A DNA stretch of 64,000 bases from Mesodorylaimus sp. YZB2_4. Its lineage: Eukaryota > Nematoda > Enoplea > Dorylaimida > Dorylaimidae. The stretch covers positions 1,364,001-1,428,000 of the forward strand of contig JASANH010000938.1 in the NCBI GenBank assembly GCA_030248295.1, written 5' to 3'. Position numbers and translations under genes: made by a program. Below, in pieces: positions 1 through 64,000 of this stretch (the stretch's first letter is position 1; each line of letters begins with the position of its first letter). A model generated the notes under the pieces. The model saw only the letters and a list, made by a program, of their open reading frames with translations, was not told where the DNA came from and searched no databases.

Positions 1-422
1 GCTCGATTCCAGTTGCTCCATTTGACTGATCCGTTGATCCAGGATTAAAACGTTGGTGATCCAGGACAAGGAGCTAATAAATTCAAATATTCGCGCGCTG
101 AAGCAGACACGTATAATTTATAAAAACAGATAATTAAGATTCAGTGTTAAAAAGTAGATCGAACTTATTAAAAACTAAAGCTTAATAATCTTTTATACGT
201 CTATTCTTGGTTGATTTGAAGTCTCAAAATTGTTGTATCATTTACTTCTTGGAAAATCGCGTGATTATATTTCGATCTCAAACTTAAATTTGATACAAGC
301 TGGGTATCGTTTCCAAATTCGGGAATTGGGAAAAACGGAACGAAAAAGTTAATTATCGAATTCATTACTAATCATTGTCCAAAATAAAGTGATTCGGGTG
401 GAATAGTTCGTCGATCAGACAA
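1..422. other. 5' flank of the Hook gene, no gene seen
   Basis: AT-rich sequence before the first Hook exon. It presumably holds the Hook promoter and 5' UTR. I see no coding exon, no RNA gene and no convincing core-promoter motif, and no end of a gene entering from the left. Confidence 0.5.
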
Positions 423-3400
423 ATGGATATCGATCGAGAAGAATTTTATGAAGGTTTATTGCGATGGGTAAGACTTAAATAGTTTGTGATTTTGCAGTAG
501 AAAGTTTATGAAGCAAACCGATGAGAGGTTGGCGATAAGGATATGTAGTGTTGCTTCAGGAATATCGTGCAAATTATGGTGACTTTGCAGATTTCATCGT
601 TGAACCCGAACTCATCTCCTCCGTCGTTGCAGTGGATGCTCACGGGGAAGCCCATGGCCGAAGCTTTGGTTCACTTGTATGTAACGACATTCGTTATTGT
701 AACTCTAGCCTACATTGTTCTGATCGACATTGCATTCTTATTCGTAGAGTGCCAGAGTTCTTTGACGACGATTGGGTCGAAAAGACGTGCAGCGGCATCG
801 ATGATCAAAGTAATTGGCGAGTCAAGGCCAACGGCCTGAAGAAACTTTTGAAACCAATTTTGCAATATTACAATCAACTGACTGGTCAGCCCGTTTCGGA
901 AGAGCATATTCCTGATGTTATGGTTGCGGGTAAATTCTATATTCTGGCCGTTGGTCACTCGAATTAAAAATCATGTCTAAATTTTTAGCACGGGATGAAA
1001 ACAAGGCGGAATTAGCAAAAATGTTGCAACTGATCTTGGCGCTGGCCGTAAACGGATCGAAGCGACAAGGTGGGTGTTGCTGGGGAAGATTTAGAGTGTA
1101 TGGAACACTGCAAGCAAATATTGCTGGAAAGGGTCACGCAAGGGTGCCAGTTCGACGCAACCTTACACACGAATTACCATTTTCAGATACCATTGAACAC
1201 CTGATAAAAGCTGAAGAATCTGTTCAACATATCGTAATGATGTCTATTCAGGAGGTAATATTGTCATTGGCAGTGCCTTGGTCTCTTGATTATCACACCG
1301 CCTCGAGTTTCAGCTCGAAGAACGAAAACGCTCAGGAAGTAAACCAGCGGATCCTCACGCTGCGACTGATGAAAGCTTTGAAGCAAAGGCAAGTGTTTGA
1401 ACTAACAATAATCTCTCCATTTTTAGCACGTTGCCACAATTTTAGCTGAAGCAGACTCTGCTCGAATTGGAAGTATCTCGGGAAAACAACGATGAACTTA
1501 CCCGCCGCTGTCACGAATTGGATCAGCAAGTGGACTCACTTCAGGACGAAAAACGGTTATTAATGACCGAGAATGAGCGTTTGTCCGTGAAGCTAGCTTC
1601 CAGCGAGTCTTCCGATGAGTACGAGAATTACAACTGGCATTTTGGCTTTTTTTTAGCGCGTCAACTTTTTTGTAGGGCCGATAAATCAAAACGTGTACAA
1701 AATCTACAACAACAGAATGAGCGACTTCGCGAAGATTTGTTTCGTATGGAAAGTGGTAAGTGCGTGACATTGGTCGATGTCGCAGAAATGTAGACGCTCT
1801 TTCTTTTAGCTCTTGCCGATGCCAAAGCCAAAATGGATGCGCTGGCGCGCCAAAATAAAGAATTGCAAACCCGAGTGAGTATTTTGTAAATGTTTTCTTT
1901 TTTGACAGCATGCATGCATGTATGCTTCTTGTTGCAGACTGACGAATTAGCTGGAAATGATGCCGAGTACATCAAACTGAAAGATGAGGTTGATGAACTG
2001 CGTGGCAAATTAGTCGAAGCGAAGAAATTAGAATCGACTGTGGAAATGTACAAAAGGAAATTCGGTATGAGTTCGGGTCACAGTATTGATTTTATCGTCC
2101 TAAAATGCAATTTTTTGTTTCAGAGGAAATGAACGATATGCGACTTCAAATGAAAATTCTTCAAGATAAAAATGAATCGTATATGAAATGTGCAATCGAA
2201 GTGGATGAGGTGAGATGATGTTTGGGGTGGGCATTGATTGGGGAGCACGTCTCCTAGCTCCCAGCACACAAAAACATCGGCTTGTTCTGTCGTAGGAACG
2301 TCGACGAAACGGCGCTTTGAAGACCCAATTGGAAGCTTACAAGCGTCAAGCGCAAGAATTAGAGTCGAAGTTGGCGGAAGAGACCAAACGAGCCGATAAA
2401 ATGGATTTTGAGTATCGCCGCAATAAGGAGAAACTGGACGCCTTGCAGCAAGAACGAGATCGGCTAATGCTGGAAAAAGACGAGCTGAAGCAATTGAAAG
2501 AGGAGATAAAGCTGACGCAATATCAAGCCGCCTCTCGTAAGTCAGCAATTTTGGGCGTTTTGAGGGTGATTATTTATGACTTCTCATTTTTAGCTGTTCA
2601 AAACGAGCTGATGACCGGCAGTGAAAATACGCCAGCCACCACCTTGCCAGCAAACGTGACTGATCTGAGGTGAGTTGGGGGAGAAGGTCCAGCATGCAGG
2701 AGATGGAAGGAAGTATTTTGTAGGGAGCAGCTACTCAAGTTGGAACAAGAGAATCGAGTGCTGAAAGCGGCCCATGTCGAGTCGAAGGTGAATGAAGCGG
2801 AGCTGTTGAATAGTCAGCTGGAGGATTCGAACAGGCGAAAACATGAATTGGAGACGGAGCTGAGGTAAGATTTGACTGGTAGTTTTCGTTTTATAAAGAC
2901 ATGAAATGGTTTGGTTTAGGATCGCTAATAAAAAGGTTATCGAGCTGGAGGCCACGCTCTCGGACATTCGAGAAACTGAACTGGAAGGCGGAGGTGGATC
3001 CGGAGATGCGCGAATCGTCGATCTGCATCGGCAATCCGAATATCACAGTATGGAAGCTCAGAAAGCTAAGCAGAGGCTGGCCGAACTCGAAAAGCAGTTC
3101 GCGGAGAAAGGTAGGGGTTGTCTTGTTGGATGGACTTGCGACATTCGATAGTTGCTTTTTATTTAGAACAAAAGTCGAAGAATTTGGAAATCCAGTTGCA
3201 AGTGAAAGAAGGAGAATTGAAACAGCAAGAAGCCAAGTATCAATCGTATCTGGCCAAAGCAAAAACGGTGATTGTGGGTTTTGAACAACCGGTGGGTGGA
3301 TCGAATATGGGATCGGGTTATTCGAGAGCCGAGTTTGATGCATTGCGGAGGCAGTTGCAAGAAAAAGAGAAGATCATTCAGCGAATGCAGGTATGTTCGG

Positions 3401-4069
3401 TTGGCAGGGGCACCTGAGACTCGATGGGACTGTAAAGGCGAATTAATTCAGATCGGTCCTTTTTTTCAGGAGGACCAAGAAAAAATGCGCATAATGAAGG
3501 AACAAGAAGAGAGGTTGATTACTACAGCATTCCACGATCAAGTAATCGGCCTCGCTTGTTTAGCATGAATTTCCGCAGTCGAAACCCTGCTGTTTTAGGC
3601 TATGCAATTGCACAAGCGGGCGGTTGACGAGCGATTGATGGGCGGACAGAGTCCGGCCTCGTTTCTGGCTCGTCAAAGGCAAGTAACCAGTAAACGACCA
3701 GCGCAGGCGTATCAGGTGGCGGGCAATCGATAAGTGGCAATGGTGTCCAATGGAGCAATGGAGCATGTACACTAATCACTGTAGATGGATCCCATGGGCC
3801 TTACGCGGGAATGTAGCTTCAGTGTTGTGCACGGGGTGGTGGCTGTGGTGCCCATTGTTTGGGCTGGGCAATGCTTGCACTAACCTTAACCGCTTTTTGC
3901 ATTTAGGTCGGCCACTTTTTTCTCTGTGCTCTTTTTGCTAGTCCTAACGCTAGCTATCTACTTACTGTTAGCCTTGGAGGGCGGAAGTGTGTTGCCGATG
4001 GAGACTGTCAAGGACTTGATGTCTGGTTATGTTCATTTGCGTTATGTGAACGGGCCGCCACCGGTCTGA
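423..4069 (+). CDS. Hook-family microtubule/dynein adaptor, with an alternative KASH-type membrane tail
   Basis: Hook proteins link cargo to cytoplasmic dynein and microtubules. Exons read as 423-467, 591-676, 748-929, 989-1069, 1187-1254, 1314-1388, 1446-1618, 1676-1755 and further short exons to 3733 or 4069. Phases of the first eight agree throughout. The N-terminal ~150 residues match the Hook domain, with VSEEHIPDV and AEESVQHIVM as landmarks (close to VSEEHLPDV and LEESVQHVV of human Hooks). A long coiled coil follows. The end SFLARQRQVTSKR, stop at 3731-3733, resembles the Hook C-terminus (SFLAQQRH). If an intron is removed from a GC donor at 3679 to the acceptor ending at 3906, the frame instead runs into a membrane segment and KASH peptide, stop at 4067-4069. 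The start is the first in-frame ATG. Family assignment is strong; the balance of the two ends is inference. Confidence 0.9.
3907..4069 (+). other. alternative last exon of Hook encoding a transmembrane span and KASH peptide
   Basis: The exon follows a strong 3' splice site (CTAAC-like branch site, pyrimidine-rich run, TTTAG at 3902-3906). Joined to the codon split at 3677-3678 it reads about 21 hydrophobic residues (TFFSVLFLLVLTLAIYLLLA and neighbours) and then 30 residues ending LRYVNGPPPV and stop. Nesprin KASH domains have the same build: a membrane span and about 30 luminal residues ending in LRYTNGPPP plus one residue, which bind SUN proteins in the perinuclear space. The luminal cysteine that disulphide-links many nesprins to SUN is absent. 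The donor is GC (AG then GCAAGT), a good GC-AG consensus. No GT donor nearby gives the right phase. Confidence 0.8.
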
Positions 4070-4306
4070 GCAGTGTACAGTTTTGGCACGTTGTAATGCT
4101 GGTCGATATTTCTACTCCTATTCCCGTTTGTATTTTGTATTGTATTGTTTTCTGGTTCAGTAAACCTTGACAGGGCTGGGGAGTGCGGATTGGTGATAAC
4201 GGTGGCCAGGCCGTATTGTACTTGTGGCTGTGGAATGTGCGAAGGTGACTGCTTGGATTTTAGGAATCGTCATTTTTGAGATTTGGTTCAAGTTGCGAGT
4301 GCGAAA

Positions 4307-4543
4307 ATGAGTTCGGCCTTGGGAACCATTTACAAAACTATGTTCAAACGCACGCCGGCCATTGTGGTGACCGTGGTCGTGTCGGCCTTCTTTTTCGAGC
4401 GAGCCGTTGATCAAGCTTGCGATGCCTACTTTGATAAGAGGAACGAAGGGGTGAGTGGGTCCGAGGGGGGGCACCACTAAAATCAGTTGCGTTTATTTCA
4501 GAAATTATGGAAGGACGTGAAGAAGCGATTGCAGCTGGAATAG
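4307..4543 (+). CDS. UQCR10: cytochrome bc1 complex subunit 9/10 (UQCR10, QCR9)
   Basis: Small single-span subunit of mitochondrial respiratory complex III in the inner membrane. Two exons, 4307-4450 and 4502-4543, join in phase 0 to give 61 residues, close to the 63 of the human protein. The N-terminus contains YKTMFKRTPAIVVTV, a hydrophobic span with SAFFFERAVD, then a charged tail ending WKDVKKRLQLE; the FFFERAVD-type motif and length are typical of this family. The start lies only 238 bases after the stop of the Hook-KASH exon on the same strand. There is no targeting presequence, as usual for this subunit. Confidence 0.87.
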
Positions 4544-4818
4544 GAATATACGAGGCCATGCTAGCATCCGCGATAGATAGCGATACAGATGAAATCCGTG
4601 GGTTTCGTTTCCTTTTTTCCGTATTTGGTGTGCTTGAACTAGAAATTAGAATTCCACGTATTGGATCGATCGATGAGGTGTGTTTGTGCGTAGCGAAGTA
4701 TAGCTAGCAAAAGTGTCTCCTAGCAAATCTCATAATGTATCATCATCAACCAAACAACGTTATTCAACTCCAAGAACTGAAAGTAGCAAAATGCTGTTCC
4801 TGGACCATGTTTCTATCA

Positions 4819-6155
4819 TCACACCACCTCCTCGTAGGCGATCGGAGCGAGCCACTGAGGTTCGTTCTTCCTCGTCTTGACCGTGTGAGCCTTGCGTGGT
4901 CCTTCCGGCTGAAAGAGAAATGGGCGGATGAGGAACAATCTTGAATCGCCAAGTAGAATGATTCTAAATGCAGCCCACAGAATATATATTCTGTGCCTGC
5001 ACTTGAATTTTGAACAATCAACAACGAAATCTTACCACTCGTTTCAACGAAATCCGCGTTCCACTTTGTTTCGCCGCCTTTCGTTTCGTCTCGTTTTCAT
5101 GGACGCGTTTCAAAAAATCCAAACGGCATTTGCTTGGTTTAATGTGTTCGATACGGACGTTGATTCGCTTTGGAATAATTCGAGTTCTACAAGGATTAGG
5201 ATGGGAAAATTTTGATTCCCTTATTCGCTTTCGCAAAGGACAACCATATTAGGCCAAGAACTCTTATTAACTTACCGAACGCGCTTGTTAACAATAACAC
5301 CAACGGCGTGTTTCGTTACGTTGAAAACTCGACCAGTCTTTCCGTGGTAGAATTTATGCGGCATACCTTTTTGGAAAGCGCCATTGCCCTAAACAGAGGA
5401 CGAATTAATATTCACAGAACTACATCAAATCATCTCAGTCTACAGTAAATATTTTCAACCGCACTTTATTTCCAATTCCTCATGCTCAAGCAATCAGGGC
5501 AGACTTTGTCACTTTCCTATTATGTATTCCATGGAGTAAACCTATGCTCTAGGGAACATTTCAAAATTTAGCGGTTTGCATCATTGCCTTCCTCCTCGTT
5601 GAAACTTATGAGGTTGCTGCCACTTTTTTTCACCATACTCATCATAAATGCCTCGTCAGTGGTTAGGTAGCCATATTACACCCCACAGCTCTCTTGGGCG
5701 TGTCCAGTATTGACGATCGCTTTCTGCAAGCACGAACCTGCAGGCGGGTGGCAGAATACGTGTTGTACACTGGCCAGTAGGCCCAGCGGCCAAATGCTTA
5801 CACGCCGGAAAGGTTCCTTCAAAGTACAGACTCACCTGTTCTGGTGGAACAGGTCAGTCTGTAGCCTACTGGCACCCTACGTAGGCCAACATTCAAGGTA
5901 GATACTTTACACTCCGTAACTTCTACGCGTAAATTCTGACTTTGTACAGACATAACATGCAATCTTGAATTTGATGCTCAGTAATGCCCTAGATCGCACG
6001 GATTGTCATCATGCACATCGTCTTACCTTGATATCAACAATGTCTCCGCGTTTGTAAACTCGCAAAAATGTAGACAATGGTTCCACGCCGTGATGACGAA
6101 AGGCCTTCGAGAATAAATGGCGAGTACCGCGACGATAACCCTTTGGATTCACCAT
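4819..6155 (-). CDS. RPL21: 60S ribosomal protein L21 (eL21)
   Basis: Structural protein of the large cytosolic ribosomal subunit. Four exons on the minus strand: 6027-6155, 5276-5388, 5036-5186 and 4819-4908. They total 483 bases, giving 160 residues, the same length as human RPL21. Landmarks in order are [53 protein letters not shown] [24 protein letters not shown] and the C-terminus [11 protein letters not shown]. All phases agree, and the start is the only ATG that begins the conserved N-terminus. Intron 1 is long for this gene (5389-6026, about 640 bases); I looked for box C/D snoRNA signals in it and found no convincing pair. Confidence 0.95.
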
Positions 6156-6747
6156 TTTTTATTTTGACTAACTGTTACAACTAAGCGAAAACAAATATCT
6201 TCAAAGGAAAGAACAAAATTGTCTGCGACGATTCGCAAAAACGAAAAAATCGGTCCTGCGCACATATGGGATCATGGACCATTTCATACTGCGTTTTATG
6301 ATTCGCAGGTTCCATGATTCCGGGGAATTTGAACCATATTTTCCTGAATTCTTCAATTTCGCAAAGAATATTCGCCATTTTTAACGGCGATATTTTATTC
6401 CACCATACGGCATCGTACACGAACACGGAAAATAAATATCTCCGTTAAAACGTTCTATCAAACCACAGACCGTCACAAAATCGCCCAAACGCAGGAATAG
6501 AAAGCGTGAAAAAAGAATTTTTACATAAAATGTACAATCATTTTCGAAACCAGGAGGAGTAAAACTTAAAAATGCATTTTCATATTAGTCATCATAAATA
6601 TGCATAAAAACGGATTACATTAGGATGACTCCCCCAAACAGTGGCATATCGGGACCCAGCTCCTTTTTTTGTCCTAGCACCCCGCAAGATCGTTGAACAC
6701 AAACCGAACTAAAAAGAAAACCACTGAAAACCTGCACAAAACTTTTC
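6156..6747. other. gap between RPL21 and FBXW7, no gene seen
   Basis: Holds the RPL21 upstream region (minus strand, so the promoter lies just above 6155) and, at its upper end, the FBXW7 3' UTR. AT-rich near 6530-6620. No coding exon is visible. Confidence 0.5.
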
Positions 6748-9700
6748 TCACGGATAGTCGGCGTTGAAATCGAGAACCAGTAATTTCGTGTCTTCGGTAC
6801 CATTGCGCGACCCGACAGCGCAAAGCAGCATGGTGGGTGTTGCCCGTAATCGCCATATGCAACCACCCGCCCCGCAACTGGGCAGCCGAACCACGTCCCG
6901 GAGGAATAGCCCTGCAATGCAAACTCTGCCAGATTGTTGCCAGCAGATGCTCGTCCACCCCGATGTAACCAGCTTCGCACACTCGGCCCAAAGTCAGTCC
7001 TCCACTCACCTGTCAAAGCGTCCCAAAGTTTTACGGATCCGTCATCGGACGACGAAACGACCAAACCATTTTGAAGAAATTGCAAACTCGTGACGGCCGA
7101 TTGATGCCGATGGGCGCCGGCCAAAGTGTGCAGACATTGGCCATTGCTAATATCCCAGACTTTGATGGTCGAATCGGCGTTGCCGCTGACCAGAATATTG
7201 CCGCGAAGTTGCATACCGGATGTCAACGACTGGTGGCCCACCAACGTGTACAAGCACTGGCCACTCGCTATGTCCCACACCCGGATCGAAGTGTCCAACG
7301 ATCCGGAAACGATTATGTTCCTGTCGCTATCGAACTGAAAACCAGAACGGTCGGGGATTCCACATGATCAAAAAAATTTACAGCATTTTTATCCGCATAA
7401 GGTAGCCGCAAGAGTGCGCTCAACCGAAGGGTATGATTGGAACCTGGAGCCTGAACAGCACTTACCTGCAATGAATAGACTCGATTGGTGTGCCCCTCCA
7501 ACGTGTGCAAGCACGTCTCCTTTTCCACATCCCATACTTTCACCGCACAATCATAGGCGCCCGAAACAGCGCGCCGACCATCAAACTGCACACATCGGAC
7601 GGCTGCCAAATGACCAGTCAATACGTGCAGGCATTCGCCCGTACGAATATCCCACACGCGTAAAGTGGCATCGCGACTTCCGCTAACGAGTCTGCAAAGG
7701 AAAATCGAACACGATTAATGCCCATCACTCGGCTATTCCAAGACAATCTGGGCAGCGAGCGGCTATAAAAAACGACGTCTATTAAGGTAGGTGGTCTAAT
7801 AATAAAGCTGATTCGGCAGAATCGTCAATGACTACAATGCCGCATATATCTCTTAAAAATAGCCCCTCTCGTCGAGCTGGTTTCGAAGAATAGCTCTTCT
7901 ACACGCACCTAACTCCAGCGGGGACACAAAGTGCACCCGATGGCAAACATTTCATAGCAAGGTAAAAGAGCCCTTTCTAAAATGTTTACTCACATATCGC
8001 CTCGCAGTGCCATGCATCTAACCGTCGACGTGTGGCCGAAGAACGTGCGTAAACACGCGCCCGTATGCATATCCCATACTTTGACCGTACGGTCGGTCGA
8101 ACCGCTAATAACTAAATCGCCCTCGTCGCTTATCTGACTCGACCACACTCCGCCCGTATGACCAGTCATCGTTACTAGATTCTAAAACCAAGATAAACAA
8201 TGCATTCGACGAGACCCGTGGGAGACTGATAAGATGCAAGTAGATCCTGACTCAGCAAAGCTATTCGCCCCCCTCCGCTACCACCAGTGACCCTGGACAC
8301 ATGTTCAGAGTGACTCACGCATCCGCTGGAAGCTGACCACACTTTCAAAGTATTATCATCGGAACCGCTAACGATCTTGTCGCCGCATATTTGAAGACAA
8401 GTAATGACGTGATCGTCGTGACCTCGCAACACTAATTCTCGACGTGGCGTACCGCGGCGCCAATTCATCTCAACTCGACTGTGACGCAAGTAAACCGATT
8501 TCCACGCGCACCGATTGAAACACGGCGACGCGGCGGGACTGCCGCTGGGCGGCAATGGTAACGAATCCGGACAAACACCTTCCTCCAGGCATTTCTCTCG
8601 CCACAGTATCACGTCTTCGGTCAATGTGCGCCAATAGCGACACACCAGAGCGGCGTTCAACAATTCAGTGGGCTCCAAATACGACAAAACGTGCAGAGAT
8701 AGCTGAAACAGGCAAACAGTTGCCACCAATTACAATATTCTGATCGGGGCATAAAAATTGTCAAATTTCTCATCGTAAAAAAAGTTTTGTCTTACCTCTT
8801 TCGGAAGCAACGAAATGAAGTCACGACGGAAGTATGGTTCGATAGTTTTGTGCATGTGACGAATATTGTTCAAACTACAATTTGGTATCAGCGCGGTCAA
8901 AGCTTGCAACTTCTCGCATTCACTCCAATTCTAAAACAAATCCATCAATAGATATATGAGAATTTTTCAGAGGAAAGTAAGCATACCATGAACGTAGAAA
9001 CCCACTCCGTTATTTCCGGTGACACAAATGGGCTTTGTCCACTTTTGGCATCGCTTATCAAAGAAACGGGAGAGGCCGGAATGTCGATACAAGTTTCCAA
9101 CAAACCTTCGTCGCATTCTTCGTATTCGACTTCATCAACACTAACATAAGAAATAATGTTATTCGCGACGATGAATTAGCAAATCCAGCAGCCTGTACGT
9201 CAGTCAAGCCACACCGCAGTTCTGCTCTAATACTAAACCTTCATGTAACGAATTTCCGTGGGATTCTATTGGGTAAGGCAGGCAAAATCTTCTCCATTGA
9301 AATTCCATCATTTTAATCACTCTCTAGTGCCTGTTTACAAGTACGCATCTTGACTACAGGAAAAAACTAAAACGGAAACCCAGTGTACCCTAAATGACTT
9401 ACCACATAGCCGATGCCCCGCAAGACGAATGACACTGTTTTTTCCCCATCGACGGAATTTGGTCGCTATCGGATTTGCGTTTTATCTAAAAAATACAAAC
9501 TAAAAACACCAGCTATGTAAAAGTTAAAAGTGAAACGTTACTTTGCATTTCGAAACCGTAGTCGCAGATGCCTTCCCGCCTAGGATTGGTGTGATTCGGT
9601 TACTATTTACGTGAAAAGCGCACATCACCGGTGACAAGCGAGCAGACACGGCGCCCGACGAAGACGTAGCGGCGCATGGAGAAAATTTGCTGTTGAACGT

Positions 9701-9880
9701 ATTTGAGGAATTCGAAACAACTTCGTCCGTCAAACTGGAAGACGACGGGGATTCGTCCAATGCAATATTCGAATTGACGAAAATAACTTCCAAATCATCA
9801 TCATCGGCACTCGAACCAATATTTAACGGAACGTTTTCATCGACATTTTGTTTCGTGCCATCGACTTTGCTCGACGCCAT
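6748..9880 (-). CDS. FBXW7: FBXW7/CDC4-type F-box and WD40 protein
   Basis: Substrate-recognition subunit of an SCF ubiquitin ligase that binds phosphodegrons (known targets include cyclin E, Myc and Notch). Nine exons: 9542-9880, 9403-9485, 8987-9140, 8796-8930, 8319-8702, 7994-8181, 7466-7691, 7010-7334 and 6748-6911. These sum to 1998 bases with consistent phases, giving 665 residues. The N-terminus is acidic and serine-rich. A dimerisation/F-box region follows, with [31 protein letters not shown] and [13 protein letters not shown]40 propeller comes next, with [75 protein letters not shown] and [12 protein letters not shown]. It ends [19 protein letters not shown]. The chosen start begins MASSKVDG; an in-frame ATG at 9895 would add five residues. 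Confidence 0.95.
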
Positions 9881-9895
9881 GAAATTATAAATCAA

Positions 9896-10357
9896 AGCAT
9901 AAACGGTGAAAATTTGCTTTCTGACAATACCAAGGGAAAGATGCTGCCGAAACGAAAGGAAGGACGGGAATAATCTAAGGATCGATTTTGACGGAGTGAA
10001 TGGATTCGTTTTTGAATATCGATTTGACGCGTACGTACGACTTCACAGCTGCGTTCTTTGTCGGCGGAAAAGACACGAACGAAGCGAACAAAGGAAACCA
10101 CGCCGTACGACCAACGAGAGGCGGAGCTAAAATCGATGTCCCACTCGATGCCTACTTTTTCGGTGCAAAGCACACATCTGCCGCAGAATATTATATATAC
10201 TGTAGATAGCGCCAAATTTAAATTAACCATGCCAAACGAACACGACATCTGTGATTCGCATTCTTTAATGGCCACTGTTCACTGGAATCCGCCCAAGCGG
10301 TATCACAAACATGACTATACAAAACTAAAGTCAAACAAATATAAAACTCTAAAATAA
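9896..10357. other. upstream region of FBXW7 and 3' flank of the lectin receptor gene
   Basis: Must contain the FBXW7 promoter/5' UTR and, at the lower edge of the lectin gene, its 3' UTR. Open frames here have no conserved motif and overlap one another in several frames. No gene is supported. Confidence 0.5.
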
Positions 10358-13300
10358 TCAATATTCATCACTGCGTTCGTTCAGGATTTCAAAACGCATG
10401 GGATCTGATGAGCGACGGCCAAAGAACGGGACACCCTGCGTGTGCTGTCTGTAGAAGTAGACCAGACCCAAGACGGCCAGCACGAGTACGAAGACCACGC
10501 ACAGCACGATGCCCGCAATCACCCCAGCTTGAGACGTCGTTTTCGACTTTGATGTCGAATGATGGCTGAACAGTGGATTCACAGAGTCGCTACCATTCGA
10601 GGGGGTCGCATTCTGCGGTGTGCTGGACGGAGGCACTCTGGAGCTGATGGTCACAGGCGACACTGGTGACGACGAGGGGACGGCCGCAGGGCTGGCTGGT
10701 GTGCTGGAAGACGCTGGTGAGGGCGGTGGCGGAGAGAACGAAGTGCTTGGTGGCGACGAGCTGACCTCCGAGAAAACTATAAGGCAGGAAAACGGTTGAT
10801 GATTATTAATTCCAAACGCGTTTCTGCTTCTTAACTTTCCCCAGCGTTCTTCTGGATGGTCGTAGTGTTGGACTGTGCCATCGCCTACTGATAGCACAAA
10901 CCTTCGTTGTCGCAGTGCAGGCCCCTGTGGGTCCTATTACTGATGTAACCCCGCCAAGGCGAGTGGGAGAGAATAATCGACCTCCCCTGGCTGGGAAAAG
11001 TACCCCTCTGGTTACTGTTACAGCCGCACATATATAGTCTTGCCTTGCTCCAGTCGGACTTTGTGTCCCGCCAACTTCAGTCTGTCGCATTCTCTCCTGC
11101 GCCTGCCAGGCTTGGCTACATTGGAGGGAGTGACCAGTGGAGCTTTTGCACCACGCCAAAAATCCAGGGCAGCCAGCCAACCTATTCCATGGCTGGGGTG
11201 GCGCAGCTGCCGGCTCCGTGCTAAGGATTGATTGCCAGCCGAGCCTCACACCCCGTGACCAACATACCCATGATACCCGACCTTCCTCTAGCTTACCTTT
11301 CGGCTTGGAACATATGAAATGCCTGGTTTCGTGGCATCCAGCATCGTACCACAACCCACTCTGGTCCATCTCCACGCAAACCTCCACACTTGGGTTCCAT
11401 CCGAACCGAGGTTCTCGCGGTGCCCAATTTACGAATTCCAAAGGACTGCCATCGAGCCATTCGAAGGTGCCTAAATCCGAAATAGGGCATGCCTACTGTT
11501 TAGAATCCATGCACCCAGTAGGCTCACCGTGCGCCTTCTGCATCAAGCCGATGAAGAACCTTCGTTTCGCTTGCTTCAGTTCTTCGTGCCCCGATAACAT
11601 GATCCAGTCACCCTCGGTCGGGAAGCTCGCCAAGGTGGCATTGTATTCCTTAAAAGACACTCAGACTTCAGTGCAGTCTGCGTCCAGCAGACCAAGCCAT
11701 ACCCTCCAGCATCGTAGCATAGCATTGGCACCGCTCGTCCAATCGTCCTTCATCACTTTATAACATTGTGTCGAGCCCGCCAGCCAGCCTGTCTCGCAGC
11801 TGCCGCCGTTCTTTGGTCTGGGAGGATCCACTAAATAGAGAGAAATGAAAGCAATCGGGTAATGGCCGACCAGCTATCCCACCTTTCTCTCGTCGATGCT
11901 TGCAAATGAAGGGTAACTTCTTGCTGCACGACACCTGGTGCCAGTACGGCATGAGTTCTCGACCCGGACTGCCAACTTGGCTCATTGTGACACAACGAAG
12001 GTCGGGGTCTCCCACTGGATTCGAATTCCATTTGGTGATCCAAACTGGCCACTTGTCCACCCATTCCGCGTGTACTGTTGCCTGCAAGCACGGACATACG
12101 CGGAGAAGGCACAGGATGGGACTGAAGTCGCAATGCCCACGGAAAGTATGCGGTTCGGTCCATTTACATAATCCATTGTGAGAGGGCGCTTCTTTGGTTT
12201 GAAGGGCGTGACTAATGGTTCATCTTCTTGCTGCGCCCTCAGATCCACAGCAAAGGCAACAGGAATCTCCTCTCTGTGCAAGCGAGTCTGCTACCAGCGG
12301 ACATCCAGAAGGCACAGGAGACCCAGGCCCAGGCAGACAGGAGACTCGCCCTCACCTTCCATGCCCCCATCCAAATACTCCCTACGAATGCGATCTTTAA
12401 TCCTACGAATGAGTTTCTGGAACCATTTCGCATGGCCGAGTAAGACGTGAGAACCAGTGGTTAGGGTCACCAAGGTATAACACAGGGGCCACACGTGGAT
12501 AAGAGTACTACACCCTTGAATCTCAGGCCAAGCAGCATCATTGAATTCCAAGCTCCGAGTCCTCGATTCCTTACCGAATTCTGTTCTCCGAATACTTGCA
12601 GTCCGATCCAGACTTGCCCCAAATCGTCCCGTTTCTTCATCAAACTAACCAAAAAGGCGAATTCTTGTTGAGTCAGAATCGAGGTCAATGTTGACAACGA
12701 CTGTTCACAACGCTTCCTAGCTTCGTCCCAAGTGGATGGAGTGTCTGCAGAGCAATCCAGAACAGTACACTGGCCTACAGTCCAGACATGGGTGTACCTT
12801 ACCTGTGACAAGTTCATAGCAGTTAGACCCGTGTTTAAAATACGATACGTTTCCCTTCTCGCCACCACTCTCCTCGCACAACCATTCGCTCTCGCCCGAA
12901 CTCTCACTGACAGCTGAAGGATGGGTTGTCTATCAGCACCATTAGGGTCAGGCAAGGCAGTACTTACACTTGCTCTTTTCGCATACGAAAGGCAATTTTA
13001 ATTGCTCGCAAGATTCACCAGCCATTATCACTGATCGGCGCCAATCTGAAGGCACAGAGTGCAACACAAAGCCACCAATGCACAGCTGACATGAGTAGGT
13101 ACCTACCATACGGCCAGTACGTGGATCGCTTCCGACGTCCGTATCTGCCATTACCGTATGCAGAGCTCGCTGAGGCTGTAGTCCTTGTGATGAGACTGCT
13201 GAGAGTACCCCTGGACGATAGGGGGTCCCATGTACCTGGTGCCTTGTCCACGCTCATGACGAAACAGCGCTGAAAGAGAAAGGTATTTTGATCCAGTGAT

Positions 13301-16300
13301 GTCGCTGATAAGCTCCAAGGTGGGGCCCGCTGGGGTTAAGTTCAATCCTAACGCCTGCCAGGAGTGCCATCTCCTGCTAAAAACGTCCATCGCGCTTGTG
13401 ACAATAGGAAGTAACGTTCCGCTTTATGTGCTAAGCAATAGCACCTATGTTCCCCTCGAATGTGCCCGTTAGCCCACCCACACGAAACTGAACTGAGACC
13501 TCGCCGTCACCCTACTTCCTGCTGCCTCCACAAGTACGAGGACGAATAGGACCCGTAAAAATCGTTCCAATATCCCGGCCGTCCCGGCAACGAGCTGGTC
13601 GAGGTGACGGCGACTGGGGATGGGGTCGTGCGGAACGTGCCAAATAAGGTCATCCCAAACGAATCAAAGTTCGTATAGCCAACTTCAGTTTCGTCAATCC
13701 ACCTCAATTTCCCTTCGTTGTAAATCAATCCAATCCAACTTTGGTTCAGCTCTTCGTGGTTGAGCATGGAGAGGACGAAGACTGAAAATGGACTGGTCAC
13801 TTTAAGAGACCAGATGCAGACGGTCGGGGAGGACAGTGGCTCAGAAATGGTCCCGGCGGGCTCCCAGGTCCCCGCAGAGCTTGGTGGCTGATTCGTGGAT
13901 GGGTGACCAAGGTCATCAGCGTTAGTGTGCTGCCGCTTGGCCCATCAGGCGACCTAACATGGCCCATTGCCACCACACGGACTCCAAGGTACTTACGATT
14001 ATCGAAACTATTCTGTATACTGACTAGATTGGCCTTGTATTTCAAACAGGCCAGTTGAGCGTCTCGAAAGTTGACCCTCTCCGAAGCTGATGAATTCTCC
14101 ACGCCGAATGGCCGATAGCATCGATTCCCTATTCACATCATCACGTCCTGGCTTGTCCTTACCAAAATAGGGAACTTACTGAAAAGCAGCCATCCCTTGG
14201 GACATCCCCCAGGCACTAGGGTCGTTGCGGTTGGCTTCGGAGTAGCACTTGCATCCTTCAGTGTACGTTTGCACACGGCTGGACGAATACTGTCGCAACG
14301 TGAAAGCTGCAATTCGCCATCTGAAAAGGTATTATGTCCAGCAGGGTCAGATAACTGCCGTCAGTCCTTGGTCGGTGTGTGGTGCTTCCCTGGTGCAACT
14401 GGTGCACTCGACCGATTAGACAGATACATCAAATCAATGAGTGCAATGTCTCCCGTCCCTACAATCTCCCGACTTGGTTCACTGATAAAAGCCAAACGGG
14501 ATTCCCATCCTCGAGTATACTGTAAGCGAATCATTGCCGCATACTGGATCGAACCCAGGCCATTTTGCAACAGAGATGGCATCACTAGCTCCACCATTGT
14601 CAGCACAACAGCTGCGCACTCCCCCCCCCCCCCCCCCGGGCCATTAACCACCCGTCTACACTTTAAGAGGCATCCAATGGGTTAGGCATGTTCTGAACCA
14701 AAAACGCACACCTTGTCTCATTTTTCCAGCCGCTGCTGACTTGGCTAGCACTCGACGTAGCTGAGATATCTTCAGACTGACACAACTGGGATTCCTGGGG
14801 GCATCTTGTTGACTACTCGTACGAGCCTCAGTTGTTATGGCTGGCAAAAAGTCAATGGGCGAATCGTCTGACCATCTGTTGTTGGTGTTAAAAAAAGGGC
14901 TGAGCATTTATAGACCTTGAGAAAGAGAAAACTAGTTTTTTATTCTCACTGAAATCTGTCATCGATCGACTCCAATTTGTTCAAACCTGTCCAAAATGAA
15001 TTGCCCGCATTCCAATCTGCAGTCTAGTCGAGAAAAAGGAGAGTCCGAGTGTGTCCATGGCAGATAAGGCAAATCTCAAAGTACCAGGTTATTGTTCAAG
15101 TAATCGATTTCGGACAAGGAATGAATCGAGACCAAGTCGCCCCCGTCGGCCATGCATGCACTTCGCGATTCGTACCACGATTGGTCTTTGGGTAGTATCT
15201 TGTAACATGAGCCGTTATTGTGGCACCAATCGTAACCACCGCATTGGTCTGAAAGGAAGGCCAGTGGCATCAGGGGCGGCTTTGGTTCACTGCTTAAGGA
15301 CCCTGGACCCGGATTCAGACAGGAGTTAATGTTGATTTGGATTAGGACAGAGTGGGTGGTTATCGGTGACTTGTGAGAGAAAGAAGCCTGGGAATCAGTC
15401 GAATATTACAGGATCAAGACTAGACTGGACTTAGTAATGCCCCACACCCCATCTCGGAGAGAAATCAGAGACGCCTCACCATGATCGTCACCGTCTTCTT
15501 TGGGTGCCTGCATTGTCTTGTTATCCCTGGGCATTTTGCATATGAATGGGGCGAAGTCGAGGCAGTAGCTTTTCAGCAACTCTAAAACAAGGCAAAGGAT
15601 GCCAAACAGTCGAGGAGACACACTAGGCTTACTGCCTCCTTCCGTGGTCAAGTGAAATGCAACGCATCGTTGCTGTCCCCGTGTCGCACTGGCGGCTCCA
15701 GTCGAATGCAGGCTGCGATAGGGTGGGGAGCCGATCGGGTCTTGGATAGTAACTGTGGAATTCTGTTTGGAACCGTCAGTCCACCTGGAAATGAGACGCG
15801 TTCACTGCAAGACGGCTGTCAGCATCGAGGTCAGAGAGAGTCATGATTTCTTGGGAGCAAGCGGTACCTGCTGCTCGTTGGCGATGCCGATGGACACATG
15901 TAAGAAAGTCCAACCCACACGAAGTCGTTGGAAGCAGCGTAAGAATGGTAAGTCTGATGCTCCTTGTGCCACCAGTGAGTACCCGATGCACTGATCTGAA
16001 ATAGTAAATGTAATCAGACAGCTGGTTCGGAAAGTCAAATGAACCTAACCTAAGGGCCAGATGCGTTCATGTGACAATGGTGATGCGAGATGGCAAGGGC
16101 TAGAAGAACACACACGACCAGGCCCCCAGCAGTTGGTACTCGTATGTTGGACTGGTACCGCCAGGGGTCGGTTTCGCTCCTGGTTAGGGCTCAAGTTCTT
16201 GCGTACCAGGGCCACCCGCAGTGTGATATCAGGCACATCAGCAGATCATACTGGCCACAGTGCTCAAGCCACAGAGGAACCCAGGCTCGATTTGCTGTGC

Positions 16301-16775
16301 CATAGTTGACCATAGCTTACCAAGGCGAATACGAAATCGAGTTCTTCCCTGGACAAAATGGACACCAAATGTGCGTTGGGGCCGACGACGGCACACTCAG
16401 CTTGGGCCTGGCTCCACTGTCTGCCCACCTTCATATAATAGTAGCAGTGGTCTCCCCACAGCTTCCATCCGAACGGGCACTCGCTCTCTGTCGAGGGCGC
16501 ATCATCATCGTACTCCTCCACATCGTGAGCCCGGGGCACGTCGTAATCGTCCTCACTCAGGTAGCTGTCCCCTCTGGACGAGTAGCCTGAAACACAGCAG
16601 TGGTGCCCCAGTGCAGTGCAGAACAGGGGGCGCGTGCCAGCCTCTGACTGGCCTGCATGCCCCCCAGGTGCCCTCTCCATGCTTGCAACTTACCAGACGC
16701 AATCTCGGGTCCAGTGCCCAGAATGACGATCAGGAAAGGCACCACGAGGGCCTTGGTGAGACGGCAATAAGTCAT
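10358..16775 (-). CDS. type I membrane receptor with at least five C-type lectin-like domains
   Basis: The start at 16775 gives MTYCRLTKALVVPFLIVILG, a signal peptide, then an acidic stretch rich in D, E and Y. C-type lectin-like domains follow. Domain 1 begins CPFGWKLWGDHCYYY near 16500 and ends FAPFICK near 15530. Domain 2 begins near 15260 and ends CDSIRPAVCKRT near 14270. Domain 3 begins CPKGWLLF near 14200, with NQSWIGLIYNEGKLRWIDE, and ends LPFVCEK near 12970. Domain 4 begins GSNCYELVT near 12810 and ends KLPFICKHRRE near 11895. Domain 5 begins CYKVMKDDW near 11760 and ends HETRHFICSKPK near 11300. A Ser/Pro/Thr stalk, one membrane span (GVIAGIVLCVVFVLVLAVLG) and a 33-residue tail ending NERSDEY close the protein. 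The layout recalls the mannose receptor family without a visible ricin or FNII domain. Exons between 10800 and 11290 are uncertain. Confidence 0.8.
14621..14637. repeat. poly-C tract (17 C)
   Basis: Uninterrupted run of 17 cytosines in a non-coding part of the lectin receptor gene, followed by GGG. Simple repeat, likely length-variable and prone to sequencing error. Confidence 0.9.
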
Positions 16776-17872
16776 GGCGTCGTCTGGCCGTAAAACAAAG
16801 TCGTCAACAGAAGTGAGACGTGCGACGACGTGCGGGCACTGGGTCTGTGCGGTTGGAATGGGATTCTTGCTTGCCTAGTTTATTATGTAAGATAGGTACT
16901 AACTGCCATTTACACTCACCCAAGCGCCAGCCGGGCCTCGAAACGAGTCCTATATACGAACAGAATGCGCGCCGGCCGCCAAGACGAGCACAAATAGTGG
17001 TTAGTGTTACGAAACGTTTAGGCCCCTCCTCTGGCCCCCATTCAACACTCCTACTGCCTATTGCTCAAAAAAACCGTTTTTCTCGTCGATGTTTGGCTCT
17101 AGCAACCACCACGAGCCAGCAGCCCAGTTGCTTGTACATGCACCCTATTCAATGCCATCGCCACCCTACCTGCCAGCCGAGGAGAAACCAAGGGCGTTCT
17201 GTGTACTTGGAACTTTTCGAGCCCAGCGCCCATCCACCCGAATGCCATTTCTTCTCGCCAAGTCCGGTTTTTTATTGGGCCTGAGCGCAGCGAGATCTCA
17301 CTTCGAAAACATCATCCATAACGCGGTTTCCAAAACCAGACGCTTCTTGGCCATATTGGCTTCTTAAAAAAAACCTGCAAACACTATTCATCACTTTCCA
17401 CCTCTTAACTCCCATTCAGGTGGAATAATGGTTATTGACTGGCCTCACGCAAACAAACCCAAAATTACCTTTAATGCCTTTTCTTCGCACAAAATTACAA
17501 TTTCTGCCGAATAGTTACAATATTCTACACACTGTTAGAAGTCCGAACGAATACACTAACTTAATACAATACAGGAAAACACACGTGGAATAAAGCGCAC
17601 AAGAAAAAATGCGGTGATCTTTGTCAATCGATAAACAGGGAAAATGATATCCTAAATACCAGCAAGTCAGTCTACTGTCGTGGCGGAAACCAACCAGCGT
17701 GAGTGCTAGCTGATGTGGAATGCGCTGCAAGAAGAGATCATGCTCTCACAACAGAAAGATATGGAATGGCTGAACCCACCCGATTCCCAACTTTAATGGT
17801 GCCAGTCGAAGTCTAGCATCCGTGCCCAATGCCCCGCCTATTCTGTAGTTGTTGAGGCCAACTAGAAATACA
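16776..17872. other. gap between lectin receptor and ubinuclein, no gene seen
   Basis: Holds the lectin gene's 5' region and the ubinuclein 3' UTR. The open frames at 16820-17284 (+) and 17515-17730 (-) have no recognisable motif and no sensible splice partners. Confidence 0.5.
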
Positions 17873-20800
17873 TCACTTACGTCGCATAGAAGCCATCATC
17901 GCATTGGCCAAACTCATTTCCATTCGTTGGTTTGCTTCGTTTATAGCAGCTGCATTGGCCGCAGACCACGTGCGGGCGATGGTAGGCGAAGTAGCAACAC
18001 ACGAACTCGGGGCATTTGCCGACGTTGGCAATGAAGACGATGTCAAATTCTGAATTGAGAATCCTAGTCGTTGCGAGGGTAATCCTGCACTGGGCGCAAC
18101 GTTCGACAGTCTGCTCTTGGCTTGTGGACTGGTCTGCGATGGAGAACCAAGTTTGACCGCACTTGCGGCTAATGCTGCCGTTGCTGCTAATGCGGCAGAC
18201 GGAACTGTCGTTGGCGCACGGAAGACCGGTGGCGCTGGCGTCTGTGTAGAACTAGAAGATGATGCCAAATTCTTGATGGTCGCTTGGGCACTCGTGATCG
18301 TAGACAGTCCAGACGTAGCCTTGGGCGAGCTATGAGCAGGCGCTGGCTCAGCGGGCGGCTTAGGGGGAACATCAGCCGAGCGCGTACCGTCCCTGTAACA
18401 TAATCGATAATCTGAGGCGCTCGAAAAATCTGGTCTAAATTGCTTTACTCTTCTGTCTTGAAAAAGCGCATATGGACACTCCGACTTTCCTTCATCAATT
18501 CTCTGCAAGATAAGGTCCCGTTAGCGAGCCTGGCACTCACGCGCGATATCAGCCCTACCTCGCATTCATCCATCCGGAAGGCCACAATGGAACAAGTTGC
18601 TGCTCGAGGTACGTTCTCATGGCCTCTTCCTTATCCACGAACGAGCTGTCGGCCGTTATGTGCCGTAACACTTTGCTGACGATCACATTGAGGATTTTCC
18701 TGTAATAGAGAAGAATAGGGCCGAAGGTCAACGAAACCATTTCACGATCTTACTTTGAATGATCATTCCAAGAATACTTCCGACGCGGTGTGTACAGATT
18801 CTTTTGCCGCTCCCCTTCTCCGGGATTCTGGATCCTAAATCACACGACCCTAAGATTCTAGAATAAGCAGCTCGGAGGCAAGCTTACAGTTCAAGTTTCT
18901 TCAGTGCCACTTCTTCGCACAGCTTTCGATGCTCCTGTTCGAGACACGGCATTTGACGATCGATTTCTGAAAAGCATACGCCAGTTAATTCGCCAGACCA
19001 GGATGGAAAACAATACTAGGGTATAAATGCGATCATCCCGTCAATGATCATAGCCTACCTTGACGTAACAACTTGATCAACGTGGCGATGTCGCATTTTG
19101 CAAAAGCGCCATCGTTAGCCTTGTCAAGTTCGTTTGTACCCTGCGATGGTGACAACGACGGCCTGGGCGCGACTGACGATGTAGGCGCCGACGGCCTGGG
19201 CATGACTGACGATACAGGCGCCGCCGGTGGTTTTGCCGCTACGGCGGGCGTGGTAAACGCAGGGGTCACCTTCGGTGATGCACTGGACACAGTCGTTGCA
19301 TGGGACTTAGTCGCTACGACCGGAGGTGTCGCCACTGGTGACTGGGTTGTGACGGAAGGGGAACTCTGCACTGATGACTTCGTCGATATCGTACTTGTAG
19401 ACAGCATCGAGATAGAACTGTTTGGCGTCGTGGAGGCCCTACTCGCACTGCTCGTACTCGCTGCTGACTTTGATTGATCGTTTCGAACATTGATCTTTTC
19501 CCATCGCGCCATAATTTTCGCCTTGTTAACCCTCAGTCGACTGCTTAGGTCATCAAGCACTGCTTGCAGTTTTGCGTCGTCGTATCCAAGCGAAGTACAT
19601 TCGGCCATGATTCTGAAACGTTTCACGATTGACGAGGAGGTAAGACAAAAGGTGGCTGCTAGGGATGCCACAGTACCCCGGCACAACACTTACTTGTGCA
19701 GAACTGCATCCGTCCGACTACTGAAGCACAATTGCCCATTTTCCTTTGCTTTCTTAAAAACAAAACCCTTCAGCCTTGCCACCTGCAAACCCCCGGTTCC
19801 CATCCTACCTCAACCAATGTCATGTTCATCTGTTGCAGATGTGAGGGCACAGTCCATTTGTCCCCACTCGGTTTCGAAGTCGACGCAGCCGTGGGAGTTG
19901 CCGTCGTAGCCGCAGTACCCGTCGTAGTCGTGGTTGCACCTGGTGCATTAGCCTTCTTCGCCAGACTACTGATTTTTTCCCACCGAGCGATAACCTTGGC
20001 CTTGTTCACTTTCAACCGACTGCTTAAATCGTCCAGCACAGCATCAGTTTTCTCAGTGTCGAAGCCGAGAGAAGAACATTCGGCCATGATCCTAAATAAA
20101 ACAAGAATCAAACACTGTTCCTGCCCTTCCATTGGCTCTGTCCACAATCAGATACCCTCCACTTACTTGCGCAGAACCGTATCCGTCCGATTGCTGAAGC
20201 ACAATTGACCGAGTTCCTTGGCACGCTAAAACACAAAATTCCAATTCTTTGCCATTCCAACCTCAAGCCTCATTTACTACCTCGACCAGCTGCTTATTCA
20301 TTTCCTGTAAATGAGCTGGCACGGACCACACATCTGCGCTAGTTGGTGGTTTGCCCGTACGACGTGCCTTCGGTGCTGGCATTTCTTTGACTACAGTTAT
20401 TTCGGGACTGGAAGTGGCCGCCCGTGTCGAGTCGCCTGCTGTAACTGATTTCGTCAATGTCATCTCTTTTGCTTCATTAATCTGCAAAAAAAACTCAATC
20501 AGTCTCTTCTACTACAATTTCATCAAGGCAAAAGAAGTGATCGTTATATGAACTAGACAGCCCGAAACTTTCCTTGAGAATAAAAAACGTCGAAAAGAAC
20601 ACAGAAAAAGAAACCCAACAAAAATGCAATAAAATTGAAATTGTGAAACCGAGTCAAAATGAAAACAAAATCCAGAACGAAGTATACATATTATTTGTGC
20701 AATACACAAAGCACCTCCCTAGGCATTTCGTGAGCTACCTTTTTATTCGTTGCCATTTTGGATACGCTTGCGCCGCCAGCCCCGTTTTCTGAGCCCGAAC

Positions 20801-22820
20801 CCGCTGGTTTCGTCGAAGACGGCGCTACATTTTCGGATTTCTGCTGCTTCGGATTTTCCACGACAGGCTTACATACGGCGCTGAACACAGACTCGATACG
20901 AACATCCGACTTTGCTTGCTCGGTCGTTTTTGGTGCAGAAGACGCTGATTCCTGGACTGGGGCCATCGATGCAACCACTGAGTCCACAACATCGCTAACA
21001 CGACCATAAAAGCTGAATAAAAACAGCTGCAAGCCTATTTAGCTCCAGAGAATACTTTGAAACGGGCTACCTGTTTGATTTTTCCGTTGACTGAGAGCTG
21101 CGTTTTCCTTCGTTTCCAGTTTTGCTTTTTCTAGCCCATCCTTTCGAACTTTTGAGCAAATTCGCTGACGCTTTCTGTTTCGGGGTCATACTAGAAGAAT
21201 CTGAATTAGAAAACCAGCCAATTATCATCTGTATCTTTTTACCTTGGCCTTCCTCCCGGTTTTACGATCTGTCCTTTGGCACGACCAACTTTGACTGGAG
21301 GTGTTCCAGTTGCCCGCTTCTCCACAGTGGACGCCCCGGACAGATTCGCACTAACACTTTTCGAAACTTCTATATTGCCATCAGACTCTTCGTCAGAAGC
21401 CTGAGAGCTTTTATCCGAAGAGCTTCCACTTTCAGATGCAATACGAGAGATCTAAAATAAGAAGCGTGTTGTCGAATACAACGAAACTGATCTTCCTAAA
21501 GTACCTTCTTTTTTGGTTTTTCGTTCGATTCGCCGTCATCACTGTCGGATACTTCTCTGAATTCGAGAGGTCCCCGATTCACGTAGAATCCACCGTGTAT
21601 GGGTTCGAGAGTCGACGGAACCAACTCATCGTACTAAAATTCGTTTAAAAATTAGCATCAAGAAATTTCTCGTACTTTATTTGTAAAGATATCAAATACT
21701 TACGCCCTCAGAATCATCAATAAAAGGATCGTCTAAATCGTAACCCATTCCCAAATCCATGTAATCTTCTGGTTTACCAAACTTGATTTTACGCCCCTTT
21801 TTATCCTTTTTTGGTCCCTAAATAAGACCAAGACGGTTTTCCTATCTTCTTGTATCGACAACAAACCTAATTTACTTACATATTTTTCTTGGAATTTGCT
21901 CGCAATCGCTTCCAATTTGCGATACTCTTCGTTGTCTTCGAGCGGATTGTCATCGTCGAAAGATTTGCCCTGTAACACATTAACGCACTGTTAATTGCAC
22001 GCAAACAACATGTCTATCGTGTTTGTTTCTATGAGGTAAGCCCACAGGCTTCTACGCAGCGCGGTTGTCAGCAACGAGCCGCGCAAGCCCCGCCCATAGC
22101 AATCAATCAATAGACAAATAGACGATCGGTACGGCTGCTGTCCGATAACCTACCCGCAGCGCTCTGCCAGCGAAACGCGCCGTGGAGCGGCGGATCGATA
22201 AAGGCGACCGCGCACTCTATCTACTCGCCACACCACGAAAGATATGCAGCCCATCGACGCAGCAGATAATTTAGGCGCCCATCGGTTGTGTGTCAATAAC
22301 TCCCTACCTGCCGCAGCGAAAGCTCGATTAGCGGATATTAGGCGCTGGAATGCGGCCAATATCCGCTTTCACTATGCGCCGGCTCTTTTTACACGCGCAT
22401 TGGGTTTACGAAAAGCCACCGACTGACTGAAACCAGCGGAGGGCGTCAGCTTCAACCAGGTCTTATTCTTAGCTGGGTGTCTCGAAGTAGGAATGGTCAA
22501 ATACAACACAAAATGTTCAGTACGTAAAAAGAGCAAACTAGGGAGCGCTACAACGTACAACATAGGGGAGACATACTTCTGCCCTATACATAGCCTTCGC
22601 ACGCTATAGGTCGATATTCGTAGGCAAGGGACTAGACACTAAGCAAAATGGAAGAACGATTTTTACTTACAGTTTGTTCTTTGATCAAAGTTGGTAAATG
22701 ACATCGTGGAAATTTGTCAGCAGTCGGCTGAAATAATTCCATTTCGACAACTACGACCTCGCCGCCCGATTTTTGTTTCTTTTTTTGTCCAAATCCGGCT
22801 AAGGCCATAAAAGAAGTCAT
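17873..22820 (-). CDS. UBN1: ubinuclein, histone H3.3 chaperone (HIRA complex) subunit, with duplicated middle-domain exons
   Basis: Nuclear subunit of the HIRA complex that binds H3.3-H4 and deposits it outside S phase. Exons include 22671-22820 (MTSFMALAGFGQKKKQKSGG), 21880-21969 (DNPLEDNEEYRKLEAIASKF), 21704-21817 (DLGMGYDLDDPFIDDSE), 21505-21633 (YDELVPSTLEPIHGGFYVN), 21243-21451, 21071-21190, 20739-21012, 20281-20481, 20167-20225, 19809-20091, 19694-19752, 19059-19612 and about five more to 17873. The first four carry the N-terminal segment and the Hpc2-related/HUN domain that recognises H3.3. The middle domain follows and ends with RRKYSWND and LVPLWPSGWMNARELMKESR, close to WPKGWMQART of human UBN1. 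A low-complexity Ala/Ser/Pro tail ends MMASMRRK. Intron 1 (21970-22670) is the longest. The single-letter ending UBN1 rather than UBN2 is not resolvable, as invertebrates usually have one gene. Confidence 0.87.
19059..20481 (-). repeat. tandem duplication of middle-domain exons inside ubinuclein
   Basis: Two copies of a three-part unit lie in a row. Copy 1: VWSVPAHLQEMNKQLVE (end of exon 20281-20481), AKELGQLCFSNRTDTVLRK (exon 20167-20225) and IMAECSSLGFDTEKTDAVLD onward (exon 19809-20091). Copy 2: KWTVPSHLQQMNMTLVE (end of exon 19809-20091), AKENGQLCFSSRTDAVLHK (exon 19694-19752) and IMAECTSLGYDDAKLQAVLD onward (exon 19059-19612). The small middle exon is 59 bases in both copies, with the same phases and splice positions. 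Both copies are open and splice in frame. Confidence 0.9.
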
Positions 22821-24382
22821 CTTTTTCGTTTACGCGTAGAGCTAGAATGCAGAACAACCACCATTGAATCAAAACACCCCTCGACTGGCGGCCTGGCGGC
22901 GGAGCAGCATGGAGCGGCGGATGCACGGCGGATGGGGCGGATGGCGAGAAGACGAATTTCGCGGGCAAACTAGCCACGTGAGTAAAAATGAGACTCAGAC
23001 TCAGAATGAGCACCAATTACTTACCGACCCAGCAGTAAGGTGACTTCTAATTTGTACGAGAATAGAATGCAGCCTGCCGTACACTAACGCTCACGCATCT
23101 CCTCCACAATCCATGCGCAAATACCCGCCATCATTCAATCCAAACTAGAGGCGACGTTTTCAAAGATTACAGCGATAAGCCTTTTAGCACACTCAGTCAA
23201 GATCGGATATCCATAGCGGTCATCTGCTCAAAGTTCACTTTTGTCATTTTCGTGCGTGCGAAGCATCCATTGTTCCTGCATTGCCTGACCAGGGTTTCTC
23301 TGCACAAAAACAAGGAGTGCGCATCATCCACCAGCGATCAGGACTTGTCCACCTCGAAACACAACGCATGACCTCAAACGGGTTGTGGCCAAGGACAAAG
23401 CCATGGCAAGAACACGACTTGGCGGGACAAAGCTGACTTGCTATCAGTTCGTGTGATTCACATTTCAATGGAAAGCGCATGTGCCATTCGTAGCTAGGGT
23501 ACCGCAAAAAAAGTTACCTACTGCATGTGTCTCATGTTTGGCATTGGCTGTTGCCAGATTCTCCAGCAGTTTGGTCACACAGTTCAGCTCCAAGAAAAGG
23601 GAAAACGCAACTGCAATGTGTCTCATGCGCTAACGATAAGTCAAGTCCAGCTGACTAGTGAGTCGGTTTCACACTCAAGCCTGTGCGAGGCTCGTTTAGC
23701 TCTCACGGCTCTGAACGGTGCCGGAAGCTGGGCGCCCGTCAGGGCGATGTTTCAGCCGAACCTGGTCAGAAGACTTGCTTGGCTGCCCTGGGTTTTTGGC
23801 GTGGTCCGAAAGCTTCACCGCCCCCCCTCCAGTAATACTAATGACCTGGCCGTAGTATGGCTGTTCAGGGATCGAGCTTGCGAAGAGCTAGTGTTAGCCA
23901 TGGACGAGGTCACAGTGGACAGAAACACATTCTCCCTGGTTCAGAAACCTGGGAGAATTCTGAGAGAATTCGTTTTCAAACTGAGTGCTTTATTTGCACT
24001 CCTTAGCTCAGCTAACTGCTAGCAGCGCCGAGCGAGCCCAGCTGTTCGCCCCCAGTTTCACTTCTGCCTCTTGTGTACTCGTGTCTATTTTAGTTTTGCT
24101 AGCTGTGCTGTACACTAATGCTAAAGGGAATCAGATGCACTGTAGATGGTAGCATTGTGCGAACGAACCGAAATGGTGTCCGCGAAATGGTGTCCGAATT
24201 GGTGGTACCGAAGGTAACTCACGCCCGCCAACTCGTGCTTGCAGTCCCACTTTTCATGTTCTTATCTCCTCCTTATCTACAGCAGACGCGTGTTTCCATT
24301 TCAGGTTTCTCCGGCGGAGAGACGAGGCGGTGGTGAACTATTTGATAGTCTGGGCCCCTTGCACGAGGCTGGGTGCGACGAG
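22821..24382. other. gap between divergent ubinuclein and UPB1, no gene seen
   Basis: Shared 5' flank of two divergently transcribed genes, so both promoters should be here. The longest open frame (23525-24022, +) lacks motifs and looks like chance. No RNA gene or repeat family recognised. Confidence 0.5.
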
Positions 24383-26976
24383 ATGGCTGGTGCACAGTCC
24401 CCTGGGCTCGACGCCTTGCTGGAGAAACACATTCCTGCTGGCGAGGATTTGACGGAAATTCGTCGATTGCTTTATGGAAAGCCAATCAGGTGAGCTGGAT
24501 TCAGGCCCAGGAGTAGGCCGAGAGGCAGGGATGAATGAAAGAAGTGGAGAGGTAGCACAGTGATGGAACAAGAGACCAGTGGGAATGCATAGACACTACT
24601 GTATATCAACATATCCGGCGATCACAGTGATGACTGGCCATAAGAATCTGTCATGCCTCACAGTTAGCTTGTTCCAGATCCCTTACGCTTGGCCGTGAAG
24701 CGACCCAACTAGCTGCCAAGGGGAACTTTCAGATTGCTGGATATGGATTCGATGCTTTGCCGGAATCAACTCGTGCCCCACGAAAGGTAATGTTCGTGCC
24801 AAGCCTTGGCACTGTAATTCAAATTTTTGTAGTTCTCACGGCATCACTTTCATCTACCACCTTTCAGGTTCGAGTTGCAGCAGTGCAGAATCGCATTGTT
24901 TTGCCCACCACGGCGCCGATCAATGACCAGCGTGCGGCCATCCACCAACGAATAGCACAACTGGTCGAGGCTGCTGCTCTGGCCGATGTCAAGATAGTAT
25001 GCTTTCAAGAAGCCTGGCGTAAGTCATAAAATGCTGTACGCTGTGTACTGCGTGTGCCCAATCCAGGGTTCTCTTTTTAGCAATGCCATTCGCTTTTTGC
25101 ACCCGGGAGAAACACCCGTGGTGCGAATTCGCCGAGCCTGCCGAGGATGGCCCCACGACGAGGTTCTGTCAAAAGGTACGCCTTATTCCGCTTCAAAATT
25201 CAGATGACCGTTGCAGCGGCCTCTCGTAGCTGGCGCAAAAATATGGAATGACAATCATTTCGCCGATTCTGGAACGCGATGAAGTGCACGGGGACACGAT
25301 CTGGAATACTGCGGGTAAATTCTTTGTTAGCACGGCCTGGTAAATCAGTTCTTGTGTTATTTGTCCCCTCACCCTCGGGTACGCTGAGTTTGGAGATGTG
25401 GTAAAAAAAAACAGGAACAGCAAGTCGGTATTCGTAAATAGCATTTCAGTCAAGTCCAATCCGGAGGATATACACCACAGTCAGTATAAGGGGTTTTGGG
25501 ATTTTGCTATAGCCTGACTGTGAGGGCCGTACTTGGGACAGAAGACCCCAGAGTGGTAACGAGAGATGTACGACCTGAGACACGAAATTCTAGTCGTGCT
25601 GCTGTGTACTCGTTATTGTACGACTGTTGTTCGACCATTGCTTGAAGGGTCGTATTCACAAAGGTCCCTTTACGAAAGGGACACTTTGCTGAAAAGTCAC
25701 CCAGAGAGAAGTTTCTGAATAACTAAGGCCTCTGATCGTCCATTGTTTAACTTTTGTCATTTGCAGTCATTGTGTCGCATCAGGGCAAAGTGTTGGGCAA
25801 GACTCGAAAGAACCATATTCCTCGTGTGGCCGATTTCAATGAATCCACATACTACATGGAAGGCAATTTGGGACATCCCGTCTTCGAGACACCCTGGGGT
25901 AAGACAGGCCTGCCCAGCTCTCCACGTTAGGTATTATCGATTGGCTTTCAGGCAAAATTGCGGTCAACATCTGCTACGGCCGTCATCACCCCCAAAACTG
26001 GATGATGTACGCCTTGAATGGTGCTGAGATCATTTTCAACCCGTCAGCCACTGTCAGTGGCTTGAGGTGAGTCTACCCCATGTTGCTAAGCTGGGGCGCT
26101 AACCTGGCTGGCGCTGTCGTGCCTCCTTAGGTTTTTTGCACGAAACCTGGTCCACTTGCTGGTCGTGGCCATGGACACTTGACATGATTCTGCGCTTGGG
26201 ACCTTTTTTGCTGTTGTTCCCCTCCGAGGTTTTTGAGAACTCAGTATCATGCTGACTAAACTCTGTTTCTGCCCCCCCCCCCCCACGAGACTGCACAAGT
26301 CAGACAACTGATGCAAGGGATTAATCGCTATGGGGCTGGCATGGCATTGGACTTGTATCCTACATTTAGTGAACCGTTGTGGTCGATCGAGGCGAGAAAT
26401 GCAGCCATTGCCAACCACTGTTTCACCGTGGCCATCAATCGAGTTGGAACAGAGTCGTTCCCGAACGAGTTCACGTCCGGGGATGGAAGGCCAGGTGAGA
26501 GGCGTGATGCACTTGAGACAAAGGGGATGTGAAAGAAAGCGCTCAACTCAGTCGTCTGCAGACTTGACTTCTGCTGATCTGACGATCCCATTTTCTTTTA
26601 TTCTACTCTCTTCAATGACTTTTTAGCTCATCGCGACTTTGGACATTTTTATGGATCGAGCTATGTGGCGGCTCCGGATGGAAGTAGAACACCAGTAAGC
26701 GTAGCCTCTAGGTTGCTGACCGACCTATGCATCTTTACTTTTAGAGTCTCTCTCGCATCGAAGAAGGCGTGCTTATTGCAGAGTTGGATTTGAACTTGTG
26801 TCGCCAAGTGGCTGACCATTGGGGATTCAGGGTAACAGCTCTCTTGGCTCTCGTTCTTCGCTGCACACTTGTCGTGTATTCATTTTAAGATGACTCAACG
26901 ATTGGATATGTACGCGAGGGAACTGGACGAGTACTTGCAGCCAGATTACAAACCTCCGATCGTCAAAGAAGCTTAG
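24383..26976 (+). CDS. UPB1: beta-ureidopropionase (beta-alanine synthase)
   Basis: Cytosolic enzyme of the last step of pyrimidine breakdown: N-carbamoyl-beta-alanine (or the beta-aminoisobutyrate form) is hydrolysed to the amino acid, CO2 and ammonia. Eleven exons: 24383-24489, 24678-24786, 24868-25018, 25081-25175, 25230-25314, 25767-25898, 25952-26066, 26370-26494, 26627-26694, 26745-26831 and 26890-26976. The nitrilase-fold triad is visible: Glu in CFQEAW, Lys in [11 protein letters not shown] and Cys in [10 protein letters not shown]. Other conserved blocks are [42 protein letters not shown] and NEFTSGDG. The start [18 protein letters not shown] parallels the human N-terminus, so 24383 is preferred over upstream ATGs. 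The end is KPPIVKEA. It looks intact and full length. Confidence 0.96.
26272..26284. repeat. poly-C tract (13 C) in a UPB1 intron
   Basis: Run of 13 cytosines in the intron between exons 26066 and 26370. Simple repeat only. Confidence 0.9.
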
Positions 26977-27496
26977 ACTACGTCACGGTTGTGGGTCAGG
27001 GTCAGGGAATAGGTTGTGACCCAAGTATTGCAGTGATCTTGGAATGTGTGGTGAAGCTCACAGAATTCAAACCGCAGTTCTATTTTCTGTAGTTTTGTAA
27101 AGCAGTTTGGCGCATGATAAGTGAAATGCAGCGTTTCGTGCGGCTCTGGACGCTGTGCTCATGGAATGGGGCAATGATTTTGTTCAAGAGGAGTCATTGG
27201 TCTAACGATAAGATGTGGAGAGCTCTGCCATTGTACCTTGTTTTCTTGAATCGCCTTCCCTCTACCAGCTACCAGCCACGATTCTGGCAGCTCGCATACG
27301 ATTGGTCGTCGTGCCATCATTCCGCCACGCGGTTGGATGCCGGTGGTGGCGCCGCGGGGCTTTTTCACGCCGCCTCCTCGCCTGCCACCAAAAAGCGGAG
27401 TAAGCTAGAGTGTGGCTTTTTCATTAGAAGCTCATCGCGTGGACTCGTATTCTGCAGCTGCATCACATCTTGGTTCAAGGTGAGATCGTGGAAGAA
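26977..27496. other. gap between UPB1 and Twist, no gene seen
   Basis: UPB1 3' UTR followed by the Twist promoter and 5' UTR. No conserved coding exon or RNA gene seen. Confidence 0.5.
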
Positions 27497-28847
27497 ATGA
27501 CGACGGACGGCCAGCACGGCATGATGGTACAAATGGGAGAGCAGAGCGGGCCATTCATTGGACCCGCTCGCATTCAGCACTCGGGCTTCTCGTCGGCTTA
27601 CGTTCACACAGTGATCACTGACCATCATCCCCATTACGCCACTGACACGGTGCCCAAGGCCAAGGCGCGAGGAAGAAGTCAAGAAGCGACTCAAGGAATT
27701 CGGAAGAGGCACCAGTCGGGGGCCATGCCCAAGAAGGAAGCGGATGAAGAATCGAATGGCCGACACAAGGACGATCGCTCTTCTCCAACCTCCTCCTCCC
27801 ACTCGTCCACCCAGTCGGGTATGGCCAAAAAGAAAAAGCTACAGTCGCCCGAGGAATTACGCACTCAAAGAATGTTGGCCAATGTCCGCGAGAGGCAACG
27901 TACGCAGTCGTTGAACGAAGCATTCGCCTCGCTGAGACGTGTCATTCCCACTTTTCCATCCGACAAGTTAAGCAAGATTCAGACCCTGCGTTTAGCGTCG
28001 CATTATATCGACTTTTTGCGTCAGGTAAGGGATCTGGCTCGACGAGATAGGAGGGGCGTGAGGGACAAGAAGCGAGCCGGGATCCAAGTGGAGGGAAGAA
28101 GAAGAGCACCTGCTGTGCTTTTAAAGAATGACATGGGTCTTTGGGTTTCATAGATGTATTCCAGGTGGAGAACGCGGGTGGTCTCAGTCTTTATTTTCGG
28201 ATGGCTCATTTTCGGCACCTATTTTTGCTTTCCATAAAGACTGTGGCTGCCAAAGTCCAGCATTTACAATCAACTTACTTTCTGCTTGACCTCGGGGTTG
28301 CAGCTTATTACTGGCGGAAGTTTTTGCTTGGTGAAATCTGACTGGTCTCCTATTTACTTTGCTGTGAAATAGAAATGCAAGACAGCTTGCACTGATAAAA
28401 AATGTAAACCAGACGAAAATAAAACTCAAACGTTACTGAAGATACTGAAGGTACTTTACGTTGAAGAATGCCGGAAGGCGCTTGTAGACAGGCCCCATAT
28501 CTACTGTATTCTCGTTGATCCTGCTGTCCTTGCTGTCCTGCTGTCCCTGTCGCCCTCTGCGAACTACAATTCAGGCAGTGTCAGCCACTGTGACATTAAT
28601 TGTGTCACTGTTTGTGAGATGCAGCACGATACGGTACATGCAAGATTCACTTGGTTATCCTTTTCAGGTTCTTCAAACCGATGACACCGAGCATCCGTCC
28701 TCGTATCGCATGATACCTCAAGCCGATCTTATGGTCACTCATGAACGCCTGGGTTACGCCTTCTCGGCCTGGCGTATGGGCACGTTCAAAAACGAGATGG
28801 CCGACATGTACGCTCACCCTCCTACCGCCACCAGCTCGTCTTTGTAA
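27497..28847 (+). CDS. twist: Twist-family bHLH transcription factor
   Basis: DNA-binding regulator of mesoderm formation; dimerises through its helix-loop-helix and binds E-boxes. Two exons, 27497-28024 and 28668-28847, give 235 residues. The N-terminus is rich in His, Ser, Lys and Glu and includes AKKKKLQ. The bHLH follows: basic region [19 protein letters not shown], helix 1 [20 protein letters not shown] and helix 2 [16 protein letters not shown]. The C-terminal WR box ([14 protein letters not shown]) identifies Twist rather than other bHLH subfamilies. The intron interrupts just after the second helix, between DFLRQ and VLQ. ATG at 27497 ([10 protein letters not shown]) is the first ATG in the open frame. 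The 643-base intron is long for this region. Confidence 0.96.
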
Positions 28848-29587
28848 CCAGCTTGAAAGAATGACCTTCTGAGCATTTGTACTTTGAATTATATCTGCGC
28901 TTTTAGTCGGATTTTGACCGACCACTGACTCATTGTAGCTTTCGCACGGTTTCAGATTTCGCCTCCCTCGTCTGACTTTCCCAGCCTTCTTCCGTCCAAT
29001 TTTATTTCGTAATACTTTTTCTTTCCCTCTCGAATGAGGTCATCAAGTTTGAGTCCCTTCCCGTCCACAGTAACCCCTGGCCCAGTCTGCGTAGGAGGTC
29101 ATAGCGATGCCCTGGCTGTGCTTAAAGGAGGCAATAAGTTGAGAAAACGATTGGCCCGAGGCGAGTCGAACTGTTTTCGATGTTTGCTCGTCGAAGCGGC
29201 GGCCAGACTTTTATAACAGATCGTTTGGGGTGCCTAAGATTAATGCACCCTACGTCCGCTTTCACGAGGTTCCAAAGGGCGCCGTTAAAACGGAAATGAT
29301 CACAAAAACGAGCACCTTTCGTCTTGAGCCTTTTGATTTGAGAAAGCAAAGTTTGGTTTTTTAAACTAAAATTCATTTCGATAGGCCAAACGCACTTCTG
29401 AAATTTTTTTCTTCGGGGTAAGACAAATTGCATTTTAGAATGGGGGGAGTGTACAGGCTGTAATGTGTATTGAGCGGGATGCGAGAGGACTTTTTGAAGT
29501 TTTATGATTAGTTGGTTTTGGGTATGTTTTTATGAAGTTTGCGTTTTTTGCTTTTGAGATTTTTCTTGTGGCGAACTCACTTTTTTG
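28848..29587. other. gap downstream of Twist, no gene seen
   Basis: Twist 3' UTR and unassigned sequence. It may hold upstream exons of the tentative small gene starting at 29588, but I cannot join any. Confidence 0.4.
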
Positions 29588-30072
29588 ATGTCTGAAATTA
29601 GAGATGCACCGTTTGGTCTTTATGTCTGTACAGATTATGGAGATATGTTATTGAATGTGGAGGCTGCCGATGAAAGTTTAGTGAATGATCGAAGAGTGGT
29701 GTTCAGACCAGGTGACCATGGTCAGGTCAGTGATGCAATGACCACACAATATTTCTCCTGGCGAATCACATAGTACCAGCCGGTGCCTGCACAGTATGCG
29801 CATCACGATGTGGCCAAATCGACCAGCAAGATCACGGCTGTGAGCAGTGTTCGAAAATGTTGTTGAAAAAACTGTATACACCATTCTTCATGGGATAGAA
29901 AGTTTTGGCGCAGCAGTCTGCCGAAGAATAACAGGGAATGACAACAGCAATCGCAGCTGGGATGTCGGACCCGTTTCGAAAACTGTCACTCATCGATAGC
30001 ACGTTGGTTCGGACTGGCGATGTGCGAGTGAAGGCTAACGTGTCCAACGCACACAAGCATCATCACTTTTGA
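29588..30072 (+). CDS. tentative small three-exon gene, function unknown
   Basis: Three segments, 29588-29725, 29774-29839 and 29935-30072, are each a multiple of three, start and end in phase 0, and are bounded by reasonable splice signals (donors CAG/GTCAGT and GCT/GTGAGC, acceptors CATAG and AACAG). Joined, they give 113 residues starting MSEIRDAPFGLYVCTDYGD, then RRVVFRPGDHGQ and a C-terminus KANVSNAHKHHHF. I do not recognise it. No signal peptide or membrane span is apparent. The codons around 29588 could instead be preceded by an acceptor (AAATTAG at 29598), in which case this is the 3' end of a longer gene. Confidence 0.35.
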
Positions 30073-30799
30073 TTGATGTCCTACATTCCGATGTTGACCT
30101 CAGAAGTCAAGAAAAGACAGCCACGGACCGCTGGTCCGAAAGTTTATTTACTCAAGGCGCCAAGCTCATTAGATCGAGAATGGCGGCCATCGCGTCCACC
30201 TGCCTCTGTCTTTTCTATTAGACCCCCAAGCGTGCGTCTGCTCACCCACCAGACCCACCACGATGCTACCAGAGCAATTTGTTTTTAAATGCGCGCACCT
30301 TTTCTCGAACTCGAGTCAGCTGTTGAGATAAAGACGAGGGACGGTGCTTGGTCGCCCAGACCGAGGGGCGTCTGGTGAGGACATGGCGTCTGATCAGTGA
30401 TTGCATTGACGTGTAACAGTAAATACAGTACTCCCTGACCCGCAGCGAGCGGAAGCTCAAGACAGCCTGCATCCGTAGTCATAGAATAATTCGGACCAGT
30501 CACTTTCGAGGCTGCATGCAAGCTGAGTCTGATAGGACAGAATCCGAATTTCTAATCCAACTCACAATTCTTATGAACACATAAAACAACAGGGAAGACC
30601 AAGTTGCGTAGGAAAACACAAAACTGGCACCATGAGAAATCATTAGTTGACCAAATATGGCCAAGAGTCACGAGACTGTACACCACGGCATCTTGCTGCC
30701 AGTCAACATGCTATTCGATAGCGTCATGATACTTCGCACAGACACTCTATTCTTTACATGGGCAACTCACAAACCACAAAGACATCAAAAACGTGAGAT
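30073..30799. other. gap between the tentative gene and the cadherin 3' end, no gene seen
   Basis: Convergent 3' flanks. It contains the cadherin 3' UTR (minus strand). No gene or clear repeat is supported. Confidence 0.5.
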
Positions 30800-33700
30800 T
30801 CATATTTTGATCTCTAATTCAGACTCTGATTTCCTGCAGTCCCTTTGCGAATAGGGTGACGGCCCTTGGCCAAATCGAGCAGGCTCGGAGATGGCATAGG
30901 GACCTGCAAAGTTAGGTTCATCTGGTGAAGCGAAACTGGTGGGTGCCCATGTACTCGGACTCCGATCCATGGACCCCGTCTGCCCGTACGCATCAGCCGA
31001 TCCAATGACGCGTATGGAATTTGGCACGTGCCGTGGTAAGGATCGTTCGTGGCCTGGGTCCGAGACTGGTTCATGCCCACCATTGGTCAATTGTTCTTTG
31101 CGTCTTCTCAGGGTGTCCTGATCGCTCTTGATTTTTGCAATCTCCGAAAATACTTGAGTCAAAGGTTGATAAGAAGGACCCCAGTTGGGCAGAGGCACCG
31201 GCCAGCTTGTACGTGGCGACAGAATGGCTTCGTTGGTCGCATTAGCCGAGGCATAGTAGTCCATAGAATTGTCTGCCAGCGATGGATCGATGGAGCTGTC
31301 CCTGTCCACTGGTTCTGCCCCCTCGTTCTCACTAGCCAACACTTCGTTAACTTTGGAATATATAAGGTCCTGTACATCCACCGCTTCCTCGTCCTCCCTG
31401 TCCCTCCCAACGTGCTCGTACTCGGCTGGTTGGTATTCATTCCTCAAGTTACCGCCCACTGCTCCATGAGAAAACTCACGATCAGTTTCCCCTCCGTGCC
31501 GTCTTATTGTGCCATTGGTCTTGACCGACGGTGCTTCCACTCCCAGACTGGTCAGGTATTCTTGGGTACTTGGTAGGCCATCAGCCGACGTCACAGACGC
31601 GTTATCATCACCGTACAAATTGAGTCCCGAGTCGGGCGCTGGGGCAAATTGTTGCCGACTGGATGCCCTGCCACTGGCCGAGGTCTTGCCACCATCTGTG
31701 TCCTCAGCCAAAGACCCTCGACCGCTCGACTTGGTCGATGTGTTACATACGGTAGTGCCGGAGAGATGCACCTGGCCACTGGTAACAGTCATCCTCAGTG
31801 ATCCGTGCCCATTCGCATCAGTCACGTGGAATCCCGCCGCCGCTCTCGACGCTGCTTTTGGACAGGGCTGGATGACGTCATTGGTTTTGAGTAGTTGACG
31901 GTTTTTCCTGTTCTTGGCCGACTGTTTGGCCAAGACCACTTTGTGCACCATGGACGGCTTGTGATCTCGACGGCGTCGCTTGACTGCGACCAAGACCAGA
32001 ATAAAAATTAGCAGTACAATCAGGCCAACTGATATGCTGATGATAGTACTGGCGGGAGCAAAATAGTTCTGAGCTGATTTTGTGAATCTTCCGACTTGAA
32101 TTTCTATAGTCGTCGAGTTAGACTTGCCCGAGATGGCATCAGTTCCCGAGTATGCAATGACCGTCAGGAAAACACTTTTCACGTCTTTCAACGGTCCCGA
32201 AGGCGCACCGTCCTCATGACTGCCTGCCTTAGACTTGGTTGGTTCTTGTAAATCGGTCAAAGACCTGGCCACGCTCATCACTCCTGTCTGTGGATGGATA
32301 CGGAAATAAGGAGTGATATCTTTGATGAGGTAAGTGATCTTGCCATCTACGCCCGAATCGCGATCAGTGGCATATACTGCCCCGAGTATTTCGCCCTCGC
32401 TGGCGTCATATGAAGTTTGAAAAACGAATGCGTGTTGTGTGAAGGCAGGGGCATACTCGTCGATTCCTTTGACCAGTATCTGAGCACTGGTATTGGCCCA
32501 TCGGCCAGTTGCGTCCGACACGACCACTGTCAGTCGATAAAATGTCTTCTGCTCATAATCGAGCACTGCGGCCGTCCTCACTTCACCACTGGCAGAGTCC
32601 ATACTGAAGTAGCCCCCATCATTGCCACTGGCGATTGCGTAAGTAAAGTTAGTCATGGCTTTTGAGCCGGATGCAGTAGCGCCCTTGACTTTGAGTACCA
32701 ACGTGCCGATCGGTGCGTTCTCTGATATCCATCCGATGTATCTCTGCACGGGGAATATGGGCGCGCTGGTATTCTCCCTCTCAATCTGCACCAGCAGACC
32801 AGCGATCGAAGTATGAGGAGGCTCGCCTCCGTCCGATGCCCTCACAATCAATCTCAGCTCACTATTAGCGATACCGATTATCGACTTCCTCAGTGCCACT
32901 GCTCCCGTCTGAGGATCGAGGGCGATCGAGTTGTCAAAATCACCCGACATCAACTCATAGCTAACACTGCCATTTACACCAGCGTCGCGATCCACTGCGT
33001 TCAACTTCATGATGACCAATCCGGGCATCAATGACTCTCTGACACCGATTTGATATTCGTTCTGGTCGAACACTGGCCAATTGTCGTTGACATCTTCTAC
33101 CTGTATCAGGACTCGAGTACTGGCGTTAGCCACAGCATTGGTCTTGGTTTGTAATACCACTTCCAAACTGTACATGTCCACGGTTTCTCGATCCAATCGC
33201 TTCATCAGGATCATGTTCCCATCCGAGTCCACGCTGAACGTCTGATTAGCATCACCAGATCGGACAAGGTAGCGTAAATGTTTTGAGGCTCCATCAGGCG
33301 CCGTTGTTGTCAAGCGACCCACAATACTGTGCACTGGTGCGTCCTCGGATACAGTAAAGCTGAAACAAGGCGCGTCAGAGTGGAGATCAGCGGGGAATAT
33401 GTAGGACTGTCAAAGTTTTATCAGGGTTATGGCTGCCCAATAGTCTTCCCTACCTGTATGATTTCGATCCAAACTCGATTTGCTGCTCGTTAACGTATCC
33501 CATTTGTATTTGGACTGTGGTGACGGCGACCCGAGATGGCTGACCACCGTCCACAGCAGACACTGTCAACTGGATGATTGGAGGAAAATTGGTACGGTTG
33601 GCCAAGGTTTGATTTAGGACTATTTCTCCTGAAATACAAGAATTCCATTGCTGCACATCTGCGAGAAGGTTTAGGTATTCTGACACTGAGAGCTGGGACG

Positions 33701-36700
33701 CAATAGAGACCACGATGCATGCCTGAGATGGTTGTACGACCTCAATTTTTTCGTACTGTACTTACCACTTTGAGCATCGATCCAGAATCCTGCCCCTTCG
33801 GGTGCAGTACCCATTAGCGCATAGTGAATTCGACCATTCGGCCCGCTGTCCGCATCCGTAGCCGAGACGCGAACAACGGATGTGCCAGCTCGTGCGCCCA
33901 GGGCCAAGGCGGCTTGGTAAAATGGCTGAGAGAAGATGGGCGAGTTGTCATTCTCGTCAAGAATTATGATTTTCTGGCGTGTAGAAGTCACGTAGACACT
34001 GTCTGAGACCTAAGAGTAGAACAAAGGTACGGCCAGCAATAAAGAAAGGAATGACCCGAGCCTACCTGCACTTCCAAATCTGCCTCGCGCTCTTTCTCGT
34101 AATCTAGCTTCTTCGCCAGGACTAATCTACCAGAAAATCGATCGAGATTGAAGTAATCGATACTAGTGTTATTCGAGGCCAAAGAATAGACCAGGGGAGG
34201 GAACGTGTCCACGTCGTTGGCAGTCATGATGGTCAGCAAAGAGCCAACTTCTGTGTCTGAAAATGGGAGAGGATCGTCATGAAGGCAGCCTTTCTAGAAA
34301 ACTTGGCAACAAAAACTTGCTTTCGCTGATTTTGATTGGACGAACGTAAGGGAATGACGGACTGTTGTCATTGACGTCCATCACCAGTACGTCGATGACT
34401 GCGGTGCCTGACTTGGGAGGAGAGCCAGCATCGACAGCCATCACAGTCAGAGTATAGCGGTCATGGATTTCTCGATCTGCAAAGAGAGTTGTGGGTCAGG
34501 AATGCAAAAAGAAAAACAGACTGGACTGTTCGAGGAAACTACAGCGTTAACACAGCAAAAAAATACAGAAAATACAGCAATAACACATTCCTACAGTGGC
34601 TGCCTACGACAAGCCATCATGCGCAACCTCTAGAAGTGTCCTTACCCAACTCTGCGTTTGTCTTCACCACACCGCCATTGTCGACCACGAATGCGGAATC
34701 GACATTGCCCGACACTATGCTGTATGTGAGCGCTGCATTCTCTCCGATGTCCCCGTCCGTCGCAGATACCTGCAGAAAAAAATGAATTTCATATTTCACT
34801 GCACCACCGATTAAACAGAGCCTTACCTGGATAACGAAAGTATTCTTGGGCTTGCCCTCGGACACAGCCGCGCTGTAACTTTGCTGTAAGAACTGAGGAG
34901 CATGGTCATTGGCGTCGACGACTTCCACTCGCACAGTTACGTATGCTCGCTGCAGATCGAAGCCGCTGGCTAATTGTGAGTTTCTCGACTTGGCTGTGGC
35001 CTCGATGATCAGCTGATATGCCTTGGTGGTCTCATAATCCAAACGTGATGAGTCGGTGATGACGAGCGTACCTGGAAGGAAAACATGTAGCACTGCAGAT
35101 TCAAGTTTGGATCACACTGCAACTTTGATCTACCTCGATTCGAATCGATGAAAAATGTGCCACTTTCATTCCCACTAATGATCCTGTATTGCATGGATGA
35201 GGTGGCTGACGACGAACTGGCCTGCACGTCCAGGATCCGAGCACCAGACAGGACGTCCTCAGGCACCTGAACTTTGTAAGCAGGCCGCGAAAACTTGATG
35301 GCCGATCTGCGGTAGGCCTCTTCTGATGAATCGACAACAACTTCTACGACCGACGTGCTGGATTTGGGTGGCTCACCATGGTCACTGGCCACCACGTTCA
35401 AATACTCGACTGTCCCCGAAGACAATTGCAGGTTCTGCTTAGCACTAATCACGCCTGTGGTAGGGTTGATGACGAAACGGTCATCGCCATTGGAAAGGCT
35501 GCAACAGACGAGCTGTACCTCGAGGAACTACTTATCAGGTAAGGTGAAATACCTGTACGAAACATCAGAATTGGGACCAGGCCCATCGGAGTCAGTTGCC
35601 ACAACCTTCACCAGCCGTTGTCCAGCGGCCATGCTGGAGGATACGTTGGCGATGAAAGGCACGTTGGGGAATGTGGGAGCGTTGTCGTTCACGTCCAAGA
35701 TTTGAACAGTTACACGCACCGTATCCCATTTGGATTCTGAGGGTCCTTGATCGTAGGCTTTTACCAGGAATGAATACGAGTTTTCTTTTTCAAAATCAAG
35801 TTTTCTGAAACATAACATACGAACATGCAACTGCCTGTTGCATGTACAGCATGCAAAGAGTTAGGGTCAGATCTGACTAGAGGCATGACTAATAGTACGC
35901 GACATAGAGTAAGAAAAGAATATCTAGCATTAAAGGCTTCTAGCGTAGAGCACAGTAGGAACTTACCCAAGCACCACAATCTCCCCCGTATTCGCCCCGA
36001 CATCAAATAGGCCGGCAGTCTCGTTGGCAATGCTGTACATGACCTTGCCATTCAATCCTTGGTCGGCGTCTGTGGCTACGATCTTCAATATTGTTGTGCC
36101 AGAAGGACTATTCTCTAAGATCTGGGCTGAGTAACTGGACTGTTCGAAGCGGGGTGTGTTGTCGTTCACGTCCAGAACACTAATAGGCAGGGTACACTAA
36201 AAAGAAACGGCTATTGTTAGATCAGATAACAGGATTCGGGCCTTGTCATGGTCCTTGTAAGCAAAAAGGTTGACGCATTCATTTTCAAAGAAAAGTCATA
36301 CCTGCGCACTCTGGCTGGGCGATCCATTGTCACGGACTTGTAGTGTGAGATTGTAGCCAGGCATGGTCTCTCTGTCGAGGGCATCGCACGCTATCTCGCC
36401 TGAATCAGGATTGATTCTGAATTTCCCATCGATATTACCTCCTAAAATGGGCACAGCAAACATGCTGTATATAACCGTTGTTCCTTCTGACAAATATGGG
36501 TAAGGTTTTGAAATGGTGATCATGAGTGACTTGAAAACGGCGCGATGATTATGAATCATATATTTGTCACTAGATTAGCAGAGAGCAGAGTCCAAAACAG
36601 ATTTCAATCATTATCAGGAATTGCAGAGGACTAGCATAAACTGCAAATTTATGCAGAAGCTATTCGATGAGTCCGCAACTCGGTTCACCGCTTGCATATT

Positions 36701-39700
36701 TTGAATCAACGAAAAACCCTATCGGGAGAAAGAGGCAATCTGGAAAGCCAAGGATCGGAGGATGTAATTCCTTAATCTCTCCTTTCATATGAACTCGATA
36801 TTAGTGCAATGACAGCGGCAGCACAGCACATACCCACAATAGCATAGCTTAGCCGACCATTCGTTCCCGAGTCCCGATCGCTGGCTATAATTGTATGGAA
36901 GACATCGAATGGTTGATTTTCAGGTAACGACTGCTCCCTGCAAGTTGCTTCCCCAATCAGAGGCGCGTTATCGTTGGTGTCCTCCACGTTTACAATCACT
37001 GTGGCCGCGTCGTATCGTGCCGAGTAGGGTGAATCACGGACATAGACTAAAAGGCAAAACAATGACATCACTGGTGACATGCCGCTCACACTTTGATCTG
37101 ACAAAGCTATATCGCATTCGTCTGCACCAGCACTACGAGTCAATACACTGAAGCGATTTGGTAAAGCAAAGAGGCACCTTCGAAAATCGGTCACCTTGCC
37201 ACCAACATTTGGAAGACATCATTTGCATGTTTCTCAAAAGGGTTACTTTCCATTTGTCCACTCGAATGGACTCGACTAGAGAAAGTGAGAAAAAGACTGT
37301 ATTGCTCAGTTTACACGGGGACATAGCCTGATGAACTATTGCTAGTAAATACACTAGCGTCACAACTGCGGCGTATGCACAAGTATTGTAGTGTTCCTGT
37401 GAATCTTGTCACTTGCTGATAACACCTTTGTCAAAGCTCGCTTTGCATTGCAATCTCCAGTCAATGCAGTAGGTCACTAAAGATGCCCTACGCAGTGCGG
37501 ATCATCTTCATTCCAGATGCTCCCTTTCCCCTCCTCGATGGCCGTATATGGTCGCATTCCACGTCAAAGAAAACACCGTAAATATTACCTGTCAAGACAT
37601 ATTCATCCGTTTCCTCTCGGTCCAACGGTGCTGTCGTCAATAAAGTGCCCGTCTTTTCGTTCATGCGGAATTTATTGTCGGCAGTACCATTCGGTAAGAT
37701 GTACACTAACTCCTTGACATTGCCTATGGCAAGAATAAGAAAAGGCACTTAAGTTGATGGCGCGGGAGGCCACTCCATTCAAAACAGTACATTAAACTTG
37801 GGCGACCACTCGATAAATCGGTGAGATAAAAAGTTCATATTCATTCCCAGAATCCGAGGATGCGTTTAAAGTGCTTATGCAGTCTATTCTAATCTATCCA
37901 AACCATCGAGGTCGAAACTAAGAAATGTGCAGTGTTCAACATGGAAAAGGCGTCAAGACCAGATAACGATCACCGTGTTTGGGATGCCGTGATGGCAGGC
38001 TGTCATCTTTTCCGGGTGGGTGCAGTACGTACAGTATGGTATGAGGAGGACGGAATCAATGACCAGATGACGCGCGTGACTGGGTGCCTACGCGACGAAA
38101 TGACACCTACTCATAAGGTAAGTGATGGGTCGAATGAAGTGACCAGAAGAGATAAAGGTGTGTTCAAAGTGATGGACACAGTGTCATGTGAAGACACCCT
38201 ATGAGGAAAGTGACAAGTTGCACACAGTGGTGAAAAGGAAAGACGCTCAAAAGCACGGAAATAATACTATGGTATGATCAAGGCAACGAGGCAGGGCTAC
38301 CAAACGAGGAAAAGTTGGCCCTTCCTTCACAGATCTGTTGACACAGACATGCTGTACTCACTTCCGTCAGGACTTAGCGCCCTTAGTTGAGCCACCACGA
38401 CTCCTACGGGTCCATTTTCGGTCACGTTCACCCTGTAGACGGACTGTTCGAACCGCAGGGTGTAGTCGTCGGTGTCCAGCACTTGAAGCGTCAGGACTTG
38501 GGAAGCGGTACGTTGCGGGACACCGTGATCCTCGGCCACAATAGTCAAGCGGTACTCACGAGCACCGTCTTCTCGCTTTAGCGGCTTCGAAAGTATGAGG
38601 GCTCCTGAAGCGGGCGGGTATTGGAGTAAGGAGAGACAGGTATCGACGGTAGAAGTTTATTATGCGACTCAACTACGTCAGCTGCAATGCTTACCAGAGG
38701 TAGAGTTCAATTGAAATTGGGTCCCTTCATTCCCTGATGCTATTCTGTACGTTACACGTCCATTTTCTAACCAATCGTCGTCCACTGCAGCCACATAAAT
38801 CGAGGGATACCCCACGGGCTCATCAACGAACGCATAGGCGCGATCACGGCTGAGAAATTTAGGATCGCAGTCGTTAACGTCCGTGACATAGATTCGCTGA
38901 AATGACAGAATAGGGGGTAAGAAAGCATAAAGAAAACAGGGGATGCAAAAAACAAAAGAAACTTGGGCGGACTCCTACAATGCTTAGGAGCCATGTCAGG
39001 GATACTACTAGTACAGTGAACACCAGAACAAAATCATTTGCACCAAGCCAAACGCCAGGGGTTGATCCGCGCATCTCTGTACTCTAGCATCTGGAACGCA
39101 AGCGAAACCCTAGCCTCTAAAAGTGGCGTAGATCCTTCGAAGCATGAAAAATGACTCATTTGCTCAACGAGGTTTCAGCCTGCCACGCTCATTCCTGCCA
39201 AAGCAGTTGTGCTCACCGGGTACTTCCCTGAACTGTTCCATCTCGCTCACACATCTAGGCCCTACTTACCGTCGTCACCCGTCCGGCTCTCCTCTGAGTA
39301 GCATTTGGCGCTTGATCGCTCGCTTCGACCACCAGCAAGTACTCGGCCACACGTTCGAAGTCCAGCTCCTTCTTGAGGAAGAGTTCTCCGCTCACACCGT
39401 CCAAATAGAAGATGCCCTTTTCGTTGGGGTACTGTTCCAGGATCTTGTACTCGACGCGCCCAAAACTGCCCGTGTCACCGTCCGTGGCGTTGTATTGCCA
39501 AATGACGAAACCTGCTCGATTCTCTGGCACGGAGAATATAATCGGGTCCTCGTGGAATGTGGGAGTGTTGTCATTTTCGTCCCAAACCAATACCTTCACC
39601 CGAATCTCAGTCCCGCCTGGACTCGACGCCAATCTTGACTGACCCATTTTGTTGACTACGAGGAAGTGAGCACTGCTGACTTCGTAGTCCAACTGGCGAA

Positions 39701-42700
39701 CCAAGTAGAGCATGCTGGTCACCCGATCGATATCGAACAAGCCCTGGCTGTTGCCGGAGATGATCTCGTACGAGTGAGTCACCGTGTCAGCATCAGTCAA
39801 TGAATTAATATCAGCGTCGGCCAGAGGTCTTTGCGGGTCAACCGACCCTACACGATACCCAACAGGAGCTGATTCAGAGACTTGAAAGACAATAGACTCG
39901 TTGTTGGATCCTCCTCCGTCGTCCACGTCCACCAAGTCGATGATGAAAGTCCTTCGAGAGCTTCTAGGCGGCTTGCCCAAATCCTCGGCCACCACGGATA
40001 TCTCGTACCGTCGGGGCCCTTTCTCGTAGTCTAGCACTTCGGTCGATGTGAGAACACCGGTCGATGCGTCAATGCTGAACGGTAAGGGGGCATCGCTTGT
40101 CACTTCTAAGTAATACCTCACTGTACCGTTCTCTCCGTCATCAGGGTCACTGGCACGAATTTGAGCCACTTCGCTGCCCTTGGGTTGCTCCTCGCGGAAA
40201 TAGAGGCGATCGCGAAGAGGCAAGACGAAGAAGGGCGCCTGGTCATTTTCGTCTAGGACGGTCACTCTGAGTAAGCAGACTGAGGAGAGTGGCGGTCGTC
40301 CTTTGTCACTGGCCGTGATGACCAAATCGTAGATGGGTTCGTTCTCACGATCCAAGGTCACTTCCGTGAACAGCTCTCCGGTGGGTGTCAATCGGAAATG
40401 TGATGGTGATGAATGGCTCGTCGCGCTCAGGGCGTACACAACAGTTCCATTCTCTTCTTCGTCCGGATCGTCGGCTCGGATACGACCCACCAAAGTGCCC
40501 GCTGGTCGATTCTCAGCGATCGATAGTTGCTGTATCGATCGGCAGTCGGGCGGATGGTCATTTACGTCACTGATGTGAATAATCAGGGGCACAGTCGTAG
40601 ACCTCGATGGCTGACCGTTGTCCTTAGCCACGGCTGTTAGCGCGTATTCCTGTTTGGTCTCCCGATCTAGCAGCTGTCGGACATAGACCCAACCACTGTC
40701 GGCAAATACACGGAACGGAAGCACTTCTCCAGGAACCGCCTCCAGCCTGTACGTGATTTGCCCATTTACCCCGCTGTCATCGTCCGCGGCCTGTAGTTGA
40801 ATAATTCGAGTCATGGGCGCCGCGTCTTCGGGCACTACTGCTCTATACTGTCCCAATGCAAACCTCGGCTCGTGGTCGTTCACATCCAAAACATCTATCT
40901 CCAGAGTCATATTGTCTGCTAGTGTGGGGATGCCCCCGTCCTGGGCAACGATGACCAAGGTATAGTTCCTTTGTTTCTCGTAGTCTAACGGCTGAGTCAG
41001 TCGGATTTCTCCCGTGATCGGATGCACCATGAAGGAATTACCTGGGTTCGCCATCAGGCGGTACCGAACCTCGCCGTTCTTGCCTCCGTCTCTGTCACTA
41101 GCGTAGCAGACGAATAGGGTCTTTTGCAATGGCTGGTCTTCGGGCACAGTAGTCTTTACAAATCGTCTTTCGAAAATTGGTCGGTTGTCATTGACGTCTT
41201 CGATTATCACTTCGACCTGAGTGTGATTAAAGGCTGGTGGGTGATCAATGGTCGCTTGTATGTTCAAAAGGACCGTTTTCTGAGCCTCGTAATCCAAATA
41301 TCGAACGATCGATATCGATCCACTTTGATGATCAATCGAAAAATTCTCGGTAGGATCACCCGAATAGATAGTAAAGCTCACTGCAGCCCCTCCCGCTGCA
41401 CTAGCTCGCACTGATCCAATGGCAATACCAGGCAGAGTGTCTTCCCGGACTGTGAACCTGTACAGTTTCTGGTCGAACTGCGGGCTCGGATAGTCTTCGG
41501 TGGATACGATCACGGTGACAAAGGCAGGCTGCACTGAGGTCAAACCTCCACCGTCCATGGCGTGGATGGCCAACTGATAGATGGTGAGGGACAACCTTTG
41601 ATCAACGAACAATTCGCCTGAAATTACTGGAATTAGCACAAGGAGGAGCGTGGGACAAAGGTCATCGAGGTTTGGCTATGAGGTGCAAAATTGGTTTGCG
41701 CATCGCAGATGTGGTAGCGAATGAATCAATCGTTTCATGCAGTGGGGACAGCCCATCGAGTTCTACCCACTCCAAGTCGTTCATGGGCTCTGCGAGTACT
41801 TCACCTGTTTTCTTATCCACTCGAAACATTCTTGCGTCGTTTCCACTCGCGATGGCATACGTAACTTCTCCGAACAGTCCTTCATCCGCATCACTGGCTG
41901 ATAAAACCAAAATCTGAGCCCCGGGCTGCGTATCGCGGCGTGCAGTTACATTGTAGGCACTGGGATAAAAGACAGGTGCATTGTCATTTACGTCCTCCAC
42001 GCCCAATATAATCATGGTCGATCCGAAGAGGCCACCTAAAAACGTAAAGAAATTCAATATTGACAGAAGTACAGTTAATGAAGCCGATTCCATTTTGGGG
42101 GATTCCAGCCAAATCGAGTTTTCACTGACTGATTATCCCTGGCACGTGCGGGATTGGTGAATTTCATTTGGGTAGCCATGCTCATTCAATATTTTGTCAA
42201 GGCGCTAAGCGGAAGATAATTGCTAATTAACCCGCATCTTAAACGAGCCGATCTCGGTCGACACTCGAGCCGACCACATTTCGCGCCTCAGCGCTTCCGG
42301 TGCTTGGCACGGCCATAATACGGAAACGGAATCCGGGCCTCGTCGACAATACAACCCGAGCTAGATCCGAAATCATCTTTTCCCAATTCTCATTCTTCAA
42401 GCACTGCCTTTCTTGAACACACTCCACACCGAACAAATGATTCGTAATTGACGAACACGGAGAGTGTCTGCCAACGGAACACCCAATTTCCCCTCCATTC
42501 TAGGGACGGCTACTCGACTAAGCCCACCCTCTTGTGTACGTACCCCCGTCATAAGCCAGCACCGGGAACTGATAGTTCCTGCGAAGTTCGTAATCCAATT
42601 TCGAGGCCAGGCACACGTTGCCACTGCTTTGGTCCACTTTGAATGGATACGCGTTGTCCGAGGCATCGGGAGATAACTTGTAGTGAATTTGTGCGTTTAC

Positions 42701-45700
42701 ACCACAATCAGGGTCGTTGGCTTGGACCTGAAATCAAGAACAACGTGACAGGGTTGTGTCTTTGGGCTGGGTACGTGCAGCAGCCGTCGGGTAGTGAATG
42801 AGGACCACAACACCACACCACAAGCTGTACAGCTCCTATGCGTTTCTCTGCTATAATACTGTATGGGTGGCCTCCAGCGGCTACAGTAAACTAAGCAAAC
42901 TTTTCAGGAGTATTGTTATATGACGCATGCTCGTTGCATGACTCACTGGCCTCATGCATGCCAAAATGAAGCCTTAACAAAGAAAAAGACCAAGACAGGG
43001 TTTTAGCCTACGTGTCGTACAGAGTACCTTTTCTTTGCTTTGCATCTTTGCTGGCTATTCATACTGTACTTCAATCCCCACTGTTTCGCACGTCTTTAGC
43101 TTCCTTCCTTTGCTCTTCTCAGAAAAATAAAGGCAAGAAGCTTCACAAAATCTATGCAAAAACTTAGCATCTAGGCTCTCGTTTCGAAGGTTGCCATGGC
43201 GAAGGGTTGGGTGAGCTACTAATCGAAAAGCTAATGAACGATCTGAAACAGAATGTCGAAGCAGCCATCTGACTTGTACTCATTCCTGAGGGAGACTGGC
43301 CGAATAAATTATCCACCTGCCTCTGTCCAGACAGAGCTAGCTGGCTGACTAAGTCTTGTTGCTTAGCGACACCGACGCGAACTCGTCTCTGCTACAATGA
43401 AAGGGGCATAAATATGGGGCTAGAAGAGAAAACTCTGTCCTGGTTGTCCTCTTCTTCAAAAAGTAATTTGAAGCAGCAATCGAAGGCCGCTTCTGTAGAG
43501 AACGAACTGCTACTGTCCGTGCTTCACCTCTTCAAACCACACTCCTGCTTGCCATTAAAACTCTACCAAACCCGACAATGTCCCTGAAGGCCCTGCCTCT
43601 CGTCTTTCTGAACATGGGTGGTGAAATGTGCTACATTCTGGACCAACGCCTACAAGCACAAAATGTTCGAAAGGAGAAGGCCGTGCGTGTCATGAACGAC
43701 ATTTGCTCGACCATGTTCAATGCCAAGTTCTTGGACGAATTGTTCAAACCGCAAGAGCAATACAGTAAGCGAGCCATGCGGACCCTCTTCGACAAACTGG
43801 CCCATTCTAGTATTATGCGTCTGAATACGACCAGCATGGACAAGCTCTACGACCTCATGACTATGGCCGTCAAATATCAACTACAAGCATGCACGGCGCC
43901 CACCGACCTGCTACTCTTGACCATGAACCATTTGGACGGCATACGCAAGTTGGTCCAAGGCTCCCCAAATGTCCAATCGCAAATCGATCACGCTTACAAA
44001 TTACTCAGCCAAACTTTCTTTCGCATGAACACCTTCGAATTGCACATTGTCCGACAGACCTTGGTCAACTTCTATCAAGATGCCCGAGTCAAAGTGAGCA
44101 TTTTGCTGAGAGAGAAGTTGCAACGCGACGACGGTCGGTTCGTGATCCCGACCACGTGCAAGATCGGATTCGGTGTGCAGCCATCGGGGATCATCAAAGT
44201 GTTCGCGGGCGGAGTGGCCACTAAGACCGTGGCGTTCAGTTCTGGTGGCACCTACACAGAAATCCCCAAAGCTGGCTCGTTGGAAGTTACGGCCAAAGCG
44301 GGCGAGCGTGTGACCGAGCTTGGAACCAATATGTACAAGAATCAAGGAGCTGATACTCAAGGTGGATACGGATCATCCTACAACACAACTGCGGCACCTT
44401 CTGCCGCTGGTGCGGGAGCAGGTGGTGGTGCACAGGCTGTGAATGCCCCGTCAAAGGAGACGCTGGCCAAGGAGGAGTTGAACCTGCTCGGCCTGCTCGT
44501 CAAACCAAACGAGGCTGGCGGCGAAGGTGATTTCGCGCTCAGCTTATTCGAAAGTGCTCAAGACGAAGAAGCTTTTGTGGCGGCTGCTATCGAGGCTATC
44601 AAAACGTACGAAACGATCATGATCGATGCCTCGAATCGGGACACAAGTGCCGTGGACAAGTTAGTGGGCGATATGTCAAAGGCGTCCACCAAACCTAAGA
44701 AGGCCAAAGGCGATGAATTGCTCGACCTGATGGACGGAAAATGATGTTTCACCACAGAGATATGAGCACTAAATTTGCACCCACGGAAGTCTGTGAAAGT
44801 GGTTTTTGTGGGTGATACGTGTGTCATGTCGTGGATGTTCTATACGCGGTCGTAGTCACCTCACAATAGAATCTACTGGACTGAACAATGGGTGAGCGAA
44901 TGCAGAATCTTTGTGTCGTGGAAACCCGATGCCGATAAGCCCGTGATTACTGGGCATTTATTTTTGCCCCTGCATACTCGACCCCATTTCTTTAATGCTC
45001 GACTGATCCGACGAGGTCGAACCGAGTCGACGGTGCTTACGGGTCAACGGGAGTCTGAAGTGACCTCGACGATGCCATTCACGCATCCTCGATTGCCCTT
45101 GCACGATCAACTTATATTCACTAAAGCTGACTTAAAAGCAAAAGTTTCGATTTCAAGCTCGTAAACGAGTGTTTTCTACATTTTATCCCCAATACACGTC
45201 CAAGTCCAAGTGGAATGCGGCATGGTTTACTCACTGCCGAAAGCCGTTTCACACCGTTTCTGGCTAGGTTTGTTTTCGAAAAAGGCGTCTTGTTTGAAAG
45301 TAGGTTTACACGGTCCGCGTGGAAACGGGCGGCTGACTCCTTTCTTAACTTCAATAAGTACCAGCCGAGTTTTGTTTACGATCGAGTCTAAAGGGAACTA
45401 AGGGACCTGCCAAAGAATAGGATTGCTTTACTCAACAGCCTCAAAACTTGACTCGAAAGTCGTTCGAGTGTGCAAGGGCGATAAACGAATTTCGAGTCCC
45501 TCGATTCGCTTTTTCGTTCATGTTCTGATTTCATCTTTCCTTCAAGCTGCACTACTGGGAGAACTTTTTCGAAGCAAAACATCAGCGTTGAAATGAGCGG
45601 GTAGACAGGCTTCATTTAAGTCCTTTTTCGAACGGTCCCTGCACGGGTACTTCTTGGGGAGGGGGTGAGGGAGTGAGAGTTTTCATCGAATTTCGGCCTG

Positions 45701-48278
45701 CTGGACGACCTCGATTCGGGATTGGGGAGGGCCGACTAAGTATTTTATGTTCGTTCCATGTTCAAATTGGCCATTTCCTCGGGGACAATCGCATCTTCGT
45801 CTTTCCCACTGTCGACGTGTACGAGTGAAGGCGAAGCCGCCAGGGGAGCGAGGTAATTGAGCGCCGCTTTCGAGGAGCGGGGGTCGGTGCTCGGGTGGTT
45901 GGAAAAGATGAGCGAGAAAAAATGTCAAAGACCTGCCCTTTCGCCCGTCTCCTTTATTCTTCCATATTTGGCCAGTTTTAGAATGGGACGAAGGGGCGCG
46001 TATTAGTCACTTATTCTCAGGCAACTGCTCGGCTCCTCGATCGACCTCCATACGACAGAACCAAAGAAAGACCCCCAAAACGTCACCAATACTCTTCAAA
46101 ACCCAGTCGACCATGCGCCGATTGCGGACTCGAAGCAGCTGCTTCTCGCCCAAATAGAATCAACCAAAATTAGGACTGGCCTGTCCAAAAATGGACATGG
46201 TCGATTTTTCGCAGCTTCAGCTCGCCTAGTCCCAAAATGGGATAGTGGTTAGGAAATCTTTGACGAGATTGCCTGTCATCGAAAAAGTTCCCTCGCCTCG
46301 CCTTTTTGCGACTCGCTTCAATCGAAGAGGCGCCAGAGCAAATAAACAAACTAAAGTGCATTAAAGCATGCGAGGCTAGAAAAGTTGCGTGGGCCAGCTT
46401 TCACAGCAGAAAAACAAAATGCGCAAAGAAGGTGTCAGAAAGCAGGAAGTGGAAAACACATAGCAGAAAGTTTTGGTGTCGGTGTGGGCTATCACCCACA
46501 GTAATCCAGCAAATGCTTACCTTCAGAAAACAATATCCGACTTCGGCGTCCTCTTTCACACTGACGTTATAAAGTGGCTGGGAGAAGGTGGGTGGGTCAT
46601 CGTTCACGTCCAGAACTGTGACCGTCAGCTTGGTAGTGGCTGAGAGTGCGGGCTTGCCTCGGTCTGTCGCCACTATGGTAAACTCGGGCCTGGAACTGAT
46701 CTCGCAGTCGATAGTATCGGCAGTCGTGATCAAACCGGTCTCCGGATCAATATCCAGCCAGTCAGAGTACTTGGCCGTGGACGAGACAAAGCTGTAGGTG
46801 ATGGCTCCATTTTCGGCCTCGTCAGCATCCACAGCCTCCACGCGCACGACTGATGTGCCTGGTGTGGATTTCTCGCGAATCTCCGCTTCATAGAATCCTT
46901 GTTTGAATCGCGGGGCGTTGTCATTCACATCACCAATCCTTATCACTACTGACCGCCGGTATACTTTAGAACCTACTGTGGCCACTATGGTCAATGTGAA
47001 GTTAGGTCTGGTCTCCCTGTCCAACGGTTTCTTCAGTAACAAGTAAATGGCATCCTGGGCCTCCTTGACACCAAAAGTGTCGTCATCGCCTTCCACTCCA
47101 ATGCTTGTCTTGTTCGCCACGTCCCGTTTTGTGTCCGGATCACTAACAGAAACGCGAGCTACGAGGCTGCCAACTTCGGCCGCTTCGGATATGACAGGCC
47201 TGCCGTCCTCACTCAAATAAATGATCTTGATGTCTGGCCGATGTTCATCCGTGTCCACAACACTCACAGTCACGAAGGCGGTGGATTCCAGGGGCTGAGG
47301 ATAGCCGCGATCGCGGGCCGCCACAAACAGCTCGTACTGCCTGGGTGCTTGAGATTGCTGCAATGGATGAGCCAGGCTCACTCGACCAGTGGAGCCATCA
47401 ATTCGAAACCACTTTTGGGCATCCAGAGGACTCGGCAGGAATCGATACTCTACCACGCCGTTATCACCTAAATCCTTATCAACTGCTTGCACACTGACCA
47501 CTTCGGTGCCTACAGTCGCATTCGATGGTATTCGAGCCACGTACCTCGACTGTTCAAAGGTGGGTGTGTTGTCATTAGCGTCCAAAATAGTAATATTTAC
47601 AATTAGGGTGTCAGTCAAAGGCTGCGGTTCCCCGCCGTCAGAAGCTCGTATCTCCAAAACGTAGCGTTCCAATAGTTCTCTGTCCAACTCCGAGTTCACG
47701 ATCAGGTCAGCATAGAGTTGTCGATTCAAGCGCCTGACGCCCAAGCGGAATGCATTGTTAATATTACCCGAGATTAGTTCATATTTCTGGATACCATATC
47801 TCTCTGATCCATCCCGATCGATGGCGGCTGGCAATGGTGTCTCCGAACCCAACTTGGCATATTCCGATAATTGCAAGTCCACATATTTTTGTGGGAACTG
47901 CGCAGGGCAGTCATTCACATCGATAATGTCTACTGTCACGCGAATGCCATCACCAGAGCCCGTCGGTCTATCTCCGTTAGGAATGGCCAAGAAGACGTAA
48001 GAAGTCTTAGTTTCGTAATCCAATGCGATCTTAGTTTTGATTTCTCCAGTTCGATCATTTATTGCGAATGTTTGCTCGACCTGACTTTCTGGAGGATAGA
48101 CGAGAATGTAGGCCGGGCCAGGTTGGGATGCGCCGATCGAGACGTCGTCGCGAATGCGACCAACTGCGCTTCCCACGGGAGCATTTTCTAGAATTTGTAA
48201 TCGGCGCTGTTCTTCGGCCAGGGAATTCCCAATAAAGGTTACGAGCATAAGGACCACACGCGCCCACTTCAATGGCAT
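30800..48278 (-). CDS. Dachsous-type giant protocadherin
   Basis: Atypical cadherin of the Fat/Dachsous planar-polarity and growth pathway, acting at the plasma membrane as the heterophilic partner of Fat. The start at 48278 gives a signal peptide ([20 protein letters not shown]). Exons include 46521-48278, 42544-42727, 41805-42035, 39270-41617, many short ones between 33400 and 39000, and 30800-33359. I count about 27 cadherin repeats from their linker motifs ([77 protein letters not shown] and others). They run up to one membrane span near 32030 ([20 protein letters not shown]) followed by KRRRRDHKP. There are no EGF or laminin-G domains, which argues for Dachsous over Fat. The roughly 400-residue tail contains [20 protein letters not shown] and ends SELEIKI. 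One intron hosts OSCP1 on the other strand. Some short exon borders are approximate. Confidence 0.9.
42728..43577. other. Dachsous intron and OSCP1 upstream region
   Basis: Part of the 3.8 kb cadherin intron (42728-46520). It must hold the OSCP1 promoter. A TATA-like CATAAATA lies at about 43407, about 170 bases before the OSCP1 ATG; I cannot confirm it. No other gene is visible. Confidence 0.4.
43578..44744 (+). CDS. OSCP1: OSCP1 homolog (organic solute carrier partner 1), intronless, nested
   Basis: One uninterrupted 388-residue frame, similar in length to human OSCP1. Conserved blocks: [99 protein letters not shown] and the C-terminal [11 protein letters not shown]. In vertebrates the protein is cytosolic and expressed in ciliated tissue and testis; its biochemical role is poorly defined. 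A low-complexity Ala/Gly insert lies near residues 275-295. The gene sits on the plus strand inside a cadherin intron and has no introns, unlike almost every neighbour, so it may be a retrocopy that kept or replaced the parent. The frame is intact and the start matches the family N-terminus. Confidence 0.93.
   Translation: MSLKALPLVFLNMGGEMCYILDQRLQAQNVRKEKAVRVMNDICSTMFNAKFLDELFKPQEQYSKRAMRTLFDKLAHSSIMRLNTTSMDKLYDLMTMAVKYQLQACTAPTDLLLLTMNHLDGIRKLVQGSPNVQSQIDHAYKLLSQTFFRMNTFELHIVRQTLVNFYQDARVKVSILLREKLQRDDGRFVIPTTCKIGFGVQPSGIIKVFAGGVATKTVAFSSGGTYTEIPKAGSLEVTAKAGERVTELGTNMYKNQGADTQGGYGSSYNTTAAPSAAGAGAGGGAQAVNAPSKETLAKEELNLLGLLVKPNEAGGEGDFALSLFESAQDEEAFVAAAIEAIKTYETIMIDASNRDTSAVDKLVGDMSKASTKPKKAKGDELLDLMDGK
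44745..46520. other. remainder of the cadherin intron downstream of OSCP1
   Basis: OSCP1 3' UTR and intronic sequence. Short open frames on both strands have no motifs. Nothing further supported. Confidence 0.5.
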
Positions 48279-51200
48279 TTTACTTTTTTGGTAGAGGAAT
48301 CAACGTTGAGACCCTGAAAAGTGAAGTGGATTGGGATCATGGATGTCGTATTGGCAAAGCGAAGACGCCTCAGATTGGCCCAGCCGAGCTGCTTTCACAA
48401 CACAGCCTTTCCTTCAGTCTATGACTTAGCTGGTGACTTGAGAGCCTGAAAAAAATTAGGGGCTCGCTGAAGCAGCGGTGTTGAAGAGGCCACATGCGAG
48501 GAAGTACGAGAATGCAAATCAGGAAGAGTCTCTCCAAGACAATGGAAGTACCTGTTTCCCCTTCTGGAGCGGTATCCATAATTATTTGCATACCCGATGT
48601 AACAGACCATGCAGTGTGTCCAGGTGCATGGGCTGAGCATAGTAACACCTGTCCGAATGCAATCATAGCAGATTGTAAACAGAGTCGTCTAATAGCACCC
48701 CATCCAATTTAGGCGAATCACACTGGAGCTTCTTGCCATTTCTACTTTTCGGTGGTTGAGCAGGATGCGAGAAGGCAAACAGGAATCAAAAAGACTTTTG
48801 TGCTCCTGCGGGCTCAGATGGAGACAAAGAGCGAATACAGCAGCTGCCCGTGTTCGTTGGAAGAATGGCCGGACAACATTGGCCAAACTGGGCCACCCTT
48901 CCTGACTCACGTCAGACTGGCCAAATATGGGCGCTTTTTTGCACGTGTGTACTCACCGTTTTTATAGAGCAATATTCTGGAATAGAGGGCTATGTTGTTG
49001 GCCTCGGAATGAAGCTGTTGGTTGAAACAATGCGGGCAGACATGGGATCAGTGTCCTGAGGTCGGTTAGTGTCCTGCCTCTCGCCACGGAGCCGCCTCGT
49101 CGAATATGGAGTACATAGTTTGGGCAACAACTACTGTAAGTTGAGAGTTTTTTGGCGATGAAAATAGCGTCAAAAGTAATTTCTATGGGCGCAACGGCGT
49201 TGTGAGTGCGAGGGCGGCTGTGGTGATATATTCTTCTCAAGGACACTTTGGGCAGTGACGACGAGTCGAAAATGGCAAAACATTCATGGCCGGGGATTTC
49301 GTAGTTCGAATAGCGAATGTGCCACTGCGCATTGTGAGGCAGTCGGGGGATAGGTCACTCGCTCGACGAGACACCCCGTACATTGAGAAAACAGGTAACG
49401 GCCGTGCGGACAACAAAAGCCGTCCGACCGAGAGAAACTGGTCGAGGTCTCCCCTGCCAAGAAATTCTCACGCGCCAAATGGCCCTGGCTCAAGAATAAA
49501 GACGGCCCATGGCCAGACTCCGCCTCTCTGCTTAGCAGGAATGCGTAATCGCAAATGGGCGGGCGCACGGATTAGCCACACCCTCGGGTTCGGCCACGGG
49601 ACAAGGTTAATTGAAGGAACCACCGGGCACGTGGGGACTGCATAGAGCAGTGAGGTCACGCTCCTGGATATCATTGATGAGATGAGGTGTCCTGGACAAT
49701 ATTCTGATTCGTGAAGTGAGTATTGTTTGATTGATCGTCCAATTACGCACCGACGAGATGCGTGGTTTCAATCGCTGATCGCGTTCACCGGCAGTCCACT
49801 CACCAATACTCATCCTTACTTTACTCAGGGGAATGATACACTTGGCACCTCTTTATTCATTCATTCCTTATCTCAAGCCCCAGAAGCCGGGTCTGTAAAA
49901 GTTTACATCTTGCCGCCGACGTATTCACACAAGGAGTTGTTTTGCCGCCATATTTCATGGAGCCATCCTTAAATTTACATGTATATCGATCTCACTGTCA
50001 CTGACCTCATTGTATTCTGTGCAATACATAGAAGTACAATAAAATCACCATATGGTAACTAAAAAATTTGGCAACAATGCGCCCTCAGTATATGCCATTT
50101 GCATATCTTTGAGAACCCCATTGATTGATATAGTGCTGGTCGAAATGATCCGTTTGAAAGTAACAAAGATCTCAAGGCCTAGTGGTGTGGCATGGCGCTC
50201 CATACGTATTGACGATGGAATAGGATCCTCATAACATCTGGCTGCTATAACGAAAATGTGTTTCTTTGCGTCCTGAGCAGCCAAAGCACACCTTTGATGG
50301 CAATTTCTACGCTATTCCATCAAAAGATAAACGACCTGTATCGCACTGAGTTTTACCAGCTCCTACACGGTTTATTGTAGCAATTCGATAAGCTTTTAAG
50401 AAAGCAGTTGGCTGGGAGAAATTACCGCAGTCAAAATGATAAATGTTGAAAAATACGTCTCACCAGTGCCTGAACGTTAATAGGAGAGGAGAAGGCTTAG
50501 GAAAACATGCTTCCTAGTAGGCCCACCCTGTTTGAAGGAAACACTGATCAGAAAATATTGATTTAAGCTAAAAACTAACGAATAGAGTAAGTTGTCACAC
50601 AAAATATCTTAGCCGTGGCCCAACATTCAACTTGTCCGATGATGTGAATGCAACGAAATGTGTGCTAGTAGTTTACAGCACTAAGTTTGTTCATCTTTTG
50701 AGGCAAACATGATCTGAGTTCAGATCGTTGAGAGACAGATCAGTTTTTGTGGTAAGATTGTTAATCTACTCTAATCGTAAGTAGTACGGAAGGACCCTTA
50801 AAATGTTTACCATTTTGGAGGATAAGCTCAATAAACTTCGATTTTATACCTTGTTGCGACATTCTTTTCAGAATCATCGAGCTTTTTGTCCCCATAACGT
50901 AAGACTAATTAGAGGTAAATAGTGATAAATCCTTCCTATCGGAAATGTAACTTAAAACTGTTTTTTTTGTCGACTTACTTGGCCGTTAATGAGGATTATC
51001 ATTGAAGTTTAAAGTTCCTCATTCTGTTATTTTAGCAAATTGCATTCTGCTACAGATCCAGAAAACTTTGAGGACTGCAAGTCTCTCCTGCGTTGCTAAT
51101 CCTAATGAATTTAAAAGGAGATAAGATTTCAATGTTATAACTTTAAATTTTTTTTTAATTTTAGCTTTTTAGCCATCTCCTAATTATACCCGCTGGCAAT

Positions 51201-51408
51201 TTTTTTAAAGGCTTTTTACTAGTGTAAAAACTCTTCTAAATCTGCTTCAGTTCAAGTAAAAATCAAACAGTGAAATAGCAAAACGACACTGTACGTTTGC
51301 AAAAGAAACAATAAAAGGAAATAAATTATCAGTAAGAACACGACATAATAGTCATCAGTAGAAATTAAAATTCATGACGAGATCAAATCAATTACAGTCC
51401 TCGATAAC
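48279..51408. other. long gap upstream of Dachsous, no gene seen
   Basis: The lower part should carry the Dachsous promoter and 5' UTR exons. From about 50030 the sequence turns clearly AT-rich. Open frames up to 119 residues (for example 49286-49645, +) carry no motif and overlap others. No RNA gene recognised. Confidence 0.5.
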
Positions 51409-52359
51409 TCAAAGACTACCCGATTCGTCGTGTAGTTTTTCTTCCATCATCGACTCCAGCTCGTCCAATACCCACATTGGCAAAAAGCAGATGTCAGCAT
51501 CTTCGTAATTATTCATTGAGTGATTGTGAATCGAGTCGAACCAGCACACACCCTTCATTCGAGTATCAGTATTTTGAAACATACGTATGATCAAACTGGT
51601 GCCTATTACTCTGTATGTCCTCCATCCATCGAATTTCTCGTCCCATTCCAGCGACACTTTACCTTCGTCGATCAGATCCTCGATGTCGAGCATGGGAGTA
51701 ATAACAGCAAGCATGATCGTCAAGCTCGTGAAAACTACCGTCACAATAATAATAGTCATATAAATCGGCATATTCTCGTCGAATGGATGCAGATTAGGGT
51801 GCAACATACCGCGAAAGGTCGCCGCGGCGATGCTGTTCAATGCACTGAGGTGAATCGGATTGATCGATTTCATCCATTTCAAATAATAAGAAAGCCCCGT
51901 AGCTTTAAAAATGACCCAATAAAACAAACCGCCTAGCGTTGTAATAAAAATCAGAACCATATTGCCTTCGAGCTCGTTTTCGGCGGTTCCAATTTTCCCC
52001 GAAGAAATTGATATATAGATGAAGACTATTGTATGGTGCATCTTAGTGTAGGGCATCGTAATTAGAAAACAAATTGGAGGGGATAACACAAGAATCGCGA
52101 CAACAAGGTACCACGCAAGATTAAATTTTTTGTTGAAAAACATTAAAAGACTTGGCCAAATTATTTCTACGATGCACAGAAAAATCGATAAGCAAATCAT
52201 TAGATCCATTTTTGCTGATTGAACAGAGCAAGATATCGAAGTATTTCTGGCAGCGAGAGGGCTTTCAGCAGGCAGTGTGCAGTCAGTGCGTGCAGTGCAG
52301 ATTACCATTTGTAGCGCCAGGCTGGTGCAGTTGCAAGACTGCATCGTAGGGTATACCTG
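51409..52359 (-). CDS. unrecognised multipass membrane protein
   Basis: Long uninterrupted frame in an AT-rich stretch. A clear acceptor (CTTTTTCAG on the minus strand) ends at 52360, so an upstream exon may exist; otherwise the first ATG is at 52344 (MQSCNCTSLALQ), giving 311 residues. The N-terminal third is cysteine-rich with NCT and NTS glycosylation sequons. It is followed by hydrophobic spans around MICLSIFLCIVEIIWPSLLM, AWYLVVAILVLSPPICFLI, MVLIFITTLGGLFYWVIF and YMTIIIVTVVFTSLTIMLAV, with a possible weaker one between. The C-terminal ~90 residues are acidic and soluble, ending EEKLHDESGSL. I do not recognise the family. It could be a fast-evolving or lineage-specific channel or receptor-like protein. 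The open length argues that it is real. Confidence 0.6.
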   Translation of the reverse strand, partial: QVYPTMQSCNCTSLALQMVICTARTDCTLPAESPLAARNTSISCSVQSAKMDLMICLSIFLCIVEIIWPSLLMFFNKKFNLAWYLVVAILVLSPPICFLITMPYTKMHHTIVFIYISISSGKIGTAENELEGNMVLIFITTLGGLFYWVIFKATGLSYYLKWMKSINPIHLSALNSIAAATFRGMLHPNLHPFDENMPIYMTIIIVTVVFTSLTIMLAVITPMLDIEDLIDEGKVSLEWDEKFDGWRTYRVIGTSLIIRMFQNTDTRMKGVCWFDSIHNHSMNNYEDADICFLPMWVLDELESMMEEKLHDESGSL

Positions 52360-52372
52360 CTGAAAAAGTCTT

Positions 52373-52510
52373 CTATAGGCGCATTTATAGTCGACAAAAT
52401 TTCTATACCTTCCCCTCAGGTAGGAGTAATAGCACACGCTTAATTATATGGCCATTACAGCTACCCTAGGGGTAAGAGTAGAAACTTTGTCGACTATAAA
52501 TGCGCCTTAT
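52373..52510. repeat. 138-base inverted repeat (foldback element)
   Basis: Left arm 52373-52423 and right arm 52461-52510 are reverse complements with about 85% identity, including a perfect core GGCGCATTTATAGTCGACAA. The 37-base spacer is AT-rich. It lies just upstream of the unrecognised membrane-protein exon. It could be a MITE-like element or a recent inverted duplication; no target-site duplication was established. Confidence 0.8.
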
Positions 52511-54583
52511 GAGAGGCGGCACAGAGCCATGCGGTGCAGGTCACGATCACTGATATTGAAACCTGCAGTACATACAGCCATACTGTACTTATTGGACAGT
52601 ATCCGCATTAGTCACATTTAATGAAGCGAGGGGTTCAAACATGAACAGCAGCCATCGCAAGACACAAGCATTCGCAGAACTCTTCTCCCGTTCTATCTAG
52701 TTTGCATATGCCGTGTCTCAAAGTTTCTCGAGAATATAGTGGTCCACTCCTCTGCGGAAGGTTGTTCTTGAGGATAAATCTACCAAAAGACCCCATCGAA
52801 AAACAGCGAGGCGAAGGTGCTCTGTACAACAGCAGACTTCACTTAAGTCGAGGTCAAACAAAAATCATTTGGCTACTGAAAATCCAGACATTTCGGAGGT
52901 TGTGAGCAAGTAGCCAGATCCTGAGGGATATCCAGGTTTAGTTCAACTTTTACTGCGCCTTTTTGAGCGAAGTCCGTTTTAACTACAGCATATAGCCGGC
53001 AGCAGTCGGACCGTGCAAGGCCGTGTGGGGGCCAGCTAGTTACAAGGCAGTTTTTCTGTGCATTTTCCTCTCTGAGCATCTCCACAAGGGGCAGATTGGA
53101 GCCGAAACCACGTTCACAATCAGCCATAATGTCCCAAATTTACACACAGGAAGATTGTGACAGCAGCCCCAGCTCCCCCGACATTGGTGGATAGGTTCGA
53201 CAGCCAGGTCGTTTGGCTTTTGAAGCTATTTCGGAGCATGTGGGCAGGACTTGGTGAATCACCCACAGCTTGGCATGCAGGGTCAGGGGTCATAGGTTTT
53301 AATTTACAAAACCTCCGTTGTCAGGGGTTCAACCTAGGACAAGAACAGCTGCTAGCGAACGTCGAACCTCTGCATCACAGCGGCTTGTCCAGATGTTTCT
53401 CGAAAGTCGAGCTCGGACCACATTCATATTGTCAAATACTTTCAGTGCTTCCACAGCGAATGTGGGCGACTGCGGTGCAACTGTGTACAGTATAATTATC
53501 CGTGCATTTAAATTATGAAATTGAGCGCTCAATCAGCCCTCTAAGTCATCAGTGCTGGCAGCCATACCTCCCAGGTTCTGGAGGGCCACAGCTGAGCGAA
53601 GCGAGGCCGTTCAGCAGTTTGAATTCTAACGTCCAAAAAGAAGCACGAATATAATAGGGCCCCTACATATTTTATTGGCCCCTTCCTTCCTAGGCACATA
53701 TTATCGCCACACTTTCTTGTCATTTTTAGCTCCCGAAAAGTGACTCATCGATCATGACTTCTTGTTGGATCAACATAAGCCTTTTTTCCGTTTCGTTCTT
53801 TGCCAAAAGTATATCTGCTCTTTCGGCCAACAAAAATTATTCGCAAAAAGCGATGAGCGGCTTATGCGACTACCAGAACATAAACTTCTCTTTTTTTGTG
53901 CCAAGGCGGTGTGGGCTTTTCGAACTCTAATCCTACTCGTCGTTTTTTAAGTTTGGCATTTTTATTGGCATGAACGGGGGGGGCTGGTTGATAGAAGTAT
54001 CACCCAATTAGTGCAGTCTGACGGAGAAGGCAGTGCAGATACTCGATATGCATGGCTGCGTAAGACAAACCTTGCACATTACTTTGCTTCGTTTTGCCCT
54101 TCTAACCAACTCTCCCATTCTCTCCGCCCCTCCTTACAAATTTCAGCTTAACCCAAACTTTCTGAATCAACATACCACATTTTCTCATACCATTTCTTTA
54201 GGAAGGAACGTGACCTTTCCTTGCAAGTGTATAGTACGGTACGAGGAAACTCTTTGCATCTGCCAAGATCACTTGCACATTCCAGTCTTCCTTCGCACAG
54301 TCGCCTTCGATATTGATAGCATGACATCACAGCATAGTTCACAACAGACACCATATTTTAGGTTCCCCCCCATTTCTCGCTGCACTCTATTGACTGACAT
54401 TCGTAAAAAAAACATGTTAACTGAAGCTCGATAAGACTAAAAGCTGAACGTTGTCGATTGCATCTACCTTACAGGTGCATAACAGGGCTAGAGATAAGCT
54501 TACAATGAGCCGGGTGCTAACTGGGCAACTATACAGTGCACAGATAGGTTAATGCCAACGGAGATGACAGTTACAACCCAGAG
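52511..54583. other. gap, no gene seen
   Basis: Mixed composition. May hold upstream exons of the unrecognised membrane protein (minus strand) and the superoxide dismutase 3' UTR. Frames at 53157-53495 and 54033-54434 (+) look like chance. No RNA gene recognised. Confidence 0.45.
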
Positions 54584-56360
54584 TTAGGAAACTATCGCTT
54601 TGATACTCCTGAGCATGGAAAGAAGCACAGCCAACGCGACCAGGATGGATTCGAGTGCATGATTTCTGGATGCCGAGCCAGACAGTCCGGCGGGTGTTGC
54701 TTGAGTGGGCACAATGAAGAAATCGGTGGCCACACCAATGATACCACACCCCCGAGGCCGTCCAACATTGCCGGTCGCCAAACTCTCGTCATTCCCTCCC
54801 TTACCCAAATCGTCCTCGTTTGTGTGAATTACAAGCGATCGACCGAGGATAGAATGCGGACCTGTCAATTGAATTTTCGAATCAGTGATATCGATCACGC
54901 AACGTTCATTGACCACCTTGATATTGCCCAAATCACCGACGTGTCTAACCTGGAAATGACAAAAACTTACGCCTAAAAAGTTATGAAAAGTTTTAGAATC
55001 TAATTACAAAAATTTTTGCAGAATAGGACACAAAAAACTCAGGTTTACGGCGAATAAATAAATTGAAATGCACGAAGACTCGTCAGGTGCATGATGATGA
55101 ATTAGCTAAGTCAAAACTAGTATCACTGAAAAACCACGATTGCACAAAACCAGACTTGGATTCTGGCGCTGAGCAATGTGTGATCAATAATAGCGCGGGG
55201 AGATCGAGCAAGAGTTGCAGCATGACGTGCGAGTACAGGCAGCAATTAACAAAGGCACAACAAACCATTCATAGGATCAGGACGGCACGTGGCCATGGCT
55301 ACATGAGGCAACTTGTTTTATTGTGCTGTACCCAAGTGTTGAGTGTATCCCAGTAGAACATAATAAAGTTCCACTTCACCGCATTAGATACAGCCCATGT
55401 TATCTGCCGCAGTAGCTTATCTTCAGGAGACTGAATGTGTAGCTCTTGCTCTTACTTACTGCATCAGTCGGCGCGCCATGTTTCTGTCCGGTCGGATTGA
55501 AGTGTGGTCCGGTGCTATCGCATCCTTGCGTCAGATTACCAAAGGCGTGCACGTGCATTCCAATAACTTCGGCGCTTGACAATTTCTCAAATGACAACTC
55601 GCCCGTAATGCGGACTGGGCCGCCGTATTCGTTCTGAGTAAACAGCACCGTTCCCAGGCGTCGACTGACCCCGTATTGGCTATTGGTCATTATTATAGCT
55701 TGCGCAACCATCGGTTCTAAAATTGGAACAAAATCGATTTTATGACCGTCTCCAAATGGCTAGTTCTTATGAACGCAGCTGTTGAATTGAGGTCCTGATT
55801 GATGACTTTTTCGTGGTTGGCAAGAGACTCGAAAAACAGAGAGCCTCAGACTCCTGATAAACCGCCTTAGCTCCTATCCGTGGGCTCAAGACCAAATCAG
55901 CCTCAGCTTCCCTATTTGTCCTGACACACAAGTGACATCCACGCAAGTTACCTTTCAGTCGAAAGTGGTCACATTTGTAGAGACTATACAATGCTTATTG
56001 AGCGGCCTCTCGGACCTGGGTATCTCAATTTGGGGCTTGGTGGTGGTGCCGGGTAGCATATCTTTAATAATGCATTTCGCGAGACACCGTTTCCACTCAC
56101 GTGCCAATAATACGAATGCATCCGGTGTGCAGCGGGGACAGGTAGCCATACCTGGAAATGCCCCTTTGACACCCCGACGCGATCGATACACTAATTCCCC
56201 ATAATCGCCTTACGGTCGTCTGGACCGCCCAAAAACGAAGAAACTTACCAGCCGAAACGGCATCAGGGAAAGAAATGATGCAAAAACACGACAGGCAGAG
56301 ATATAATAAACTGCTAATACGCTTCGCGTCCAGTTTTGGAAATGTTCGGGGCAAAATCAT
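54584..56360 (-). CDS. secreted/membrane-anchored Cu/Zn superoxide dismutase
   Basis: Converts superoxide to oxygen and hydrogen peroxide. Three exons, 56249-56360, 55460-55719 and 54584-54949, join in phase to 245 residues. Exon 1 encodes a signal sequence ([20 protein letters not shown], then [17 protein letters not shown]), so the enzyme enters the secretory route. Metal ligands are all present: the two His of GMHVHAFGN, His in [14 protein letters not shown] (two), His and Asp in RHVGDLGN and His in [15 protein letters not shown]. The disulphide cysteines lie in GCDS and GCGIIGVA. The active-site arginine position reads Pro (GRPRGCG against G-S-R-L-A-C-G in human SOD1), with Arg on both sides. 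After the catalytic domain a Ser-rich linker and a hydrophobic segment ([12 protein letters not shown]) suggest a GPI signal or membrane anchor. Confidence 0.9.
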
Positions 56361-59300
56361 TTTGTCCAGAAGATGGTTTTTTTCCGAATAAGCACTTTTT
56401 TCCAAATTCGTGGTCCACTGGATTTTGACGGGAGGAAACGAACTGAGTACGCCGAGACGAGGCGAGTCGAGTGGATTGTGTGATCTACAACAATGAGCAT
56501 GTAACATAAAGAATCGCGACCCAGACTTTTTATATTCGCGCTCACTTTGACCAAACGCGCGCCAGTTCGAACGAGCACATTGGTTCAAGGACGGCAGCTG
56601 ACGCTCGAGGCGCTTTGGCAAAAATTTTTGTGCGCGAGGAAGAAGAGAAGGCGAGGAATGCCAAGGGATAGAGGCGAAGAAAATTAGATAGGGCCCGTTG
56701 GCAGCCCCTTCTATTTTCTGCTCGTTTTATCCCCAAGCTCTCCCCTCATAGTGGAGCCAAGCACTGTACACGCCTTGCGTCCCTAATGTCAGCGCGTCAT
56801 TTAAAAAATCAGAAATATACGCCCCCAAACGCACATGCCCATTTATGGCCAGAAAAAATGAATATCGATCTGATGAGACGAGTCGCTAAAGTAAGTCGAC
56901 TCCGAGAACGAAGAATCAGTGTCCTCGATGACACAATGAACGCTGGCTCGTTTTGAACGTTTTCAAAAACGGGAACTTTTTCACTTTCCGCCCAGGCGCC
57001 GCCTCGATTGTTGTCCGATTTTGCACATGCAAACTGGTTTTGCCTAATAGCCATTAGCGCGAGTATGGGGAAGGGCTTGGAAGAGGGAGGCCAGCAAAAA
57101 CGGCCCATAACTACGTTGGTTGTATTCGTGTACGTAACCGAAGCCAGTTCCGTAAACGGACTTGGCACGCGAGCGCACTTCCATAAGTGCTCATTGCAAA
57201 ATAACGGTATTGGGCCTAGTAACAAAGTCGAAGGAGAAAAGGCAGAAAGCGCCAAATCTTTCCACTTTCGCCATACAGGGCGTGGCGAGGAGTAGCAAGA
57301 GAATAAGCGGGAACAGAGACCACGCTTTCTCGCCTTGGTGTTGGTCGTCGGGGCGTAATGGCAACGATGTCACGCATGGTGTGCTGGGTCCAGAGGAGAA
57401 CTCATTGCTAAGGCAATTAGGCGCTAGCGAGTGCGTGCCCTCGCCTCGGCTCATTAGCACTCGCATCAGTCGAAGAAGGGAAGAGTCCGAGAAGCTGAGT
57501 GCTAAGAGGGAGTATTGGTTCTTGCACGAATCCTATCATCACCATCGCCATCACCGCTCACTCATTTTGAGACTTTTATGGGCGATGGGGTAGGTATGTG
57601 TTTGAGGCTGTTGCCAAGGTACAGGCGGGCTGGAGAAGAGTAGGGGCGATGAGGCGAGCACGCATCCGCTCGCGCCCCCATTCTCCCGAGTATGGACGCG
57701 TTAAAGTAATTGGCCATGCATAAGCAATTAAACTAATGCCAGGCCCGCACATCCGACCAAAACCTATTGCCACTTTGAAACACATCTTATCTAGTCCTCT
57801 GCAGGCACACCAACAACAACACGGATGAGTCGATGCTTTGAACTCAAACAATGAATCACAGAATAAGTTCAGCAATAATTTTGACTCTCTCCCAGGCAGA
57901 GATTCTCTTTTTATAAGAAGCTTTCAACAAGCAACAAGCGTCTAATGAGGGGGAAATAAGATAGCCATCGGATGACGAGGCTTTTAAAAAGTCAATTCTA
58001 CGAAACAGTAAGATAGGCATCGTTGCTCCCGAAATAACCTGTCCGAGGGCAAGGGAAAAGAAAAAAGCCGCAAAGTAATTCGATAGAGCGAGCAAGAAAT
58101 GAAAAACATTCCAGCCGCGTTGTTGTGATCCTTCCCCTCGTTCTCGATGCAATTTGATCGAGAAAAGATTTGTTGGCATGGCGAAGAGGGGCGAGTGGGG
58201 GCTCGGCCGGTGAGGAAAGGTGAGTGAAGAGTGAAATCTACATTTCCAACCCCACTCCACTCCCTCCGACACTGTTGCCTATTTTCATGACGAACATCAA
58301 ACGAATTTGCCAATAAACGTTTTTGTCATTTTAATACGCTCGAATGATTTTGTACATGCGACACGATGGCGTTAGAGCCCGCGGAGATGGTTCCATTGTG
58401 AAGTAGGGTGTGCACGGGGAAAAGTCAAAATTGTCACGTCCAACTATCTTGAATTTATTTGAAACAATGGGTTTACCTCTTTACCGCACCCCCCACTCCG
58501 CACTTTGCCAAATTTTCTTCAACTCACAATTGTGTCATGCGTCTATAAAACGGATTCAAGTACTGTAATTACTGGAATCGGCGCTCGAGTGAGTTGTCAT
58601 GTAATGTGGGCCCGGGGTCAGGCCAGGGCGTGGGCAGGACTGGAACATGCCATATACAATGCGTCGTCACGATGAACAGAAATGAAACCTTCTGAAAGAC
58701 AGAAAAAGACGATGATGAAGTACGCATTTCTGAACCGAAGGCAAGAATGTACATCATTAGCAAGGCATTCGCAGAAAGGGGCAATTACTGTGGAAAATGA
58801 GTTCGCACGCGTAATTTTGTACCGTACTTGAAAAAAAACGCCTTTAAATTTAGTTTTTTCGTAGATGCCTCGAAATAGGCTAAGCTGTTTGACTTGCTAT
58901 TTTGGTATGTGTAAGCTTCGATGACAAGTGGCCAGACAAACCTACAACGCACAACAGACCAAAGAGATATCAGAATTGTTCAAAGAATCAGACCAGCTTT
59001 CCCGCAAAAGTCGATGCTTCTTCCGTGTACGAAAAAAATCATCAAGCCGGACCCAATTAGCGTTTATTCAACATCTTTTAGATTCTTTATTCGCTGTTTT
59101 GTTCAAAAACACCCCTTGGCTTGGGCAATGCCGAATGGGTGAAGACGCGAGCCTGCTTTGTGGGAAGAAGTTGGTCTAGCCTGCGTCTCGTCAGTTTCTA
59201 TTTGCCTGGTTGGGCTATCTACGATCATGAAACGACCATTACATGCTGGGCTAACTAGTCTTTTTACGGTTTCGTCCCCAATGTAGGGTAGGTTAGCTCG

Positions 59301-59561
59301 GTCGGGTTTTCCGTGCGAGAGCTCAGCCGCCATGACTGTGTATGTTATTCGAAGCGAGCCGCCTGTGCAAATATTCTATGAACAATAACGTCACCGTCTT
59401 GCCTTGTTTGACCGACGAAAAGCTGGTGTGTTTTTCCAACAATACGATACACACCTTGTTGGAGTTCCAGAACAGACCTGTGTTCGCATTGCGTCAACTG
59501 CGCTTTTGAATTGGCGTCATTCGATTTTTGCGCACAATAAAATCGGGCGATCAGTGAAACG
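56361..59561. other. long gap, no gene seen
   Basis: Upstream region of the superoxide dismutase followed by unassigned sequence. Open frames reach 143 residues (57162-57593, +) but lack motifs, overlap other frames and show no splice partners. No RNA gene or repeat family recognised. Confidence 0.5.
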
Positions 59562-60125
59562 ATGAAATCATTTCTGGAGAAACAAGTAGGTGGCATGAAG
59601 TCCGATCGTCGTCTTTCGTTGCCCGTCAACGATCGGCAATTGAATGGCTTCAGGGAGGCTGTACGATTACGTCCTTCTACGTCAACGATTAGCGGGGAAG
59701 GCAAGAATGATATTGCCTCGGATGTGGGCAGAAATGCGGAAGATGAGGAGCAAAAAAACGAGAGTGTAGTAGTTTATCGTCGGCGTCGTACCTATTCTCA
59801 ATCGGATGCCGATTTATGCATACCAGAGATCGTGATTGACGAGGTCCCACCATCAAATTCGTGTAATGGAATGGACCCAATGGCTGTGATCAACCTGAGA
59901 CAACAAAAACCACGGTTCACATTTAAAATGGATCATCTACGGATCGGGGACATGATGGCCGAACATGTCAATGAAACTCAGCAGAAAAAGACGGCTATCT
60001 TGCTGAAAAGGCGAGAACTGGCCAACGAGCAAATCGCAATACCTTCCTCTTCTCCGCCTGGTAATAGGCGCATAAGCATTCCTAGTCTGAAAAGTGTCGT
60101 GGAGGAGGAGAATTCAGATGAATGA
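59562..60125 (+). CDS. unrecognised 187-residue hydrophilic protein
   Basis: Intact intronless frame starting MKSFLEKQVGGMKSDRR and ending VVEEENSDE. It is hydrophilic, with no signal peptide or membrane span. It is rich in Arg/Ser motifs of the kind used by basophilic kinases (RRLSLP, RRRTYSQSD, RRISIPS). Other visible parts are LCIPEIVIDEVPP and FTFKMDHLRIGDMMAEHV. Only about 550 bases long with a good ATG context, it is the one frame in this gap region with protein-like composition. I do not recognise the family. It may be a small regulatory phosphoprotein or the terminal exon of a longer gene. Confidence 0.5.
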   Translation: MKSFLEKQVGGMKSDRRLSLPVNDRQLNGFREAVRLRPSTSTISGEGKNDIASDVGRNAEDEEQKNESVVVYRRRRTYSQSDADLCIPEIVIDEVPPSNSCNGMDPMAVINLRQQKPRFTFKMDHLRIGDMMAEHVNETQQKKTAILLKRRELANEQIAIPSSSPPGNRRISIPSLKSVVEEENSDE

Positions 60126-61763
60126 AATGCAGCAAGGCACTGTTCAAGGCATGCCATTCCCTTATTACGTAGGGATTTCGTGCTTGGAGGGTGCGATGGA
60201 TTTGCAAAGGCTCTGTGAGTGTAAACAGTGTCATGTCAGAGTGTGACTGGGTTTCCAACTTTAAGTCAAATTTCCGCATTTCTCCGTATTGCTTCGCTCC
60301 GCTTTAGTGTCTTATATCCTTTTATGCTTTTGTTTTGATATCATCTTAAGCTTTTCAGTCGAGGCTCACGCTCATCAGTGCAGCCGGATATCACGTAGTC
60401 ACGTATCCCAGGCGCGACTGCGGATAAAGTTGCGGTAAAGTATTCATGAAGTGCTAATGAGAATGAGCATCAGCACCTAACGACAACAATTTTGTTGAAA
60501 TGAGCTTTTTTAGGAGCCAACGTTTACTTCGTGCTCGTATTTCCAAAAATATTTTGCTGATTCGAAATTTGATAAGTTTTGCATTGAATGTAATTTCGTG
60601 TTTCGTTGATCGAGTGCGCGTATGCGTTTCACTGACAAAGAAACATGGAACAAGCTCCAATGCAAGCGCTCGCGGAATAATTTCATCATATTAGCCTGAT
60701 TGGAGATATCAGGCTTAAACATTCTACAAACGGCAAACTATACCAGAATTAGTGCTCTCCTAAAACAAGCTTGTCATGCTTCAGCTTTCGCGATTTTCAG
60801 CAAATTTCCTCTTCCTTCTCTGCCATGTGCTGAGTCAAGAAAGTACGAACTCTAATTGTCTGCAACATGTGTTTTTAGTCCCATTACCTGAGTTTATATC
60901 CCGAATTTCAACTCATCGCGCACTCACAGCAGACAGGCACATATCCATATTACTAAGAATTTATGTGATGCTGGAGGGGATGTTCTACGCTTACATCGGT
61001 TTCTGTTAGCATTGCACCCACGGAGTGTGCCATTTTTGAAAATACAATATCTCACTTTGCTTTGCTTTTACAATCTTTTCGCGCTACAATGCTGACGAAG
61101 CACAGTTAAACTATGCACTCGTATCTATTTTTACACGTTTCTTTTTAGATCTAAAAGTATTAAACCGATTTCCCAACCAAAATCTGCCCTATAGAATGAA
61201 CTATCTGTTGCATAGACAGCGTCAAGGTCTCAAACGCACATTTTCAATAAGCCTAATAGGAAAATTATATTTAACACACATTTTCTGATAGTCTAACCTA
61301 GACGCATTCTTATAAAGTGACAGACTCAAAAGCCAGCATTCATCGCGACAATGACAAACATTAAAATAAACCACCTGAAATTTTTCAAAATTCACTCTGC
61401 AACCAACGAAAGCACACAGCCTTAATACTACTCCACAAACGCGAAAATGACCACTTGACGCCGAGGTAAAGCTGCCCATGTTGAGATGAGGCAAGCGCTT
61501 ACATGGCCGACGGTCGAGATTCCATAGAATCTAATAAGGAAACGGCCGACGGCTGACTCGACATGTGCACCAGCATGACTGTTACGAGCGCTAAGAGCAC
61601 CAGCGCGTGAACAGAAGCCCTACTGGTTGCCATCGGACCCTGGGCCGCCACCCGCCGATGAGGACTCGTACTCAGGAAATGAATGCTGTTTCATTTTAGC
61701 ACTGGAATAACGAAGGCGATTGGGAAATTAATTGCGCTGAAATGATCAGTACTCGAATGAAGG
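60126..61763. other. gap upstream of the potassium-channel 3' end, no gene seen
   Basis: AT-rich. Carries the 3' flank of the channel gene. A frame at 60776-61009 (+) begins with a hydrophobic, signal-like stretch but has no other support. Confidence 0.45.
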
Positions 61764-63861
61764 CTAGACTTCACTTATGGCCGACGTCATGTAAATGCCA
61801 ACCTGCTGACTCGCTTCGTCCGACTCCCCACTCACACCGCCCGCCATCGCGTCCTCGCTGACGGTCACCTGTGGTACACTGCCCGGCGTCATTCGGCCAC
61901 CATTTAGGCCAACGCCGTTCACGTTCCTCACAGTCTCGTCCATCATAACCATGGCGTGATCGTCGGATCCACTGGCACCAGGAGAATGAATGACATTGAC
62001 CGAAGGAATGCTAAATGGCTGGTGTGGGAGGTGACGAATCGAACGACGCTCCCTGGATGAAAATCCACCAGACGTGGCTGACGACGCTGTAGATGGGGTC
62101 GGGCAAGGAGTCGACGTGAGGCCCTGCCGATATGGAGTGCGTGAATGGGACGCACCACCACCACCATTCGCACTCGTCCCTCTCAGCAAGTGCAAAATCG
62201 TTTCCACGTCTTGATTCAATTTGTTCTCGATGCGTTCCAAGTGTCTAAACAAGAAAACTTGCGTTTAAAACATCTTACCCTGCCCATCGCCAGAGCAATA
62301 AAACCTACCTTTCGATGTCTTCCAGCCTTTGGGAAAAATACTTCTGCCTATGCTCGTCTTCCTGCTCAAACTGAGTGGCACCTGTCCGAGGTCGAACGAA
62401 TTCAAAGTGTGCATGCTGTTGCTGCGCGGATGGCGATATGGACATAGCTGGAAACAAAAATTACAGTGAGTCAAGAGATAAGCTAGAATGGCAGTAAGGA
62501 ATTGTTCAGTCTGCGAGTCAAGCCTCTCGGTCTAATCACTTTAGACAAACCCTTGCGTGGCAGGATAGTTTGGAAGAGGTTATCATGACTCCCACAGCAC
62601 TCCTTAAAGTACTAGCGCCATGTACTTACTCGAAGAACTTTTCAACAGCCCGCCAACTCCTGGTTTGCTTGCCGTCATCGAAGCTTGCAGCGAAGGCAGG
62701 GTATACCGAGGGCGATGCGCAGCAGTCGTGGCTACCACCGCGGCGCCATCGATGCCACTGACAGGGCGAACGGATGCACGCTTGTTACCACGTGCCGTTC
62801 CTTCCTCTCTAACTGGTGGAGGTGGAGTCGCGTCGATATCGCCCTGTGATTGATGTCTTAGTAACGGGACGATCTCCGGTTGGCTGCGCCTTCTGTGCAG
62901 AATATGGTTGAACGGGTGCGCTGCCGTAGTCACAGTCAGACCGCTGTGTCCGCTGATACTACCTGAATGATAAGGCGATATGATGTAACTTATACAAATA
63001 ACATAGGTAAAAGCTGAGAGGCTCAAGCACGCACGGACGACTTGAAAAAAGATAGTAAGCTGGCGGCTTTACCTCCCGTATTCCGACTACGCTCAACGAA
63101 AGTTGCAGTGGTAGACGAAGCACGAGGCGCTGTCAAATCACTGACGCTGCGTTTGAGCAGGTCAAGCATTCCTAAAAGAAGCCCCACAAATGGAAAAAAG
63201 AATGTAACAGATGGGAGAGGATGCTTCAAGGCTTGCGATGCTTCAAGGCTGACAGAGAAGAACCTATACAAGCACATCCCTGCCCCATTGCTGCCCCTCC
63301 CAAAGCAGCCGGCTCAAACCAGGAAAACCAAGAAGCCAAGCCGTTCGTACCAACTAAACCACGCGATCCGAGCCGATCGCGGAAATCAAAGTTAGCCGGC
63401 GTCACGTCCTGACCCGCACGAATCGGGGTAAATTCCAGGATTCCCGTACCCGAACGCCGTCTCTCTATCCTAGCCACAGTGGTACCGATCTGTTGAGCAC
63501 TCGAACTTGATCGGCCTATTCCACTGGGGGAATGCAGTTGATGATGGTCCGCCTCGTCGCTGACAACACTTGCCGCTTTCGCAGCCACAGGGCTAGTCAC
63601 AGCCATCTCGACTATGAGTTCATTAGCATGATGATCTTGCTCAGCCGCCTTGGCTTTGGACGCCGCTGCAGCTGAGGCGTACCGATAGCTCCGACGCCGC
63701 CAAATACTGCGTGTACGATTCAATGGTTCGTAGTCTACAAAAGAGAAGATAGGAGGAAAATCAACAAAAGGAAAACAGCGTGACTCACCGTTGCCTTCCG
63801 GTGATCCCTTTCGACATCCAATATCGCCTGGAACATTGGTCTGCAATTCATCCTGAAGCAC
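61764..63861 (-). CDS. C-terminal part of an ERG-type (KCNH) voltage-gated potassium channel, 5' end outside the window
   Basis: Minus-strand exons at about 63230-63736, 63073-63171, 62630-62968, 62309-62447 and 61764-62234, with a further small one near 63790-63850. They encode a cytoplasmic tail: Ser/Ala-rich stretches with RTRSIWRRRSYRYAS, then GLASWFSWFEP, HILHRRRSQPEIVPLLR and a coiled-coil module, FSQRLEDIERHLERIENKL followed by DVETILHLLRG. The last module parallels the C-terminal assembly coiled coil of hERG (SRLDALQRQLNRLETRL, then ATVLQLL). The PAS, membrane and cyclic-nucleotide domains would lie beyond 64000 and are not visible, so the assignment rests on the tail only. The protein ends YMTSAISEV, a possible PDZ-binding end. 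The exact border of the exon near 63230 is unresolved. Confidence 0.6.
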
Positions 63862-64000
63862 GGTGGCTCATTACGGTCATTAAATAGCTATCTCAAGACG
63901 AACAGATGTACGAGTGCACGTTGGGGAACACGCTTGCATGGGCGGAGTACATCGAATGGAGCCTGTTAGCTCCAGCCTGCTGCGGGGACCTGGCACAAGA

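Follow-up and report, generated by a model that had tools for sequence, protein, structure and literature searches.

The locus analysed here raises the question of whether one Hook gene can provide both an ordinary soluble Hook protein and a form that ends in a KASH domain. In the window, by which we mean the whole stretch of 64,000 nucleotides that was analysed, the gene model places the Hook coding region at positions 423 to 3678 of the forward strand, starting with an ATG at 423 and comprising 18 exons, common to both forms, and 17 introns of 54 to 123 bases. The encoded protein matches the Pfam families HOOK_N (E = 1e-34) and HOOK (E = 8.4e-113), both over the curated cut-offs. Exon 18 (3599 to 3678, forward strand), the final exon common to the two forms, ends in SFLARQR and aligns with human HOOK3 (PDB ID 8qat). 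When the genome was searched with the HOOK family profiles and the best candidates were scored, matches were found at seven places, six in this gene and one on contig C67 under the cut-off; among these candidates, no Hook gene other than the one in the window was found.

Two ends can be read downstream of exon 18. Removal of a 228-base GC-AG intron (3679 to 3906, forward strand; donor AAAG/GCAAGT) joins the Hook frame to a 163-base exon (3907 to 4069, forward strand) encoding a membrane span and a tail that ends in LRYVNGPPPV, and yields a 751-residue protein that finishes in ALEGGSVLPMETVKDLMSGYVHLRYVNGPPPV, with its stop at 4067 to 4069. When the intron is kept, exon 18 reads through into an extension (3679 to 3733, forward strand) encoding QVTSKRPAQAYQVAGNR and closed by a TAA at 3731 to 3733, and the protein has 715 residues. 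The preliminary description had claimed that cutting out 3679 to 3906 connects the Hook frame to a hydrophobic span and a tail of about 30 residues ending in LRYVNGPPPV. Direct reading finds these coordinates exact, and the Hook-KASH observation is confirmed. A possible poly(A) signal, AGTAAA, which we take to be a variant of this element, lies 90 bases 3' of the KASH stop (4159 to 4164, forward strand). The further claim, that a soluble Hook stopping at 3733 and a KASH Hook come from the same gene, also holds as the best reading of the open frames and splice sites: the sequence best supports a Hook adaptor with soluble and KASH ends from one gene, both of which would be produced as isoforms.

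The soluble end resembles that of other Hooks. Its last 142 residues align with human HOOK3 (8qat; E = 3.5e-21), identifying them as the conserved Hook C-terminal region. This alignment continues beyond the splice point, where HOOK3 SFLARQRQATSSRRS faces SFLARQRQVTSKRPA of the soluble form; therefore, it is the retained-intron form that has the canonical Hook terminus, to which the KASH exon provides an alternative. When the last 112 residues were used as a query against a protein collection that presumably includes few or no animal Hooks, none of the 198 candidates qualified as a relative at an E value of 10. The gene might instead yield the KASH form only, in which case the read-through to the stop at 3733 would represent precursor RNA from which the intron has yet to be removed, and the resemblance to HOOK3 beyond the splice point would be a relic. 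While the strong donor flanks of intron 3679-3906 would fit such a gene, the read-through end retains the HOOK3 residues RQRQ-T-S-R, as would be expected mainly if it were still translated, and C. elegans has kept a soluble form (PMC13224763), which makes a KASH-only gene quite improbable. The soluble protein could also arise through an early transcript end inside intron 3679-3906 rather than through retention of the whole intron. The protein product would be the same, and the intron is, at 228 bases, longer than the other 17 (54 to 123 bases), but neither AATAAA nor any of the few variants searched occurs between the stop at 3733 and position 3906, and the nearest signal, AGTAAA at 3689, lies upstream of that stop; we thus regard early ending as unlikely and keep intron retention as the preferred source of the soluble form.

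The splice sites of the intron, which begins with GCAAGT and finishes with TTTAG, are in keeping with those of the rest of the gene. Scored on a donor profile built from the gene's other 17 donors, which themselves range from 0.9 to 7.3, its donor flanks reach 7.1, a value somewhat flattered because the profile includes a GC donor with identical flanks. That donor, one of the 17, belongs to intron 1389-1445 (forward strand), which was set in the gene model to preserve the Hook frame; this second GC-AG intron suggests that GC donors may be in use in this Hook gene. The next-best GT or GC position in exon 18 and its extension from which the KASH frame is reached stop-free scores 1.4. Two GT donors were rejected: the one at 3708 also reaches the KASH frame but scores -3.2, and the one at 3682 is out of frame. 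As described in PMC2490688, alternatively spliced genes are enriched in GC donors, in C. elegans among others, and in let-2 intron 10 of that species, the C of the GC donor is essential for regulation. Beside this enrichment stands the poor conservation of GC-AG introns between nematodes given in the same source, in which 5 of 26 introns that are GC-AG in C. elegans are so in C. briggsae too (PMC2490688), and this counts against the best explanation.

Is the tail a KASH domain? The Pfam KASH profile aligns through its last residue (profile positions 7 to 58 of 58), with scores below the curated cut-off of 23 bits both for the tail alone (17.3 bits, E = 0.0058) and for the whole protein (14.4 bits, E = 0.046). 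A KASH profile search of the whole genome at an E value of 0.001 returned three other places and not exon 3907-4069. Because of these two results, we counted the sites at which GPPPX is followed by a stop across the 145-Mb genome, a survey that covers KASH ends carrying GPPP. There are 88 such sites, 65 with TAA or TGA and 23 with TAG, and all 88 were examined for a membrane span, defined as a 19-residue stretch with a mean hydropathy of at least 1.8 that ends 18 to 45 residues ahead of the stop. Such a span precedes only four of them, one on contig C51, two on contig C18, and exon 3907-4069, whose hydropathy of 2.82 is the highest of the four; none of the remaining 84 sites exceeds 1.34. Pfam identifies the three sites on C51 and C18 as KASH genes, with 89.5, 37.4, and 35.1 bits. 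A PDB search with the tail alone gave matches too weak for use (nesprin-2, E = 1.2; a pseudomurein peptidase, E = 0.18).

By hydropathy and direct reading, the Hook tail follows the KASH pattern of a membrane span, a tail, and PPPX as the final four residues. It has an aromatic residue at position -7 (Y) and L at -9; mutation of either position abolished SUN binding in vitro, and the aromatic at -7 matters in vivo for force transmission, as reported in PMC6527376. The tail has D at -17 in place of the large hydrophobic residue found in nesprins and other long KASH domains, and P at -23 in place of a cysteine, both positions being described as long-KASH features (PMC6527376). It had been remarked earlier that the luminal cysteine of nesprins is missing here; this is so, and the same absence is published for ZYG-12. 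Indeed, according to PMC6527376, ZYG-12, KASH5, and UNC-83 all lack the -23 cysteine and short KASH domains function without one, so that this residue is not required for a KASH domain. Like the Hook tail, the nesprin-like gene on C51 and the two KASH genes on C18 encode a membrane span followed by an NGPPPX or YGPPPX end; unlike it, they keep the -23 cysteine and score over the Pfam KASH cut-off. The two C18 genes are similar to each other and share a strand, with about 18.6 kb between them. The genome also holds six SUN domain matches, on four contigs.

The remaining question about this exon is whether it belongs to the Hook gene. Open from 3890 onwards, the KASH frame holds no ATG ahead of the span; it therefore needs coding sequence from an upstream exon, and no such exon is closer than Hook exon 18. 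The next gene seen on the same strand, a UQCR10/QCR9-like gene at 4307 to 4543 (forward strand; Pfam E = 1.6e-22), lies 237 bases past the KASH stop. Agreement of frame between exon 18 and exon 3907-4069 has, taken alone, a one-in-three chance of occurring, and four earlier Hook donors (676, 1618, 2669, and 2864) are likewise in frame with this exon. That the frame match may be luck, together with a Pfam KASH score under the cut-off, would suit an exon that is part of another KASH gene or a chance open frame. Such an origin is nonetheless extremely improbable given the genome-wide test for GPPPX plus span, in which the other three of the four positive sites are KASH genes, the missing ATG ahead of the span, and the position of the exon between Hook exon 18 and the UQCR10-like gene. 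We therefore continue to read 3907-4069 as the KASH exon of the Hook gene.

The meaning of this arrangement depends on the animal. The genome contains 133 matches to Col_cuticle_N, a family that we take to mark nematodes, with a best E value of 1.8e-19 and six matches on the contig of the window, C2. The animal is thus very probably a nematode. The ribosomal protein gene eL21 (about 4850 to 6158 of the window, reverse strand) is about equally similar to 9bh5 (107 of 160 residues identical), presumably C. elegans, and to 4v6w (108 of 158), presumably fly; for both eL21 and a uL3 exon, 9bh5 is the best PDB match by a narrow margin. The exact SL1 sequence is absent from the genome, as is any SL1-like 24-mer at up to three mismatches, and RF00198 has no match among the 50 of 31,302 candidates that were scored, in a search that gave no control match either. 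Noncanonical leaders of Trichinella spiralis are reportedly the subject of a separate study. Nematodes split into Chromadoria, Enoplia, and Dorylaimia, and canonical SL1 was not found in the expressed sequence tags of the dorylaimian T. spiralis described in PMC1657053. The best fit is a nematode remote from C. elegans. The preliminary description had reasoned that, in a lineage other than nematodes, a Hook-KASH fusion would be older or convergent. The lack of SL1 and RF00198 within these searches and an eL21 as near to fly as to C. elegans would agree with a host of that kind, but the 133 cuticle collagen matches, six of them on C2, argue against it, together with the narrowly best matches to 9bh5 and the zero genome matches to Chitin_bind_4 (in a search that found none in any control genome). 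A host outside the nematodes is therefore highly improbable, and the conditional very probably falls away.

With a nematode host, indicated by the cuticle collagens, the gene becomes the local zyg-12, a known kind of Hook-KASH gene. We consider it very likely that this is a nematode zyg-12/Hook gene that acquires a KASH end when 3679-3906 is spliced and an ordinary soluble Hook end when it is retained. The following pathway can be proposed. Splicing of the GC-AG intron, if it is used in the RNA, would give a protein ending in a membrane span and the KASH peptide. This form may reside in the outer nuclear membrane and bind a SUN protein, and its N-terminal Hook domain would recruit dynein-dynactin either to the nucleus or to chromosomes in meiosis. 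Were the intron kept, translation would halt at 3731 to 3733, and the resulting soluble Hook, of the ordinary type, would serve centrosomes or endosomes. Splicing of the GC-donor intron may thereby set whether Hook is nucleus-anchored or free.

The rest of the window and genome offered several further observations. F-box and WD40 frames at 6618 to 8729 (reverse strand) perhaps form a single FBXW7-like gene. Three long cadherin-repeat frames at 30803 to 48299 (reverse strand) may be one Fat-like gene, and an OSCP1 gene lies inside their span on the opposite strand (43467 to 44741, forward strand). On contig C73, at about 249000 to 257000, mitochondrial COX1 and ND4-like sequence forms an inverted repeat embedded in a nuclear contig, and inverted copies of other sequence, peptidase-like in appearance, flank it; the stretch either was inserted into the nuclear genome or is an artefact of assembly. 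Read for signs of the clade, it gave no usable one.

The gene looks real, and its kind has already been described in C. elegans as zyg-12. Its interest lies in finding the ZYG-12 design, with both ends readable, in a genome that is seemingly distant from C. elegans, as such an animal could trace the Hook-KASH gene back to near the nematode base. A canonical soluble Hook end and a KASH end behind one GC-AG intron could make the origin of this LINC-complex dynein adaptor datable. More tentatively, and with somewhat more doubt than confidence, we suggest that the animal belongs to a deep nematode branch outside Chromadoria, so that the Hook-KASH fusion and its two-ended design would date to the nematode base or earlier, and that a switch made of a single GC-donor intron over the canonical Hook terminus is ancestral to C. 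elegans zyg-12.

Among known systems, C. elegans zyg-12 is the closest. As described in PMC13224763, one locus gives a ZYG-12a of 736 residues that lacks a span, together with ZYG-12b (777 residues) and ZYG-12c (761 residues), each with a span and a KASH domain; ZYG-12b and c are in the outer nuclear membrane via SUN-1, ZYG-12a is at centrosomes, and KASH-less forms are at early endosomes. The same arrangement is given in PMC12539209, and a zyg-12 homologue is present in Diploscapter coronatus (PMC5483258). Like zyg-12, the present gene, as far as its sequence tells, is a single Hook gene with a soluble end and a C-terminal KASH end, its predicted proteins (715 and 751 residues) are of similar size, and the -23 cysteine is absent, as it is from ZYG-12 according to PMC6527376. 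Unlike ZYG-12, which that source describes as a short KASH protein, it has a tail of about 30 residues after the span that is nesprin-like at its very end. We call the gene this nematode's zyg-12 because its domain order, size, and two ends fit ZYG-12, a likeness of description rather than of sequence. It shares with human HOOK3 and other animal Hooks the HOOK_N and HOOK regions and a read-through end that aligns with HOOK3 (8qat), and differs from them by the membrane span of the KASH form, Hooks being described in PMC12539209 as typically without one. KASH5, finally, is an outer-nuclear-membrane, dynein-activating adaptor with a KASH end (PMC10071310) and no -23 cysteine (PMC6527376), features that the KASH form would share if it is anchored and engages dynein as predicted; KASH5 has N-terminal EF hands (PMC10071310), whereas the gene described here has a Hook domain.
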